Source: Crocosphaera watsonii WH 8501 (GTDB taxonomy: Bacteria > Cyanobacteriota > Cyanobacteriia > Cyanobacteriales > Microcystaceae). From it: a DNA stretch of 64,000 nucleotides. A model generated the notes under the pieces. The model was not told the origin of the DNA, did not search any database, and saw only the letters and a program-made list of their open reading frames with translations. Both the position numbers and the translations under genes were made by a program. Position 1 is the stretch's first letter. Each line of letters opens with the position of its first letter. Below, piece by piece: positions 1 through 64,000 of the stretch. The stretch spans positions 434,001 through 498,000 of the forward strand of contig NZ_AADV02000001.1 in the NCBI RefSeq assembly GCF_000167195.1, written 5' to 3'.

Positions 1-752
1 ATCTTTTGGAGATGTGTCCCCCTCAATTTCAAAGGATTTATTTAGAGCAGTTAAGTTTACCTATTAGTCCAGATGTCCAAGAAAACTTACTCTGGGGTAA
101 TCAATTTCACCAATTGATGCAGCAACATTTTTTAGACTTACCTTTAGACTCCATTTTAAATATGGATCAAGAGTTAAAAAAGATAGTGCAGTCTTTATTA
201 AACTCTGTTAATGAACAACATGATCTTAGTTCCCACTCTTGGAGAGAAGCAGAACATTCTCGATCATTAGAAAAAGGTAATTATTTATTGACAGCTATCT
301 ATGATTTATTGATTATTCATGAAAATAAAGCACAGATTTTAGACTGGAAAACCTATTTAAAACCTCAAGATAAGCAAAAAATAGCAAATAATTGGCAAAC
401 AAAACTATATTTATATTTACTAGCAGAAACATCTAATTATTTACCTGAACAGATATCTATGACCTATTGGTTTGTTAAAATACCCCATGAACCTGAATGT
501 TTAACATTTCAATATAATCAGCAGCTACATCAGAAAACTACTCTACAATTAGAAAATTTATTAACTAATATCGATAACTATTTATTGGATGTAAATCAAA
601 ATAATATTGATTTACCTCATCATAAAACTTGTGAAAGTAATTGTCCTTATCATCAATCATTTTTCTCAGATGATAGTTATTTTAATAATTTAGAAGAGGA
701 TAATAATGATTTATTATTGATGATAGATGAAATAGAAGAAATTAGTATTTAA
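1..752 (+). CDS. PD-(D/E)XK nuclease family protein, 5' end cut by the window
   Basis: The frame is open to the left edge, so the true start lies outside; the in-frame TTG at 6 is only the first start-like codon. Near residue 105 the pattern D-L-L then L-D-W-K-T (YDLLI ... ILDWKT) matches the D...(D/E)xK active site of RecB/Cas4-like nucleases. Four cysteine/histidine-rich residues near the C-terminus (HHKTCESNCPYH) resemble the metal-binding tail of such proteins. Cyanobacterial relatives begin with a short helix ending in a C-P-x-x-F motif; here CPPQF is at residues 4-8, so only about a dozen residues are missing. Likely a cytosolic DNA-processing protein; substrate unknown. There is no Cas neighbour, so a CRISPR role is not supported. 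Confidence 0.7.
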   Translation, partial: LLEMCPPQFQRIYLEQLSLPISPDVQENLLWGNQFHQLMQQHFLDLPLDSILNMDQELKKIVQSLLNSVNEQHDLSSHSWREAEHSRSLEKGNYLLTAIYDLLIIHENKAQILDWKTYLKPQDKQKIANNWQTKLYLYLLAETSNYLPEQISMTYWFVKIPHEPECLTFQYNQQLHQKTTLQLENLLTNIDNYLLDVNQNNIDLPHHKTCESNCPYHQSFFSDDSYFNNLEEDNNDLLLMIDEIEEISI

Positions 753-859
753 TGCTAAAAGGATCAACCATAAACGTCTCTGAACAGATATAATAGGGAA
801 ATACAGAGGTTTAACAGAAGCTAAATTAAATGAAATCTTAGAAACGGATTAATTCTTAT

Positions 860-1429
860 TTAACTAGCATCAATTAAATCGGCTTTTTCAAAAATATATT
901 GAGGTGTCAAACTTAAATCGGGCAATAAATCATCTCCTAAACTATCATTACCTTGTTTGGTTTCTGGAGGGGAGTCAGGATAAAAAACAGTGATTTTTTT
1001 AACTTGTGTATCAATTAACCAAACTCGATCAACTCCTGCTTTTAAATATGCTTCTGCTTTCTCACTGATATCACTAAAAGATTGACCAGGGGAAATAACT
1101 TCAATAACTAAATCAGGAGGAATGGGACAAGCATCATCCTCTAAAATAATATTACCTAACTTCTCAAAAGAAACATATAATAAGTCAGGAAGGGGACACC
1201 AATCTTTACCCCCTCTTTTTAAACGCACTGCCCATTCTATGCCCACTTCTCCTTTATTTTCACTCCAATCATCTAAAAGTCTTGATAATTTCACTGTAAC
1301 ACGAGAATGATAGCGTTTTGGTGACATTTTTTGTGTTAATTCTCCATCAAAAAATTCATAATTTTCGTTAGCTAAAGGAGAGGAGAGAAACTCATCTAGT
1401 GTTAGGGTTGCTTTGGTTAAAGATTGCAT
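860..1429 (-). CDS. Uma2 family (DUF820) putative endonuclease
   Basis: A 189-residue protein of the Uma2/DUF820 family, which is greatly expanded in cyanobacteria and has a PD-(D/E)XK-like fold. Visible family motifs are YEFFDGEL near residue 24, P-D-L-L-Y-V near residue 80, P-P-D-L-V-I-E-V-I-S-P near residue 103 (the acidic E of the core), and the K-x-x-x-Y-L-x-x-G-V-x-x-V-W-L-I-D block near residues 123-140. Length is normal for the family. The start ATG at 1429 is followed directly by the usual N-terminal T-L-x-E-F-L stretch. Nuclease activity is assumed from the fold and rarely tested; the biological role is unknown. It stands alone and converges on the partial gene to its left. Confidence 0.85.
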   Translation of the reverse strand: MQSLTKATLTLDEFLSSPLANENYEFFDGELTQKMSPKRYHSRVTVKLSRLLDDWSENKGEVGIEWAVRLKRGGKDWCPLPDLLYVSFEKLGNIILEDDACPIPPDLVIEVISPGQSFSDISEKAEAYLKAGVDRVWLIDTQVKKITVFYPDSPPETKQGNDSLGDDLLPDLSLTPQYIFEKADLIDAS

Positions 1430-1692
1430 AATATTAATGTTCAGAGATTGTTTATCAACCAGGAACTAAGTAGGGTGGGTTAGAAGGCTATGATTTACGT
1501 TATCACAAGAATATAAGAATCCATCGTAAGCCACCATTTTTGTTGAAACAATCCAGTAGGGTGCGCTAAGCGCCAACTTTTGTTTTAGATATTAACTCAC
1601 CAATTTATTATCGAGAGAATAGGGTCTAAAACCTGGCTTTTTAAAGCGAAACGTTTTTGAGGCGAGGCTTAAATCCTCGTTTCAAAAACAAC

Positions 1693-1713
1693 TTCTGACT
1701 TCTGACTTCTGAC
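1693..1713. repeat. Heptanucleotide tandem repeat (TTCTGAC x3)
   Basis: Three perfect tandem copies of TTCTGAC. Short tandem heptamers (STRR-type) are a known feature of cyanobacterial genomes; a GGAGTTM version of the same kind is seen at 21141-21207. Confidence 0.8.
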
Positions 1714-1750
1714 TTCGTTAAGCCGCAGGGCAGCAAAATTAAAAGGTTTT

Positions 1751-1776
1751 GGTGTATTACGCTATGCTAATACACC
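1751..1776. repeat. Hairpin with 9-bp perfect arms
   Basis: GGTGTATTA and TAATACACC flank an 8-base loop. There is no T-run, so it is more likely a dispersed palindromic repeat than a terminator. Confidence 0.7.
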
Positions 1777-2041
1777 CTACAATTATTTACTGATTTCCTG
1801 TAGAGACGTTTCTAGGAGTTTCGCATCGTACATTATTACTACAACTGAAGCGCGAAATTCCGTTGTTTGAGGGAATTGGCGTTGCCAAAGGCACTCGCGG
1901 AGCGAGACCGCAAATAAAGCATCCAAAAACCAGAGTGAGTCAGAAAATTGTATCTCTTGATACTTTTAATATCGGATGCACATTTCAGATTTTCTGTCAA
2001 TGCGAAACTCCTAACGACTATAATAAATAAACTCGTGTTAA

Positions 2042-3124
2042 TCAATTATCTATCCAATTAGATAAATAAGGGCTAACTTTAACTAAATATTTACGCAAAT
2101 TTTTATAATCAACTAATTTTTCAGACTGAAGACGGCCTAGTATAATACCAGGATGCCTTTTTTGAGTTTTAGCAAAATCACTAATCACTTTTCCTGAAAA
2201 CTTAGGTTGATTTTCTTGAACAAAATTTGAAAAAGTATCAGGAGTAATCAGCCAATTTTTAGCTAATGTATTCGCTTCCACTTCTTCTTTATTGTCTTCT
2301 AAATCTGTTAAATTATCTAAATAAATTCCTTCGTGTTCTGCAACAATATGCCCAATTTCGTGCATTAAAGTAAACCAAAAAGAATCAATGCGATTGTATC
2401 TTAATGTCAGAGCGATCACAGGATTATCGTTAATAGGAAATGTTGCTCCATCAAGATAGGTTTTATTAAGATGAGGAACAATAATAAAATAAACACCTAA
2501 CTCTTCTAATATTTTGGGAATTCTAGTAATCATTTCTTCTTCCTCTGCACAAGAGAGTATCCTAGTAATTTCTAGCTTAAATTGTTCAAGATTAAAGTCT
2601 GCAACTTGATATTGTTTAGCTAGAAACTCAACTCGCCTTTTCCAAGCAATCAAAGATGTGTATTCAGGATTTAATTGATGGTTATGACGAAAATTAGCCC
2701 CTAAAACTGGTTCTTGTAAAGTATTTTTGATACCTAAGAAATCACAAATTTCTTGTTCTAGTTTATCTAAAGAGTCAGTTGGTTTAATCCACTGACATTT
2801 AATTAATTCGGTAACAGGAGCAATAGTGTACAAACGACTCCGACGCTGAATATCAGAGTCGCTTTCCTGCTTTTTTGCTAAAAAAAGTTGATAATTAGCT
2901 TCTAAGTTTTGCCAAAATTTTGCTGATGTTCCGAATGCTTTAGATAATTCTATGGCAGTTTCGGGTGTAATTTGTTTCGTTCCCTTTATGATTTCATTGA
3001 TAACTTGAGGGGGACGATTCATAATGTTAGCTAAATCTTTTTGAGTCCATCCACGAGCTTCTAATTCTCGTTTAAGAATTCGTCCAGGTTGGCTAACTCG
3101 TGCAGCTTTTAAATTGTTCCCCAT
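2042..3124 (-). CDS. higA: HigA-like antitoxin fused to an ImmA/IrrE-type metallopeptidase
   Basis: A 360-residue protein. Residues 13-70 form a HigA-type XRE helix-turn-helix (GWTQKDLANIMNRPPQVINE, then T-P-E-T-A-I-x-L-S-x-A-F). Residues 200-330 contain an ImmA/IrrE-like zinc peptidase domain with HEIGH at 255-259 (zinc-binding histidines and catalytic Glu). It follows the toxin gene with a 16-base gap, so the two are one transcription unit with toxin first, the usual HigBA order. The antitoxin is expected to bind its own promoter and the toxin. The peptidase extension is much longer than a classical HigA (about 100 residues) and could allow self-processing or regulated decay; that role is inference. 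ATG start with an upstream GGAGGAG Shine-Dalgarno. Confidence 0.85.
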   Translation of the reverse strand: MGNNLKAARVSQPGRILKRELEARGWTQKDLANIMNRPPQVINEIIKGTKQITPETAIELSKAFGTSAKFWQNLEANYQLFLAKKQESDSDIQRRSRLYTIAPVTELIKCQWIKPTDSLDKLEQEICDFLGIKNTLQEPVLGANFRHNHQLNPEYTSLIAWKRRVEFLAKQYQVADFNLEQFKLEITRILSCAEEEEMITRIPKILEELGVYFIIVPHLNKTYLDGATFPINDNPVIALTLRYNRIDSFWFTLMHEIGHIVAEHEGIYLDNLTDLEDNKEEVEANTLAKNWLITPDTFSNFVQENQPKFSGKVISDFAKTQKRHPGIILGRLQSEKLVDYKNLRKYLVKVSPYLSNWIDN

Positions 3125-3140
3125 AGTTCTCCTCCTCCTA

Positions 3141-3461
3141 TTAATGGTAATCTTCTATATCAATAATCAGAATATACTTTCCTTGAGCATCTTTTTTAAT
3201 TACTACAATTAAACGCCATTGATTGTTCAAACGTAAAGAGCTTTGTCCCTCTTTTCCTCTTCTTCCTGATAGTTTTTCAAACCTCAGTCCTTTTAAAGGA
3301 TATAATTCTTGTTCATTTTCTGCTGCATCGATAACTGACATAATATCAAAAAAGTTGTCCACCACGACATCGGGATATTTGTGAGCATTTTTTTCCTCGG
3401 TATAAAGTGCTTCTATTTTTTTCTTTTTAAATTCAAATCTCACGACACATTCCTCTGTCAT
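3141..3461 (-). CDS. higB: HigB/RelE-type toxin
   Basis: A 106-residue protein of the HigB branch of the RelE/ParE superfamily, predicted to cleave mRNA at the ribosome. Family features include the central F-x-x-I-M-S-V-I-D-A-A, then L-Y-P-L-K-G-L-R-F-E-K-L-S-G-R-R, the R-L-N-N-Q-W-R-L-I-V strand, and the closing I-x-D-I-E-D-Y-H, which is almost diagnostic for HigB. Length is normal and the gene looks intact. It lies directly upstream of the HigA-like antitoxin on the same strand. The start ATG at 3461 was chosen because the family N-terminus follows; no longer frame is credible. Confidence 0.88.
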   Translation of the reverse strand: MTEECVVRFEFKKKKIEALYTEEKNAHKYPDVVVDNFFDIMSVIDAAENEQELYPLKGLRFEKLSGRRGKEGQSSLRLNNQWRLIVVIKKDAQGKYILIIDIEDYH

Positions 3462-3878
3462 GGTTAGTCTTTCTGCATTATAATACAGTTAACTTCAGAC
3501 ATAGGGTGAATCGCTAAATTTATAATATGACATATTTCAAAATTAAGCTACTCTCGGGCTGTTTCCTCAACACTATGTGTAGTAAGGTCTTGGTGAAATA
3601 GCACTATATATGGTGTTTTAACTTTTGTAAAATGACTAATTGTCCTGTACTACTACACCAGATGTGGAAATATAAAATTTTTCCTAAATCTTCACAAAGA
3701 GTCTTCTTGAGTGATTGTTTCTGTTGCGCAATAGTTAAATCAAAAAACCATAGCACTAGACTAATGGTTAAGATTTAATTTCAGTAATTAAGGTAAAACT
3801 GACCAAACTATCCCACAGACAGCGATATACTAAGCAATGAAGCCAACGATCTGAACTTAATAACCTGTCTTAAACAAA
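3462..3878. promoter_or_regulatory. Divergent intergenic region upstream of higBA and ndhA
   Basis: About 420 bases between two divergently read units. It must hold the promoters for the toxin-antitoxin pair (left) and for the ndh operon (right). I see AT-rich stretches but no element I can place with confidence, and no gene. Confidence 0.5.
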
Positions 3879-4997
3879 ATGAATTCAGGAATCGACCTAC
3901 AAGCACGTTTTATCGAGTCTCTAACAGCCTTAGGCATACCCAACGGGGCTGCAAAAGCCCTCTGGATACCTTTACCCTCATTTTTAATGATTATTGCCGC
4001 AACGGTAGGGGTTTTGGTGGTAGTTTGGTTAGAAAGAAAAATCTCTGCTGCTGCCCAACAACGCATCGGTCCCGAATACGCCGGGCCTTTGGGAGTATTA
4101 CAACCAGTAGCAGACGGCATTAAATTAGTCTTTAAAGAAGATATTATCCCTGCTAAAGCCGATCCCTGGTTATTCACCTTGGGACCAGTTTTAGTGGTAC
4201 TTCCCGTCTTCGTTTCTTATTTAATTGTCCCCTTTGGACAAAATCTGGTGGTAACTGACCTAAATGTGGGTATTTTCTTCTGGATCACCTTATCCAGTGT
4301 CGTACCTATTGGACTACTAATGGCGGGATATGCTTCTAATAACAAGTATTCTCTCTTGGGAGGTTTACGGGCTGCTGCACAATCCATTAGTTACGAAATT
4401 CCTCTGGCTTTATCTGTATTAGCAGTTGTCATGATGTCCAATAGCCTCAGCACCATCGATATTGTAGAACAACAATCGGGATATGGTATTTTGGGCTGGA
4501 ACATTTGGCGGCAACCAGTGGGCTTTTTCATCTTTTGGATCGCTGCTTTAGCTGAATGTGAGAGACTACCTTTTGATTTACCCGAAGCAGAAGAAGAAAT
4601 TGTAGCCGGGTATCAAACGGAATACGCTGGCATGAAATTCGCTCTCTTTTATCTAGGTTCATACGTTAACTTAGTATTATCGGCCTTAGTTTTTGCCATC
4701 CTCTACTTAGGGGGTTGGGAGTCTCCTATTCCCTTAGATAAGTTAGCCGGATGGTTGGGAGTGAGTCAAGATAGTTCTTGGTTACAGGTGATCACAGCCT
4801 CTTTAGGTATTACCATGACCGTGTTGAAAGCCTATTTTCTCATTTTTATTGCCATTCTCATGCGTTGGACCGTTCCCCGTGTGCGCATTGACCAATTATT
4901 AGATTTAGGTTGGAAATTTCTCTTACCTGTCTCTCTGGTAAATCTCCTATTAACGGCTGCCTTGAAATTAGCCTTTCCTGTGGCATTCGGCGGTTAA
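3879..4997 (+). CDS. ndhA: NAD(P)H-quinone oxidoreductase subunit 1 (NdhA)
   Basis: The 372-residue membrane subunit equivalent to NuoH/ND1 of complex I, located in the thylakoid membrane next to the quinone channel of NDH-1. It has about eight hydrophobic segments and the conserved family stretches [14 protein letters not shown] near residues 52-65 and the acidic loop [14 protein letters not shown] near residues 226-239. Length is as in other cyanobacteria. It is first in the operon ndhA-ndhI-ndhG-ndhE, read in one direction with short gaps (33 bases to ndhI). The complex serves cyclic electron flow around photosystem I, respiration and CO2 uptake. Confidence 0.98.
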
Positions 4998-5030
4998 TTT
5001 TTGTTGTTAAGAAATTAGGGAATAAACATC

Positions 5031-5621
5031 ATGTTTAGTATGCTCAAACAAGTTAGCGATTACGCTAAAGGGACAATCGAAGCAGCCAAATATATTGGTC
5101 AAGGTTTGTCTGTAACCTTTGACCATATGCGTCGTCGTCCGGTAACTGTACAATATCCTTACGAAAAATTGATTCCCTCAGAGAGATTTAGGGGTAGAAT
5201 TCACTATGAATTTGACAAGTGTATCGCTTGTGAAGTTTGTGTGAGAGTTTGTCCCATTAATCTTCCTGTAGTTGATTGGGAATTTAATAAGGCTAGTAAA
5301 AAGAAAGAACTCAAGCACTATAGTATTGATTTTGGAGTTTGTATTTTCTGTGGTAATTGTGTGGAATATTGTCCCACAAACTGTCTATCCATGACAGAAG
5401 AATACGAACTAGCTACTTACGATCGCCATGAGCTAAATTACGATAACGTAGCTCTGGGACGCTTGCCTTATAAAGTGACCCAAGATCCTATGGTAACACC
5501 GTTAAGGGAGTTAAATTATTTACCCAAAGGTGTGCTAGATCCTCATGATTTACCCCCAGGAAGTCAACGACCCGGTAAACGCCCGGAGGAAATTATTGAA
5601 GAAGCCAACTCTTCTTCATAG
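5031..5621 (+). CDS. ndhI: NAD(P)H-quinone oxidoreductase subunit I (2x[4Fe-4S])
   Basis: The 196-residue peripheral-arm subunit carrying two 4Fe-4S clusters of NDH-1. Cysteine sets are C64-x2-C67-x2-C70-x3-C74-P and C104-x2-C107-x2-C110-x3-C114-P, the ferredoxin-type double-cluster pattern of NuoI/NdhI. The N-terminal amphipathic stretch (A-K-Y-I-G-Q-G-L) is typical for membrane attachment. Its clusters pass electrons to the quinone site next to NdhA. It sits 33 bases after ndhA. Confidence 0.98.
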
Positions 5622-5794
5622 TTAATAGGTAGTTGACGGAAAATTGTCCAAAAAATAAACAATTTTTTGTCAACTTTCAACTACGGTAACATGGGCTTCC
5701 AGCCTGTACAATGAGGACTTGTACTGAGCTTTTCGAAGTCTGCTTGTGTTACAGATGTATCCATTATTCACTAAAAAAAGGAGAGTCAATAAGC

Positions 5795-6421
5795 GTGAAT
5801 TTAGCTGAAGGAGTCCAAATTATTTCCTTTGCCATCTTAGCAGGATTAGTTATCATCACTGCTTTAGGTGTGGTCTTGCTGGAAAATATTGTTTATTCTG
5901 CCTTCTTATTGGGAGGAGTATTTATCAGTATTTCGGGGATTTATATCCTGTTAAATGCTGATTTCGTAGCTGCTGCACAGGTATTAATTTATGTAGGTGC
6001 AGTCAATGTTTTAATCTTGTTTGCTATCATGTTGGTTAATAAAAAACAAGATTATTCCAGCATACCTACACCCTGGATACGTCGTGGAGCAACTGCTTTA
6101 GTTTGTGCAGGACTCTTTGCCCTATTAGGGACAATGGTTTTGATAACCCCTTGGTCCATAGAAAGTAATGCTCCGGGGTTGATTGAAAATACTGTTGTCG
6201 AAATTGGTAAACATTTCTTTAGCGATTTTCTCTTGCCTTTTGAGTTGGCATCTGTTCTCTTACTGATGGCAATGGTAGGAGCAATTGTTTTAGCACGTCG
6301 TGACTTTATTCCCGATACTTTACCAACGGAAGATGGTGTTATCACTTCATTACAACTGCCTGAAAAATTGAGTGAACTAGAATCAAGAGAATTGTCTGCT
6401 TCTAAATCATCTGAATCGTAG
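5795..6421 (+). CDS. ndhG: NAD(P)H-quinone oxidoreductase subunit 6 (NdhG)
   Basis: A membrane subunit of NDH-1 (NuoJ/ND6 equivalent) of about 208 residues with five hydrophobic segments; the conserved Y-V-G-A-V-N-V-L-I-L-F-A-I-M-L motif is clear. I place the start at the GTG at 5795 because it follows AAAGGAGAG at a good distance and gives the family N-terminus (M-N-L-A-E-G-V-Q). A longer in-frame reading from ATG 5711 adds 28 residues of cysteine-rich sequence unlike the family and is probably not translated. The 173-base gap after ndhI is the longest in the operon and includes an imperfect inverted repeat around 5632-5680 (GTTGAC/GTCAAC). Confidence 0.95.
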   Translation: MNLAEGVQIISFAILAGLVIITALGVVLLENIVYSAFLLGGVFISISGIYILLNADFVAAAQVLIYVGAVNVLILFAIMLVNKKQDYSSIPTPWIRRGATALVCAGLFALLGTMVLITPWSIESNAPGLIENTVVEIGKHFFSDFLLPFELASVLLLMAMVGAIVLARRDFIPDTLPTEDGVITSLQLPEKLSELESRELSASKSSES

Positions 6422-6467
6422 AAAATTGAATTTTACTGTTATTTAGTTTGTAAAAATTTGAGGTATT

Positions 6468-6779
6468 ATGGAAATAAGTTTAGAGTTTTGTTTACTGTTA
6501 GCCGCTGCACTTTTCTGTATTGGGATTTATGGATTAGTGACCAGTCGCAATGCAGTGAGAGTTTTAATGTCTATTGAATTACTGTTAAATGCAGTTAATT
6601 TGAACTTAATGGGATTTTCTAATTTTCTTGATCCTGTTGGTATTAAAGGTCAAATTTTTACCATATTTGTGATTACTGTAGCAGCAGCAGAGGCAGCCGT
6701 TGGGTTAGCTATTGTCTTAACAATTTATCGTAACCGCGAAACAACAGACATGGAACAATTTAATCTCTTGAAATGGTAA
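6468..6779 (+). CDS. ndhE: NAD(P)H-quinone oxidoreductase subunit 4L (NdhE)
   Basis: A 103-residue protein with three membrane helices, the NuoK/ND4L equivalent of NDH-1. The conserved glutamate in the second helix is seen in [11 protein letters not shown] near residue 36, and a second acidic residue in [10 protein letters not shown] near residue 73; both belong to the proton-pumping channel. It is last in the ndhAIGE operon and is followed by a strong terminator. Confidence 0.97.
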
Positions 6780-6789
6780 TTTGAAAAAG

Positions 6790-6826
6790 GTAGAATGTAT
6801 TTTTTTAAACATTCTACTTTTTTTTT
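6790..6826 (+). terminator. Rho-independent terminator of the ndh operon
   Basis: Stem GTAGAATGT / ACATTCTAC (9 bp), loop of 10 bases, then nine T residues. It overlaps the 3' end of the converging gene at 6814-7362: the right arm holds that gene's TAG stop codon and the T-run encodes its terminal lysines. It may work in both directions. Confidence 0.9.
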
Positions 6827-7362
6827 CGCTTATAACGCCGTTTTTTTGGCTTTTTCTGAGACTGTTTAAAATGACTAACAACAATATCACTTATACTATG
6901 ACTCATGGCACCTAATTCTAACCCAATAAAGGTAATAAGTGCTTCCCCTAAATATTGATTTTTTAGCAATTGAAAGTTAGTTTCTGCAACCTCACGCCAA
7001 TTCCAATTAAACCCCCAAATGAATTGAGCGATCGCAATTACAAAAACAGCTACAATCAAAACAATAATGAAGATATAAATAATTCGTATCACCGTTCCTA
7101 CGATTAACCCATGAGAGAAAAAAGAACGATGTTTTAAACAAGACTGATAGGGGAACCAAACCCAGCGTATCATCCCCCAACGTTTATACTGTATAGAATA
7201 AATATCCAAGTCAGGACCAAACATTAAGCCACTGAATAAATACGCAGCACTAAACCATAATAGCCATTCCCATTGACGAGTGAGAATATAGGTTATGACC
7301 GCCAAGGGAGGTAAACTAAGATAGGTGATGCGATCGTGAGTACGGCCAGAAGGCATGATCAT
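6814..7362 (-). CDS. DUF2227-type putative metal-binding membrane protein
   Basis: A 182-residue integral membrane protein. The N-terminal P-S-G-R-T-H-D-R-I-T, the G-P-D-L-D block near residue 49 and the C-L-K-H-R-S-F-F-S-H-G block near residue 77 carry the conserved His/Asp residues of the DUF2227 family, which resembles YdjM-like membrane hydrolases. Four hydrophobic segments are visible, and the C-terminus is strongly basic (K-K-P-K-K-R-R-Y-K-R-K-K-K). The start could be the ATG at 7362 or the one two codons later, which matches the family start M-P-S-G-R-T-H better. It converges on the ndh operon. The exact biochemical role is unknown. Confidence 0.8.
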   Translation of the reverse strand: MIMPSGRTHDRITYLSLPPLAVITYILTRQWEWLLWFSAAYLFSGLMFGPDLDIYSIQYKRWGMIRWVWFPYQSCLKHRSFFSHGLIVGTVIRIIYIFIIVLIVAVFVIAIAQFIWGFNWNWREVAETNFQLLKNQYLGEALITFIGLELGAMSHSISDIVVSHFKQSQKKPKKRRYKRKKK

Positions 7363-7477
7363 CAGTTATGAGTTATCAGTTATTCTCAAAGACGGTTATT
7401 GGTTGTGAAGTTTCCCGAAAAAATAAAAAAGGTTGGCTTTTTCCGATAGATGTGTTACGATAACAAAGCATGAGCAA

Positions 7478-7549
7478 GGGCGATTAGCTCAGCGGTAGAG
7501 CTCCTGCCTTACAAGCAGGCTGTCACTGGTTCAAATCCAGTATCGCCCA
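7478..7549 (+). tRNA. tRNA-Val (anticodon TAC)
   Basis: A 72-nt cloverleaf. The acceptor arms GGGCGAT and ATCGCCC pair fully, the D-arm is TAGCTCAGCGGTAGAGC, and the anticodon stem CCTGC/GCAGG encloses loop CTTACAA with anticodon TAC. The T-arm GGTTCAAATCC is normal. CCA is not encoded, as usual in cyanobacteria. Confidence 0.97.
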
Positions 7550-7621
7550 CTACTATTAAAACCTCCGAGGTACCCTAACTAAAATCCGTTACAGTTGGGG
7601 ACTTCTTTTGACATTTTAGTT

Positions 7622-8870
7622 GTTGAACTTCCCTCGCTGAAAGACGAGGGATTCCCATATAGACTCTTAACTAGACTACTGAAATAGTCCCCGTCAGACC
7701 GCCATTACTGGGCTGTTTAACCACGGGCGCACCGACCGCGTCTTGGTGCAGCTCGGTCTTGGGGGTTTCCCCCAAGACCGAGCTGCACCGCAGTTTGCTC
7801 TAAACCTCTTTGTTTTCTTATTAATGAAGCTGCAACGTCTCTATCTTGTTCATAGCCACATTCAAGACATTTATGAACTCTTACATCTAGCTCTTTTTTC
7901 CCTGTATGTGTTCCACAATTAGGACAAATTTGCGAAGTGTAATCTTTATCAACTTTGGCAAAATATGTATCTGTTTGACTACAAACATATTCTAGTATAG
8001 TGAAAAATTGACCTATTCCCATATCTAATGATTGTTTACAAAACATACCTTTAGACCATGAATTGAAGTTAATATCCTCTACAAATATCATTCCTGATTC
8101 TTGGCAAAGTTGATGAGATAATTTGAAATGATAATCTTTCCTTCTATTAGCTACCCTAATGCGTGACCATGAGGACTAGGCAATGGTACATCAACATCAA
8201 GTTAAATCATCAAATTAACATAATAACCAGATGCTTTTTTTATGATTTGGGCTTGTTTGATCTTAAACCCATCAGGAATATCCCTGGATTTCTTTAACTT
8301 AATATTTTTAAGCAAAGGTATCTTGAGGTAACTGCCATTTAATTCAATTTTATTGCTAATTAGGTTAAAAGACTTCATTTTCTTTTTATATCGAGGAAAA
8401 CCCATTCCTTTAGATTTCATGTCATTAAATGCTCTATCTAATTTCCGCAATGTTTGCTGCATAGCTTGAGCATTACCTGACTTAAGCAAAGGATTAGTCT
8501 TTTTTGCCTTGGTTAACTCAGTAGATTGAAAATGGTAAGCGCGGATATTCAAATGGTTCAACAATATATTCAGAGTAAAGTGAACATTTGTTTATCTCGC
8601 AACTACGAGAGTTAAACCAAAGCTTTCTAATATAGAGAGCGTAATTCCAAACAGACTTACAAACATTTAGATTATGTTCAATTACTTCTATTTGTTTTTT
8701 CGTTGGCTGTAACTTGTAGTTGTAAGTTAGATTTAGCATTTCGACAGAGATGCTTATGTTGATATACTAATCCTATCACAACTTTTACAAAGCAATAGCT
8801 TAAATTGTAAAACTAAATCCGCTTACATCCCTTCACGGGACGTGAGGGTCTTACGCTCCCTAGATAAAAA
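7622..8870 (-). mobile_element. IS200/IS605-group element with degraded tnpB, no tnpA
   Basis: The right end lies at the left: a hairpin CTCGTCTTTCAGCGAG (minus-strand reading) is followed by GGAAGTTCAA. The left end, at 8780-8870, holds a CACGTCCCGTG-type hairpin. In between is a broken tnpB. There are no terminal inverted repeats, as expected for this group. Exact ends are estimates. It lies just downstream of the thioredoxin-reductase-like gene. Confidence 0.75.
7717..8739 (-). pseudogene. tnpB: tnpB (RNA-guided nuclease of IS200/IS605), frameshifted and internally deleted
   Basis: Three pieces in different frames. 8518-8739 has the N-terminus (N-L-T-Y-N-Y-K-L-Q-P-T-K-K-Q). 8202-8564 has the middle (G-F-P-R-Y-K-K). 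7717-8091 has the C-terminal half, with I-F-V-E-D-I-N-F (RuvC Glu), a C-P-N-C...C-L-E-C zinc ribbon and D-R-D-V-A-A (RuvC Asp). Between 8091 and 8202 the part that should hold the first RuvC Asp (L-D-L-G) is missing. A full-length relative in this window is about 427 residues, so this copy cannot be active. The end (G-G-N-P-Q-D-R-A-A-P-R-R) is low-complexity and probably not ancestral. Confidence 0.85.
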
Positions 8871-8879
8871 TCTTCGTAG

Positions 8880-9837
8880 TTACGAATGATCCCAATCCCG
8901 TTTAATACCCTCACGTTTATTAAGGAATCTATCGATAGACATTGCGGCAATACAGCCATCTCCTGCGGCAACTACTGCCTGTTTAAACGGGGTATTGCGA
9001 ATGTCACCAATAGCCCAAACTCCGTCCACATTGGTTGCCATCATGTCATCTACTTTAACCCCACCATTGTCGAAGAATTCGATCTGAGGACTGACAAAAT
9101 CTGTAATTGGTCTGGAACCGCTTTGATAGACAAAAACTCCCTCTACTGGTAGAGAAGACTCTTTTTGGCCCTCCTTTGGTTTTCATCAAAATATTGGTGA
9201 CCCCTGCTTCATTACCTTCAACACGAAGCAAACGGGTAAAATTCCAGTGTTTCACATTAGGCTGACTTAGTAATTGTTGAACATGAGTATCTTCTAGTTC
9301 TGGTTCTTTATTGGTGAGCCAGTGTACAGTAGAAGCGAATTTAGTTAAGAATTGAGCCTCTTCGACTGCCTCAGTATTCAGTCCATATACAGCCACTTCT
9401 CTCTCTTTATAGAAGGCACCATCGCAGGTGGCACAATAGCTAACACCCCGGCCCAGAAACTCCGATTCCCCTCGTAGGGAAGAGGTTCTTCCCATAGCTC
9501 CTGTAGCCAAGACCAACGCTCGTCCCATAAAAGTTCCTTCTGGGGTATAAACTTTTTTAAGTGGGCCTTCCACGTCAATACCAAACACCTGCGCTCTTTG
9601 ATAGGTAGTGCCAAATGAGATAGCTTGTTCTCGCATGACATCTAGCAAACCATCACCACTAATATCCCCTGCTACTCCCGGATAGTTGGCAATTTTGTGG
9701 GTGATTGCTAAGGCTCCCACTGCTGGATTCTTATCTAGAATGACTGTCTTAAAATCTGCACGAGAGGTATATAAGGCACAGCTACACCCAGCCGGTCCAC
9801 CGCCAATAATGACCACATCAAATTCGTAAGTTTCCAA
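8880..9837 (-). pseudogene. Thioredoxin-reductase-like flavoprotein, single-base frameshift
   Basis: Two-domain disulfide oxidoreductase of the thioredoxin reductase family. The FAD motif I-G-G-G-P-A-G is at residues 11-17 and the redox pair C135-A-T-C138-D-G is intact. The nucleotide-binding motif expected near residue 150 reads Y-G-L-N-T-E-A instead of G-G-G-x-S-A, so NADPH use is doubtful; this resembles the cyanobacterial diflavin-linked (DDOR-type) branch. The frame is lost near 9162-9166 (an A5 run in the sense strand). Removing one A restores the normal C-terminus with N-G-G-V and W-A-I-G-D-I-R and a stop at 8880. The start is the TTG at 9837, after AGAGGAAC. A genuine mutation or a sequencing error in the homopolymer are both possible. 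Confidence 0.85.
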
Positions 9838-10023
9838 AATCTATGTTCCTCTAGGATGATATCTACTAACTCTCTAGTCTAAGTCTACAGAGCGTTAAAG
9901 TTAAGATAGACAGAAGTGATCATATCTACCCAACTCTTTCTAAGCAAAAAAATCTCAGATAAAAGGACAGCAAAGTTATGGGTAAAGTCACAAACACAAT
10001 TTTCTGATGTTTTAGAGCAGAAG

Positions 10024-10096
10024 TGGAGCTAAGCGGACTCGAACCGCTGGCTTTCACAATGCCATTGTGACACTCTACCAACTGAGTTATAGCCCC
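10024..10096 (-). tRNA. tRNA-Ala (anticodon GGC)
   Basis: A 73-nt cloverleaf on the minus strand. The acceptor pairs GGGGCTA with TAGCTCC, including the G3-U70 pair that identifies alanine tRNAs. The anticodon stem TCACA/TGTGA encloses ATGGCAT (anticodon GGC). The T-arm reads GGTTCGAGTCC. CCA is not encoded. Confidence 0.97.
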
Positions 10097-10202
10097 TAGT
10101 AAAGTTCCGTTGAGAACTTACTTCAATAATGCGCATTAACAATGATGCCCTAATTTATAGTGCCTTGTCAAGTCTTTAATCATAATCTTTGGTGACATAA
10201 CT

Positions 10203-10895
10203 TCAAATCCTTTGTAATAAGTTAGGACCGTGGGTATCTGTGCCACAAGTGTGATATAGTCCGTAAAAAGAACTGAGACTTAATACTGTTTCTGTCTGAC
10301 GAGGGCTAGGTTTCCAGGGTTTGGGGTTATTATAAGCATAAAAAGCTTCTACCCCGTCAATACCTAGTTCAACAGCCACAGGAATTACTTTTGTTGCTGG
10401 ATGACGGTATCTTTCGGGATGGGCTAAAACCGCCATTCCTCCTGCTTGATGAATGGCCTCGATGACATTAACCGCTAAACCTTGACTTCCACTTCGAGAC
10501 TCTCCTGTGAGGTAAGGTTGGATGGCTGGATGTTCGGAATCAAAAGCATATCCTAAAATATGAACTTCAACATCCAGTAAACTAGAGGTTATCTCAATAC
10601 CCGTCCACAAATGAGGTAAACTATCCTTTGGTGTTTCTAGGGATGTTCTTTGGAGCCAATTTTGAGCAACTTTATAACCTTCAACGGAATGATGATCAGT
10701 GATAGCGAGTCCTTTGAGTCCAATGTTTGTTGCTTGTTCAATCAGTTGTTCAGGGGTCAGTTGCCCGTCAGAACACTTGGTGTGCATATGAAAATTATAC
10801 TCATAGGGACAACTATTGGCAGTCAGTCTTAACCAGACTTCTTGCAGTGCCTGAGTGTCTTGGGACGATGGTTTCGTTGTCGTTGAAACGATCAT
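10203..10895 (-). CDS. PHP-domain phosphoesterase
   Basis: A 230-residue protein made almost entirely of a PHP domain, the metal-dependent phosphoesterase fold also found in DNA polymerase III and RNase AM (YciV). Metal ligands are seen in order: F-H-M-H-T-K-C-S-D-G near residue 35, I-T-D-H-H-S near 66, G-I-E-I near 98, H-I-L-G-Y near 112, L-A-H-P-E-R near 154 and G-T-D-T-H-G near 218. All nine usual His/Asp/Glu positions appear present. The substrate is unknown; YciV-type enzymes remove 5' nucleotides from RNA or nucleoside bisphosphates. The first 25 residues are not part of the domain, so a downstream start is possible. It is divergent from the DUF4129 operon. Confidence 0.85.
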   Translation of the reverse strand: MIVSTTTKPSSQDTQALQEVWLRLTANSCPYEYNFHMHTKCSDGQLTPEQLIEQATNIGLKGLAITDHHSVEGYKVAQNWLQRTSLETPKDSLPHLWTGIEITSSLLDVEVHILGYAFDSEHPAIQPYLTGESRSGSQGLAVNVIEAIHQAGGMAVLAHPERYRHPATKVIPVAVELGIDGVEAFYAYNNPKPWKPSPRQTETVLSLSSFYGLYHTCGTDTHGPNLLQRI

Positions 10896-11134
10896 AATAG
10901 CTAATGGTAATCCGTTAAAGATTGCGATTTGTTACATATTGGTAACATTTCTCAGTATAAAATATTTTTAGTTGATCCGTTGTGATCTATAACGCAAACT
11001 TTATCTTAAAGTGTCGGACCATCGACCCTCGGTTTTACAGATGGGATGAAAATCCGACCAACAAACAAACCTATTTTAGCTTCTTTAAACAAACTTTACC
11101 GTCACAGTTACCTTGTGTAAGCTAAAATAGAACC

Positions 11135-12452
11135 ATGCTAACTATGACCTACGAATTTAAGCTGCAACCAACTCCTGAACAGATTGCCATCATCGAGCAA
11201 ACTCTTGATGTATGTCGTTCTGTCTGGAATTTTGCCCTACGTCAGCGCAAAGATTGGTGCGCCTCTCGTAAGTCCCCTATCAATGCTTGCTCCCTCAATT
11301 GTGAATATATCATCTCTGCTGATGCCCCTTTCCCAAATTACCATAGGCAAGCCAAGCAACTAACCGATGCTAAAAAGCAATATCCTCAGTTAAATACAGT
11401 CCATTCTCAAGTTCTTCAGCAAACTTTAAGAACTTTGGACAGAGCTTGGGATGACATGAGAGCCAGAGGTTTTGGTTTTCCACGCTTTAAGAACAAGTAT
11501 CGTCTGCGTTCGTTTGTATTCCCACAGTTGGGGAAAGACCCCATAAGAAATGATGCTCTTAAGCTTCCCAAACTAGGATGGGTTGAGTGGCGACTATCTC
11601 GACCGATACCAGAAGGCTTTGAAGTTAAGCAAGCTAGGGTGGTTAGAAAAGCATCTGGTTACTTTGTAGGTCTGTCACTACAGTTAGATGTTGATGTCCC
11701 ATCCCCCCTAACCCCCCTTAGTAAGGGGGGAATGAAAGGGGGGATTGGTCATCCTAGAGGGTTAGATTTAGGATTTGAAAAGTTTGTGGCTACTTCCGAC
11801 GGTGAAGAGATTAAACGGCCTAGATTTCTTACGACTTTACAACGCAAGGTTGAATTACTGCAACGTAGGTTGAAGAACAAAGAGAAAGGCTCGAATAATC
11901 GACACAAGTTAAACCAGAAAATAGCTAGGCTACATCAACGGATAACTGACACTCGCAAAGACTGGCATTTTAAGTTGGCTCATCATCTTTGTGATGGTGT
12001 GGGTATGATCTTTGTAGAAGATATCAACTTTGTCAGTTGGCAAAGAGGGATGCTTTCAAAACATAGTGCTGATGCTGGTTTTGGACAATTTTTCAATATC
12101 TTAGAGTGGGTATGGTTATCAAGGGATGTGTATTTTGCCAAGGTAAATAAAGACGGCACATCCCAGACCTGTCCTAACTGTGGCGCACACACAGGAAAGA
12201 AAACTTTAGATGTCAGGGTTTCACCACTGTCATGAGTGTGGGTACACAACTACAAGAGATGTAGCAGCTTCTCAAGAAATTAGGAATCGAGGCATAACCT
12301 CCGTCGGGCAGATGGTAGCGGGTCGGCTTACGTCCTTTGAGGAAACCTCACAGGCGTTGGGACCCAAAAATGTCTGTGGACTCAGAGCAACGGGGCGCAT
12401 CACACGGGATGCTCTAGTTGGTGGGGGACGAAGCAGAAAACTAGCATCGTGA
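11135..12452 (+). pseudogene. tnpB: tnpB with one late frameshift and an in-frame palindromic insert
   Basis: The first 361 residues or so read well: N-terminus M-T-Y-E-F-K-L-Q-P-T-P-E-Q, first RuvC motif G-L-D-L-G-F-E-K-F-V-A-T-S, then I-F-V-E-D-I-N-F and the first zinc-ribbon pair C-P-N-C. At about 12219-12221 an extra T shifts the frame. The rest (H-H-C-H-E-C-G-Y ... T-R-D-V-A-A-S-Q-E-I-R-N-R-G) continues in the next frame to 12452. Residues encoded by 11700-11748 (S-P-L-T-P-L-S-K-G-G-M-K-G-G) come from a C-rich/G-rich palindrome absent from the related tnpB at 56751. The last RuvC Asp is lost in the shifted product, so it is probably inactive. Confidence 0.88.
11700..11748. repeat. Palindromic repeat inserted in frame within tnpB
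   Basis: Arms are ATCCCCCCT...CCCCCCTTA and TAAGGGGGG...AGGGGGGAT around a one-base centre, with small interruptions. The same type of element stands free at 26225-26269. Within tnpB it adds about 16 codons without breaking the frame. Confidence 0.8.
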
Positions 12453-12508
12453 GGTGTTAGAATCCCTCGACTCCGTCGACGGGAGTATGTCAATTCTTGT
12501 GGTGATCG

Positions 12509-13117
12509 ATGTCAGACATTTCTGTAGAAACCAATAATTTAGGGTGGCAACTCTCTCAATGGCAACAAAGAATCTCAGAAAAGTGGGAGTTAATGGGGAC
12601 TGGGTTGGCCAATAACCTTGCTGATACTACTTTCCCTTCTTGGTTAAACTCTCCCTTAGTCAAAGCTATCACTCATCTGCTGTTTTGGGGAATGATTGCT
12701 GTTTCACTCATCTGGATCATTTGGAAAGGACAACAGTGGGTGAGATGGTACAGACGTAACATTAAATCCTATAGCGATCGAAGGACTATTAACAACATCC
12801 CAGAAATAACACCAGATCGATCTGTGGATCATTGGGTAAGTCAAGCACAACAAGCACAAATACAAGGAAACTATCAACAAGCTTGTCAATGTCTATATCA
12901 AGCTATGCTACAACAATTGCATAATCAGAAAATAATACCACATCAATCTAGTCGTACCGATGGAGAGTATGGGAAAATAATAGCAACAATGTCTCAACCT
13001 CAACCCTATCAAAAGTTATTACGGATACATCAAGAGCTTTGTTTTGGCAATTTTTCTGCTTCAATATCTTTGGTGGAAACTTGTTGGCAAGCTTATGAAG
13101 AAATAATAAAATTATGA
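12509..13117 (+). CDS. DUF4129 domain protein
   Basis: A 202-residue protein with one membrane helix near residues 50-72 (I-T-H-L-L-F-W-G-M-I-A-V-S-L-I-W-I-I-W) followed by a basic segment and a cytosolic C-terminal DUF4129 region (A-Q-I-Q-G-N-Y-Q-Q-A-C-Q-C-L-Y-Q-A-M-L then R-T-D-x-E-Y). DUF4129 proteins are found with DUF4350, MoxR ATPase and DUF58 genes, exactly the order seen here. The stop overlaps the next start (ATGA), so the genes are translationally coupled. A tnpB element sits 18 bases upstream of the start. Molecular role unknown; the cluster is thought to act in envelope assembly or complex maturation. Confidence 0.85.
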   Translation: MSDISVETNNLGWQLSQWQQRISEKWELMGTGLANNLADTTFPSWLNSPLVKAITHLLFWGMIAVSLIWIIWKGQQWVRWYRRNIKSYSDRRTINNIPEITPDRSVDHWVSQAQQAQIQGNYQQACQCLYQAMLQQLHNQKIIPHQSSRTDGEYGKIIATMSQPQPYQKLLRIHQELCFGNFSASISLVETCWQAYEEIIKL

Positions 13118-14241
13118 TTAAATCTCGTCGTAAGTTATGGCTGTTTGTTGGTCTGTTTTTTAGTGTTATTATTCTTTTGACATTATTAGTTGCTCCGAGC
13201 CGTAATCAGTTAATGAGTGGGTCAACTTTCGGTGTTGCTCCTGATGGTTATGCAGCTTGGTATGAGTTTATGCAGGAAAGAAATGCTCCTATTGAGAGAT
13301 GGCAAAAATCTTTTAAAACTTTGCAGCAAAATTATTCAGATAATTCCATCACTCTGTTAAGAGTTTATGGTAAATCTGCTCAATTTGCAGTCAGTAAGAC
13401 GGAACGAGAATGGGTCAAAAAAGGTAATACTCTAGTTAATTTAGCTTTTCAAGGTAGGGTAACAGAAGCACCTTTTAGTACGAGTCATGAAACGGATTTT
13501 GGCGCAGTTAAAATTGAAACGACTCGCAGAAATACTGACTCTTTCAAAGCTATTCTTAAAGATGATTTTGGGGCAATTATTTGGCAAGAAAAACAATCAG
13601 AAGGAAAAATTATTTATGTAACCACTCCTTATTTAGCCGCCAATGCTTATAAACTTTCCCCTGGGAATTATCATTTTCTCGCTAACTTATTAGAATCAAG
13701 TGGAGGTAATAAGATATTAGTAGATGAATATATTCACGGTTATAAAGATAAGGAAACACAAGAAATTGAAGAGACTAGCAATGTTTTTGCTTATTTACTA
13801 AACACTACATTATTAATTATTTTAATTCAAGGATTAGTGATTGTCTTAATTCTTATTTTCGTTTATAATAATACTCTAGAAAAGAAAAAAAATTTAGCTC
13901 GAGCAACAGCTAATAATAGTCAAGAGTATATCAACGCATTAGCAACTATCTTACAAAACGCTCAAAGTCGTAAATTTATTATTAAAACTATAGGAGAAGT
14001 AGAGCAATTAAAACTACAAAAAAAATTAGGTTTAAAAGTAGGTAAACAAGATAGAGAAAGTCTTGTACAAGCTTGGACGCAACAGACAAAAAAAACACCT
14101 ATAATGTTAGAAAAATTGCTAAAAATGTCCACTAAAAAACCATCTTTAAACGATATAAAGTTACTGGAATGGATGAAACAATGGAAAACTATTCACCAAG
14201 AAATTAATTTCCAATCATCAGATTATGACAACAAACAATAA
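13114..14241 (+). CDS. DUF4350 domain membrane protein
   Basis: A 375-residue protein with a helix at residues 9-27 and a second near residues 232-252, enclosing a periplasmic DUF4350 (GATase-like fold) region: S-x-F-G-V-A-P-D-G-Y-A-A-W-Y-E-F near residue 37 and I-L-V-D-E-Y-I-H-G near 200. The C-terminal 120 residues are cytosolic and charged. It overlaps the DUF4129 gene by four bases and the MoxR gene by 17, indicating one operon. Homologues accompany MoxR/DUF58 pairs in many bacteria. No catalytic residues can be assigned. Confidence 0.82.
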   Translation: MIKSRRKLWLFVGLFFSVIILLTLLVAPSRNQLMSGSTFGVAPDGYAAWYEFMQERNAPIERWQKSFKTLQQNYSDNSITLLRVYGKSAQFAVSKTEREWVKKGNTLVNLAFQGRVTEAPFSTSHETDFGAVKIETTRRNTDSFKAILKDDFGAIIWQEKQSEGKIIYVTTPYLAANAYKLSPGNYHFLANLLESSGGNKILVDEYIHGYKDKETQEIEETSNVFAYLLNTTLLIILIQGLVIVLILIFVYNNTLEKKKNLARATANNSQEYINALATILQNAQSRKFIIKTIGEVEQLKLQKKLGLKVGKQDRESLVQAWTQQTKKTPIMLEKLLKMSTKKPSLNDIKLLEWMKQWKTIHQEINFQSSDYDNKQ

Positions 14242-15175
14242 ACAATTTCTGCAAATTAGTCAAACCCTGGAACAAATTATCATTGGTCAATCTTCGATTA
14301 TTGAGCAACTTTTGATTGCTTTATTAAGTGGAGGTCATGTCATCATAGAAGGAGTTCCAGGAACAGGAAAAACCCTATTAGTGAAAGCTTTATCTAAACT
14401 AATTCAAGCAGATTTTAGACGAATTCAACTTACTCCAGATATTTTACCCTCAGATATTTTAGGTACAAATATATTTGATTTTAATACTCGTGATTTTACC
14501 CTAAAAAAAGGTCCTATTTTCACAGAAATTTTATTAGCGGATGAAATTAATAGAACCCCACCAAAAACTCAATCTGCTCTCTTAGAAGCAATGCAAGAAC
14601 AACAAGTTACTTTAGATGGAAAAACCATGGCTTTACCTCCCTTATTTTGGGTAATTGCTACACAAAACTCCTTAGAATTTGAAGGAACTTATACCCTTCC
14701 CGAAGCTCAGTTAGATCGATTTGTGTTTAAATTATTAATTGATTATCCCGAACGTTCCGCAGAAAAACAAATGTTAATGCAAGCAAAACAAGGTTCTCAA
14801 GGAAGATCCACTAATATTAAAGAATTACAATCAATGGCTACTATTGAAAATATTTTAAACGCAAGAGAAGAAGTTAAAAAAGTTGAATTACAAGAAAATA
14901 TTATCAATTATTTATTAGATTTAATAGTAAAAACCCGTCAACATCCTGATATTGCTTTAGGTGCTTCTCCCCGTGCTGCGGTTGTTTGGTTACAAACCAG
15001 TAAAGCAAAAGCTTGGCTTTCGGGACGTGATTATGTAACTCCAGATGATATTAAAAACATTGCCTTTCCTTTATTACGTCATCGTTTAATTCTTAACCCA
15101 GAAGCTCAATTAGAAGGGGTAAATTCTCAAGCAGTAATTGAGTCTATTCTTAAACAGGTTGCTGTTCCCAGATAA
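14225..15175 (+). CDS. MoxR-family AAA+ ATPase
   Basis: A 316-residue AAA+ ATPase. Walker A is G43-V-P-G-T-G-K-T50 and Walker B is L-L-A-D-E-I-N near residues 103-109. The sensor-1 region reads W-V-I-A-T-Q-N, followed by E-G-T-Y-x-L-P-E-A-Q-L-D-R-F, a MoxR signature. The arginine finger and the sensor-2 G-A-S-P-R-A motif near residue 243 are also visible. MoxR ATPases are chaperone-like and usually help a DUF58/VWA partner mature protein complexes, including at the envelope or by metal insertion. The DUF58 partner follows after 51 bases. The gene looks intact. Confidence 0.93.
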   Translation: MTTNNKQFLQISQTLEQIIIGQSSIIEQLLIALLSGGHVIIEGVPGTGKTLLVKALSKLIQADFRRIQLTPDILPSDILGTNIFDFNTRDFTLKKGPIFTEILLADEINRTPPKTQSALLEAMQEQQVTLDGKTMALPPLFWVIATQNSLEFEGTYTLPEAQLDRFVFKLLIDYPERSAEKQMLMQAKQGSQGRSTNIKELQSMATIENILNAREEVKKVELQENIINYLLDLIVKTRQHPDIALGASPRAAVVWLQTSKAKAWLSGRDYVTPDDIKNIAFPLLRHRLILNPEAQLEGVNSQAVIESILKQVAVPR

Positions 15176-15226
15176 GTATTCACAATGGATAATTATATCT
15201 TTATAGTTTTTAAGTGTTGAAAAAAG

Positions 15227-16534
15227 ATGATCTTACTAGCTAAACGTTCATATTTTCTTTTAATTATTGCTCTATTGGTAGCAGGATTAGTATCATTATT
15301 TAATGTGCTAATTGGTCTATTGTTGCTGCTTTTATTCGATGTCACTTTTTTAGGGGTGATGGTGATTGATGGGAGTAAAGTCAGAAAAAATCGGGTTATA
15401 ATTAGTCGTCATCCTCTGCAAAAATTGTCTATTGGGAGAGAAAATAAAGTTGCCCTTTCTCTTACTACTAAACAGCAACCGGCACAATTGATTATTAAAG
15501 ATAATTACCCTCAACAATTTTCTGTTTCTGTACCTACTTTAGAAACCAGTTTAACTGCTCAAACTCAACAAGACTTGTATTACAATATATATCCCGATCA
15601 AAGGGGTGAATTTTTGTGGGGGGATATTCGCATCAGACAGTTAAGCCCTTGGGCCTTGGCTTGGTATGATTGGAAAGTGCCAGCGAGTCAAAAAGTGGCC
15701 GTTTACCCCGATTTAGTGGGACTGCGATCGCTACTGATTCCCCTTAGTCTAGAAAATACAGGAACTATGCGCTTCCGTCGTCGTTTACTTCAAGGGACGG
15801 AATTTAGCGAATTACGAGAATATGTCAGTGGAGAAGATACCCGTTTAATTAACTGGAAAGCTAGTGCTAGAGGGACTCATCCTATCATTAAAGTCTTAGA
15901 AGAAGAACGGGAACAAACCCTAATTATTCTACTCGATCGCGGACGGTTGATGACGGCACAGGTGCAAGGATTAAAGCGTTTTGATTGGGCCCTCAATAGT
16001 ACCCTCTCGTTAGCCTTAACGGGGTTAAATAGAGGTGATTCCGTCGGAATTGGGGTATTTGACAGAGAAGTGGTGACTTGGCTCCCTCCAGAAAGGGGCA
16101 AAAGCCAACTTTCAAAAATTATCGAACGCTTAACACCCATACAACCAGTGTTATTGGAACCAGACTATTTTGGTTCCGTCACCCGATTAGTTAATAAACA
16201 ACATCGTCGGGCGTTAGTGGTGTTAATCACCGATATTATTGATAAAATTGCCTCAGCAGAGTTGTTAACGGCAATGCAACGCTTAAGACCTCGTTATTTG
16301 CCTTTTTGTGTAACTTTACGAGATCCCCAAGTAGATGACATAGCCCACAGCCAAACAGAAACTGTTGAGGAGCTTTATCGCCGCAGTGTTGCTTTAGATA
16401 TGCTGTCACAACGTCAAGTTGCCTTAGCACAACTGCAACAAAAAGGGGTTTTAGTTTTAGATGCACCGGCTAATCAAATTAGTGAACAATTAGTGGAACG
16501 TTATCTAGAAATCAAAGCCCGTCATTTATTGTAA
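15227..16534 (+). CDS. DUF58 domain protein (VWA-like partner of MoxR)
   Basis: A 435-residue protein. Two hydrophobic segments at residues 9-45 anchor it. The DUF58 signature lies near residues 195-215 (E-F-S-E-L-R-E-Y-V-S-G-E-D-T-R-L-I-N-W-K-A-S-A-R). A VWA-like fold follows, with I-I-L-L-D-R-G-R near 240 in place of the D-x-S-x-S MIDAS start and L-T-G-L-N-R-G-D-S-V-G near 265. It is the last gene of the DUF4129-DUF4350-MoxR-DUF58 operon. Such proteins are taken as substrates or adaptors of the MoxR ATPase. No lesion seen. Confidence 0.88.
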   Translation: MILLAKRSYFLLIIALLVAGLVSLFNVLIGLLLLLLFDVTFLGVMVIDGSKVRKNRVIISRHPLQKLSIGRENKVALSLTTKQQPAQLIIKDNYPQQFSVSVPTLETSLTAQTQQDLYYNIYPDQRGEFLWGDIRIRQLSPWALAWYDWKVPASQKVAVYPDLVGLRSLLIPLSLENTGTMRFRRRLLQGTEFSELREYVSGEDTRLINWKASARGTHPIIKVLEEEREQTLIILLDRGRLMTAQVQGLKRFDWALNSTLSLALTGLNRGDSVGIGVFDREVVTWLPPERGKSQLSKIIERLTPIQPVLLEPDYFGSVTRLVNKQHRRALVVLITDIIDKIASAELLTAMQRLRPRYLPFCVTLRDPQVDDIAHSQTETVEELYRRSVALDMLSQRQVALAQLQQKGVLVLDAPANQISEQLVERYLEIKARHLL

Positions 16535-16788
16535 TATATTGAAAAAATAAATAAGGAGCAGACCGTTGTAATAAGTGTAATAAGTGAATCTCTATGGAGC
16601 AACAAGCAGATGAAGATAAAAAATATCTTAGAATCGTATGATTAAGTAAAATTGGTCTGCCCTCAATCAACATATACTTATCATATCTTCTTTTTGATTA
16701 ATTTAGTAATGGTAAAAATACGACAAGACTTGGGTAAGTCAACTAAGGTATTTTTGTTTAGATCAATCAGGTTAGTTAAGAATCACTA
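16535..16788. other. Non-coding stretch between the DUF58 gene and IS630-like copy 1
   Basis: About 250 bases without a convincing gene. GCAGACC near 16559 and GGTCTGC near 16651 form a distant inverted pair that might bound a small RNA or an old element. Nothing else is recognisable. Confidence 0.4.
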
Positions 16789-18165
16789 GTGCAGCTTGGC
16801 GAAAGTAATCCACCAGATTTTTACAGAAACTTTCGTGACTAGCCACGACAATGTGTTTCAATGAAACTAACGGAAGAATCTCGAAGTTGATGTCCATGAT
16901 AAAAGCATTGCCAATTAACCTCTCCAACCTACAGAAAACAGTACTCCAACAAATAGTGAGAGGGACAACAAACCCCTATCGCCTTGTTAGACGAGCCAAG
17001 CTAATCTTAGCCGCAGCATCAGGAGAGAGCAATAGTTCGATTAGTCGAAGATTAGAATTAGACCGAGTACAAGTGCGTCAGTGGCGATCGCGATGGTTTG
17101 AGGAGAGAGAAAAACTGAGTGCCGCCGAAGAACAACAGGTAACGGAGAAAGCATTAATGGTCTTGATCAAAGGAATTTTAAGCGATCGCCCAAGACCTGG
17201 AACAACAAAATCCTTTACGGTCGAACAAGTAGTCCAGATTGTAGCGATCGCTTGTGAAGAATGTGAAAAATCAGACAGACCAGTGAGCCATTGAACACCT
17301 TCAGAGTTGGCGGATGAAGCCATAAAAGAGGAATTGTCGAAAAGATTTCCCCCCGTAGTGTGGGGCGTTTTTTAAAAAGAAGCGACATTACAACCACATC
17401 TCGTTCGTTACTGGTTAAATGCCAAAATTGATGATCCCTTAAAATTTAAAAAGCAAGTCAAATATATCTGTGAACTTCATCAAGAAGCTAAAACTTTGTT
17501 AGAACAAGGAATTCATTTAATTAGTACAGATGAAATGACAGGGATTCAAGCTCTTGAGAGATTATTTCCGAACAAAAGAATCAAGCCTAAACAAGTAGAA
17601 AAAATCGAATTTGAATATGAAAGACACGGAACTTTAAGCTTGATTGCGAACTGGGATGTGGCAAGAGGAAAAGTTGTTAGTCCCTCTATTGGACCGACAA
17701 GAACAGAACAAGATTTTTCTGAACATATCCAGAGAACGATTAAGATTGATGAAAAAGCAGAATGGATTTTTATTGTAGATAAACTCAACACTCATAAATC
17801 GGAAAGCTTAGTCAAATTAGTAGCAGAAAGCTGTGGAATTACTATTGATTTGGGGAGAAAAGGAAAGGAGGGGATTTTGCAATCTATGGACAGCAGAGCA
17901 GATTTTTTATCAGATGAATCTCATCGAATTCGCTTTGTTTATATTCCCAAACATACATCGTGGCTTAATCAAATTGAGTGTTGGTTTTAGATCTTAGTCA
18001 GGCGTTTACTCAAAAGAATTACTGTCCGTTCAACTGAAGAACTATCCCAAAAAATTCTCAATTTTATTGATTACTTTAATCAACATTTTGCTAAGCCGTT
18101 CGTTTGGAAATTTAAGGGCTTTAAAGATCATAAGTGACTGGTGGATTATTTTTGCTAAGCTGCAC
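16789..18165 (+). mobile_element. IS630-like element, copy 1 (1377 bp), degenerate
   Basis: The element is flanked by TA on both sides (16787-16788 and 18166-18167), the expected target duplication for IS630/Tc1-mariner elements. Terminal inverted repeats begin GTGCAGCTTGGCGAAAGTAA on the left and GTGCAGCTTAGCAAAAATAA on the right (reverse strand). Copies 2 (33817-35186) and 3 (51122-52498) are nearly identical. The right flank is a tnpB gene missing its N-terminal part, and the left flank is not tnpB, so a deletion accompanied or followed insertion. Confidence 0.92.
16851..18137 (+). pseudogene. IS630-like transposase (two frames), copy 1, multiple lesions
   Basis: Compared with copy 2, this copy has TGA instead of TGG after R-P-V-S-H (near 17293), one A missing near 17326, and TAG instead of TCG (near 17989) just after the conserved W-L-N-Q-I-E-C-W-F. 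The first frame encodes a helix-turn-helix domain; the second encodes the D-D-E catalytic part (S-T-D-E-M-T-G, I-V-D-K-L-N-T-H, N-Q-I-E-C-W). It is inactive. Confidence 0.9.
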
Positions 18166-18168
18166 TAG

Positions 18169-19123
18169 ACAGTCTAGTGCCGAAAGAGCATGGTCAGCTA
18201 TCTCTCGTTTCTACGACAACTGTAAAAAGAAAATACCTGGGAAAAAAGGCTATCCTAAGTTTAAGAAAAACTGTCGTTCAGTGGAATATAAAACTACGGG
18301 ATGGAAGTTAGACTTAAATACTAGGAAAGCAATTACTTTTACAGACAAGAATAACATCGGTAGAGTCAAGCTGGTAGGTACTTACGATTTACACTTTTAT
18401 CCTATTGAGTCCATAAAACGGGTCAGGTTAATTCGTCGTGCTGATGGTTACTATTGTCAGTTTATCTTATCAATTGATGTGAAAATAGATAGCTCACCAG
18501 CTAATAGTGTAATTGGCTTAGATGTAGGGTTAGAGTCTTTTTATACTGACCAGAATGGACAGAAAATTGATAAGCCTAGATTCCTAAGAAAAGGAGAGAA
18601 GAAACTTAAAAAACTGCAAAGAAGACTATCTAGAAAACAGAAAGGTTCTTCTAATAGAAGAAAAGCAAGGGCAAAATTGGCTAAAGCTCACCTTAAAATA
18701 AGTAGACAACGTAAAGACCTTGCTGTTAAGTTAGCAAGGTGCGTAATTTACTCCAACGATGTAATTGCCTACGAAGATTTAAGGATAAAGAACTTACTAA
18801 AAAATCATTGTCTAGCAAAATCAATTAATGATGCAGCGTGGTACCAGTTTAGAGAATGGATAGAATATTTGGGGAAAAAACACGGCAAAATAACTGTTGC
18901 TGTACCTCCTCACTACACTAGCCAAAAATGTTCTAATTGTGGGAAAATAGTTAAAAAATCTCTCTCAACAAGGACTCATATTTGTGCTTGTGGATGCCAT
19001 TTAGATCGTGACGAAAATGCTGCACGCAACATCTTAAAAATTGGATTAAGTACCGCAGGGCATTCGGGAACTTGGCTACAAGATAGCCTAAACGCTTGGG
19101 GAGAAGATACCGCTACTTTTTGA
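18169..19123 (+). pseudogene. tnpB: tnpB lacking its N-terminal part, next to IS630-like copy 1
   Basis: The coding part begins abruptly at R-Q-S-S-A-E-R-A-W, a position normally about 75 residues inside TnpB, directly after the IS630-like right end. From there it reads without interruption to the natural end. It keeps V-I-G-L-D-V-G-L-E-S-F, I-A-Y-E-D-L-R-I-K-N, the zinc ribbon C-S-N-C...C-A-C-G-C-H, and L-D-R-D-E-N-A-A-R-N. It is of a different tnpB subgroup from those at 11135 and 56751 (R-x-K-G-K-G end type). The lack of the N-terminal wedge region and of its own start makes it non-functional. Confidence 0.88.
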
Positions 19124-19139
19124 GGAGAAATCCTGTCTA

Positions 19140-19214
19140 AGCAAGTAACTTCTAAGAACCAAGAATCCCCATCTATATTACGAAACAAGGTGGAGTAATT
19201 AGATGGGGAGTGTC
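19140..19214 (+). ncRNA. Right end / putative omega-RNA 3' end of the truncated tnpB element
   Basis: Inverted arms CCCCATCTA (19169-) and TAGATGGGG enclose a 24-base loop, followed directly by AGTGTC, the element end at 19214. TnpB guide RNAs (omega-RNA) come from this part of IS200/IS605 elements. With the gene broken, function is unlikely. Confidence 0.55.
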
Positions 19215-19228
19215 AAAATAATTGTTCA

Positions 19229-20146
19229 CTATTCACTGTTAACTGTTTTTAACCAATCTAATAAAATAGGATTAAAGCGATCCGGACATTCATCGTGAAG
19301 ACAATGACCAGCATTATCTAATTCTTTTAAAGTTATCTGCTCGTTTAACTTAGAAAATACCGATGCTAAACTAACAGGAATCATTTTATCTTGACGACCC
19401 CAAACTAATAAAATGGAAATAGTTAACTTTGGTAAAATAACCTTGACAGAAGGGGAATAATGAGGTTTTTTTAGCCCCTCAAATAAGAGACAAAAGGTTC
19501 TCGCAGCCCCCCGTTCTTGGGGAGGAATAGTAATCATATCTAATAACTCATCATTAATAGCTGATTTATCATGGTAAGCAACCCCAACCCAAGGACGAAT
19601 CACCCCAGGACGACGAATAATATTGAATAATGTTCTTAATAATAAAGGGGGGCTAAATAAGCCTTCAATAGTATTAACAATAGGTCGTAATCCCTTGGGA
19701 ATTGCTTCCTGTCTCAAAGAAACGTCAGGTAAACTCAACATCACTAAACCGCTTACCATTTCAGGATATTTAAACGCGGCGGTTAAACATACCAAAGAAC
19801 CAATGGAATTACCCACCAAAACAACAGGTTTTCCGATAAAAGATCGCCAAAAATAATAAATTTGCTCAGCCCATAAATAAGCAGTGTAATCCGTTGCCGC
19901 TTTATGCGATCGACCAAACCCTAATAAATCTAAAGCATAAACTCGATAGTATTGCCGTAGGGTGGGGATATTGTGTCGCCAATGCTCAACCCCAGCCCCA
20001 AAACCATGTATTAAGATTAAAGGGGGTTTTGTCTCGGCATCTTGCGGTATTTCTCCCGGTACAAAAGTGTAACGAATTGGCCAACCACGCCAAATCCATT
20101 GTCGTTGCCTTCCGATGCGCCTCTCCCAAGCTTGTTGCTGACTCAC
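19229..20146 (-). CDS. Alpha/beta-hydrolase fold protein
   Basis: A 305-residue serine hydrolase. It has the oxyanion segment L-I-H-G-F-G-A-G near residue 45, a nucleophile elbow G-N-S114-I-G-S, an acid residue in V-W-G-R-Q-D-K-M-I-P near residue 262, and the histidine in N-A-G-H-C-L-H near residue 287. The catalytic triad is complete. The lid between residues 130 and 220 is the usual variable cap. The cyanobacterial group is widely conserved next to, or divergent from, infC-type housekeeping genes; substrate unknown. No signal peptide, so cytosolic. The start at 20146 lacks a strong Shine-Dalgarno. Confidence 0.85.
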   Translation of the reverse strand: MSQQQAWERRIGRQRQWIWRGWPIRYTFVPGEIPQDAETKPPLILIHGFGAGVEHWRHNIPTLRQYYRVYALDLLGFGRSHKAATDYTAYLWAEQIYYFWRSFIGKPVVLVGNSIGSLVCLTAAFKYPEMVSGLVMLSLPDVSLRQEAIPKGLRPIVNTIEGLFSPPLLLRTLFNIIRRPGVIRPWVGVAYHDKSAINDELLDMITIPPQERGAARTFCLLFEGLKKPHYSPSVKVILPKLTISILLVWGRQDKMIPVSLASVFSKLNEQITLKELDNAGHCLHDECPDRFNPILLDWLKTVNSE

Positions 20147-20387
20147 TTAATGATCCTGTTATAAATCTTTACACCTTTTTATTTTACGATCGCTCACAGA
20201 AGGATTAAACTAAGAAATAAATAGGGTAAGCATTATCCTTAAAGGTAAATTGCCCAAACCTAACAATACAGTCAATAAATACAATCAGAACTTAGTAGAA
20301 AATGATTACAATCAAATAGGCTATTATTTTGTCCTGGATTGACTACTAACGTTCATTAATCATACAGAGAGACATTAACAAACGCCT

Positions 20388-20927
20388 GTGATAGATAAAA
20401 GACGCATACAACGCGATCTCCCTAAAATCAACGAAAGAATCCGCTTCCCCGAAATTCGAGTTATCGATAGTGATGGTTCCCAACTGGGGATTATTACTCC
20501 CGACGAAGCCTTAAAGGTTGCCCAGGAACGAGAATTAGACTTGGTGTTGGTTAGTGAAACAGCTAAACCTCCTGTTTGCCGAATCATGGATTACGGTAAA
20601 TATAAATTTGAACAGGAGAAAAAAGCTAGGGAAGCTAAGAAAAAACAACACACGGCTGATGTTAAGGAAGTGAAAATGCGCTATAAGATATCAGAGCATG
20701 ATTATCAAGTGCGAGTCAATCAGGCTAAACGCTTTCTTAAATCAGGAGATAAAGTCAAAGCAACGATTACCTTTCGAGGGAGAGAAATACAACACTCTAA
20801 CTTAGCTCAAGACTTACTCAGTCGCATGGCTACCGACTTAAAAGAATTAGCAGAAATTCAACAAGCACCCAAACGAGAAGGCCGTAACATGATGATGTTA
20901 ATGAGTCCCAAAAAAGAATCTAAATAA
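20388..20927 (+). CDS. infC: Translation initiation factor IF-3
   Basis: A 179-residue IF-3. The N-terminal domain has [12 protein letters not shown] and G-I-I-T-P-D-E-A-L; the C-terminal domain has [27 protein letters not shown] and [10 protein letters not shown]. The factor binds the 30S subunit and checks the initiator tRNA and start codon. Translation begins at GTG 20388; rare starts are common in infC and may reflect autoregulation. It is followed by a clear terminator, so it is monocistronic or last in its unit. Confidence 0.98.
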
Positions 20928-20955
20928 ATTAATCCCTAAATTATTCTTTCATCAG

Positions 20956-20987
20956 CAGACGTACTAAGGTACGTCTGTATTTATTTA
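20956..20987 (+). terminator. Terminator after infC
   Basis: A perfect 9-bp stem CAGACGTAC / GTACGTCTG with loop TAAG, followed by TATTTATTT. Confidence 0.88.
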
Positions 20988-20999
20988 AGGGTAAGACCC

Positions 21000-21628
21000 A
21001 TGAAAAACCTACAAATTTTGACTTTTTTAGCAATAGGATTATTAATAGTAATGTTGCTCAATATTATGCCTATAGCTGCTAACAGTGAGAGCAACTATAG
21101 CACTTCTCATACTTGTGACGTACAGAGTTTTCTAGTGTTAGGAGTTAGGAGTTCGGAGTTCGGAGTTCGGAGTTAGGAGTTCGGAGTTCGGAGTTAGGAG
21201 TTCGGAGGCGCGATATTAGGTGTACATATTGAGTCCGAGAAACGCTATATACCTTAAGAGAAGCATTAAAAGAAAATCATAAGTTATGGCGATCGCAGAC
21301 CATAAAAAATTATCAATATATCTATCAACAACAATGTTTTTGTCCACCTCCCAGTAATAATGCTCTCAAAGTTTCCGTTAAAAATGATAAACTTAGTCAA
21401 GTGGTTAATTTAAACAATAATCAAGTTATAACCGATTTAACATCTCCTAAAACCATTGAGGAACTGTTTAACATTATCGAAGATGCTATCAAATGTAATG
21501 CCGATGAAATGCAAATTAGTTATGATCCTACCCTTGGTTATCCCACTCGTGTCGCTATCGACTATGAAAAAATCCTAGTGGATGAGGAAATAACCTATAC
21601 AGTTACAAACTTGAGCAAACTCGATTAA
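21000..21628 (+). pseudogene. Exported DUF6174-type protein, broken by a tandem-repeat insertion
   Basis: ATG 21000 opens a reading frame with a signal-peptide-like start (K-N-L-Q-I-L-T-F-L-A-I-G-L-L-I-V-M-L-L). After about 45 residues it runs into a heptanucleotide repeat (21141-21207) and stops. The remainder of the protein is readable in another frame from about 21252: L-R-E-A-L-K-E-N-H-K-L-W, N-Y-Q-Y-I-Y-Q-Q-Q-C-F-C-P-P, then T-I-E-E-L-F-N-I-I and Y-D-P-T-L-G-Y-P-T-R-V-A-I-D-Y, which is typical of DUF6174. So a gene for a small secreted or lipid-anchored protein was disrupted. Function of the family is unknown. Confidence 0.78.
21141..21207. repeat. Heptanucleotide tandem array (GGAGTTA/GGAGTTC, about 9.5 units)
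   Basis: Nine complete GGAGTTM units plus GGAG, with A/C variation at position 7. A related run occurs at 25990-26025. The array lies inside the DUF6174 pseudogene. Confidence 0.9.
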
Positions 21629-21642
21629 ATTACCAAAAAAAT

Positions 21643-23367
21643 ATGATGAATAAACCCAGAGACGTACAAGTTTATCCCATTGCTTCTGATACCATGGCCA
21701 TAAGATCACGGACATGGGATCGCTTAAAATTTGAAATCGAATATGGGCTAAAACGAGGAACTACAGCTAATTCTTATCTTATTCAAGGGGATAAAATTGC
21801 TTTAATAGATCCCCCAGGAGAGTCCTTTACTGAGATATTTTTAAAAGCCTTACAAGAAAGAATTGATCCGACAACAATTGATTATTTAATCTTGGGTCAT
21901 ATTAACCCCAACCGAGGGGAAACTATCAAAGCATTAATGAAAATTGCTCCCCAGATTACCATTGTTTGTTCTAATACTGGGGCATTACTATTACCTAATA
22001 TTTTATTACCTGAATTTCCACCCCAGTTAAAAGTAGTTAAAGGAGAGGACATCTTAGACTTAGGGAAAGGGCATCAACTAGAATTTACTCCAACCCCGAA
22101 CCCTCGTTATCCTGCACAAATGTGTACTTATGACCCCAAAACAGAAATTCTCTACACCGATAAATTATTTGGGTCTCATGTTTGTGGGGATCAAATTTTT
22201 GATGAAGGGTGGCAAGTTTATGCCGAGGATAGACGCTATTATTTTGATTGTGTCATCGCCCCTTATGCCAAACAAATAAATAACGCGCTGGAAAAATTAA
22301 GCCGTAAACCTGCTAAGATTTACGGAACCGGTCATGGTCCCTTGGTACGTTATGGGTTAAAAGAGTTGACGGTTTCCTATCAACAATGGTTAGAGGCACA
22401 AAAAGCCCAAACCTTAAGCGTTGCCCTTGTTTATGCCTCAGCTTACGGCAATACCGCCACCTTAGCCCAAGCGATCGCCCGTGGGATCACTAAAGCAGGG
22501 GTCAGGGTTGAGTCTATCAACGCAGAAGTTGCCGAAGCAGATGACATCAAAGAAGCTATTAATAACTGTTCCGGGTTTATTTTTGGTTCCCCTACTCTGG
22601 GAGGCCACGCCCCCACCCAGATCCAAACTGCGTTGGGGATCACCTTAGCCAACGCCGATAAAGGGAAACTGGCTGGCGTATTTGGGTCTTACGGCTGGAG
22701 TGGAGAAGCCATAGACCTCTTAGAAAACAAATTTCGGGATGGGGGGTATCAGTTCGGTTTCGACCCTATAAAGGTGAAATTTAAACCTACTCAGGCAACA
22801 TTAAAAACCTGTGAAGAAGCAGGAACAGACTTTGCTCAGGCGGTGAAAAAGGCACAAAAACGCCGTCAACCGAGAAATTCCGTGAATCAGTCCCAGACAG
22901 ATCGCTTACAACAGGCTTTAGGGCGTATTGTGGGGTCATTATCCATTGTTACCTGTCAAGAAGAAGAGTTAAGCGGGGCGATGTTGGCCTCTTGGATCTC
23001 TCAAGCGACGTTTAACCCTCCTGGGTTTACCGTAGCAGTGGCCAAGGAACGGGCGATCGAGTCTTTGTTACATCAAGGTAGTTACTTTGTTTTAAATATT
23101 CTCAAAGAAGGGGATCATCTGGGTTTGATGAAGCATTTTCTGAGGCCCTTTTCTCCTGGGCAAGATCGTTTTGACGGTTTGAAAACCCAGGTAGCTGATA
23201 ATGGTTGTCCTATTTTAGAGGATGCTTTGGCTTATTTGGAGTGTAAAGTTGGCGATCGCATGGAATGTGGAGATCATTGGGTGATTTATGCGATCGTTAC
23301 CAAAGGAGAAGTTTTACAGGATGGAGTAACCGCTATTCATCATCGCAAGTCAGGCAGTCATTATTAA
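21643..23367 (+). CDS. Diflavin flavodiiron protein of the Flv1/Flv4-like type
   Basis: A 574-residue protein with three modules: metallo-beta-lactamase-like diiron domain (residues 1-250), flavodoxin-like domain (260-400, FMN loop A-S-A-Y-G-N-T-A near 264) and a C-terminal flavin-reductase domain (420-574), the cyanobacterial class C architecture. The usual H-x-E-x-D-H iron ligands are replaced: residues near 88 read G-H-I-N-P-N-R-G, and other ligand positions are changed, as in Flv1 and Flv4, which act as heterodimers with a canonical Flv3 or Flv2. Role: transfer of photosynthetic electrons to O2. No partner flv gene is in this window. Intact; a group II intron fragment begins five bases after the stop. 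Confidence 0.92.
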   Translation: MMNKPRDVQVYPIASDTMAIRSRTWDRLKFEIEYGLKRGTTANSYLIQGDKIALIDPPGESFTEIFLKALQERIDPTTIDYLILGHINPNRGETIKALMKIAPQITIVCSNTGALLLPNILLPEFPPQLKVVKGEDILDLGKGHQLEFTPTPNPRYPAQMCTYDPKTEILYTDKLFGSHVCGDQIFDEGWQVYAEDRRYYFDCVIAPYAKQINNALEKLSRKPAKIYGTGHGPLVRYGLKELTVSYQQWLEAQKAQTLSVALVYASAYGNTATLAQAIARGITKAGVRVESINAEVAEADDIKEAINNCSGFIFGSPTLGGHAPTQIQTALGITLANADKGKLAGVFGSYGWSGEAIDLLENKFRDGGYQFGFDPIKVKFKPTQATLKTCEEAGTDFAQAVKKAQKRRQPRNSVNQSQTDRLQQALGRIVGSLSIVTCQEEELSGAMLASWISQATFNPPGFTVAVAKERAIESLLHQGSYFVLNILKEGDHLGLMKHFLRPFSPGQDRFDGLKTQVADNGCPILEDALAYLECKVGDRMECGDHWVIYAIVTKGEVLQDGVTAIHHRKSGSHY

Positions 23368-23372
23368 ACAAA

Positions 23373-23892
23373 GTGCGATTCGTTCTTAGGGAAATAGCCT
23401 CCAAAGGCTTATAAACTAAGGCTTCTAGCTCCCCAAGCTAGATGATAACTGTCCGATTGATGGAGGTGCAAGTCCTCCCACCGAAGGTTACGGTTGACTC
23501 AAAACCTGTCCACACCGAGTAGGCTCGGAATCCTACAGAGTGAAGCTGGAATCAAGACGCAATCAGACACCGACTGCTGGTGACACTGGCGTTACAGGAG
23601 TCCTCATGATGAAATAGAACCTAGAAAAGTGACTTAAACATAGGCAGGAAAGCAGAAAGAATAGTATCCCCCTGACCTCATCAGAGAATAAACCCATCAG
23701 CATTTTTTGTTGTGACTGATTTAACCAAGGGTTTCTGATAGTCAAAATGGTTCCATCTAAAGGGACAATCAATCATCGGACGGAACGAATAAAAACGATT
23801 CTAGAGTCCCAGGAAATAGTCGAGACCTGGGTAGGCTTGACGAGATGCGGAACTCTCTAGAGTCGGGTAGGACGAAGCGTAATTGCTTCGAG
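23373..23892 (+). mobile_element. Group II intron, 5' part only (domain I region)
   Basis: It starts with GTGCGA, the group II 5' splice consensus, immediately after the flavodiiron gene's stop. The segments GATAACTGTCCGATTG, GGTTACGGTTGACTC and CACCGAGTAGGCTCGG, and the run of short helices, look like domain I of the group II introns common in cyanobacteria. It ends at the terminal repeat of the IS1634-type element (23893), and no intron-encoded reverse transcriptase, domain V or 3' end follows. It is therefore a truncated, non-splicing remnant. Identification rests on my recognition of the 5' region and needs covariance-model confirmation. Confidence 0.7.
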
Positions 23893-25899
23893 CCCAGATT
23901 CCGCACTTCAAAAAGTAGCATTAAATACTACAAGCCTGGGTTTAATAATTAAGTATAATTGCTTAAGCTCTTGAAGACAAAAAAGTGGGATAATTGCTTA
24001 AGTTGTTTCCTCTGTAAAAAAAGAGCGAAAAATGTCTTATTTAGAAGAAATACAAGTTAAAAATTTAGACCATTTAGGGATAGTAGCTGGTTTAATTGAT
24101 GAAATAGGAATAGTCAAAATAATTAATAATAAATTAGGAATAGATGTTAGAGAAAAAATCTCAGCAGGTACAGTAGTTAAGTCTATTTTAATCAATGGAC
24201 TAGGATTTGTTTCAAGACCTCTATATTTATTCAGTCAGTTTTTTCAAGATAAAGCCATTGAGAAATTGTTAGGAGAAAGAATTAAACCTGATTACCTTAA
24301 TGATGATAAAATTGGGAGAGTAATGGATGAATTATATAAATATGGACTAAATGATATTTTTATTGAAGTAGTTTTAGAAGTAATTAAAAAAATTGAAATA
24401 GACCTTAAATACTCCCATTTAGATTCCACATCATTTCATTTAGATGGAGAATATAAAAGGGAAGAAGATAAAGAGAAACAGGAAGAAGAAAAAATTATTA
24501 AAGAAAGACCAATTTTTATTAAGAAAGGATATTCTCGGGATCATAGACCAGACTTAAAACAATGTGTCTTGGATTTAATAACAAGCCAAGATGGAGATAT
24601 TCCATTATTTGTGAGAGTAGGAGATGGAAATGAATCTGATAAAGCTGTATTTGGAAAAGTTTTAGTAGAATTCAAAAAGCAAATAAAGTTTGATAGTATC
24701 ATGGTTTGTGATAGTGCTTTATATGGTCAAGAAAATCTCCAACTAATCCAACATTTAAAATGGATAACGAGAGTTCCAATGACCATAAAAAAAGCAAAAG
24801 AATTAGTGCAAAATATAGAGGTGGAAGAAGTAAAAGATGAAGATAAAGAAAAAAGAAGTGACCTAAATTTAGAAAGTTATACCTGGAAAGAAGAAATTGT
24901 TACTTATGGTGGAATCAAGCAAACTTGGTTAATAGTCTTGAGTGAAAAAAGACAGAAAAGTGATTTGGAAAAACTAGAAAAACAACTTTCCCAAGAAGAG
25001 AAGAAATCCCAAAAATTTCTTAAAGAAATACAATCTGAAGAATTTGAACATCCTCAAGCTGCTCGATATAAATTAAAAGCTATTAATAAAAAATTGAGAT
25101 TGTTGGAAATAAAAGAAGTTGAACTGACTGAAACTTACTCGAAAAAAAAGGAAAAGATTTATAAAATGATTAGTCTGATCATCAAAAAAGATGAAGAGAT
25201 AAGTAGAAAGACTAAAGAAGCAGGAAAATTTATTTTAGCAACTAACTTAGTAGAGGAAAATAAATTAGAAGCTAGTGAAATTCTGATAACTTATAAAAAC
25301 CAGCAATCTACGGAAAGAGGATTTCGATTTTTGAAAGATCCCTTATTTTTTACTGATAGTTTCTTCGTTGAAAAACCAGAAAGAATAGAAACAATGTTAT
25401 TTTTAATGTCTTTGTGTTTGTTGATTTATAACTTGGGGCAAAGAGAATTAAGAAATTGTTTAAAAAGAGTCAAAAAAGGAATAAATAATCAAGTAGGGAA
25501 AGTAACATTGCGTCCGACTTTGAGGTGGATATTTCAATGTTTTCAAGGTATTCATTATGTGATTTTAAACGGAGTTAAACAAATTGTCAATTTAACAGAA
25601 GAAAGGCGTTTTATATTGAGTTTATTACCTGCATCTTGTCAAAGATATTATCTATAAATTGAATTGGATAAAGCAAAAATAATAAAAGAATAAGAGTCTA
25701 ATGATATCAAATGAGAAGAGGAAACTCTCCTTCGTTTGTGCTGAGTCTTGCTAAGTTTTCAATGAGTATAAATCTTCTTAATTTGATTATTTTTCCTAAA
25801 AATTTAATGAAAAGAGAAATATTCTTGCCCAGGTATGATTTTCGGACTTTTTAAAACTATGTATTTTTTTATACTACATTTTGAAGTGCGGAATCTGGG
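23893..25899 (+). mobile_element. IS1634-type (IS4 superfamily) element, about 2.0 kb
   Basis: Terminal inverted repeats: left CCCAGATTCCGCACTTCAAA at 23893, right the same sequence reversed ending at 25899, extending to about 26 bp with one mismatch. It holds one long transposase gene. The flanks TTCGAG (left) and TTAGAG (right) do not form a perfect duplication, suggesting a rearrangement after insertion. Confidence 0.88.
24032..25657 (+). CDS. IS1634-family transposase
   Basis: A 541-residue DDE transposase. The DUF4277-type N-terminal region (N-L-D-H-L-G-I-V-A-G-L-I-D-E-I-G) is followed by the catalytic domain with D in H-L-D-S-T-S-F-H near residue 131, D in M-V-C-D-S-A-L-Y near residue 228, and the Y-x2-R...E-like region Q-Q-S-T-E-R-G-F-R-F-L-K-D-P near residue 428. 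A long lysine/glutamate-rich insertion with coiled-coil character spans about residues 310-390. The frame is intact, so this copy could be active. Very AT-rich codon use. Confidence 0.9.
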   Translation: MSYLEEIQVKNLDHLGIVAGLIDEIGIVKIINNKLGIDVREKISAGTVVKSILINGLGFVSRPLYLFSQFFQDKAIEKLLGERIKPDYLNDDKIGRVMDELYKYGLNDIFIEVVLEVIKKIEIDLKYSHLDSTSFHLDGEYKREEDKEKQEEEKIIKERPIFIKKGYSRDHRPDLKQCVLDLITSQDGDIPLFVRVGDGNESDKAVFGKVLVEFKKQIKFDSIMVCDSALYGQENLQLIQHLKWITRVPMTIKKAKELVQNIEVEEVKDEDKEKRSDLNLESYTWKEEIVTYGGIKQTWLIVLSEKRQKSDLEKLEKQLSQEEKKSQKFLKEIQSEEFEHPQAARYKLKAINKKLRLLEIKEVELTETYSKKKEKIYKMISLIIKKDEEISRKTKEAGKFILATNLVEENKLEASEILITYKNQQSTERGFRFLKDPLFFTDSFFVEKPERIETMLFLMSLCLLIYNLGQRELRNCLKRVKKGINNQVGKVTLRPTLRWIFQCFQGIHYVILNGVKQIVNLTEERRFILSLLPASCQRYYL

Positions 25900-26004
25900 T
25901 TAGAGAATGCCCGTTCAACAGGAGATTTAGGTTTAGCTTATCCCATTGAAATTGTCATCAAAAAATTACAGGAATGGGGAATATTGAAAGGAGTTCGGAA
26001 TTAG
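25900..26004 (+). pseudogene. C-terminal remnant of an unrecognised gene
   Basis: Directly right of the IS1634-type element an open frame of 34 codons (N-A-R-S-T-G-D-L-G-L-A-Y-P-I-E-I-V-I...) ends at TAG 26004. It reads like the end of a real protein cut by the element or by a deletion. Its last codons run into a GGAGTTCGGAATTAG repeat. I do not recognise the family. Confidence 0.4.
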
Positions 26005-26224
26005 GATTTAGGAGTTAGGAGTTAAAGTTTTGATAGGGAGACTGGGGGAAATTGATCAGATAAAATATGATCAGTAAAAGATATAGCAGGACAAAGATTA
26101 GTGAGGATATTTTTGTTTGTTTATCTGTCATTCCGAAGAACGAGGAATCTCCTAAACATCTGAGTTATATAGCAATCAGGAATTATTTATAAAAACTTCG
26201 AGACTTCGAGATCCCCCTTCAGTT

Positions 26225-26269
26225 CCCCCCTTTAGTTCCCCCCTTATTAAGGGGGGAACTAAAGGGGGG
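26225..26269. repeat. 45-bp perfect palindromic repeat
   Basis: Arms of 22 bp (six C, TTTAGTT, six C, TTA) around one central base. The same family appears inside tnpB at 11700-11748. It lies 83 bases upstream of the secreted-protein gene at 26352. The rest of 26005-26351 holds no gene I can see. Confidence 0.92.
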
Positions 26270-26351
26270 ATAAGAATTCACTTAATTCTCACAACTGATA
26301 ACTGATTGCTATAATATGTGTTGCTATTGTTTGTAGCTTTGATACTCTCTA

Positions 26352-27074
26352 ATGATTATGAAAAAGAAAAAATTACTTTTATCCCGTTTATTTCCCTTCT
26401 TCATCAGTGTTTATCTATTAAATATGACAAGTTTAACTGCTAATGCTTGTCCCACAGGTAGACCAAGAGATATTAGTTATATTCGTCGAGATAATAACCG
26501 TTGTGAGGGAATATTAGATAGTCGACCTATTAGTAATAATTTTGAATTAGTTGCCTTTTCTAGCAGCAATCTTACTAATTATCCTGATACCCTAAAAATT
26601 AGAGTTCCTGGTACGGGAAGAGATAAACCAATTATTAGTATTCAATCTTATACAAAAAATTATCGATTGGATGAAGTAGAAGCAATATATAGGGATTCAG
26701 GATTTATATTTGATCTCAAAACAAATACTATTTTACAACGGGTTAAAATTCCTTTTAATAGTTTATTACCTTTGGCTTTTGTTGAAAAAAATTCTAGAAG
26801 GATTTATTATCCTGTAATTTTAGAACAACCATCAAACGCTTATAAATTTGTTATATATACGCGCAATCGCCGAACTTTTCCCAAAGTAGAAATTAGTCAA
26901 AACGGTAGAATTATTCCCAGTAATCTCCAACCGAGAAATATTCCCAAGCGAGGACAAATTACCTTTGATTGGCAACCTAGAAATAACCCGGCAGGAACCT
27001 ATCAATTTTATTTAGAAGATGGTAATGGAAGATCCATAAGTTTTTCTTTTAAACATGATCTCAATTGGTTATAA
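26352..27074 (+). CDS. Secreted protein of unknown function, module protein A (copy 1)
   Basis: A 240-residue exported protein. Residues 3-32 form a signal peptide (basic K-K-K-K then a hydrophobic core, ending T-A-N-A). The mature N-terminus starts C33-P and carries D-I-S-Y-x-R-R and C51-E-G-I; the two cysteines, 18 residues apart, probably form a disulfide. The C-terminus ends F-K-H-D-L-N-W-L. A paralogue at 60458-61192 shares C-P, S-Y, R-R, C-E-G-I with identical cysteine spacing and the end F-F-H-D-P-Q-W-L. Followed after about 190 bases by the membrane-anchored partner, also duplicated. I do not recognise a described family; the role is unknown. Confidence 0.75.
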   Translation: MIMKKKKLLLSRLFPFFISVYLLNMTSLTANACPTGRPRDISYIRRDNNRCEGILDSRPISNNFELVAFSSSNLTNYPDTLKIRVPGTGRDKPIISIQSYTKNYRLDEVEAIYRDSGFIFDLKTNTILQRVKIPFNSLLPLAFVEKNSRRIYYPVILEQPSNAYKFVIYTRNRRTFPKVEISQNGRIIPSNLQPRNIPKRGQITFDWQPRNNPAGTYQFYLEDGNGRSISFSFKHDLNWL

Positions 27075-27262
27075 ATTATTCATTATTTTTTGATAAAATC
27101 TAAACGGTAGGGTGGGAAAATCAGAAATTTATCTTAACAACTCATCATCTATAAAATTTTGCCCACCTAAAAAAATGGTTGTTAATTGTACTTTTAAAAA
27201 AAGATTATAACTTCTAATTTTTGACTACTATTCTACCTCAAATTTATAAATTTGATGCTTCT

Positions 27263-28480
27263 ATGGCTAATATATTTGACCGTTTTAAAGAAAAATTTGA
27301 TAATTGGTATGGTTCCTTAACAACGATTAGAACCATAGATAAATTTTTTGCTATTTTTTTGTTAACTATTTGGATTATTATTCTTGTTAGTTATTTTATT
27401 CCAGGTAATTATATTTTTGAAGGAAACTTAATCATTGAATCTTTAAACTTTACCTATAATGGAAATGATGATAAACTTTTTTTACAAAAGATTGAAGCTA
27501 TTAAATCTATTGATTTTCAAGGAAAATTAGAACAACCCATTGCTTTATCTGGGACTTTTTCCACTGATAATGATCCTGAGTTACAAAATAAGTTAGCTAA
27601 CATCGATACATTAACCGTTGAATTACCTTTTCCTGAAAGTCGTTTTATTATTAATCAGAAAAATAATCTAGAAACAACACAAGTATCATTAATTGAACTA
27701 CGAATTGAACCAGAAACAAATATTAATCAACTAAATTATAACAATACAAATAATAGTTTAGAATTTTGTTTGCATTCAATAAAACATAGTTCAGAATATT
27801 GTGAATTTCCTGAAAATATCGATAATTATGAGCTACCTGTTAACATAGGTCAATTAAGATTAGAATTAGGACAAGATACCCTAGAAATACAACTGGGACA
27901 AATTAATATTCCTGAACTCAATCTTAATCGCACAGAAGAAATAACTCTACAATTTACCCCTAATAATAATGACACAATAAATATAAATTTACTCTCCTCC
28001 CATCAATTATTTATTACCTTACCTAAAGAAAAAGATGAAAATAATGCAATAACCTGGTTTAGAAAAGATATTGATGTCAAAAATGTTCAATTTAGTCGCT
28101 ATAAAACAACACAAATAGTTACAGATGAACTAAAAATATCAACCATTTTACAAGGAGAAATACGCTTGGGTAAAGAGAAAATAGAGCTAGAAAAAAATCA
28201 ATTTTTAACAACCAAATCACCAGAAACAGCCATAAGAAAAATTAGATCCTTAACCATCACAAATGATCCGAAATTACCCCCAGGAATACAAACATTTATT
28301 ACAGGAGAAACTAATAGTATTTCCGTAGGACTTTATCCTGATTTTCCCGTAGAAAGCATCCAACCTAACCTCTTATCGAAACATCTATCCTCAGAAGCAA
28401 TCACAGCTATTATCACCTTCATAACTACCCTAACAGCAGTTTTCCTACCCCGTCTCTTCCCCTACTCACCCGACGACTGA
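27263..28480 (+). CDS. Double-anchored periplasmic protein, module protein B (copy 1)
   Basis: A protein of about 405 residues with an N-terminal membrane helix (A-I-F-L-L-T-I-W-I-I-I-L-V-S-Y-F near residue 30), a 330-residue extracytoplasmic region rich in beta-forming sequence, and a C-terminal helix (A-I-I-T-F-I-T-T-L-T-A-V-F-L). Right after the first helix is Y-I-F-E-G-N. The paralogue at 61199-62443 has the same layout with Y-F-E-G-E and a similar region preceding the last helix (L-Q-G-E-I-R-L then Q-F-L). I prefer ATG 27263; an in-frame TTG at 27221 would add 14 residues. No enzyme motif seen. Probably acts with protein A at the cell envelope; inference. Confidence 0.72.
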   Translation: MANIFDRFKEKFDNWYGSLTTIRTIDKFFAIFLLTIWIIILVSYFIPGNYIFEGNLIIESLNFTYNGNDDKLFLQKIEAIKSIDFQGKLEQPIALSGTFSTDNDPELQNKLANIDTLTVELPFPESRFIINQKNNLETTQVSLIELRIEPETNINQLNYNNTNNSLEFCLHSIKHSSEYCEFPENIDNYELPVNIGQLRLELGQDTLEIQLGQINIPELNLNRTEEITLQFTPNNNDTININLLSSHQLFITLPKEKDENNAITWFRKDIDVKNVQFSRYKTTQIVTDELKISTILQGEIRLGKEKIELEKNQFLTTKSPETAIRKIRSLTITNDPKLPPGIQTFITGETNSISVGLYPDFPVESIQPNLLSKHLSSEAITAIITFITTLTAVFLPRLFPYSPDD

Positions 28481-28536
28481 TAACTAAGCATTCCTGAGAA
28501 TTAGGTGATTTCCAAGAAAAAGTTTTCCACCCATTC

Positions 28537-28878
28537 TCAGAATCTGTTTGTAGAACATCTCAAATAAGCGAAAAGGGAAAAATAAAAAGTTGTTCGCGGA
28601 TACTTTCCGCGAACAAAAACCTCTTTTTTACATCCACTATTGACTGATTGTAATCCTAAACACACTATCCCAGTTCGTTTTTCATGTAATCCAAGTTGAA
28701 CATTTTTTCTCCCCCCAACAAACACGATTTCGGTTTGTCTGGCACTTCCTCCACAATACTTGAGACACATTTCAGCTTGAAATGAACGACGCTCTGCTCC
28801 CGTCATTTTTGAGGCTGCTAAACGTAAATCATCGACCATCGACGGGGTTAAGGGATGATTTGTCTGTTTTAGCTTCAA
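28537..28878 (-). pseudogene. N-terminal remnant of a transposase (ISAzo13-like)
   Basis: The first 90 residues (S-K-M-T-G-A-E-R-R-S-F-Q-A-E-M-C-L-K-Y-C-G-G, then H-E-K-R-T-G-I-V-C-L) match the start of a transposase type often annotated ISAzo13 in cyanobacteria. The frame then degenerates and stops. No catalytic domain follows, so it is a remnant. Family assignment is from memory of the motif. Confidence 0.55.
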
Positions 28879-29025
28879 TTTACTCTCTCTAATCTTTTTA
28901 CCTCTTCATTTTAATCTATTTCTTCTGTTTTTTCAGACAAGCCAATTATGAAATTTTAAAGTTGTGTACCAAGATCCGCTAACTCTCTGTTCCTTTTATT
29001 TCTTGAAAGCCTTTAGTCCAAGCGA

Positions 29026-29569
29026 TTACCCCCTATGGGAAAAGCTTTCTCGGAAATTACCTTGGCCGAAAGTGTCCATGTAGGAGTCTGTTACTTCCCG
29101 ACGGGTGGCGACTAACAACACTTGTATTTTTTCGATGCCATCTTCGTCTTCAAAGAAGCCCAATTTTTGATAGTCCAAATCGACTTCTTCTCTGGGATAG
29201 GGTAAATACAAGGCAGCTTCGTGGTTTAAAACCATATCTCGTAATTCTGCTTCGTCTAATTCCGCAGGAACGGGAATGATGCGGATAATGGCTTCTCGCA
29301 TGGGAACAGCAGTGGCAATCTTTTTCGCTTTGATCTTATGTTCGGCAAAAAATTCCTGAATCAATTCTGCTAACCCTGGAGAATCGATAATTTTACCCTC
29401 TTCAAAAATGCCTTCAGGCACTTCCGTACTGCAAAATTTTGCTATTTTATAACCTTAACCTTGTTTGGCTAGTTTAGCTAGGTTCAGTCTCTCTGGTGTG
29501 ATTTCTAAACCAACCCCATCCGACTTTCCTGCAAATAAACCGCCAATCTTATCTTGGATACGGCTTAAC
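29026..29569 (-). pseudogene. pilM: pilM remnant (type IV pilus assembly ATPase-fold protein)
   Basis: From ATG near 29569 the frame reads M-L-S-R-I-Q-D-K-I-G-G-L-F and G-L-E-I-T-P-E-R-L-N-L-A-K-L, a PilM start, then meets TAA near 29456 where glutamine would be expected (K-Q-G-stop-G-Y-K-I-A-K-F). The same frame continues with G-L-A-E-L-I-Q-E-F-F, A-V-P-M-R-E-A-I-I-R and Y-L-P-Y-P-R-E-E-V-D-L-D-Y, as in PilM, and ends abruptly after Y-M-D-T-F. PilM is normally about 360 residues, so over half is missing, and pilN/O/Q are not next to it. A functional copy must be elsewhere if the cell makes type IV pili. Confidence 0.82.
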
Positions 29570-29599
29570 ATATCTTTAACTAAATGAATCTTGATCGAT

Positions 29600-30038
29600 G
29601 TGCTAATGGATAACCCTAGAAAGCAATGTTGATCGACATCACATTGTAGTGGCTACCGTTCTAATGTAACTCAATTTTTCCTAACGTCCCAGGTTGAACA
29701 AAATCGTTTCGCGCAGTCCCCATCTAATTTATTTTTGCTGAAAATATAGTCAAATCAATAAAAAGGTGTTATTTAAATCTATTCTACTGGGTAAACTTCT
29801 TTGACACGGAGAAAGTAAAGTGTGAGAAAGGACCGAAAAAATCGACTAATCCAACTCACCCTAAAGATCAAGAATTTTGGTTAAAGACTTCCCCTATTAG
29901 AAAAAATCTGTTAAGATTGTTTAAGAGTACAAGGGGCAAGCCAGTAACCCAAACATCATCTTTAGCTAAAAAGCTATACTGGAGGATTTGCTTGGTTTTT
30001 AGCCCCAGTGGAAGATAAGGGGTAAAACCAAATAATAC
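29600..30038. other. Non-coding region upstream of rimO
   Basis: About 440 bases without a gene. It should contain the rimO-crhR promoter and a long 5' leader; I cannot place a specific element. Confidence 0.5.
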
Positions 30039-31352
30039 ATGGGCAACAAGCCAACTATTGCTATATCTCACCTCGGTTGTGAGAAGAATCGTATAGATTC
30101 AGAACATATGCTAGGCTTACTAGCAGCCAAAGGTTACGATATCGATGCTAATGAGGAGTTAGCCGACTATGTTATAGTCAACACTTGTAGCTTTATTCAA
30201 GAAGCCAGAGAAGAGTCAGTCCGCACTTTAGTTGAACTGGCCGAAGCCAATAAAAAGATCATCATATCTGGTTGCATGGCGCAACATTTCCAAGAGGAGT
30301 TATTGGAAGAGTTACCCGAAGCTGTTGCCTTAGTGGGAACAGGAGACTACCAAAAAATCGTAGAGGTTGTTCAACGGGTAGAAACAGGGGAAAGAGTTAC
30401 AGAAGTTACTCAAAATCCTAGTTTTGTCGCTGACGAAACCACTCCCCGTTATCGTACCACCAACGAAGCAGTTGCCTACCTTAGAGTGGCAGAAGGATGT
30501 GATTATCGTTGTGCATTTTGTATTATCCCTTATTTGCGGGGTAATCAGCGATCGCGTTCTATAGAATCTATTGTTAGGGAAGCACAACAACTAGCAGAGC
30601 AAGGAGTACAGGAAATTATCCTCATCTCTCAAATTACAACAAACTACGGCTTAGACCTTTATGGAAAACCCAAACTAGCTGAACTCTTAAGAGCATTAGG
30701 ACAAGTGGATGTTCCCTGGATTCGTATCCATTACGCCTATCCCACAGGACTAACCCAAACAGTCATCGATGCTATCAGAGAAACCCCAAATATATTACCC
30801 TATTTGGATTTACCTCTGCAACATTCCCACCCAAATATTTTAAAATCCATGAATCGTCCCTGGCAAGGGCAGGTGAACGATAATATTATCGACAAGCTAA
30901 AAAAAGCAATTCCTAATGCTATTTTTAGAACCACGTTTATAGTGGGATTTCCTGGAGAAACAGAGGAATATTTCGAGCATTTAATAAAATTTGTAAAACG
31001 ACACGAATTCGATCATGTGGGTGTTTTTACCTTTTCTCCCGAAGAAGAGACCCCTGCTTATCAAATGCAGAATCAAGTTTTACCAGAAATTGCTCAAGAA
31101 AGACGCAACTATCTAATGGAAATACAACAACCTATTTCCGCTCAAAAAAATCAAAATTATGTTGGAAAAACAGTCGAGGTATTAATTGAACAAGAAAACC
31201 CTCAAACCCAAGAACATATTGGACGTTCAAGTAGATTTGCCCCCGAAGTTGATGGCGTTGTTTATGTTCAAGGAGAAGCCCCATTAAACTCGATCATTCC
31301 CGTCAAAATAACCCATGCTGATATTTACGATCTCTATGGAAAAGTTATCTAA
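30039..31352 (+). CDS. rimO: Ribosomal protein S12 methylthiotransferase RimO
   Basis: A 437-residue radical-SAM enzyme that adds a methylthio group to an aspartate of ribosomal protein S12. The N-terminal domain carries the second-cluster cysteines C14, C50 and C79. The radical-SAM triad is C154-D-Y-R-C158-A-F-C161. The central S-x2[10 protein letters not shown] region and the C-terminal TRAM domain (G-K-T-V-E-V-L-I-E...A-P-E-V-D-G) are complete. ATG 30039 gives the family start. It lies 161 bases upstream of a CrhR-type helicase; the rimO-crhR arrangement is known from Synechocystis, where the two are co-transcribed. Confidence 0.96.
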
Positions 31353-31513
31353 ACAGAAAACTAAAATTCTGTAGAAAAACCAGTGGTAACTAATAGTTAC
31401 TTATGCTAACATAGGTAATAATAATAAGCAGTTTGAAAAGCCACTATAAAAAAATTTAGCTGCATCTGGCCGAATGTTTAAACCATAGTCAACTTAACCA
31501 AGAAAGCGACCTT

Positions 31514-32956
31514 ATGACCATTTCCTTCGAGAACTTAGGACTATCCGACGCCCGTGTAAACAAGTTACAAAGACTGGGCTTTGAAAGTCCTACCGAGATT
31601 CAAGAAAAAGCAATACCCTTAATTTTAGAAAGCAACGATATCTTAGGACAATCCCAAACAGGAACGGGAAAAACTGCGGCCTATTCCTTACCTATTCTGG
31701 AACAAATTGATACCAAAAATCCTAATGTTCAGACATTAATACTAACCCCAACTCGTGAACTTGCTCAACAAGTTGCCGAGGCGTTAAAAGATTTTTCGAC
31801 AGAACGTCGTCTATATATTTTAACGGTTTATGGGGGTCAATCCATTGAAAGACAAATCCGTAGTTTAGAACGAGGGGTACAGATTGTTGTCGGAACACCA
31901 GGACGAGTTATAGACTTATTAGAACGGAAAAAATTGGTTCTAGACTGTCTGCGTTGGGCGGTTCTCGATGAAGCAGACGAAATGTTAAGTATGGGCTTCA
32001 TTGATGATGTAAAAACGATCCTGAGAAAAACCCCTGAAACTCGTAATACAGCTTGTTTCTCTGCCACCATGCCCCGAGAAATACGAGACTTAGTTAATCA
32101 GTTCCTCAAGTCTCCCGTCACCGTATCTGTAGAACGCAAGCAAGCCGCCCCTACACACATTGACCAGCATCTCTATTATGTTCCCAGGGGATGGTCAAAA
32201 CGCAAAGCCCTACAACCGATCTTAGAGATGGAAGATCCAGAGTCGGCCATCATCTTTGTCCGTACTAAGCAAACTGCCTCAGAATTAACCACCAGGCTAC
32301 AAGAAATCGGTCATAGTGTGGACGAATATCATGGTAACCTCTCCCAGTCCCAAAGAGAAAGATTAGTCTATCGCTTTCGGGACGGAAAAATTAAGTTAGT
32401 GGTAGCCACAGATATTGCGGCTCGGGGTTTAGATGTAGAAAATTTAAGTCACGTTATCAATTACGACTTACCCGATAATAGTGAAACCTATATCCACCGT
32501 ATTGGTCGTACAGGACGTGCAGGAAAGACAGGGACAGCTATTTCCCTCATCGAACCGGTTGATCGCCGTATGGTAAGACAAATTGAGCGGAAACTGCGAC
32601 AAAAATTAGAAACCTGCAAGATCCCCAGTCGTTCTCAAGTAGAAGCAAAACGCATCGAGAAACTGCAAAATGAGATTAAAGAATCTTTAGCAGGAGAACG
32701 CATGGCCTCATTTTTACCCTTGGTAAGGGAATTGAGTGATGAATACGATCCCCAAGCGATCGCAGCGGCTGCTTTACAGATGATCTACGATCAAGACTGT
32801 CCCGAGTGGATGAAAACCGATTGGGAAGTACCAGAGTCCGCCGTACCTAAACCCGTCATTAAACGCAAAGGAAAATATAATCCCAATAATTCTAAGCGTC
32901 ATGGCAATTCTAACCGAGGTAATCGCAAGAAAGTTATTCATCCACAAACTCGTTAG
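31514..32956 (+). CDS. crhR: DEAD-box RNA helicase, CrhR-like
   Basis: A 480-residue DEAD-box helicase. Motifs in order: Q motif (G-F-E-S-P-T-E-I-Q), I (S-Q-T-G-T-G-K-T), Ia (P-T-R-E-L-A), Ib (T-P-G-R), II (V-L-D-E-A-D), III (S-A-T), IV (I-I-F-V-R-T), V (A-T-D-I-A-A-R-G-L-D) and VI (H-R-I-G-R-T-G-R-A-G). The tail is basic and asparagine-rich, suited to RNA binding. Its position after rimO and its family features match CrhR, whose Synechocystis version responds to cold and to redox state. The 161-base AT-rich leader before it may hold such control. It ends in a strong terminator. Confidence 0.93.
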   Translation: MTISFENLGLSDARVNKLQRLGFESPTEIQEKAIPLILESNDILGQSQTGTGKTAAYSLPILEQIDTKNPNVQTLILTPTRELAQQVAEALKDFSTERRLYILTVYGGQSIERQIRSLERGVQIVVGTPGRVIDLLERKKLVLDCLRWAVLDEADEMLSMGFIDDVKTILRKTPETRNTACFSATMPREIRDLVNQFLKSPVTVSVERKQAAPTHIDQHLYYVPRGWSKRKALQPILEMEDPESAIIFVRTKQTASELTTRLQEIGHSVDEYHGNLSQSQRERLVYRFRDGKIKLVVATDIAARGLDVENLSHVINYDLPDNSETYIHRIGRTGRAGKTGTAISLIEPVDRRMVRQIERKLRQKLETCKIPSRSQVEAKRIEKLQNEIKESLAGERMASFLPLVRELSDEYDPQAIAAAALQMIYDQDCPEWMKTDWEVPESAVPKPVIKRKGKYNPNNSKRHGNSNRGNRKKVIHPQTR

Positions 32957-32981
32957 AAATTAATAAAAACTCAACTCTTAT

Positions 32982-33011
32982 AGCTCCTATCCCTTGGATA
33001 GGAGCTTTTTC
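32982..33011 (+). terminator. Terminator after crhR
   Basis: An 11-bp perfect stem AGCTCCTATCC / GGATAGGAGCT with a three-base loop, followed by TTTTT. Confidence 0.93.
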
Positions 33012-33103
33012 AATACTGGTCGGTCGAGAATATCATCTCTCTAGATAAAACTTCTGTCAAAATTATACCCACCATAACAAGCTGGTGGGTTATTGCTGTA
33101 GAG

Positions 33104-33520
33104 CTAAAAGCAGATATTATCCTTGAGTTGTTGGAAAAGCAAGCGAGTGGCATAGAACGTTAAGCGCATAATAGCATCTTTCCCCTTAGCTTGCTTAGCG
33201 TCCTTGAAATTGTCCCATTTCTTCCCCAACTTTTTCCCTATCTCTGTATTTAACCGCTTAGGTGGTTTAGGACAAATACTGGATAGACACCATATATAAT
33301 AATGTGACCGCATCATTTTTGAGTTAAACCACCGTATATTCTCTTTATCTCCTGATTGCTCAACTTGACGGGACAATCCTAAGTAGGATTGAAAATGTTG
33401 TAAACTGCGGTTGCGCTTTTGTCTCCCATTGTTCTTAGTTTCTATCCACTCAACCACAGGAAATCCATCTACTAAGAACTTCTCGAAAGGGTACACTTTC
33501 ATTAATGTTAAAGCTTCCAT
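33104..33520 (-). CDS. Hypothetical protein, unrecognised
   Basis: A 138-residue basic protein with many aromatic residues (W-F-N-S-K-M-M-R-S-H-Y-Y-I-W-C-L). It contains L-N-T-E-I-G-K-K-L-G-K-K-W-D-N-F-K-D-A-K near residue 92. No signal peptide or membrane helix. It lies between the crhR terminator and a transposase remnant, in a region shaped by insertion sequences, so it may itself be part of an old element. I do not recognise the family. Confidence 0.4.
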   Translation of the reverse strand: MEALTLMKVYPFEKFLVDGFPVVEWIETKNNGRQKRNRSLQHFQSYLGLSRQVEQSGDKENIRWFNSKMMRSHYYIWCLSSICPKPPKRLNTEIGKKLGKKWDNFKDAKQAKGKDAIMRLTFYATRLLFQQLKDNICF

Positions 33521-33691
33521 TCCTATCCCCCACCGAAACCCCTTAAAAGCTTGTAGGTAGGGATTGGACTTTGGACAAAAAAAGTTTGTTAGCGTATATT
33601 TTACGCTAAACTAAAATTCCAAAATATCGGCTCTGTATCAGTCAATAAAATTGGCTGACAAATAGGGCTAATCTATAGATTCTGAGGAAAA

Positions 33692-33816
33692 CTAAGGAGC
33701 TTTTAAGTTTTCAGTTGATTTTTTGCTCCCTTTCTTGATAACATCATGACGAGTTCGTGGGGCTTTTTTGTAACCTTTAATACGTCCGGAAGAAAAACCT
33801 CGACGTTTGGGAAATT
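33692..33816 (-). pseudogene. C-terminal remnant of a basic protein, probably a transposase
   Basis: About 40 codons on the minus strand ending at 33692 (K-F-P-K-R-R-G-F-S-S-G-R-I-K-G-Y, then A-P-R-T-R-H). The composition suggests the basic end of a transposase. It is cut off at its N-terminal side by the left edge of IS630-like copy 2. Confidence 0.4.
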
Positions 33817-33870
33817 TGGCGAAAGTAATCCACCAGATTTTTACAGAAACTTTCGTGACTAGCCACGACA

Positions 33871-34452
33871 ATGTGTTTCAATGAAACTAACGGAAGAATC
33901 TCGAAGTTGATGTCCATGATAAAAGCATTGCCAATTAACCTCTCCAACCTACAGAAAACAGTACTCCAACAAATAGTGAGAGGGACAACAAACCCCTATC
34001 GCCTTGTTAGACGAGCCAAGCTAATCTTAGCCGCAGCATCAGGAGAGAGCAATAGTTCGATTAGTCGAAGATTAGAATTAGACCGGGTACAAGTGCGTCA
34101 GTGGCGATCGCGATGGTTTGAGGAGAGAGAAAAACTGAGTGCCGCCGAAGAACAACAGGTAACGGAGAAAGCATTAATGGTCTTGATCAAAGGAATTTTA
34201 AGCGATCGCCCAAGACCTGGAACAACAAAATCCTTTACGGTCGAACAAGTAGTCCAGATTGTAGAGATCGCTTGTGAAGAATGTGAAAAATCAGACAGAC
34301 CAGTGAGCCATTGGACACCTTCAGAGTTGGCGGATGAAGCCATAAAAAGAGGAATTGTCGAAAAGATTTCCCCCCGTAGTGTGGGGCGTTTTTTAAAAAG
34401 AAGCGACATTACAACCACATCTCGTTCGTTACTGGTTAAATGCCAAAATTGA
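33871..34452 (+). CDS. IS630-like transposase, first frame (DNA-binding part)
   Basis: A 193-residue product with a helix-turn-helix region near residues 25-80 (L-V-R-R-A-K-L-I-L-A-A-A-S-G then S-I-S-R-R-L-E-L-D-R-V-Q-V-R-Q-W) and a second one near 150-180 (T-P-S-E-L-A-D-E-A-I...I-S-P-R-S-V-G-R-F-L-K). After F-L-K-R the natural protein should continue as E-A-T-L-Q-P-H-L-V-R-Y-W in the +1 frame, which is where the second frame picks up. The point of change lies at a T6A5G run (34389-34400). The same arrangement is present in all three copies, so it may be a programmed shift. Confidence 0.82.
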   Translation: MCFNETNGRISKLMSMIKALPINLSNLQKTVLQQIVRGTTNPYRLVRRAKLILAAASGESNSSISRRLELDRVQVRQWRSRWFEEREKLSAAEEQQVTEKALMVLIKGILSDRPRPGTTKSFTVEQVVQIVEIACEECEKSDRPVSHWTPSELADEAIKRGIVEKISPRSVGRFLKRSDITTTSRSLLVKCQN

Positions 34453-35158
34453 TGATCCCTTAAAATTTAAAAAGCAAGTCAAATATATCTGTGAACTTCA
34501 TCAAGAAGCTAAAACTTTGTTAGAACAAGGAATTCATTTAATTAGTACAGATGAAATGACAGGGATTCAAGCTCTTGAGAGATTATTTCCGAACAAAAGA
34601 ATCAAGCCTAAACAAGTAGAAAAAATCGAATTTGAATATGAAAGACACGGAACTTTAAGCTTGATTGCGAACTGGGATGTGGCAAGAGGAAAAGTTGTTA
34701 GTCCCTCTATTGGACCGACAAGAACAGAACAAGATTTTTCTGAACATATCCAGAGAACGATTAAGATTGATGAAAAAGCAGAATGGATTTTTATTGTAGA
34801 TAAACTCAACACTCATAAATCGGAAAGCTTAGTCAAATTAGTAGCAGAAAGCTGTGGAATTACTATTGATTTGGGGAGAAAAGGAAAGGAGGGGATTTTG
34901 CAATCTATGGACAGCAGAGCAGATTTTTTATCAGATGAATCTCATCGAATTCGCTTTGTTTATATTCCCAAACATACATCGTGGCTTAATCAAATTGAGT
35001 GTTGGTTTTCGATCTTAGTCAGGCGTTTACTCAAAAGAATTACTGTCCGTTCAACTGAAGAACTATCCCAAAAAATTCTCAATTTTATTGATTACTTTAA
35101 TCAACATTTTGCTAAGCCGTTCGTTTGGAAATTTAAGGGCTTTAAAGATCATAAGTGA
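34399..35158 (+). CDS. IS630-like transposase, second frame (DDE catalytic part)
   Basis: Continuous from about 34399 in the +1 frame relative to the first part; the first start-like codon is TTG 34517, giving 213 residues. Catalytic residues are D in I-S-T-D-E-M-T-G, D in F-I-V-D-K-L-N-T-H and E in W-L-N-Q-I-E-C-W-F, the DDE pattern of IS630/Tc1-mariner transposases. Of the three copies only this one has the whole second frame intact through L-L-K-R-I-T-V-R-S-T-E-E-L to the stop. Confidence 0.85.
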
Positions 35159-35255
35159 CTGGTGGATTATTTTTGCTAAGCTACACTAGTTTGTTCCCTG
35201 CAACTTAGTGTAAACCCTGTTCTTAACCATAGGCTTTTATGGGTTTAGGTGTTAA

Positions 35256-35295
35256 AAATAAGGGGTTGAGGAATACATTGTCTAACCCCTTATTT
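35256..35295. repeat. Inverted repeat, terminator-like
   Basis: AAATAAGGGGTT and AACCCCTTATTT with a 16-base loop. The T/A-rich foot could stop transcription in either direction; it is not next to a clear gene end. Confidence 0.6.
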
Positions 35296-35433
35296 AATAA
35301 TTATAGTAGTTTTAAACTTATTCAAAACTAATAAACTATCAGTTTACATTGTTTATTTATCCTATTTTCATCAACCGAGACTACATAAGTTAAGGTTCTA
35401 GGTTTCAACGGTTGTTGAACCTTCAGAGAATGT

Positions 35434-35461
35434 GTAGGGGTTAACGGCCGTTAACCCCTAC
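35434..35461. repeat. 28-bp perfect palindrome
   Basis: GTAGGGGTTAACGG followed immediately by its reverse complement, with no loop. About 50 bases upstream of the EamA gene. Confidence 0.85.
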
Positions 35462-35510
35462 TTTGGGAAACTGGTCTTATATCTAAGAAATTAAACTCTT
35501 TTAAAGAAAA

Positions 35511-36452
35511 ATGATGCAACTTAAACTATCAATTCAAGATAGCAAAAGAGTAAATCCTATAGCATTTTTAACTCTTATTATCGCTTTAATTTCCATCTCA
35601 TTTTCTCCGATTTTTATTCGTATTAGTGAAATTGAACTAGGTGCAAATGGGACTGTTTTCAATCGGTTACTGATATTTTTTATTATTTTTGGCTTCGCTC
35701 AAACTATTAGACAGCGATTTAATTCTCCTGAAGATATATCAACAAAATCACCTTTAACTACTAAAGATTGGCTGCTTTTATTATTAGTAGGTATAATTTC
35801 AATTACCTCTTTAGGACTCTGGGCAATCTCTTTAGAATATACCAGTGTTGCTAACTCTATGTTATTGAATAATATGACTCCTATGTTTACCAGTATTGGG
35901 GCTTGGTTATGCTTTGGAAAACGCTTTGATAGTAAATTTATCTTAGGCATGATCTTGGCGTTATCAGGGGCAATTTTTCTTGGCTTAGAAGATTTACAAG
36001 GGACTGGCGGTCATTTGATTGGGGATTTTTATGCCCTATTATCGGCAGTTTTTTTGGGTATTTATTTTTTAATTGTTGAATAGTTAAGAAGCAGGTTTTC
36101 TGCTACAAATATTTTATTATGGCGGTGTGGAATTGGTAGTATTTTATTAGTTCCTTTTGTTTTACTAACAGAAGGACAGTTGTTTCCCATAACTTTGCAA
36201 ACTTGGTTAGCAGTTATAGGATTGGGAATTATTTCTGAGGGTTTAGGACAAAGGTTATTAGCGGATTGTTTGGATAAATTTTCCTCTAGTTTTATTGCAA
36301 TGTTTTTATTATTAGAACCCATTGTAAGTGCGATGTTAGCTTGGTTTATTTTTGCCGAAGCATTAAGTTCAATAACATGGATTGGTTTTGTTATTATTTT
36401 AACAGGTATTTATCTAGCACAATCGAGTAATGCGGCTGTTCATGAAGGATAA
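35511..36452 (+). pseudogene. EamA/DMT-family transporter with an in-frame TAG
   Basis: A ten-helix transporter of about 313 residues interrupted once. After I-Y-F-L-I-V-E, TAG (36081-36083) stands where CAG (glutamine) would fit; the same frame continues S-R-F-S-A-T-N-I-L-L-W and later G-L-G-I-I-S-E-G-L-G-Q-R, L-E-P-I-V-S-A-M-L-A-W, as expected for the second EamA repeat. Both repeats end with the usual G-A-I-F-L and T-G-I-Y-L-A motifs. DMT transporters export metabolites such as amino acids. The single lesion points to recent loss, or read error. Confidence 0.85.
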
Positions 36453-36587
36453 TTATTAATCACTATTGATCAATTTGTAGGGTGGGTTAGGTAAGATTAG
36501 TTTCTCTCAAAGAACCATAATTAATCTGTTACGAAATAACCCACCAAATTTTTGATAGTTTATTGTTAAACCACTATAATTACCTTA

Positions 36588-37259
36588 TTAATTATAGTCA
36601 TTTTGAACACACTTAATGGTTCTTAAAATTGCGGCTGCGGTATAGTCCCGTTTTGCTGGTTCATTAGGAGCAAAATTAGTTCCCTCTTCATTAAGAGGGG
36701 AAGCAACACCACAATAGGCAGACATTTGTAGGGTTAACTGCTGATTGTACCCTGAAACATCGCTAAATTTAACCGCGCTTTTGTTGGCACTTAAAACAGT
36801 TTCTCTACCTAACTTCGCTTTGAGAAGTTCTGCCGAACGACGGAGAAAACCCAATAATTCTGCTCGAGTAATATAGTCAGTCGGGCGGAAATTTCCTGTT
36901 GCCGTTCCTTCGGGAATAATATTCCATTGCGCCCAGTTAATTTTAGTGGCACTCCAACGGGAAGCATCAACATCCAGAAAAGGCCGCACACGACGGGTGG
37001 GTTTTTCATTAATATTGACGGCAACCAAGGTCTGAAGTCCGTCTATAATCATAGAGATTGCTTGTTCTCTGGTTACAGTTTCTTGAGGACGAAAGGTTTT
37101 ATCAGGAAACCCCGAAATAATTAGCATTTTAGCCGCTTGGTCAATTTCCGACTCATAGGGGTTCCCCTTGACATCTGTGAATTTTTGAGCAGAACTAACT
37201 GATGTTAAACCCATCCAAAAAGTTGCGGCCGTAGCTGCGATCGCTATTTTTTTTAACAC
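36588..37259 (-). CDS. Exported SLH-domain protein
   Basis: A 223-residue protein with a signal peptide (residues 1-24, cut after V-S-S-A). S-layer homology repeats follow: F-T-D-V-K-G-N-P-Y with I-S-G-F-P-D-K-T-F-R-P-Q-E-T-V-T-R-E-Q near residues 27-69, and a second with F-R-P-T-D-Y-I-T-R-A-E near 124. A third, less clear one is F-A-P-N-E-P-A-K-R near 196. SLH domains bind cell-wall-linked polymers, so it is probably a wall-associated protein. Standalone; ATG 37259 has a GGAGGAG site upstream. Confidence 0.85.
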   Translation of the reverse strand: MLKKIAIAATAATFWMGLTSVSSAQKFTDVKGNPYESEIDQAAKMLIISGFPDKTFRPQETVTREQAISMIIDGLQTLVAVNINEKPTRRVRPFLDVDASRWSATKINWAQWNIIPEGTATGNFRPTDYITRAELLGFLRRSAELLKAKLGRETVLSANKSAVKFSDVSGYNQQLTLQMSAYCGVASPLNEEGTNFAPNEPAKRDYTAAAILRTIKCVQNDYN

Positions 37260-37369
37260 TGTTTTACTCCTCCTATTTGTTTAAGTATATTTTGAAAATT
37301 TCATAGCTCACTGATAAGGTAGAATCCTTACTATGAGTTGATAGAATTCTCACAGACTTAAATGTTCCC

Positions 37370-38521
37370 ATGAAAAGTGCCATTAAATATGCCTTCGTCC
37401 ATGAGTGGTTAACCCCCAAAGCAAAAGGGGGTTCAGAATTGGTAGTCAAAGAGATTCTCAAGCATATTAAAGCCGATATCTATGCCTTAATTGACTTCGA
37501 GTCAAACAACCCCGAGAGTTATCTTTACGGGCGTACTATTGGTCACACATTCTTACAAAATTTTCCCTTCGCTCGTAATGGGGTACAAAAATATTTACCC
37601 CTTCTGCCCTTAGCTATGGAGCAGCTAGACTTAAGAGAGTATGATGTAATTCTTTCCTCTTCCCATGCAGTAGCCAAAGGAGTCTTAAGCAGTCCCCAAC
37701 AACTCCATATATGTTACTGTCATACTCCCATGCGCTATGCTTGGGATCTCACCTTTGACTACCTCAATCATTCTCAGGCCGGAAAAGGAATACCAGGAAT
37801 TTTCACCCGTTACCTATTGCATCGTCTCAGACAATGGGATGTGATTTCAGCCAACCGTGTTGATTATTTTATAGCCAACTCCCATCATACTGCCCGTCGC
37901 ATTTGGCGTTGTTATCGACGGGAGGCAAAAGTAATTTATCCCCCTGTCAATGTGGAGAGATTTCCCTTTAGCTCAGAAAAACAAGACTTCTACCTGACGG
38001 TTTCTCGATTAGTTAGTTATAAAAAAATTGCTTTAATCGTGCGAGCTTTTAATCAATTAGGTTATCCTTTAGTTATTATTGGCGATGGGCCCGATCTGGC
38101 CAAAATTCGTCAAATGGCTCAAGGGAATATCAAAGTCATGGGAGCGCAGAACAATCAAGTGGTAGAGCAATATATGACTCAAGCCAAAGCATTCGTCTAT
38201 GCTGCCTGTGAGGACTTTGGCATCGCCTTGGTGGAAGCCCAAGCCTGTGGAACGCCTGTTATTGCCTATGGAGGAGGAGGTGCCTTAGAAACCGTAATTG
38301 ATATTCGTCAAGATCAAGATCAAGGGACAGGGATTTTCTTTTTCCCTCAAACCCATCAAGCTCTGGCAGAAACCGTTGAAACTTTCTCTAGGTTTCAGCA
38401 TCAAATTAGACCAGAGAGTTGCCGTAACCAGGCGGCAAAATTTACTCCCAAAGTCTTTGAAACGTCCTATCTGGCGTTTTTGGAGCAGTGTTATCAGGAC
38501 TTTACTAAAACAGTTCGATAA
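37370..38521 (+). CDS. GT4-family glycosyltransferase
   Basis: A 383-residue glycosyltransferase with two Rossmann domains. The N-terminal part has V-H-E-W-L-T-P-K-A-K-G-G-S-E and the I-C-Y-C-H-T-P-M-R-Y-A-W-D segment near residue 115, typical of the group containing mannosyltransferases. The C-terminal donor-binding part has R-L-V-S-Y-K-K near 210 and the E-D-F-G-I-A-L-V-E-A-Q-A-C-G-T-P-V-I-A motif near 283-301. It starts a run of polysaccharide genes (sugar transferase, gmd, fcl), so it probably uses GDP-mannose or a derivative; inference. Cytosolic or membrane-associated. Confidence 0.88.
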   Translation: MKSAIKYAFVHEWLTPKAKGGSELVVKEILKHIKADIYALIDFESNNPESYLYGRTIGHTFLQNFPFARNGVQKYLPLLPLAMEQLDLREYDVILSSSHAVAKGVLSSPQQLHICYCHTPMRYAWDLTFDYLNHSQAGKGIPGIFTRYLLHRLRQWDVISANRVDYFIANSHHTARRIWRCYRREAKVIYPPVNVERFPFSSEKQDFYLTVSRLVSYKKIALIVRAFNQLGYPLVIIGDGPDLAKIRQMAQGNIKVMGAQNNQVVEQYMTQAKAFVYAACEDFGIALVEAQACGTPVIAYGGGGALETVIDIRQDQDQGTGIFFFPQTHQALAETVETFSRFQHQIRPESCRNQAAKFTPKVFETSYLAFLEQCYQDFTKTVR

Positions 38522-38618
38522 CTCAATTTTCGATCAATCTGATCTTTATTGCTATGATTTATGTCATTGGGCTTTAAGATCATGATTAGTGTGGTGTGAT
38601 GTGATGTGAAGGAGTAAG

Positions 38619-39353
38619 ATGACTGCTAATAGCCAATTTATTGCTGTTAAGGCTATACAAGCTTTGACAAGAAGGGGCATACCGGCCTCAGTTTCCCGAG
38701 GAATGGATCGTAAGGCCGACTCGGGAGCAAGATTAAACGATCAAATCGTTAAGAGAACCTTTGATATTGTCTTTTCCCTGGCGGTGCTGATTGTATTTTC
38801 CCCTCTTTATTTCTTGTTGGGACTATTAATCGCCGTAAGTTCCCCCGGTCCAATTTTTTACTACCAAGAGAGGGCAGGGAAAAACTTTAAAAAGTTTAAA
38901 TGTATCAAGTTCCGAACAATGGTGCAGAATGCCGATCAGGTTCTAGAAACTATGATGGCTAACTGTCCAGAAATGCGGGCTGAGTTTGAAGATAACTTTA
39001 AGCTCAGAGAAGATCCTCGTATTACTTGGATCGGTAAATTTCTGCGTCTAACCAGTTTAGACGAATTTCCCCAGTTTTGGAATGTTCTTAAAGGAGATAT
39101 GAGTGTCGTCGGTCCTAGACCCTTAGTGCCTGAAGAATTGTGTAAGTATGGCAGTAAGATTGAAAAGGTACTGACAATTCGCCCTGGAATTACCGGATTA
39201 TGGCAGGTTTCAGGACGTAATGATATTCCTTATCCTCAACGAGTACAAATTGATGTTTACTACGTCAACTACCATAATTGGTTGATGGATATCTGGATCA
39301 TTGTCAAGACCATTGGAGTGATTCTTTTCCCGAAAAACAACGGTGCTTATTGA
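38619..39353 (+). CDS. Bacterial sugar transferase (phosphoglycosyl transferase)
   Basis: A 244-residue monotopic phosphoglycosyl transferase that places the first sugar-phosphate on the lipid carrier. One hydrophobic segment at residues 56-80 precedes the catalytic core: F-Y-Y-Q-E-R-A-G near 86, K-F-R-T-M near 102, L-R-x-T-S-L-D-E-F-P-Q-F-W-N-V-L near 142, and V-G-P-R-P-L near 167 with the closing G-I-T-G-L-W-Q-V-S-G-R. ATG 38619 follows GAAGGAG. Located 98 bases after the glycosyltransferase gene. It would start assembly of an exopolysaccharide or O-antigen repeat unit. Confidence 0.92.
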   Translation: MTANSQFIAVKAIQALTRRGIPASVSRGMDRKADSGARLNDQIVKRTFDIVFSLAVLIVFSPLYFLLGLLIAVSSPGPIFYYQERAGKNFKKFKCIKFRTMVQNADQVLETMMANCPEMRAEFEDNFKLREDPRITWIGKFLRLTSLDEFPQFWNVLKGDMSVVGPRPLVPEELCKYGSKIEKVLTIRPGITGLWQVSGRNDIPYPQRVQIDVYYVNYHNWLMDIWIIVKTIGVILFPKNNGAY

Positions 39354-39387
39354 ATATACACTACAATGAGTCTATAGCCTCACTAAC

Positions 39388-39423
39388 AAGCTTTCTCTAC
39401 TATAGAGGGAGCTTTATTTTTTT
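39388..39423 (+). terminator. Terminator after the sugar transferase gene
   Basis: A stem of about 11 bp (AAGCTTTCTCT / AGAGGGAGCTT, with two G-T pairs) followed by TTATTTTTTT. Confidence 0.85.
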
Positions 39424-39533
39424 GCTGAAGTGGTTCCCGAAGCTTGTCATTGTGAAGTAAAGTCTGTTATCAAGACTCAAGCGGATTAAAAAACTTAATT
39501 AATTTTTTCTCATATTTTTAGGATAACTAACTC

Positions 39534-40622
39534 ATGACCGAAACAAAACGCGCCCTGATCACTGGTATTACTGGACAAGATGGTTCTTATCTCAGCGAGT
39601 TGTTATTAGAAAAAGGTTACGAAGTTCATGGGATTATCCGTCGAACCTCAACCTTTAACACCGATCGCATCGATCATATGTACATTGATCCCCATCAAAA
39701 CGACGCTCAGTTATTTCTCCACTACGGAGACTTAACCGATGGGACTACCCTGAGACGTATTTTAGAAGAAGTACAACCCTTTGAGATTTACAATTTAGGG
39801 GCCCAATCTCACGTTAGGGTTAGTTTTGACTCTCCAGAATATACCGTGGAATCTGTGGGTATGGGAACTCTCCGCATCTTAGAGGCGATCCGAGACTATC
39901 AACAACGAACTGGGATCGAAGTCCGTTTCTATCAAGCTGGCTCCTCAGAAATGTTTGGTAAGGTTCAAGATGTCCCCCAAAAGGAAACCACCCCTTTTTA
40001 TCCCCGTAGTCCCTACGGCTGTGCTAAAGTATATGCCCATTGGCAAACCTTGAACTATCGTGAATCCTACGATTTATTTGCCTGTAACGGTATTCTCTTT
40101 AACCATGAGTCCCCCCGTCGTGGAGAAACCTTTGTGACTCGTAAAATCACCAGGGCGATCGCTCGCATTGTGGCTAAAACTCAGAAAAAACTCTATTTAG
40201 GAAACCTCGACTCAAAACGAGACTGGGGCTACGCCAAAGACTATGTCAGAGCAATGTGGTTGATGCTACAACAGAATGAAGCTGATGATTATGTTGTGGC
40301 CACAGGAGAAACCCATTCTGTGCGAGAATTCTTGAAAATTGCTTTTGAATACGTAAACTTGAACTGGGAAGATTACGTAGACTTTGATAAGCGTTATCTA
40401 CGCCCGGCCGAAGTAGATTTATTAATCGGTGATCCCAACAAAGCAAAAACAAAATTAGGATGGGAACCCTCTGTCACCTTTGAGCAGTTAGTTCACCTCA
40501 TGGTAGAAGCGGATCTGACTGCTTTAGGTCTCTCTTCTCCTAACGAAACATCTAATGACAAAGCGTTACTCTTCAAGGATAATGCTTATGTGCGTCAACC
40601 TATGAGTGTCATGGTGGACTAA
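39534..40622 (+). CDS. gmd: GDP-mannose 4,6-dehydratase
   Basis: A 362-residue short-chain dehydratase that converts GDP-mannose to GDP-4-keto-6-deoxymannose. The NADP-binding motif is G13-I-T-G-Q-D-G-S-Y. The catalytic Ser/Tyr-K signature is S-S-E-M-F-G-K then [10 protein letters not shown] near residues 142-165. Other marks are [13 protein letters not shown] near 36 and the nucleotide-sugar contacts [14 protein letters not shown] near 188. It is 100 bases upstream of fcl, its pathway partner. Together they make GDP-L-fucose for exopolysaccharide or lipopolysaccharide. Confidence 0.97.
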
Positions 40623-40722
40623 TTTCAGTGGTCAGTTGTTGATAAATTAGAGGTTAAGTTCACCCTTGACCACTAATTTATGAACAACTTTTAACTTCAG
40701 GGATCAAGGGAGTATCAAGACA

Positions 40723-41661
40723 ATGCTAGATTTAACGGATAAAAGAATTTTAGTCACCGGTGGGGCTGGTTTTCTCGGTAAGCAGGTGGTTAACGAGTTG
40801 GTAACTGCCGGCGCACAACTAGAAAAAATTACCATTCCTCGATCCCGTGATTGTGATCTCAGGAAACTCGATCACTGTCAACGGGCAGTACAACAACAAG
40901 ATCTTGTCGTTCATTTGGCTGCCCATGTGGGAGGGATCGGCTTAAATCAGGAAAAACCGGCTGAATTGTTCTACGATAATTTAATGATGGGCGCACAGCT
41001 AATTCATGCAGCCTACGAAGCTGGAGTGGAAAAGTTTACCTGTGTGGGAACCATTTGCGCCTATCCTAAGTTCACCCCTGTTCCTTTTAAGGAGGATGAT
41101 ATTTGGAATGGTTACCCAGAAGAGACCAATGCACCCTATGGTATCGCTAAAAAGGCTCTATTGGTTCAATTAGAGTCCTATCGTCAACAATATGGGTTTA
41201 ATGGCGTTTATTTACTACCAGTTAATTTATATGGACCGGAGGATAATTTTAACCCCAACAGTTCCCACGTTATTCCTGCTTTAATTCGTAAGGTCTATGA
41301 AGCACAAAAAGAGGGAGAAAAAGAACTTCTTGTTTGGGGTGATGGTTCTCCAACTAGAGAGTTTTTATACTCTACCGATGCCGCACGGGGCATAGTTATG
41401 GCCACCCAATCATATAACGAATCTGAGCCAGTAAATTTAGGAACTAATGAAGAAGTCCCTATTAAATATTTGGCTGAGTTAATTTGTGAGTTAATGGGGT
41501 TTGATGGAAAAATTATTTGGCAAACTGATAAACCCAACGGTCAACCCCGTCGTTGTTTAGATACACAACGAGCTAAGGAAAAGTTTGGTTTTGTGGCTAA
41601 AATGGACTTTAAACAAGGGTTGAAAAATACCATTGACTGGTATCGACATCATCCAGGATAA
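40723..41661 (+). CDS. fcl: GDP-L-fucose synthase
   Basis: A 312-residue epimerase/reductase that turns the 4-keto-6-deoxymannose product of Gmd into GDP-L-fucose. NADPH-binding motif G-G-A-G-F-L-G near residues 14-20; A-A-H-V-G-G-I near 67; catalytic Y-x3-K in A-P-Y-G-I-A-K-K near 139. The C-terminal region has W-G-D-G-S-P-T-R-E-F-L-Y, which is characteristic of the family. Read in the same direction as gmd after 100 bases; a Shine-Dalgarno-like AAGGGAG precedes ATG 40723. Confidence 0.96.
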   Translation: MLDLTDKRILVTGGAGFLGKQVVNELVTAGAQLEKITIPRSRDCDLRKLDHCQRAVQQQDLVVHLAAHVGGIGLNQEKPAELFYDNLMMGAQLIHAAYEAGVEKFTCVGTICAYPKFTPVPFKEDDIWNGYPEETNAPYGIAKKALLVQLESYRQQYGFNGVYLLPVNLYGPEDNFNPNSSHVIPALIRKVYEAQKEGEKELLVWGDGSPTREFLYSTDAARGIVMATQSYNESEPVNLGTNEEVPIKYLAELICELMGFDGKIIWQTDKPNGQPRRCLDTQRAKEKFGFVAKMDFKQGLKNTIDWYRHHPG

Positions 41662-41818
41662 ACTTTTCACTAAACGCCTCCGACAGTTTAATCTTAACAG
41701 TCCCATGAAGCAGAACTCCCCTCCTGAAACCGTCACCATAATATTAAAAGGGGAGGTTTTAAACCTCCAATTAATCAATTGTTAACTCTTAATTGTTAAT
41801 TCTTAATTAATAAGCTTT

Positions 41819-43204
41819 ATGACTTCAGAAAAAAAACAAAATAACCAATTAAAATGGCGGTTAAATCCAGGTTATTTGATAGAAAGAGGCTCGGATTTAG
41901 AATCAACCTTAATATTCTTCGGTCGCTTTCTGGCTGATCGCAGTTCTCAAGATCCTCTACCAGAAAAAACCTTATTCAGTGAACAAGGAACTTTTGAATG
42001 GGGAGAGATACCTCCTTTAGAAAAAGTTATTAATTCTGAGGAAGATTGGCAGTTTATTCTGCAAAATCCCCAAATTTTTCGTAGTTCTTTATTTATTATT
42101 GAACCTTGGGATCATGTGGGAATCAATGAGCTTAGTGAAACCGTCAGAGCCTCTAAAAATATTGCCTTCATAGCACAAAAAATTGCTGATTGTGACTCCA
42201 TTTTGTTTCCAGTTTGGCAGACAGGAACCCTGAACCTAGATTCAGTTATTCCTATTTTGTCAGCCAGTATGGCAGTAATTTTAGAAGGGGGAAATGCTTC
42301 AGTTCATAACCCAACTGAATGGACTTATCCCAACTGTTCAAGGGAAAATATGTTGACATTAGTTGAGCATCTTCTTTTGTCACGATCTCCCCAAAGTGCG
42401 CCTGTTATTATGATTTGTGTTAGTCATCAACTAGCAGCAGAAAGCAATATTCGACTACTACAAAATGCAGTTAACGATGTTATAAACACAGAAAAAAATT
42501 CTCGTGATGAAGACGATGAAGCCTTGCTCTGTCTCAAAGCAATTTGCGAAAAAATTCGCTCTGTTGGAGAAAATATTAAGATAGAAAAACGAGATGGTCG
42601 CATTGTTGCTCAAGGGTGGAACGATATCAATTTTTCGGTTGTTCTTAATGAAGATAAAGAAATTGCTGAACGTCATTTACTACCCTATAAAACCCCCAAG
42701 GCTAAAAATTCAATGATTCCTATTGAATTACTCGAAGCACATCAGGTAATGGCTCATGAATATGAGGGCATTATTGATCGGATGATTTTAGAACATGGCC
42801 GAGATGTGGCTATTTCTATGTTTCATTACGATGAAGTGAACGAAGAGTCAATTCTCTTTGCTAACTGGGCTTATATGGCTCTCCATAATGCCATCGTTCC
42901 TCATCGCTATATTATTGCAGGTAGCCATCTTTCTTGGTTATTACAATTACCCTATTCTGTGAAAATCTTGGCTTCCACTGAAGCTAATGGGGAAATTTTA
43001 ACGGAATGTTCTTGTACTTGTATCAACTACAAAGATTTTGAAACTAATAAAATTCGCCGTTCTTTTACTTGTCAGTTTCATCCAGAACTTTTAAATGACC
43101 TCCGAGAAATTGGCAAACGCCCTGAACCTTCCTACTCAGAACTTAAAGAAAGCGATGGTATTAGATTATTGATTAGATTGCTTTATCATGGAATGCAAGA
43201 ATAG
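41819..43204 (+). CDS. Class I glutamine-amidotransferase-like protein with unusual insert
   Basis: A 461-residue cytosolic protein I do not recognise by name. V-I-M-I-C200-V-S-H-Q resembles the nucleophile elbow of class I amidotransferases (G-x-C-x-G-H-Q), and T-C-Q-F-H421-P-E423 matches the His/Glu dyad motif. The A-S-T-E-A-N-G-E segment preceding it is like the substrate-side strand of that fold. About 220 residues separate the Cys from the His, over twice the normal spacing, so a large insert lies between; a 190-residue N-terminal extension is also present. Substrate unknown. A four-EF-hand gene starts 16 bases after its stop, suggesting a calcium-linked pair. Confidence 0.6.
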   Translation: MTSEKKQNNQLKWRLNPGYLIERGSDLESTLIFFGRFLADRSSQDPLPEKTLFSEQGTFEWGEIPPLEKVINSEEDWQFILQNPQIFRSSLFIIEPWDHVGINELSETVRASKNIAFIAQKIADCDSILFPVWQTGTLNLDSVIPILSASMAVILEGGNASVHNPTEWTYPNCSRENMLTLVEHLLLSRSPQSAPVIMICVSHQLAAESNIRLLQNAVNDVINTEKNSRDEDDEALLCLKAICEKIRSVGENIKIEKRDGRIVAQGWNDINFSVVLNEDKEIAERHLLPYKTPKAKNSMIPIELLEAHQVMAHEYEGIIDRMILEHGRDVAISMFHYDEVNEESILFANWAYMALHNAIVPHRYIIAGSHLSWLLQLPYSVKILASTEANGEILTECSCTCINYKDFETNKIRRSFTCQFHPELLNDLREIGKRPEPSYSELKESDGIRLLIRLLYHGMQE

Positions 43205-43220
43205 AGGATACTAAATTATT

Positions 43221-43769
43221 ATGCTCAACCCAATTAGAGAAAGAAAACTAAGTCATTTATTTCACATTTTAGATCGCAATCACGACGGGGTACTGAGTCG
43301 ACAAGATTTTGAACAGGTTATTGAGGAGATTACTAATATTAGACAATGGAAATGGGGAACATCTGAATACGAAGAACTCCATTTTTTTTGGATGGGTTTT
43401 TGTAATCGTTTGGAAGTTTGGGCTGATCGCAATGGTGATGGCAAAGTTACAGAAAGTGAATGGTTATGGTATCTAGAACAAATGTTAGATCGTTTTTCAG
43501 CTTCCTATATCCAACAAGCTTTTATTAATATTAGCTTAAAAGTCATGGATTTTTCCCGAGATGATCGGGTAAGTCTCGATGAGTTTAAACAATTTTATCA
43601 AATCTATGAAATTGACCCCCAAGAAGCTGCTCAGGCTTTTGTACACTTAGACTTAAATCAAGATGGCTATTTGACAAAAGATGAATTAACCAGTCTATTT
43701 CAGGAATTTTTTTACAGCGAAAATCCTCAGTCTCCTGGGAATTGGTTATGGGGAAATATCGATGGATAA
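43221..43769 (+). CDS. Four EF-hand calcium-binding protein
   Basis: A 182-residue calmodulin-like protein. EF loops start at residues 18 (D-R-N-H-D-G-V-L-S-R-Q-D), 69 (D-R-N-G-D-G-K-V-T-E-S-E), 110 (D-F-S-R-D-D-R-V-S-L-D-E; Gly at position 6 replaced by Asp, so probably weaker) and 144 (D-L-N-Q-D-G-Y-L-T-K-D-E). Layout and length resemble calerythrin-like bacterial sensors. No signal peptide, so it would sense cytosolic Ca2+. It follows the amidotransferase-like gene after 16 bases, in the same direction, and is probably co-transcribed with it. Confidence 0.9.
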   Translation: MLNPIRERKLSHLFHILDRNHDGVLSRQDFEQVIEEITNIRQWKWGTSEYEELHFFWMGFCNRLEVWADRNGDGKVTESEWLWYLEQMLDRFSASYIQQAFINISLKVMDFSRDDRVSLDEFKQFYQIYEIDPQEAAQAFVHLDLNQDGYLTKDELTSLFQEFFYSENPQSPGNWLWGNIDG

Positions 43770-43833
43770 CCAAAATCCAACTCATCTTGTAAAATTAAGT
43801 TAAGAACATTAACTTAATTTTTTATTTTGTGTT

Positions 43834-44508
43834 ATGGAACAAACATCTTTAAACTTAGTAGCGATCGCAGTTTTTGTCATGACTTTATCGGCGTTACTGA
43901 GTCCTGTCTTAAATATATCTCCTTTCATTCCTGCGGCCACCACCTTCGCTGTTTTAGGACTAGCTACCGTTGATAGTTTCAGTTGGGGAGGAAAAGGGTT
44001 AACCTTATTTTTGGACTTATTCACTTCTTCGGAGGAACGTAAACGCATTATCCATCATGAAGCAGGGCATTTTTTAGCTGCTTACTGTTTAGGTGTTCCC
44101 ATCACCGGTTATAGCTTAACTGCTTGGGAAACCTTTAGACAAGGGGAAAAAGCAGGAATAGGAGGGGTACAATTTGATTTTAGCCTCTTATCCGATCAAG
44201 AAAAAGTAAGTAGAAATCCCTTAATTGTGGAGCGGACTTTTACTGTTTTAATGGCTGGTATTGCCGCCGAGAAAGTCATCTACAATAATGTTGAAGGAGG
44301 AGAAGAAGATAAACAAAATTTACGAGAACTACTCAAAATTTTAGGACTTCGTGCTGAGCTTTACCAACAAAAAGAAAATTGGGCATTGTTACAAGCCAAA
44401 AATTTACTCATTCGTCATCAAACTGCCTATGAAGGGTTAGTGAAATTGATGGAAAGACGGGCATCGGTAGAAGAATGTCAACAACTAATTCAAGAAAAAA
44501 TGAACTGA
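43834..44508 (+). CDS. FtsH-type M41 peptidase domain protein without AAA+ module
   Basis: A 224-residue protein with two hydrophobic segments (residues 8-27 and 31-47) and a zinc-protease motif H75-E-A-G-H79. The region after it (I-x-G-Y-S-L...F, then M-A-G-I-A-A-E-K-V near residue 145 and the acidic G-G-E-E-D near 158) follows the M41 peptidase of FtsH, where a downstream Asp is the third zinc ligand. There is no ATPase domain, so it may process membrane or small substrates without ATP. Such proteins are widespread in cyanobacteria and plastids with unclear roles. Confidence 0.8.
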   Translation: MEQTSLNLVAIAVFVMTLSALLSPVLNISPFIPAATTFAVLGLATVDSFSWGGKGLTLFLDLFTSSEERKRIIHHEAGHFLAAYCLGVPITGYSLTAWETFRQGEKAGIGGVQFDFSLLSDQEKVSRNPLIVERTFTVLMAGIAAEKVIYNNVEGGEEDKQNLRELLKILGLRAELYQQKENWALLQAKNLLIRHQTAYEGLVKLMERRASVEECQQLIQEKMN

Positions 44509-44919
44509 ACTATAGCAACCAGTAATTATATCTAGGAAGTTAACATATATAGCAATGACAATCATGATTCATGAGATATGATTTTTGTTTATCTGTTATC
44601 TGTTCTCTGTTTGCTGTTTCCTTGTCCTCAAAGTTAATTCTCACAACTGATTACTGATTACTATATTAAGCCATAATGGTAGTAGCTCCCTACAAGTATA
44701 TCTTTGTAGGGAGCTAAGACTGTATTTGATCTCTAATCTCGATTTCCGAAGTCGTGCTTAAATATTCTTAAACTCTAGGTGAACACTTTGAGAAAATTTT
44801 GGGAATACTAACTATAGTTACCAAAAAAACAGCAGAACATGAAAGCCAGGTCATTTTAAGACTTGGATGAAAAGCCACCTAACCATGAATGTCATCAATT
44901 TACCCTACTAAAAATTATT
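44509..44919. other. Non-coding region upstream of the kinase gene
   Basis: About 410 bases. A perfect 13-bp inverted repeat TAGCTCCCTACAA/TTGTAGGGAGCTA lies at 44685-44718, without a T-run. An alternative TTG start for the kinase at 44863 is less likely than ATG 44920. Nothing else stands out. Confidence 0.6.
44685..44718. repeat. 13-bp perfect inverted repeat
   Basis: TAGCTCCCTACAA, 8-base loop, TTGTAGGGAGCTA. Strong hairpin; lacks a following T tract, so dispersed repeat or structured RNA rather than a standard terminator. Confidence 0.8.
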
Positions 44920-46379
44920 ATGAGTAATTGGAAACCTGGAACAAGATTACAAAATGGTCGTTATGAAATTCATAAAGTTTTAGGATATGGTGGCTCAGGA
45001 ATTACCTATCGTGCCAAAGAACATCCTTATGGACATCCAGTTGCGCTCAAGACCCTCAATGCCACTATTCAAAATAAACCTGATTTTAATAAACATCAAG
45101 AACAGTTTATCCAAGAAGCGTTTTGTCTAGCAAAATGTAATCATAACCATGTTATTAAAGTTCATAACGTCTGTCAAGAAGGACACATTTGGTGTATGGT
45201 TATGGACTATATCGCAGGAGGAAACCTTAAACAATATGTTAATTATAAACATGGTATTTCCCAAGACGAAGCAATAAAATATATTCAACAAATAGGTTCA
45301 GCTTTAACCTATATTCATGAACAAGGATTTATTCATAGAGACGTTAAACCTAGTAATATTATGCTTCGTAAAAAGGATATGCAAGCTATTTTAATTGACT
45401 TTGGTTTAGCTAGAGAATTTGTACAAGATAAAACCCAAATTCACACCAATTATAGGACAGAATCTTTTGCTCCTTTAGAACAATATGAATTAACAGCTAA
45501 ACGGGGATCTTATACCGATGTTTATGCTTTAGCTGCAACTTTATACTATGTTCTCACCTTAAAGTTGCCCTTCCCTGCCCCTTTTCGTCAACAAGGAGCT
45601 AATCTTATTCCTCCAAAACAGCATAATCCTCATATCAGTGATACTGTTAATCTTGCTATTCTTAAAGGGATGGAATTGCGGTCAAAAAAGAGACCGCAAT
45701 TGATCCAAGAATGGCTAAAATTATTACCAAAAAAAAAGCCAAAAGTAGTCGAAGATGTAATTGGAGACAAGCTCGGAAAATCATACTCGATCCTGCCAAA
45801 AAGGAGCAATTACCCACGGCAAAAGTTTCTCAAAATTCCGTAAAAAAAGCCCCAAAAACATCTATTATTCAATCCAGAAAACAAACAATAAAACCTCAAG
45901 AAAGTTCACAGATAGTGGCTATTTACAACTCAGAAGATGATTGTATAAAATTAAGAGAATTACTAATGCTAGGTAAGTTAAAAGAAGCAGATCAAAAAAC
46001 AGCACAAATCATCTTAAAATTAACCAACCGAGAAAAACAAGGATGCTTATATCAAGAGCATCTTGCAGATTTACCTTGTCATCAATTGAAAATTATTAAT
46101 CAAATTTGGTATGAAGCTAGTAATGGATATTTTGGCTTTTCAGTGCAGAAAAAACTCTATCAAGATTTAGGAGGAAAGCATTATTATGACCCTAAAATCT
46201 GGTGTGCTTTTGGGGAAAAAGTGGGTTGGAGAAAAAACGATAACTGGCTATCTTACACAGACCTTAATTTTAATCTTTGGGCCCCTCAAGGTCATTTACC
46301 CATGCTAGGAATGCAGTTTTGGGGGTTGAGAGGATGGTTAACCCTATTGATTAATAGATTGAACAGTTGTCAAATTTAG
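44920..46379 (+). pseudogene. Ser/Thr protein kinase with GUN4 domain, split by a frameshift
   Basis: 44920-45843 encodes a Hanks-type kinase: G-Y-G-G-S-G-I-T-Y glycine loop, A-L-K lysine, H-R-D-V-K-P-S-N catalytic loop, I-D-F-G-L-A. The second part, in another frame (about 45711-46379), is a basic linker followed by a GUN4 domain (D-C-I-K-L-R-E-L-L near its start; W-Y-E-A-S-N-G-Y-F-G-F-S-V-Q then L-S-Y-T-D-L-N-F-N). Kinase-GUN4 fusions are common in cyanobacteria, and GUN4 binds tetrapyrroles, so the natural product is one protein. The change of frame lies between about 45728 (a run of nine A) and 45840. Mutation and read error are both possible. Confidence 0.8.
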
Positions 46380-46469
46380 CTCAAAAATAACTGATTAGTC
46401 GTTCTATTTTGAATCAAGGGACAATGTTTGGTAAAATAGAAAACAATCAGTAAAAGAAACTAAAAGAAA

Positions 46470-46667
46470 ATGAACTTGTTATTAGCAACCTCCGGACAAT
46501 TCCCCACCTATTTTGTCATCGTCTATGTTGTAGGTTTCATCGCTGCTGTCACCATTGGCTCTATTGCTTGGTATAATTCAAAACGTCCTGCCGGCTGGGA
46601 AAATGCACAAAAGCCCGATTACATCCCCGATGTAGAATCAGAGGAACCTGCGGATAGTAATTCATAG
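46470..46667 (+). CDS. Small single-helix membrane protein, photosystem II-associated type
   Basis: A 65-residue protein: one membrane helix at residues 13-34 (Y-F-V-I-V-Y-V-V-G-F-I-A-A-V-T-I-G-S-I-A-W-Y) followed by N-S-K-R-P-A-G-W-E-N and an acidic tail. The S-K-R-P-x-G-W-E block is strongly conserved in cyanobacterial proteins; I associate it with Psb35 (Synechocystis Ssl2148), reported with the CP47/Hlip module of photosystem II. The name is from memory and should be checked. Single gene with its own AT-rich upstream region. Confidence 0.7.
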   Translation: MNLLLATSGQFPTYFVIVYVVGFIAAVTIGSIAWYNSKRPAGWENAQKPDYIPDVESEEPADSNS

Positions 46668-46721
46668 ATTAGCGGCTCAAACTTTCTTGAAAAAATATTG
46701 AATAATCCTTGAATTATTATC

Positions 46722-47189
46722 GTGAAGTCTACAAAAATAGATCAGTTATTACAAGACTTGAAAAAAACGGATGAAGTAGCCCGGCAAAGGGCTACCTCTC
46801 AATTGTGGCAACTATGGTTTACACAGAAAGGAGAAATTGGCCGAGAATTGTTGCGGCGATCTCAATCTTTTCTAGACAAGGGAAATTTCCAAAAAGCTGA
46901 AGAGTTACTAACAGAAGCGATCAAAAATTATCCTGATTTTGCTGAAGCTTGGAATCGAAGGGCTGTACTTTATTTCTCCCTGGAAAGGTATGAACAAGCG
47001 AAAAAAGACTGTGAACAGGTGATCCAATTGATACCGTATCATTTTGGGGCTTTACACGGTTTAGGGTTGTGTTTACTAGCCTTGGGAAATTACCAAGATG
47101 CGATCGCAGCCTTTCGTCAAGCGTTAGAGGTACAACCCTATGCTTTAATCAATCAAAAATTGATTTTGGAATGTACGGCACTGCTTTAA
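46722..47189 (+). CDS. Tetratricopeptide-repeat protein
   Basis: A 155-residue cytosolic protein. Three TPR units span residues 48-145 (A-E-E-L-L-T-E-A-I-K-N-Y-P-D-F-A-E-A-W-N, then Y-E-Q-A-K-K-D-C-E-Q-V-I-Q-L, then Y-Q-D-A-I-A-A-F-R-Q-A-L-E-V-Q-P). The first 45 residues are charged and helical. It starts at GTG 46722. TPRs mediate protein contacts; the partner is unknown. Its end overlaps the converging small gene by four bases. Confidence 0.82.
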   Translation: MKSTKIDQLLQDLKKTDEVARQRATSQLWQLWFTQKGEIGRELLRRSQSFLDKGNFQKAEELLTEAIKNYPDFAEAWNRRAVLYFSLERYEQAKKDCEQVIQLIPYHFGALHGLGLCLLALGNYQDAIAAFRQALEVQPYALINQKLILECTALL

Positions 47190-47377
47190 GGTTTTTCTGC
47201 TTCAGGGGGATAATAAAGCTCCTTGTACAATAGCCAACCTGTTTGCTGCTGTACATAAGCATGGGTACTAAGTCCCAGCTTTCGAGCCGTTTGGGCAACT
47301 TCACGATAGTTCATTCCTAGATATTCGCATAACTCTCGTTGACGTAATCCGTGGGAGGGATGATTAGATTGAGTCAT
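47186..47377 (-). CDS. Small conserved protein with helix-turn-helix-like motif
   Basis: A 63-residue protein: L-R-Q-R-E-L-C-E-Y-L-G-M-N-Y-R-E-V-A-Q-T-A-R-K-L (given in short pieces: residues 11-22 and 23-34) looks like a helix-turn-helix, followed by G-W-L-L-Y-K-E-L-Y-Y-P-P. I recall similar short proteins across cyanobacteria, usually hypothetical. It converges with the TPR gene. An IS200/IS605 remnant begins just upstream of its start and may have displaced its promoter. Confidence 0.65.
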   Translation of the reverse strand: MTQSNHPSHGLRQRELCEYLGMNYREVAQTARKLGLSTHAYVQQQTGWLLYKELYYPPEAEKP

Positions 47378-47379
47378 CA

Positions 47380-47749
47380 GAAAATTTGGGTAGAAACCCC
47401 GTCGTTCTACGACGGCTTTGTATTAGAATGTAAATGGCCAAGTACCCACCCGAGACGATGGATTCAGAAAGCCTAACGAGCGAAGTCCAGTTAGACTGGC
47501 TGCGCAGAAAAATCGGTAGACCGGGAAAAGAGGATAGGGCAATGGGTATAAGCATCCCTAGAATCAAAAAACATAAGAACTCTCGTGTTTGAGATTTCAA
47601 CACATAAAAATCGCAGGGCTTGCGGGGATAGTCTGTGGAGCGAACGTAAGGCCATAAAACTCCTTGTGGGTAGAGGCAGTTGCATTGAAGCAGAAACCTA
47701 AATCGTGAGGTTTAGGAATCACCGCCGTTTTACGGCGCGTGAGGATGTC
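47380..47749 (+). mobile_element. TnpB-less IS200/IS605 remnant (PATE-like) with both end hairpins
   Basis: The left hairpin CCGTCGT-TCT-ACGACGG is at 47399-47415. The right hairpin (CACCGCCG / CGGCGCGTG region, 47720-47743) is followed by AGGATGTC. The 47620-47720 part (GGAGCGAACGTAAGGCC ... GTTGCATTGAAGCAGAAAC) resembles the tnpB 3' end and guide-RNA scaffold of cyanobacterial elements, but no tnpB reading frame remains. Size about 370 bp. Its right end lies at the stop codon of hisH. Confidence 0.75.
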
Positions 47750-48383
47750 AATTGATCAAGTTTTTCTGGAGCGTTGCTGCAAAATTGGAAAGAATCTGTA
47801 ATCCATTATCCGATGATTTTTCCGGGTGAAATTGTACCGCCATCAGATTATCACGGGCGATCGCTGCTGTAACTGTTTGGCTCCCATGAGTCACAACAGC
47901 AGCATTAATCTCAGCATCAACGGGATCGACATAATAGGAATGCACAAAATAGACATAGGGATCGGGGGTTAACCCTTGCCATAAAGATAAATTTGCTTGA
48001 GCCAATTGTAACTGATTCCAACCCATGTGGGGTATGGTTAAATTAGGCTCGGATTTGAAACGACGTACCATCCCTTTGATAATGCCTAACCCTGGTTCTT
48101 TCCCTTCTTCTGAACCATCAAAAAGAATCTGTAAACCCAAACAAATACCTAAGAATGGCTTACCTTCAGCGATCGCCTTTTTGATAGGTTCCTCTAAATT
48201 ACGCGATCGTAAATTTTGCACCGCCGGATCGAACGAACCCACTCCGGGCAGAACAATGGCCTCAGCTTCTGCAATATCTTGGGGAGAATTGGTTATTTTT
48301 GGCTGAATTCCTGCTTTTTCTAGCCCCTTACAAGCGGAGTGCAGATTACCCATGTCATAGTCAATAACAGCCAGAAAGCCCAT
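47748..48383 (-). CDS. hisH: Imidazole glycerol phosphate synthase, glutaminase subunit HisH
   Basis: A 211-residue class I glutamine amidotransferase. It supplies ammonia to HisF in histidine synthesis. The start V-I-D-Y-D-M-G-N-L-H-S is diagnostic; nucleophile C81 sits in G-I-C-L-G-L-Q; the H/E pair is in V-Q-F-H-P-E-K-S-S near residue 188; V-H-S-Y-Y-V is the oxyanion-side strand. Full length. The stop codon falls exactly at the junction with the IS remnant (TCA on the plus strand, TC from the element's ATGTC end). No hisF is in this window. Confidence 0.97.
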   Translation of the reverse strand: MGFLAVIDYDMGNLHSACKGLEKAGIQPKITNSPQDIAEAEAIVLPGVGSFDPAVQNLRSRNLEEPIKKAIAEGKPFLGICLGLQILFDGSEEGKEPGLGIIKGMVRRFKSEPNLTIPHMGWNQLQLAQANLSLWQGLTPDPYVYFVHSYYVDPVDAEINAAVVTHGSQTVTAAIARDNLMAVQFHPEKSSDNGLQILSNFAATLQKNLIN

Positions 48384-48429
48384 AAATATTCCTTGTGATT
48401 AATCTTTCCTATCTACCATCATAACCTGA

Positions 48430-49840
48430 TTGAGTTCTGCTTCATGAAACCTAGACAAACCTAGACAGGCTTGATGTTCAATTCCTGCTTCAACCAAGGG
48501 AGACGGCTCCTTCTTGTCCACAGACGTTCACCCTTCGACTTCTAGAGACTTCGCTCAGGACAAGTCGCTCTGGGTTTACCGATAAGCCATCGGCATTGTT
48601 TGTCCAATTTTCGAGATTAATTGACGCATTTAAGTCCCTATCCATAACTTGACCACAATTTTGACAGTGATAAACCCTTTCACATAAGGGCATATCTTGT
48701 ATATTTCCACACACGGAACAAGTTTTTGAACTGGGAAACCACCTATCTACTATAGTTAGCAAAAAACCAAAACATTCTTGTTTATAACTCAATAATTCTC
48801 GAAAACGATATAATCCTAAATTAAATAAGGCATCAGATAATTTGTGGTTAGCCATCATGCCTTTAACGTTTAAGTCCTCTACGAGAATATGTTGATAAGT
48901 TTTAGCTAATAATGTGGTGGTTTTTTGCAGAAAATCTTCTCGAATGTTGCTTATTCTTTTATGCTTTTTTCTTAGTTTCTGGTAATATTTAACCGCATTT
49001 TTAGATGCTTCTATTCCAGAACGACGGTTGGTGAGCATCCTTATTCCTGTTTCTCCACTGTATCTTTCCTAGCTTGGTTTTCGCTTTTTTTATGGAAGAT
49101 GGAGATTCAAAGGTGTTTCCGTCACTAAGAGTAGCAAAAGTTTTTATTCCTAAATCAATTCCTACTTTTTTATAGCTGTGTTTCATCTCAGGTATATAAG
49201 ATGCTGAAACAGCAAAACTTACATACCATTTCCCTGCTTCTCTCGAGATAGTAAAGGTTTGAGAAACACAGTTATAAGGGATGCTTTCTTTTAAGGAGAA
49301 AGTTCCCAAGGTAGGAATTTTTATCTTTTTTCCCTCCTGGACTAATACCTTGCCATGAGAACTATCTACTGTAAAACTACAGTTATGTTTCTTCTTTTTA
49401 AAACGAAGTAAGTCTGCTTTTATTTTAGGCTCTCTCCAACGAGAAAATGCTTTTTTCAAGTCTCTAAACGCATTCTGATAGATGCGAGATGAATATTTAT
49501 TTGTCCATAAATATTCTGTCTGCTTTTTAGTAATGTTTGTAAAGACTTTCTTGATAGCATCTAACCGTTTTGAGTCACTGCCACAAATTTCGGGAATATC
49601 CCAGGTGGATTTTAGTAAAGATAGTCCATGATTGTACACAAAGCGAGAGAAGCCAGCACAGCCAGCAAAAAAGCTCTTTTCTTGATTATTTAGCTTTAAT
49701 TCCCTTTTGATTGCGTACATATATGAATAGTGTTTATCTTATATTTTATTATATCTGAATAAATGCTCTATTGAATTGACAATTTTCGTGGAGCGGACGA
49801 GATATCCTAGACATTATGTACAGGTATGTCTAGGATTGTA
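48430..49840 (-). mobile_element. IS200/IS605-group element with frameshifted tnpB
   Basis: The right end is near 48430-48500, with TTGAAGCAGGAATTGAACATC as in related elements. The left end hairpin (CCTAGACAT...ATGTCTAGG) is at 49807-49835 and is bracketed by GTACAGG repeats. CTAGACA motifs recur near 48450-48470. Ends are approximate. No tnpA. Confidence 0.7.
48490..49720 (-). pseudogene. tnpB: tnpB with one central frameshift
   Basis: Two overlapping pieces. The N-terminal part, 49001-49720 (M-Y-A-I-K-R-E-L-K-L-N), holds V-G-I-D-L-G-I-K-T-F-A-T-L-S-D-G, the first RuvC Asp. The frame is lost near 49020-49045, around R-N-R-N-K. The C-terminal part, 48490-49038, continues N-R-R-S-G-I-E-A-S-K-N-A with I-L-V-E-D-L-N-V-K-G-M, the zinc ribbon C-S-V-C...C-Q-N-C, and M-D-R-D-L-N-A-S. 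A full protein would be about 400 residues. It is a distinct subgroup from the copies at 11135 and 56751. Confidence 0.85.
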
Positions 49841-49875
49841 CAGGTTTTTGTCTTCTAGAAGAAACTCACAGCTTT

Positions 49876-50919
49876 TTAGGTTTGGGTTGTAACGAAACGC
49901 CTAATTTCATCTGTTTTGAAACCAATAGCCATCGGTCGTCTAATTTGAGGCAATACTTCTACATCATATAATTCTTCTACTACTCCTTCAATACGTAAGG
50001 AATGGACAATATCTCCTGTTCTTAAATCAATAATGAGTAATCCACAACGAGGATTGGCTTTTTTCTCTTTTAAACGTTCGTCTAAAGGCAACCCATGAAA
50101 GGTTTTATTGTGTCTAGGTTCAGATATTCCCACCACAGCGAAATCGTTGTACAAGGAAAATCCTCGTAAATAACCAGGACAAAAAGTAACGGGGTTAAAT
50201 TTACCTGTTTCTTTTTCAATAAATCCTAATTCACCAGTTCCTGAGTTTAAAATCCATAATTTTTCTTGATACCATCGAGGAGAATGAGGCATAGATAATC
50301 CTTCTGCAATGATTTCATTATTGGTAATATCCATGACACAACCCCCGTTAATACGATGTTCTCGCCACCCGTCAGCAACATCAGATTGGCTTACCATTGT
50401 TACAGAATAAGGTTTTCCCTCTCTCATAGCTAAACCGTTAAGATGACAGCGATCTTCGGCCGCTAATTTAGAGATAAAAGGGGGTTTCCAAAGGGGTTTA
50501 AAACTATGGGTTTCGCTCACTGTTGCTAAACAACTAAAGAGGGTATTAATAAAGACCGGTTTTTTATTGTTCTGAGCTACTCTAATATCATGAATATCAA
50601 GATTCCCTGTTACGTATGATAATTGGGGTAGATAAATAGCATCATAGTTGTTGTAAATTTGTCCTTTTTCTAAGGTATTTTCAAATCGCCATAGTTGATA
50701 GAGGGTACTAACATATAAACTATTGTCGTCAAGACATAAACCCATACAACGATCTAGGATTCGTTCAAAGACTGATAGTTTTCCATCCGGTTGTAATCCA
50801 ATAAAAAATATTTTTCCTGCTTGATAAGTGGTAAAAACAAGGCTTACTTTTTGCTCATATAACCAGGATGTAAATTGACGGGAGGCTGTAATTTCTAGAT
50901 TTGGTTTTGCTTGATTCAT
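49876..50919 (-). CDS. TIGR03032-family beta-propeller-like protein
   Basis: A 347-residue protein of a family known as TIGR03032/DUF4915. Features: S-R-Q-F-x-x-W-L-Y-E-Q near residue 14, T-Y-Q-A-G-K-I-F near 31, the central H-L-N-G-L-A-M-R-E-G-K-P-Y near 158, D-V-A-D-G-W-R-E near 181, and S-M-P-H-S-P-R-W near 209, followed by L-W-I-L-N-S-G-T-G-E-L. The repeating strands suggest a propeller. No signal peptide. In other bacteria such genes occur with TPR/glycosyltransferase or calcium-binding genes; the function is unknown. Intact, and adjacent to the prophage remnant. Confidence 0.82.
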   Translation of the reverse strand: MNQAKPNLEITASRQFTSWLYEQKVSLVFTTYQAGKIFFIGLQPDGKLSVFERILDRCMGLCLDDNSLYVSTLYQLWRFENTLEKGQIYNNYDAIYLPQLSYVTGNLDIHDIRVAQNNKKPVFINTLFSCLATVSETHSFKPLWKPPFISKLAAEDRCHLNGLAMREGKPYSVTMVSQSDVADGWREHRINGGCVMDITNNEIIAEGLSMPHSPRWYQEKLWILNSGTGELGFIEKETGKFNPVTFCPGYLRGFSLYNDFAVVGISEPRHNKTFHGLPLDERLKEKKANPRCGLLIIDLRTGDIVHSLRIEGVVEELYDVEVLPQIRRPMAIGFKTDEIRRFVTTQT

Positions 50920-51121
50920 TGTGGTTAAAATCTTTGATGAGCGATGGGGTTAGGGTTACTAACTGTAAGTAGTAATCTATGATAATTTAGTATTATCTAT
51001 GATTTTCTGCTCTAATCCTCTGACTAGCTCCCTTAATACATCACTTTGGGTGCGCTCCTCTTGCTGGCAAAACCTTTTTAGTATTAAATGTTCTTTCTTA
51101 GAAACGTTGACATTTAGTCTA

Positions 51122-52498
51122 GTGCAGCTTAGCAAAAATAATCCACCAGTCACTTATGATCTTTAAAGCCCTTAAATTTCCAAACGAACGGCTTAGCAAA
51201 ATGTTGATTAAAGTAATCAATAAAATTGGGAATTTTTTGGGATAGTTCTTCAGTTGAACGGACAGTAATTCTTTTGAGTAAACGCCTGACTAAGATCGAA
51301 AACCAACACTCAATTTGATTAAGCCACGATGTATGTTTGGGAATATAAACAAAGCGAATTCGATGAGATTCATCTGAAAAAAATCTGCTCTGCTGTCCAT
51401 AGATTGCAAAATCCCCTCCTTTCCTTTTCTCCCCAAATCAATAGTAATTCCACAGCTTTCTGCTACTAATTTGACTAAGCTTTCCGATTTATGAGTGTTG
51501 AGTTTATCTACAATAAAAATCCATTCTGCTTTTTCATCAATCTTAATCGTTCTCTGGATATGTTCAGAAAAATCTTGTTCTGTTCTTGTCGGTCCAATAG
51601 AGGGACTAACAACTTTTCCTCTTGCCACATCCCAGTTCGCAATCAAGCTTAAAGTTCCGTGTCTTTCATATTCAAATTCGATTTTTTCTACTTGTTTAGG
51701 CTTGATTCTTTTGTTCGGAAATAATCTCTCAAGAGCTTGAATCCCTGTCATTTCATCTGTACTAATTAAATGAATTCCTTGTTCTAACAAAGTTTTAGCT
51801 TCTTGATGAAGTTCACAGATATATTTGACTTGCTTTTTAAATTTTAAGGGATCATCAATTTTGGCATTTAACCAGTAACGAACGAGATGTGGTTGTAATG
51901 TCGCTTCTTTTTAAAAAACGCCCCACACTACGGGGGGAAATCTTTTCGACAATTCCTCTTTTTATGGCTTCATCCGCCAACTCTGAAGGTGTCCAATGGC
52001 TCACTGGTCTGTCTGATTTTTCACATTCTTCACAAGCGATCGCTACAATCTGGACTACTTGTTCGACCGTAAAGGATTTTGTTGTTCCAGGTCTTGGGCG
52101 ATCGCTTAAAATTCCTTTGATCAAGACCATTAATGCTTTCTCCGTTACCTGTTGTTCTTCGGCGGCACTCAGTTTTTCTCTCTCCTCAAACCATCGCGAT
52201 CGCCACTGACGCACTTGTACTCGGTCTAATTCTAATCTTCGACTAATCGAACTATTGCTCTCTCCTGATGCTGCGGCTAAGATTAGCTTGGCTCGTCTAA
52301 CAAGGCGATAGAGGTTTGTTGTCCCTCTCACTATTTGTTGGAGTACTGTTTTCTGTAGGTTGGAGAGGTTAATTGGCAATGCTTTTATCATGGACATCAA
52401 CTTCGAGATTCTTCCGTTAGTTTCATTGAAACACATTGTCGTGGCTAGTCACGAAAGTTTCTGTAAAAATCTGGTGGATTACTTTCGCCAAGCTGCAC
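51122..52498 (-). mobile_element. IS630-like element, copy 3 (1377 bp)
   Basis: Flanked by TA (51120-51121 and 52499-52500). Both terminal repeats are complete (GTGCAGCTTRGC...). Inserted in the coiled-coil/ribbon-helix-helix gene. The element length equals that of copy 1. Confidence 0.92.
51164..52436 (-). pseudogene. IS630-like transposase, copy 3, second frame disrupted
   Basis: The first frame (51855-52436, 193 residues) is intact and differs from copy 2 by few residues. The second frame carries a one-base change in the T-run near 51377 (seven T then C, where copy 2 has six T then ATC), which throws the frame off before the catalytic Glu (N-Q-I-E-C-W). So the DDE triad is incomplete. Confidence 0.88.
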
Positions 52499-53061
52499 TA
52501 GGGACAATAACACCCTTGCTAGTAGCAACCTCAGATAAGTGATTATCCAATGAAGCATTAAAAGCTTTGTTTTCACTTTCTTGTAATTTAGATGTCAATT
52601 CTTCCATTTGAGCTTTGAGGATTGACATCTCATCGGTTGGCTTATTATCTTTCTTTGGTTCTTCTTTCTGAGGAGGAGGCTCGGTGATAGCTGCTTCAAT
52701 GGGGGCTAAAGAACCATCGACATATTCTTTCACTGAGGACTGTAAATCAGTGAGGAGTGGTTTAATTGCTGATAATACTTCTTTTAGAAACCCTTCTTTA
52801 TCGAATTCCATATATAGAAAAATGCCTTAGTAGTGTAATTTCACTAAGGCAATTGTCCTAATTTAGTAAGGTCTTTATAATAATGATAAGTAAATTTAAT
52901 TAATAATATATTGATACTGTGTGAGATATCGGTTACTATATAAGAGTAGTCAATCACAAAGAGGTCAAACACCATGTCCTCTTTGGGTTTTGTCAACCAA
53001 CAAAAAATAGGGAGGAACAGCCAAGCTGCTCTCCCTAACTACAAATGTATCTATTTCCATT

Positions 53062-53466
53062 ATGCTACAAAACAAAGATTTTCAACCCACTCAAGGGTTG
53101 CAACCATATGCTATGTGCGCTGATTGTCCGATGTTCTCTGACTTCCAGGACTCACGCAATCGAGGGTGGTGCAGTGCGTTTGAAAAACTGGCAAGGACTC
53201 ACCATCCCCGTACCAATAGCTGCGAATTTGCCATCAAGGAGTACGAAGAACAGAACTCTATTGAAGTGGCTGTAACTCTGTGTAGCCACGAGTTAGACAT
53301 TGATGACGATGGGGCTATTTTTCCCAAGGAAGAAAGGATTATTTCCTTGTTTGTAGAGGAAATTACCAAAAAAGCAGTCTATGAAGCTTTTGAAGCACAT
53401 CAACACGATTTTCCTGGATTCTATATCCTTGCTTATCATCGCTGTTATCCTGATGCCGAATTCTAG
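53062..53466 (+). CDS. Cysteine-rich hypothetical protein of the prophage region
   Basis: A 134-residue acidic protein. The N-terminal half has C-A-D-C-P-M-F near residue 19, R-G-W-C-S-A-F near 34 and N-S-C-E-F near 51, a spacing that suggests a bound metal ion or Fe-S cluster. The second half is helical (V-E-E-I-T-K-K-A-V-Y-E-A-F-E-A). I recall similar short proteins encoded on cyanobacterial plasmids and phages but no function. ATG 53062 was preferred because the cysteine pattern follows closely. It stands between the split regulator and a block of repeated hairpins. Confidence 0.65.
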   Translation: MLQNKDFQPTQGLQPYAMCADCPMFSDFQDSRNRGWCSAFEKLARTHHPRTNSCEFAIKEYEEQNSIEVAVTLCSHELDIDDDGAIFPKEERIISLFVEEITKKAVYEAFEAHQHDFPGFYILAYHRCYPDAEF

Positions 53467-53605
53467 GCAATGAAAAAATCGAACCCCCCCTACCACTGGG
53501 GGAATTGTAAATCAAGGGGGAATTGAAACTCTGTAACCCAATCAGCGTAAGGGATACAGAGATTTTTTTACTTAGAAGTGGACACGCTGTAACCCGCATT
53601 CTCTC

Positions 53606-53667
53606 GTGTCCACTTCTCAAGGATATCAAGCCCCTTACTATATAGTAGCCCCAAGAGAAGTGGACAC
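53606..53667. repeat. Hairpin unit, inverted copy of the 115-bp leader core
   Basis: Contains GTGTCCACTTCT and AGAAGTGGACAC at its two ends, and its middle (CAAGCCCCTTACTATATAG) is the reverse complement of the centre of the 115-bp repeats at 53736 and 55385. A further AGAAGTGGACAC lies at 53574-53585. Confidence 0.85.
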
Positions 53668-53735
53668 ACAGTTATAAATTTTCTCTGTAATTGGTTATGT
53701 GTACACTATATATCACTGAAACTGTCTCAAACACT

Positions 53736-53850
53736 GATGATATATACGTTACACCGTGTCCACTTCTTTTCATCGTGCTATATAGTAAGGGGCTTCATAT
53801 CAAGTAGAAGTGGACACGGTGTTATTGGATATTTGCCCTTGTGTATTGAC
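53736..53850 (+). promoter_or_regulatory. 115-bp repeated leader, copy 1
   Basis: Only three mismatches from copy 2 at 55385-55499. It contains arms ACACCGTGTCCACTTCT and AGAAGTGGACACGGTGT (17 bp, perfect) separated by about 34 bases, and ends TGTATTGAC 13 bases before an ATG. Repetition of a whole block at the same distance from two start codons argues for a control element such as a phage promoter, operator or RNA hairpin. Confidence 0.75.
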
Positions 53851-53863
53851 ATTTATGATTTAT

Positions 53864-54094
53864 ATGTATAAGACCAAGATTAACGGTGTCACTTGTGAAC
53901 TAAGAGAACCTATTATCAAAGACCTTCTATTTATCGGTGATAAGATTGATACTCTAGGTAAATCAAGGGTCTCCGATATTCAATCAGCATTGTTGCTATT
54001 TTCTTGTCTCTGTGTTAAATGGGGCAACAAAGATGGTACCACCATTGAGGAGTTAGAAGCGTTGCCCCTTAATGCTTTTAAGGAGTGTCACTAG
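53864..54094 (+). CDS. Small phage protein, tail-assembly-chaperone-like
   Basis: About 76 residues starting at ATG 53864 (a longer reading from GTG 53810 runs through the repeated leader and is unlikely). I-N-G-V-T-C-E-L-R-E-P-I-I-K-D-L near residue 6 and E-E-L-E-A-L-P-L-N-A-F-K-E near the end look like phage tail assembly chaperones (K-E-Y-x-L-R-E-P-T ... L-x-x-L-x-x-x-D-F). Immediately upstream of the terminase gene. The assignment is by pattern only. Confidence 0.5.
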   Translation: MYKTKINGVTCELREPIIKDLLFIGDKIDTLGKSRVSDIQSALLLFSCLCVKWGNKDGTTIEELEALPLNAFKECH

Positions 54095-54103
54095 TTAGAG
54101 ATA

Positions 54104-54827
54104 ATGTTTAATTTTGATGCTTCATTACATAAATCACAGTTAGAAGTGTTTAATGACCCTCAGAAATTTCAAGTTTTAGTTTGTGGTCGGAGGTTTGGTA
54201 AATCACATTTACAGGTTACAAAGCACGTTATCGATTGTTTAATGTTCCCTAAGCTAATGCCTGGATACAACGTTAAACAACAAACTATGGAAACGGCTGT
54301 ACTTGTAGGTATGCCAACCTTGAAACAAGCCCGTAAGATTTTATGGAAACCACTGGTTAAAACACTGGAAAATTGCCCTTATGTTGACAAAATATCTCGT
54401 AGCGATTATACTATAAGGTTTAAAGGTAATAGACCCGATATCATACTCGCAGGCCTTAATGACAATGCTGGGGATAGAGCAAGGGGCCTTAAACTATGGC
54501 GTGTGTGCATCGATGAAGTTCAAGACGTAAGGCCTTCAGTTATTGACGCTGTAATCATACCTGCAATGGCTGACACACCCCACTCAAGAGCTTTATTTAC
54601 TGGTACTCCCAAAGGTAAAAATAATCATCTATACAACCTATTTACAATGGAAAGGGATAATGATGATTGGAAGTCTTATAACTTCCCCACATGGACTAAT
54701 CCTTTGATATCAAAGGATGAAGTAGAGAGAGCAAGAAAACGACTATCACCTCGTTTATTTTCCCAAGAGTTTGAAGCACAGTGGAAAGAATCCCCCGTTA
54801 AACTGCGTTGTAACGGGGGAGTATGTC
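54104..54827 (+). pseudogene. Phage terminase large subunit, ATPase half only
   Basis: About 228 residues of the packaging ATPase. Walker A-like G28-R-R-F-G-K-S34, Walker B C-I-D-E near residues 135-138 and the coupling motif F-T-G-T-P-K-G near 165 are present. After Q-E-F-E-A-Q-W-K-E the sequence enters the right end of an IS200/IS605-type element, so the nuclease domain (normally about 200 further residues) is gone. The stop at 54836-54838 is inside or next to the element. Terminase marks this region as a degraded tailed-phage prophage. Confidence 0.85.
54784..54827 (+). mobile_element. Solo right end of an IS200/IS605-type element
   Basis: A hairpin CCCCCGTT/AACGGGGG with a 12-base loop, followed by AGTATGTC. 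It is preceded by AAAGAAT as in the element ending at 12491 (TTAGAAT). No left end or tnpB remains; the terminase gene is cut here, which suggests a deletion from inside terminase to this end. Confidence 0.7.
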
Positions 54828-55137
54828 AATTCTTGTAGCCTCTATCGCTGGAAAAAATGACAATGAGATTGAGGTATCAGGGCTTAATGAATTTGACCTT
54901 GATATAGTAACATCTACCTTGGAGAATGCAGAGAAAGTTACTAAGGTAGATAAAAACTTGACGGAAACTGCTAAGAAACTATACTGGAAGTCAGTAGCTA
55001 AAACTATAATTCCTGATTTATCCAATGAAGATGAGGAAACTATTAACATAGAGTACGAGTTTTTCTCATTTTCTGACGCTCTCGAAAAGCCCTCTGCTTC
55101 TCAGAATTCCAACGATGACCCTCAACAGTCTTCTTAG
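54823..55137 (+). pseudogene. 3' remnant of an unrecognised phage gene
   Basis: The frame starts at the ATG within the element's end (ATGTC) and reads 104 acidic residues (N-D-N-E-I-E-V-S-G-L-N-E-F-D-L-D). The body is helical and asparagine/serine-rich at the end. It is probably the C-terminal part of a gene truncated by the same event that removed the terminase nuclease domain. Not recognised. Confidence 0.45.
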
Positions 55138-55312
55138 GATAACAATGACTGCAACAACCTATATATTTGGTACCCGTCTCAATGCAAGTAACTTCTCTGA
55201 GGCGGTTTTTACTACTCTTCATTACAGCGTCACAAAATGAGCAAGTAGGCAATTCAATCCCATCTTTTAATCGTTCTCTATAAGCTCTAGTATATTCCTT
55301 GCTAGTTTTCAT
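55043..55312 (-). CDS. Small cysteine-rich basic protein, phage region
   Basis: About 89 residues from the ATG at 55312 (M-K-T-S-K-E-Y-T-R-A-Y-R-E-R). Cysteines occur as C-S-F-C near residue 24 and C-C-S-H-C-Y near 53, with R-A-F-R-E-R-Q-K near the end, the look of a small zinc-ribbon DNA-binding protein. It overlaps the end of the opposite-strand remnant by 95 bases. Similar S-x-E-Y-x-R-x-Y-R-E-R starts occur in phage-encoded short proteins; function unknown. Confidence 0.5.
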   Translation of the reverse strand: MKTSKEYTRAYRERLKDGIELPTCSFCDAVMKSSKNRLREVTCIETGTKYIGCCSHCYPKKTVEGHRWNSEKQRAFRERQKMRKTRTLC

Positions 55313-55384
55313 AGTAAATATCTCCAATGTAATTTAGTCTATGTAACTATTATATCACAGTACATCAAAAGTGGCATCAACCCC

Positions 55385-55499
55385 GATGATATATACGTTA
55401 CACCGTGTCCACTTCTATTCATCGTGCTATATAGTAAGGGGTTTTATATCAAGTAGAAGTGGACACGGTGTTATTGGATATTTGCCCTTGTGTATTGAC
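55385..55499 (+). promoter_or_regulatory. 115-bp repeated leader, copy 2
   Basis: Same block as 53736-53850, again ending TGTATTGAC 14 bases upstream of an ATG (55514). The 17-bp arms are conserved perfectly; the three differences lie in the loop. Confidence 0.75.
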
Positions 55500-55513
55500 T
55501 TCATAGCACTTAT

Positions 55514-55810
55514 ATGTTAATTGCCGACATCAAGGTAAAATTATTTTTCCCCGTAGATGAGGGAACCCTTGAAGCATTAGATATACCTATTGATTACTTC
55601 CTGATTGAGTACCCTGACTTATCACCAACTAAGGAGTATTATCACTTATTCAAGTCAATTAACAACACGGTAACTTATATCAAAGAATTCTCTTTAATCA
55701 AGGAGTTTAAAACGAAAGAAGAAGGTAGATACTGGTTACGATTGTTTTTTGATACTTTATCTCTCTTAGACGTACTTTATAGCGAGTTCTTTATATCTTA
55801 CACCGAATAA
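55514..55810 (+). CDS. Hypothetical phage protein
   Basis: A 98-residue acidic protein with many aromatic residues (L-F-F-P-V-D-E-G-T-L, Y-H-L-F-K-S-I-N, Y-W-L-R-L-F-F-D-T-L). No known motif. It is preceded by the 115-bp leader and followed by the tail-fibre gene with a one-base gap, so it is probably co-transcribed with it, and may be a tail or structural accessory. Confidence 0.6.
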   Translation: MLIADIKVKLFFPVDEGTLEALDIPIDYFLIEYPDLSPTKEYYHLFKSINNTVTYIKEFSLIKEFKTKEEGRYWLRLFFDTLSLLDVLYSEFFISYTE

Positions 55811-56584
55811 TATGGTAGAATGTTTAATTACTGGAAAATTTGATGATAGTGGGTCTTTTCCCATTGATGGAAAAGTAGTGGTGACACTAGATGCACCTTT
55901 GATTGCTACAGACATGACTGTCCATCTCCCTATCCCCCAAGAATATCCATTTACTAATGGTGAGTTTTCATTTACCCTAGAATCCTCAGACACACAGCAG
56001 ATAACTTATTTCTTTGAAGTCTATAATCAGTTAGACGACTTATCTTACCCTGTTGAGGCTATCTATAGTTTTCATTCAGTAGTGCCTGTACTGACTGAGG
56101 TTAATTTCAGGGATTTAATACCCTCTCAGATTTCTACTGACCAGTTACCCTCAAACATTCGCCGTCTTCTACAACTCATTGCGTTTGACCCCAACTATAA
56201 TAACCTTTTAAGATGGGGTAGACCTGCTGGTTTCTATTCTCCCTCTACTCCTTATGTTTACGGTGATATTGTAACTTATGACGGTAGTAGCTACCTTTGC
56301 ATCAACGAAAATGGTGCTTTAGGCGATAATCCTTCGATTGTTGAGAATGAATACTGGCAGCCATTAGGAATTCGTGGTGAGCCGGGTACTGGTACAGGTG
56401 GTAATGACACACCGTTTTCTTTTGCAGCGTGGACATCACAAACCGATGCACCCACTAGGAATACCTTGTCTAATGCTCTCATTGACCGTAATGACCCTAG
56501 AGTTGTTGACCTCAGTGATGGTATTGACCTTGACACTTTACCCGATGATAAGTTAGTCCCTGCAAAATATTTAACTAAAATGTC

Positions 56585-58055
56585 GGGCTAAGTCCCACCC
56601 TATAAACGAGGGGGATACATCGAACCGCAGGTGAGTACCCCCAATGTTTTAGGGTTGGTATACAGCCCGACCAATGTATTAACGTGCTACAGCACAACCT
56701 TGCTTAAAAAGTTGTACTACCATGTTATTTTTTTATGGTAGAATGTTATCATGACTCCAACACTTAACTACTCATACCGAATTTATCCTGATAGCAAACA
56801 AGAGACAATGTTAGACGAATGGCTAGAGATTTGTCGTCGTTCCTATAACTATGCCTTGCGAGAGTTAAAAGACTGGATTGCTTCGAGAAAGTGTCCAATA
56901 GATCGGTGTTCGTTGGAGTCAGAATATATTATGGCTGCAAGCTATCCTTTCCCTGGCTATCACCAGCAACAAAACCAATTACCAAAGGCTAAAAAAGTAT
57001 TTCTTGAATTAGCTAAAGTGTCAAGCCAAGTCTTACAAACTAACATAAGAAGATTACATGATGCTTGGGATTTCTTTCGTAATAGAGGTTTTGGCTTTCC
57101 GAGATTCAAAAAGTATGGACAGATGAAGTCTTTGCTGTTTCCTCAATTCAAAAGCAATCCCTTAACTGGATGGCAAATAAAATTACCAAAATTGGGAAAA
57201 GTTCAAATTAACCTTCATCGTCCAATACCTGATGGTTTTGTCATCAAGCAGATACGAGTTGTTAAGAAAGCAATGGGATGGTTTGCCGTAATTAGTATCC
57301 AGTCAGACATTAACTTACCTGAAGTTAATGCTCCTTTTGGGCATCCTTTAGGGTTAGATGTTGGGTTATCTAGTTACTTAGCTACCAGTGATAACTATGT
57401 AGAAAAAGGGCGTAAATTCTTCAAGACCGAACACCGTCGGCTGAAAGTGCTACAACGTCGGTTAAGTAGAAAACAAAAGCGTTCTAATAACTACGAGAAG
57501 GCTCGGAAAAAGGTAGAAAAGCAACACAATCATATTGCTTTCAAGCGTAAAGATTACCAATTCAAATTAGCGCATAAAGTCTGTGATATGGGAGACAGTA
57601 TCTTTATGGAAGATATTGACTTTCGCACAATGGCTAAGGGCTTTCTGAGTAAGCATACTCTAGATGCAGGTTTTGGGCAATTCAGGGATATTCTGAAATA
57701 TGTATGTTTGATAAGGGGCAAATATTTTGGATTAGTTGACCACCGAGGAACTAGCCAAACCTGTCCTAATTGTCGTACAGAAGTTAGGAAAACTCTTTCT
57801 GATAGAGTTCATGATTGTCCTGAATGCCACTATCGCTGTGACCGTGACGTGGCATCAGCCCAAGAAATCTGTAATCGAGGCATAGAAACTACTACTCTGG
57901 GACTCAGAGGAAAGGAAACCGTCTGTCAAGTCGAGGTGTCGGGGGTGATGAGCCTAGATAACTGGCGTAGGGGAATACCTCTGTGGGCAGAAATATCCCG
58001 TCGTGAGTCGGGAAGCCCACGCTATACTGCCTAGCAGTTAGCGTGGGAGGATGTC
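56585..58055 (+). mobile_element. IS200/IS605-group element with intact tnpB, inserted in the tail-fibre gene
   Basis: The left end starts GGGCTAAG directly after ATGTC (56580-56584) and closes a long hairpin at AGCCCGACC. The right end has CCCACGCTA/TAGCGTGGG followed by AGGATGTC (58055). Length 1471 bp. The left start and right end match the element at 11016-12491. No tnpA. Confidence 0.9.
56751..58034 (+). CDS. tnpB: TnpB RNA-guided nuclease
   Basis: A 427-residue protein, the only undamaged tnpB here. N-terminal Y-S-Y-R-I-Y-P-D-S-K-Q-E; G-F-G-F-P-R-F-K-K-Y near residue 118; RuvC residues D in G-L-D-V-G-L-S-S-Y near 203, E in I-F-M-E-D-I-D-F near 286, D in D-R-D-V-A-S near 364. The zinc ribbon is C-P-N-C...C-P-E-C. 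A 50-residue tail (after N-R-G-I-E-T-T) overlaps the guide-RNA region. TnpB proteins cut DNA next to a short target motif, guided by RNA from the element's right end, and so help keep the element at its donor site. Confidence 0.93.
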   Translation: MTPTLNYSYRIYPDSKQETMLDEWLEICRRSYNYALRELKDWIASRKCPIDRCSLESEYIMAASYPFPGYHQQQNQLPKAKKVFLELAKVSSQVLQTNIRRLHDAWDFFRNRGFGFPRFKKYGQMKSLLFPQFKSNPLTGWQIKLPKLGKVQINLHRPIPDGFVIKQIRVVKKAMGWFAVISIQSDINLPEVNAPFGHPLGLDVGLSSYLATSDNYVEKGRKFFKTEHRRLKVLQRRLSRKQKRSNNYEKARKKVEKQHNHIAFKRKDYQFKLAHKVCDMGDSIFMEDIDFRTMAKGFLSKHTLDAGFGQFRDILKYVCLIRGKYFGLVDHRGTSQTCPNCRTEVRKTLSDRVHDCPECHYRCDRDVASAQEICNRGIETTTLGLRGKETVCQVEVSGVMSLDNWRRGIPLWAEISRRESGSPRYTA

Positions 58056-58075
58056 ACCTAACTTAGTTCTTGATG
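57880..58075 (+). ncRNA. Predicted omega-RNA (TnpB guide RNA) with guide segment
   Basis: The scaffold is the tnpB 3' end plus the right-end hairpin (57900-58055); the guide would be the flanking host sequence from 58056 (ACCTAACTTAGTTC...). By analogy with described IS200/IS605 systems; not visible as a transcript in DNA alone. Confidence 0.5.
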
Positions 58076-58771
58076 ATGATGTCGTTAACATCATCTATAT
58101 TGATGACCAAGGTGATTTACGAAAATCATCGACCGCCCCACAAGTAGGATTATTGATTGCAAGGGCAGAAACCAGTGGTGGTTCTATATCAGGGCAAATT
58201 GAAGACTTAAGGCCGAATGTTAATATGCTGGTTCAACCACTCGTTGACAATGTCGGTTCTATAATACCGAAATCGAGTATTGTAGTATTCGGTGGTGCGG
58301 TTGCCCCTAACGGTTGGTTATTTTGTGATGGTACACCTTATGACCCTTCTACTTATCCTCAGTTATTCAGTGCCATTGGTTATGGTTTTGGTCAGGTGGG
58401 TTCATTATTTCGTGTACCTGACATGAGGGATAGAAGTCCCGTCGGCGCGGGTATCTCCTTCGATAGAGGCACTTTCGGAGGAAGTGCTACAACGAGTTTA
58501 TCTGTGGATAATATGCCAGCGCATAGTCACAACGTCATTGACCCAGGACACACTCATTCTATGAATCACGGCCCGGGGCAACATTCCGCTGTTGCCTTAG
58601 ACTATCATAATGCGGGTAATGGAGTTGATGCTTATGTTCCACAGTGGGGAGGGCATGCCCATACTATTTATGCAAGCGGTGTAGGGATATCATTAGAAAA
58701 CACTGGCAGTGGTACGCCAGTGTCTGTTCGTAACCCTTATGTAGGGTTTGCTGAAAAAGTTTCTCCAAAAT

Positions 58772-60298
58772 TTATGCCACTTTTGACCAAGAATTTTCTG
58801 ACAAATCAATAAGTTTTAGTACATAAAAATTGTTTAAAGTATAATCAAAATTAATGAAAGGCGGTTTGATGAGTTCCCCTGTTCTATTATTAGTGAATAA
58901 GGACAAAAAAAGCGACACAAACTGCCTCAGAAGTTTAGAAAGATTGACAACTAAAAATGTAATATCAATAGATGTAATGGAGGTTTCAGGGAGTTTTGTT
59001 ATCACGAAATTTAGGCTAAATCTTCGTTTAGCTTGTCCAAACTTTCCCTCAATAGCATTACGGAAGCATTCATCGGAGTGGGCTTGTTTCTTTTCTTCTT
59101 CACTGACATTTTTCGGAGGTCTTCCTAACTTCGGATCACTGATTCTTATCCCTCTTTCCTTACACCAATTTCTGTTTTCCCTAGTTCGATAAATTTTATC
59201 TACATGGACGGATTCGGGATAATAGCCAAACGTTTCTTTATACTTTTCTACTTGTTCTTTTAAATGACAAGATTCATTGAAGTTTTCCCAACTTATTTTG
59301 TCTAGAAACACATAGTTATCTACACAGCTTACTGAGAGTTTAGCTCCAAACTCTATTGGTTTTCCTGCTTTTCCCCTCACTATTGGACGAATATGCGGTT
59401 GAGTTAAACTTACAATTCTTTGAGGAACACTCTGGGTCTTATTCTCCCACATTGACTGTTGTTGTTCATAAACTTTTTTGATAGTCTCTAGACAATTTTT
59501 CTGTTTTTTACTCAGATTTTCCAGGGAAGCCCCAGCTTGAATTAAGTCTTCTATATTTCCTAAATTTTTCTTAAGGTATTTTAACTGTTTCCCGATAGCT
59601 TTTCTTCTTTCTTGATAAGATACTTTTCGTTTTTTAGCTACTTTTAAGTATTCCTTTCTAGCAATTTTTCTAGAAGTTCTCGGCTTTTTTCTCAATTTTA
59701 CTCTTAATGGTTTATAAAGATTATCTATTATTCTTTCTGTCTCAATTCTGGCTTGATTTAATATGCCTAAATCCGTTGGGTATTTGATGTCTGCTGGCGC
59801 ACAAGTCGCATCTAAAATTAGTTTACCTTTGTTTTTTATTTTTTCTCCTTTTTCTTGGAGACAATCCTTTTTTTTTACTTCTTTATCACTCTTGTCTATT
59901 TCTCTTTTTACTATTTTTTTATTGATTTTGTTTATCAATTCTCCATCAATTCTTTTCCTAAAATGAACTAGCATTGAAGATTCCAGTGGTGGCTCTTGTT
60001 GATAACAATTTAAACCTATAAAGTATTGTAGATAGGGATTTTCTCTAATCTGTTCTATAGTTTCTCTATCACTTGTTCCTAATTTTTCCTTAATAATTAA
60101 TGTCCCTAATGCCATTCTAAATAGTTTGGCTGGCGCACCTTTTTCTGCTGAAAAAAGTTTAGCATATTCTTCCTCAAAATCATCCCAAGGTATCAACTCT
60201 GCCATGATTACCCAACGATTATTGGGGGACAATTTGCCCTCGAAAGGTAATTCAAATTTTTCTGGGGGCGGTAAAGGTTGCTCCTCTTTTCGATACAT
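58772..60298 (-). CDS. IS5/IS1182-type transposase
   Basis: A 508-residue DDE transposase. The DUF772-type N-terminal domain reads G-A-P-A-K-L-F-R-M-A-L-G and I-R-E-N-P-Y-L-Q-Y-F-I-G. Catalytic residues: D in L-I-L-D-A-T-C-A-P near residue 162, D in S-V-H-V-D-K-I-Y near 355, E in N-A-I-E-G-K-F-G-Q near 421. A lysine-rich middle (residues 200-270) is typical of this subgroup. The frame is whole, so possibly active. The last codons (K-V-A-stop) come from, or next to, phage DNA. Confidence 0.88.
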   Translation of the reverse strand: MYRKEEQPLPPPEKFELPFEGKLSPNNRWVIMAELIPWDDFEEEYAKLFSAEKGAPAKLFRMALGTLIIKEKLGTSDRETIEQIRENPYLQYFIGLNCYQQEPPLESSMLVHFRKRIDGELINKINKKIVKREIDKSDKEVKKKDCLQEKGEKIKNKGKLILDATCAPADIKYPTDLGILNQARIETERIIDNLYKPLRVKLRKKPRTSRKIARKEYLKVAKKRKVSYQERRKAIGKQLKYLKKNLGNIEDLIQAGASLENLSKKQKNCLETIKKVYEQQQSMWENKTQSVPQRIVSLTQPHIRPIVRGKAGKPIEFGAKLSVSCVDNYVFLDKISWENFNESCHLKEQVEKYKETFGYYPESVHVDKIYRTRENRNWCKERGIRISDPKLGRPPKNVSEEEKKQAHSDECFRNAIEGKFGQAKRRFSLNFVITKLPETSITSIDITFLVVNLSKLLRQFVSLFLSLFTNNRTGELIKPPFINFDYTLNNFYVLKLIDLSENSWSKVA

Positions 60299-60318
60299 TT
60301 GTTCTTGACCAACAACTG
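58772..60318 (-). mobile_element. IS5/IS1182-type element
   Basis: Imperfect terminal repeats TTGACCAAGAA near 58783 and TTGGTCAAGAA (reverse strand) near 60302-60312. Exact ends uncertain because the transposase stop lies slightly outside the left repeat. Inserted at the 3' end of the tail-fibre gene. Confidence 0.75.
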
Positions 60319-60457
60319 GGAGGTGTTTCTACCAATTATAGCGGTTTGTAGCCGACAAAGCTGATCTTTTTTGCGATCGCGAATATGGGTGTAACCTTTT
60401 AAAGAATAGGGTTTTGCTTTTATTCAGCAAACCCTAAATAGTCAAAATCATCTAAAA

Positions 60458-61192
60458 ATGTCAAGAAATTCGTTGATTTTTTTAGTAAGTGGTTTAGTTT
60501 CTGCATTGATCTCTTTTTCTAGTTATTCTCAACCTTGTCCTAGTCCCAGCAATGTTTTGGATACCAGTTATAGTTGGAGGCGAACCCACTGTGAAGGAAT
60601 TAAGAAAGGAGAAGAAGAACAAACTCGTAACGGAAGTTTTCGTTTAGTTTCTTTCTCAACTGGGAAAATTCAGAAATATGATAATAGACTACACTTAAAC
60701 ATTCCTAGTAGTAACCCAAAGCAACTTAGATTAAAAATAGAATCTTGGTTTAACGATTATGAAGCAAATTGGCAAAAAGTTTCTCTTCCTTTCTCTTTAG
60801 AAACAAGAATTTTAAAACGGGAAAAAGTACCTCCAGAAAATTTAAGATTCCTTGCCTGGGAAAGGTTGAATAGTAATCAGAGTATCTATTTACCCGTTAT
60901 CCATAATAATAATACTGCAACCACTTATGAGATAGTTTGGTATAGTCGCCATAAGACTAACATTAATCTTTTTGAAATTAGAAGTCAAAGTAATTAAACT
61001 ATTTTTTCTTGTGGGGAGGATGTTAGTTATCCAGCTAATAATGAAATTTCCTGTCAATGGGAGGCTCAAAATACTCCAGTAGGAAAGTATTTAATGTATC
61101 TAGATATTGAACAATTTCCCTATAATAAAGATAAAAGAGAATTTACAAGAGAGATAACATTTTTCCATGATCCCCAATGGTTAAAGAAATGA
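60458..61192 (+). pseudogene. Secreted protein, module protein A (copy 2), one in-frame stop
   Basis: 244 codons in one frame with TAA at 60995-60997. Signal peptide residues 1-25 (L-I-F-L-V-S-G-L-V-S-A-L-I-S-F). The mature part starts C27-P and has T-S-Y-S-W-R-R and C45-E-G-I, the same 18-residue spacing as the copy at 26352. After the stop, the frame goes on: Q-W-E-A-Q-N-T-P-V-G-K-Y-L-M-Y-L, ending F-F-H-D-P-Q-W-L-K-K, matching the end of copy 1. The protein may be lost, or read through; the next gene begins seven bases later. Confidence 0.78.
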
Positions 61193-61198
61193 TAAGTT

Positions 61199-62443
61199 AT
61201 GAATATTGTTCAAAAACTGTTTACATTAATAGTCAAAATAGTAGAAATCTTAAAACACTTAATAAAAATACTCTGGGGATTTATTTCCAGTATTGTTATG
61301 ATTCTTTTAGGTGAACACAGAACCTTTTTTTTGAATTTAAAGCTTTTGATTGTTTCATTTTTATCAATCATTCTATTCTTTTTGACAAGTTTTTCGGCTC
61401 TTAATTATTTTGAGGGAGAAGTAATTACTAATCAGTTAACGTTCGTTTTAGATGAAAAGAAAAATTTTCTTAAAGGACTAGATGACCTTAATTTGAGAAA
61501 AATTAGTTTTTGGGGTTTACCTGAACTAGAATTATCAGGAGAAAAGTTTAATTATAAAAATTTTACTGAATTGAATCAAACAAAAGTTATTAAACTCAAA
61601 AAAAATGAAGGTCAAAATATTACTCCTCAACTGGAAATAAAATCATCTAATAAGGAACAAGAAAATTATTTAAAAGTTTTATTAATTGAGTTATCTAAAT
61701 CAATCGCAGTTAATTGTCTCAAGTATGATAAGAGTCGTAATTTAATTGAGTTGTATCTAGATTTTGATATTGCAAAATCCTGTTCTTTTCAAACAAATTA
61801 TAATGATTCAAAAAAAATTGCTGATATTGAAATTGAACTAGGTAATCAACCCTTTGATGTTACTTTACAGGGATATGAAATACAGCAACCCAAACTTCGT
61901 AATCAAACGAATTCAATGAAATTAGAATGGACACACAAATCTGGAAATAAAACCCTAGATTTTGAAGTGATTCACCCTCTTTTTATTGAACTAGAATTAA
62001 ATGAAGATGAAACTAAAGACAATGATATTCTGCTTCAAAGAATTTTATCAGTTACAGATACTCGCTTATTTCATCAAGAACAGAAAGATTATGTTACCAA
62101 CATTATCAAGGGTAGTGTTCGTATGACTGATCAAAAGCTGAATATTGAACCTAGTCAATTTCTACAGTTTCAAGGTGGGAAAGGAATTGAAAGACTATAT
62201 AATATTAGTCTAACTTCTCAAGGAATTAAAGTCTTGTTTAATGGAACTGCTAGAAAAGTTTTGAGTGGACTTAATTTTGACTCACCTGGTTATAATATTC
62301 GAGGTGAGTTTTTGGCTAAGTTTATGTCCAAAGAACAAAGAATTGCTATAATAGGTTTTTTAATAGCTATAGTTTCTACTCTATTAATAGAATGGATTAA
62401 AGAATTTTCTGAAAAATTATCTAATAATAACAATGAAGATTAA
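61199..62443 (+). CDS. Double-anchored periplasmic protein, module protein B (copy 2)
   Basis: 414 residues, intact. Membrane helix near residues 47-68 (L-L-I-V-S-F-L-S-I-I-L-F-F-L-T-S-F), then Y-F-E-G-E-V-I, a long extracytoplasmic region with two cysteines (near 178 and 198, also two in copy 1 at similar places), and a C-terminal helix near 381-399 (I-A-I-I-G-F-L-I-A-I-V-S-T-L-L). Paralogous in layout to 27263-28480. It follows protein A after seven bases and overlaps the protease gene by 11 bases, so all three form one operon. No enzyme motif; function unknown. Confidence 0.75.
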   Translation: MNIVQKLFTLIVKIVEILKHLIKILWGFISSIVMILLGEHRTFFLNLKLLIVSFLSIILFFLTSFSALNYFEGEVITNQLTFVLDEKKNFLKGLDDLNLRKISFWGLPELELSGEKFNYKNFTELNQTKVIKLKKNEGQNITPQLEIKSSNKEQENYLKVLLIELSKSIAVNCLKYDKSRNLIELYLDFDIAKSCSFQTNYNDSKKIADIEIELGNQPFDVTLQGYEIQQPKLRNQTNSMKLEWTHKSGNKTLDFEVIHPLFIELELNEDETKDNDILLQRILSVTDTRLFHQEQKDYVTNIIKGSVRMTDQKLNIEPSQFLQFQGGKGIERLYNISLTSQGIKVLFNGTARKVLSGLNFDSPGYNIRGEFLAKFMSKEQRIAIIGFLIAIVSTLLIEWIKEFSEKLSNNNNED

Positions 62444-63845
62444 CTTAAGTTTGTTTAAAATCTCATCTTCTATCATCAGTTTATTGGTGATGGTTGATAT
62501 TTTTACATTTACTCTGGTAAGTAATGCAGTAGAAAACAAAAAAGTGACAGCAGACTGTAGAACGATTCCTGATGTGGCAGATAATAGTACCGTAAAAATT
62601 AGTCCTGTTGACGATGAACCTAGTTCGGGGGTAATTATTTCTAAAAAAAGTAACATCTATACAGTTCTAACTGTTGCTCATGGTGTTAAATCTCAAGATA
62701 TATTAGATTATAACCCTCTTAAGATACAGTCACGATATGATGAATATAATGTTATCGCTGGTCAACTGTTAGATGAAGGAGTTAAATCTCTTGATTTAGC
62801 AATTATTCGTTTTGAAAGTTCAAAAAATTATATACCTATTATTTTTGGAAGTTCTCAACAAACTCAAAAATGGGATAAAGTAACTATTTTAGGTTATCCC
62901 ATTACTTCTACTAATAGGACTGGTCAACCACAAATTTATCCTCTAGAAACAACTCTTATAGAGATAAATGCTAACAGAGGAAAAGGATATGATATGAGTT
63001 ATGCTGGGAATGGATGGGAAGGAATGAGTGGGGGAGCTATTATTAATGATTGCGGTAGATTATTAGGGATTCATGGTAGAGGTGATAGTCTAGGAACAAT
63101 AAAAAATGAAGAAAGCAACGAAGAAATGTCCCTTAGAGGTCCCTTCGCAGCAGGTATTCCTATTGACTATTTTGTTAATTTATTACCTTTACCCAATTTA
63201 AAGATATCTGAAATTGCCATTAATATAAAACCTAATTTCAATTCATTAGTTAGTGAAGATGTACAAAAATCTTTCATTGATCTCGGTCTTTCTGAATTAG
63301 AGTCTAATAATTTGGGATCAGCAATTAGTTATTTTACCCAAGCTATTCAAAAAGATTCTAAAAATCATCTAGCTTATTCTTATTGAGGATTAAGTTATTC
63401 ATTGATTGGGGATAAGCAGCAGGCAATTAAAGACTATTCAAGAGCAATTGAGTTAAATTCTAACTTATCGAATGCTAGATACAATCGAGGGTTAATTCTT
63501 TCCCGTGATTTGAAACAATACGATGAAGCTTTAAGGGATTTTGAGGAACTAATAAAAAGAAACCCCAGAGATGCAGATGCTTTGTTTGAAAGAGGAAATA
63601 TTTATTTTCAAAAAGGAAATAAACAACAAGCATTAAATGACTATACGACTGCTATTCCTCTTAATAAACAGCTAGGAGACGCTTTTTATAATCGAGGAAT
63701 TATTTATCATCAAAAGAAGAAAAATGAGCAAGCTTTAGAAGATTTAAGACGTGCAAGAGATATTTTTGCATCACAGGAAAATCTTAAAAAGTTTGGTCGT
63801 GCTAATGATGCAATTATGGACATTCAAGGAGGAGTAAAGAAATAG
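62433..63845 (+). pseudogene. Trypsin-like (S1) serine protease with TPR repeats, one in-frame stop
   Basis: About 470 codons with TGA at 63384-63386 (A-Y-S-Y-stop-G-L-S-Y-S; an Arg CGA fits here). N-terminal signal/anchor residues 10-32. Catalytic triad H83 (V-A-H-G), D121 (L-D-L-A-I-I-R) and S199 (G-M-S-G-G-A-I). From residue 285, TPR units follow (N-N-L-G-S-A-I-S-Y-F-T-Q-A-I-Q) and four more after the stop (Q-Q-A-I-K-D-Y-S-R-A-I-E-L-N, A-L-R-D-F-E-E-L...). The protease domain could still be made as a shorter protein with one TPR. Overlaps protein B (copy 2), pointing to joint function at the envelope. Confidence 0.85.
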
Positions 63846-63849
63846 AGGT

Positions 63850-63932
63850 GTAGGTTGGGTTGAGGAACTAAGTTAAAATCAACAATAAATAAGGTTTTGT
63901 TGGGTTAAATGATAGTGAAAACCAACCTACAA
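63850..63932. repeat. Long inverted repeat after the module operon
   Basis: GTAGGTTGG near 63850 and CCAACCTAC near 63922 bracket about 65 bases. Related GTAGGGTGGGTTAG-type repeats are seen near 1470, 27108 and 36478. Confidence 0.6.
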
Positions 63933-63948
63933 AATCTAATTGACTCAA

Positions 63949-64000
63949 CTAAAATACTTTCCAAATCTCCTCAACTTTTTGACGTAAATCGTCTATTTCT
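63949..64000 (-). CDS. C-terminal end of a gene running off the window
   Basis: 17 codons on the minus strand ending with TAG (63949-63951): E-I-D-D-L-R-Q-K-V-E-E-I-W-K-V-F. Amphipathic and helical, like the end of a small restriction-endonuclease-like or hypothetical protein. Too short to name. Confidence 0.35.
   Translation of the reverse strand, partial: EIDDLRQKVEEIWKVF

Follow-up and report, generated by a model that had tools for sequence, protein, structure and literature searches.

The window (the whole stretch of 64,000 nucleotides of Crocosphaera watsonii WH 8501 that was analyzed) contains two gene groups on the forward strand, which are worn copies of one three-gene cell-envelope unit, itself apparently undescribed. 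In copy 2 (60458–63845), protein A (60458..61192) has a signal-like N-terminus, a cysteine loop and the conserved C-terminal tail of its family. Its frame runs from 60458 to 60997, ending in an in-frame TAA (60995–60997), and read-through reaches the next stop at 61190–61192. The two cysteines reported to lie 18 residues apart were located at C27 and C45. Protein B (61199..62443) has an intact frame with a hydrophobic stretch near each end and approximately 310 residues between them; together with the structure model of its copy 1 counterpart, in which beta strands lie between terminal helices, this agrees with the helix at each end described in the earlier note. The third gene, C (62433..63845), encodes a protease with an S1 trypsin-like domain first and TPRs after it. 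Both parts were found by a Pfam-type family scan (Trypsin_2, E 7e-13), as had been read from the sequence. C extends from 62433 to an in-frame TGA at 63384–63386, and the frame runs on to 63845. Spacings of 7 and −11 bases had been given for this group; the 11-base overlap of B and C was correct, and A (read through) and B are separated by 6 bases instead of 7.

Copy 2 is a rare variant of the unit (type II), in which the protease lies downstream and has its domains reversed. It is intact in a Crocosphaera relative (locus L068), where the orthologues of A and of the protease occupy positions 4528–5316 and 6497–7930, respectively. This intact counterpart and the two nonsense codons bear out the suggestion that copy 2 is decaying; the codons may be recent, or may be sequencing errors. 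Compared with its relative, copy 2 has a dN/dS ratio in A of 0.39 ahead of the stop and 0.73 beyond it; the corresponding values for C are 0.49 and 0.32. Since it rises past the stop in A and not in C, relaxed selection after the stop is visible in A only. Two unrelated neighboring genes of 243 amino acids showed ratios of 0.39 and 0.33, which resemble those of the unit itself. Approximately 160 bases upstream of copy 2, an ORF of 508 amino acids on the reverse strand (58772..60298) is read as a putative transposase, and similar ORFs are present at other sites in the genome; in L068, a gene for an MlaE-type permease is found in its place.

Copy 1 (25900–28480) is a type I unit (protease, A and B, in this order) in which insertion sequences have disrupted the protease. 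Protein A (26352..27074) and protein B (27263..28480) have intact frames. The longest frame of B begins at a TTG at 27221, and alignment with relatives suggests that the ATG at 27263 is the likely start. Upstream of A, positions 25900..26004 on the same strand hold the last 34 codons (25900–26001) and the stop of a TPR-S1 protease, with 76% identity to residues 663–696 of the protease at locus L021 (tblastn, E 3e-11). This remnant abuts an insertion sequence (23893..25899, forward strand) which has 17-base terminal inverted repeats and a DUF4277/DDE_Tnp_1 transposase at 24032–25657. Further pieces of the protease were found elsewhere in the genome. As the assembly is a draft of 323 contigs, their scatter may partly reflect misassembly at repeats, and the break in the gene itself is visible at each junction. 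The earlier note had described copy 1 as intact and without a protease. Neither description holds: the gene was there and has been split by insertion sequences, and a naturally protease-free form was rejected on the grounds that the end of the protease gene directly borders an insertion sequence and that further fragments of it are present at other genome sites. Thus, both copies in the Crocosphaera genome have lost an intact protease.

The two copies are related, as had been noticed, with 26% identity between the B proteins (E 7e-12) and 23% between the A proteins (E 6e-8). To call the module duplicated is misleading, however, since the B tree separates the two: copy 1 B sits with two Crocosphaera relatives, and copy 2 B forms one group with L068 at the tip of a long branch. 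The tree was midpoint-rooted and its long branches make details unsure. A recent duplication was rejected on the basis of these separate branches.

We surveyed 64 B loci in other genomes and found A adjoining B at 51 of them (48 genomes). An S1 protease was located upstream of these A-B pairs, on the same strand and within 1.1 kb, in 45 of the 51 cases and downstream in one; the remaining five were contig ends (3) or degraded extra copies (2). Of the surveyed loci, 21 had been used in profile building and match by construction, and short B fragments were kept out of the survey (G007, G010, G034, G046, G289, G435, G533, G591, G602 and G657). Searches started from A, which are separate from the survey because the latter began from B, yielded 26 genomes with A, and B was next to A in all of them (26/26). 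Among 29 A loci fetched after profile building, 25 had the upstream protease; this count includes L185 and L186, which are re-fetches of L117 and L118 and were thus also used in profile building. The adjacency of A and B, and that of the S1-TPR protease, which the earlier note had proposed to look for, is therefore conserved. Overlaps of 4 to 22 bases between the genes are common. The protease is set farther from A at three loci, all from a single family, and at one of them, L026, another ORF intervenes. A and the protease are not always together: in copy 1 of the window A persists although the protease is no longer intact, and at L200 and L212 part of A remains with no trypsin domain. Distances among A, B and the protease domain, calculated for these three alone, correlate (r 0.83–0.92), which partly reflects shared ancestry. 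The unit is patchy: a sample of 388 genomes of the class contained 13 with A, and a sample of 388 genomes of the order contained 64 with B, counting fragments and solo genes. Some genomes carry two copies, and decay is frequent. Taken together, gene order and occurrence provide good support for a unit of protease, A and B that is conserved, with a patchy distribution, in cyanobacteria.

Trypsin_2 was present in all 23 scanned proteases (from 22 loci) in a scan giving the best 25 of 90 families, and loose catalytic-motif patterns (His, Asp and Ser) occurred in 44 of 44 extracted protease domains. Solved relatives of this domain (best E 8e-6) include DegS, DegP, DegQ and HtrA and, outside the HtrA proteases, glutamyl endopeptidases and SplD. 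No PDZ domain was found in the window protease at E up to 1, either in its first part (3 families, complete) or among the best 25 of 36 families matched by its second part, nor at E up to 0.01 in the proteases of L095 and L098 (complete lists). The N-terminus was signal-like in 14 of 20 proteases, and some of the other six were contig ends or fragments. TPRs lie ahead of the protease domain in type I units and behind it in type II. It is well supported that the protein is HtrA/DegS-like: an S1 protease with predicted export and a TPR array, in which no PDZ domain was seen.

The 51 A sequences used for statistics (50 loci and copy 1 A of the window; A of L200 was too short) share two patterns, a cysteine loop, C-x(15-20)-C-E-G-I, and a tail, F-x-H-N-P-x-W-L, each found in 49 of 51 and kept across many families. 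The loop is the most conserved island and the tail the second. FlgD_ig matched 6 of 13 A members (best Pfam E 1.8e-11), with weaker NCBIfam FlgD matches; it was not found in copy 1 A (0 families at E up to 1) or in the first part of copy 2 A. A structure model of A (pLDDT 73, medium confidence) retrieved many Ig- or Fn-like entries in a fold search, macroglobulin domains included (Z up to 7.1), which is compatible with an Ig-type sandwich and no more specific than that. The N-termini were predicted to be signal-like. A is therefore best described, with good support, as a predicted exported protein with a cysteine loop, a putative Ig-type (FlgD-like) C-terminal part and a conserved extreme C-terminus. 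For B, topology prediction gives well-supported N-in/C-in orientation, with terminal helices flanking a periplasmic domain of approximately 310 residues that is rich in beta structure, and no sizeable cytoplasmic domain. The model of copy 1 B had medium confidence (pLDDT 75), with five models differing widely (36 to 75), and a fold search with it retrieved nothing from PDB or viral entries at E 0.001. Against curated profiles, 14 B members gave best E-values of 0.035 (Pfam) and 0.0046 (NCBIfam), each in few members. The profile searches proposed for A and B gave no clear match of either, as a whole protein, to a characterized family in Pfam or NCBIfam.

The periplasmic proteases HtrA, DegS and AlgW belong to family S1C. 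The protease of the unit resembles them in its export signal and in its solved relatives (DegS, DegP and HtrA). It differs in having a TPR array, placed before (type I) or after (type II) the protease domain, with no PDZ domain seen, and in its fixed genetic partners, A and B; an anti-sigma factor was not recognized in the unit. Similarly, the C-terminal part of A resembles the flagellar hook-cap protein FlgD through the FlgD_ig matches. In contrast to FlgD, A has a signal-like N-terminus and the conserved cysteine loop, and the 13 A members matched 10 Pfam families in all, none of them the N-terminal hook-cap domain of FlgD. No counterpart of the A-B-protease combination was found in the open papers searched. 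The statement that no system of this makeup has been described thus stands for the profile libraries and open-access literature searched, and a conserved module of secreted protein, double-anchored protein and S1-TPR protease without described counterpart in these sources is supported.

The best explanation, to which we assign a probability of about 0.4, is a three-gene envelope unit with tail-gated periplasmic proteolysis at a membrane platform. B would form the platform in the plasma membrane, and A, docked on B or on the protease, would offer its C-terminal tail. This tail would be read by the TPR array, standing in for the PDZ domains of HtrA proteases, and the reading would switch on or position the protease, which might then cut B or a periplasmic client; both the substrate and the order of contacts are proposed. 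The earlier note had likewise proposed a function, in which A may bind a ligand or B, and C may cleave one of them. A precedent for tail-activated HtrA proteolysis is AlgW, which becomes active through the C-terminal peptide of the periplasmic protein MucE (PMC8545111). Several points weaken the tail-gated reading. Conservation of the A tail may reflect no more than the needs of the Ig fold, the reversed domains of the type II protease mean that the geometry cannot be strict, and the lack of a sizeable cytoplasmic domain in B counts against B carrying a signal. TPRs bind many partners. An extended version, in which cyanobacteria would have a second kind of tail-activated envelope proteolysis, with TPRs replacing PDZ domains in an HtrA-type protease to read the A tail, the membrane protein B, of unrecognized fold, as substrate or transducer and the same circuit built twice in opposite domain order (types I and II), is unlikely. 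To our knowledge, the regulation of envelope proteolysis in cyanobacteria is little known. The unit offers a concrete hypothesis here, namely a peptide tail read by TPRs. It is a compact envelope unit whose genes co-occur, and two of its protein families have no whole-protein name in Pfam or NCBIfam.

Alternatively, the unit could assemble a surface complex. In this case A would be an Ig-like subunit with a structural or adhesive role, held in place by B, the protease would mature or trim A or an outer-layer protein, and the tail would regulate nothing. The predicted export of A with an Ig/FlgD-type part fits this possibility, as do the patchy spread (B in 64 of 388 order genomes) and repeated decay expected of an accessory surface trait. 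However, a fast-changing surface subunit would not be expected to keep its tail and cysteine loop across many families, and no recurring cell-wall, pilus or S-layer gene was noticed beside the unit in the ORF lists, which were read without gene-by-gene annotation; we consider this explanation possible though doubtful. General quality control, in which a Deg-like chaperone-protease with two helpers would degrade damaged periplasmic proteins, appears quite unlikely. It could draw on DegP, DegQ and DegS as solved relatives and on TPR arrays, which commonly serve as protein-binding scaffolds, but A and B are specific partners, mostly found together with the protease, and the unit is missing from most sampled genomes, A being present in 13 of the 388 from the class.

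Patchy spread, double copies and frequent decay would also suit a defense or conflict module, an envelope protease triggered by contact with phages or competitors. Trypsin-like domains with partner genes occur in the vWA-MoxR and iSTAND conflict systems, cyanobacteria included (PMC7159879); these systems comprise NTPases and effector domains, whereas our unit shows neither and has export signals. With PADLOC models, three proteases matched through their generic trypsin and TPR parts alone, and five A and B proteins gave 0 families, so that a known defense system was rejected. One A probe against phage records and one B probe against plasmid records found nothing; as far as these two probes go, there is no sign of phage or plasmid carriage, and a defense role is very improbable. 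Finally, the three genes could be neighbors by chance or through shared descent of a genome stretch, and some loci do have flanking genes in common within a genus. According to the ORF lists, flanking genes vary between families while the trio, with its frequent overlaps, stays together, and the adjacency survey largely refutes such hitchhiking, to which we give almost no weight.

B also occurs without A, at 13 of the 64 surveyed loci. A was absent from all 13 genomes with a solo B (0/13), and no same-strand trypsin match was seen beside any of the 13 genes; L153 and L154 have a weak trypsin-profile match nearby on the opposite strand. The N-terminal length of solo B was set aside as a measure, its landmark having proved unreliable. 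At three solo-B loci tested, from three genera, DevA-like and DevC-like genes lie within a few kb, with scores below the NCBIfam curated cut-offs. This neighborhood recalls the DevBCA exporters. Unlike in those, the Dev-like genes, which were not noticed beside A-B-protease units, are convergent with or separate from solo B rather than part of one operon.

Both gene groups of the window (C323:434001-498000, in a genome of 6,238,068 bases and 323 contigs) encode A, an exported protein with a Cys loop and a conserved C-terminal tail, and B, a membrane protein with a helix at each end. Copy 2 (60458-63845) consists of A, interrupted by an in-frame TAA at 60995, an intact B and a protease with S1 (trypsin-like) and TPR domains and an in-frame TGA at 63384; A and B are separated by 6 bases after read-through, and B and the protease overlap by 11 bases. 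Copy 1 (26352-28480) contains A and B, both with intact frames. The makeup described for copy 2 in an earlier note, including the stops in A and the protease, was borne out by frames and domain matches, as was its claim of A and B paralogues in copy 1: A1 and A2 were 23% identical and B1 and B2 26% where they aligned, at clear E-values. On the opposite strand, 3' of copy 2, are two 243-aa genes (window from 63949 on; L019 8949-9680 and 9751-10482); neither had a Pfam match at E 0.01, and their order is conserved in L068, a locus of genome G005. Positions 55812-58812 carry genes that resemble those of phage tails (matches to tail fibre and tail collar), separated by a transposase gene.

Among 98 related genomes, B1 as a query gave matches in 16 and A1 in 11. 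Family profiles detected B in 15 and A in 13 of the 388 genomes of a class sample; all 13 A-bearing genomes also held B, and the two with B but without A carried B fragments at contig starts (133- and 82-aa frames). B was present in 64 of 388 genomes of an order sample, fragments counted, and A in 15 of 386 genomes of a phylum sample. We then scanned the neighbourhoods of 64 B loci from other genomes with profiles for A, B, the trypsin domain and TPR. A adjoined B at 51 of these loci (48 genomes), and 45 of the 51 had a trypsin domain upstream of A on the same strand within 1.1 kb, truncated in one (L023). One locus (L068) had it downstream, three began at a contig end (L027, L196, L198) and two were degraded extra copies without a trypsin domain (L200, L212); in L026 an extra ORF sits between protease and A. 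At the 13 other B loci, which belong to two families, both A and a same-strand trypsin match were absent, and a profile that detects A in other genomes found it nowhere in these 13 genomes. Since the survey started from B, adjacency was also checked from the A side: B adjoined A in all 26 genomes (the window's included) from three combined A searches. Genes of the unit often overlap, by 4 to 22 bases, and pairwise distances of A, B and the trypsin domain correlate (r 0.92 for 25 loci, 0.87 and 0.83 for 21; permutation p 0.0002 each), shared ancestry being included in this correlation. Chance co-location of the trio is an unreasonable explanation. Three neighbourhoods (L187, L197, L026) carry two TPR-S1 protease genes, in tandem or flanking A-B on both sides.

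The N-terminus of A was signal-like in 23 of 25 proteins, and the two exceptions resemble overlong predicted starts. The Cys-loop pattern and the tail H-x(2-3)-W-[LF] were each found in 49 of 51 sequences; conservation was highest in the stretch YIRRDNNRCEG, followed by the C-terminal ITFEHNPNWLK. FlgD_ig matched 6 of 13 A proteins, and the L119 orthologue, modelled at pLDDT 73, was mostly beta and similar to Ig-type sandwiches. All 25 B proteins had a hydrophobic stretch in the N-terminal part, and 23 had another near the C-terminus; in most, positive charge was higher before than after the first stretch. The model of B placed beta strands between the two. Pfam and NCBIfam profiles gave no clear family match for B, and a fold search with its medium-confidence model found nothing in the PDB at E 0.001. 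Trypsin_2 was detected in all 23 protease sequences scanned (22 loci) and TPR in 22, the exception being L095, which starts at a contig end. All 44 trypsin domains checked fitted loose patterns for the catalytic motifs. The protease N-terminus was signal-like in 14 of 20 rows, and several of the other six were contig ends or fragments. Solved relatives include chloroplast Deg5, MucD/DegP, DegS and HtrA1, as well as glutamyl endopeptidases. The module is new relative to the libraries searched.

Two arrangements were distinguished. A type I unit opens with the protease, whose TPRs lie ahead of its trypsin domain; a type II unit opens with A and B and closes with a protease whose trypsin domain lies ahead of the TPRs. 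Among the loci surveyed, type II was seen only in the window's genome (copy 2) and in its relative G005, where L068 holds an intact unit (A 4528-5316, B 5323-6507, protease 6497-7930); an MlaE-family lipid permease gene (3694-4485) lies 42 bases upstream of it. A maximum-likelihood tree built from 25 B proteins placed the type II pair (support 100/100) at the tip of a long branch, away from the 23 type I sequences, and B1 clustered with two Crocosphaera relatives. Copies 1 and 2 are therefore old lineages and not products of a recent duplication. The dN/dS values were 0.46 (A), 0.34 (B) and 0.44 (protease) for copy 2 against L068, and 0.22 (A) and 0.34 (B) for copy 1 against L021, a relative's locus. 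Two comparison genes downstream of copy 2, read as ATP synthase, gave 0.05 and 0.08, and the two unnamed 243-aa neighbours 0.39 and 0.33. The module evolves faster than housekeeping genes, yet is still constrained. A1, B1 and B2 retain open frames even though the search of the window's genome turned up no intact protease of the unit.

Two relatives, at loci L021 and L022, have a gene for a TPR-S1 protease upstream of A. Of this gene, copy 1 retains only the last 34 codons (25900-26001; 76% identical to a relative's protease), directly abutted by an insertion sequence (23893-25899). Queried with the protease of the relative, the window's genome gave 43 matches, among them pieces covering residues 1-297 and 424-474 (C323:269185-270198), 471-669 (C254:3948-4544) and 663-696 (in the window); no match outside these pieces covered the trypsin domain. 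One insertion sequence, shared by the two pieces at the first break (99.5% identical over 1385 bases), is joined to each of them; at the second break, both pieces are joined to the element seen in the window (99.4% over 2019 bases), and TTAGAG, the six bases flanking this element, is split, with its left copy on C254 and its right copy in the window. A flank of the first piece matches (95% over 130 bases) the sequence that flanks the protease gene of the relative, and a gene we read as homoserine dehydrogenase-like is located near this piece and also beside a protease remnant in L115. Repeat misassembly in the draft genome could explain the scattering of the pieces, but not the breaks. On the simplest reading, elements inserted into a single gene and their copies then recombined. 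What the earlier note had observed was confirmed and extended; its interpretation did not hold for the duplication, given the B tree, or for a protease-free copy 1, which was wrong, as the remnant and scattered pieces show that a protease was once present. Unit decay is common elsewhere: L115 and L023 have truncated protease and B, B stubs occur in G034 and G046, and genes are split or truncated in L203-L206 and L212.

The composition, co-occurrence, export-type N-termini and catalytic motifs of the unit are established observations. For its mechanism we propose, as a hypothesis, tail-gated periplasmic proteolysis: B would be a platform, A and the protease would act in the periplasm, and the TPR array may read the conserved tail of A. 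The suggested analogy is with HtrA-type AlgW, switched on by the C-terminal peptide of MucE (PMC8545111), and draws on the position and conservation of the tail and on protease kinship. In the loci surveyed, A was never seen apart from B and was mostly with the protease, and B can stand alone, a pattern that fits A as ligand or substrate of the protease.

Where B stands alone, its frame was longer (about 490-540 aa in L150-L156 and L031). Solo B of G094 is preceded, at a distance of 22 bases, by a same-strand protein-kinase gene (L025 10417-11724 and 8922-10394); this pairing was not seen in three family relatives (L153-L155, of which L155 begins near a contig end). At three profile-tested loci (L151, L154, L031), DevA-like and DevC-like genes, scoring below curated cut-offs, were located within a few kilobases of solo B, not in a single operon but facing it or standing apart.
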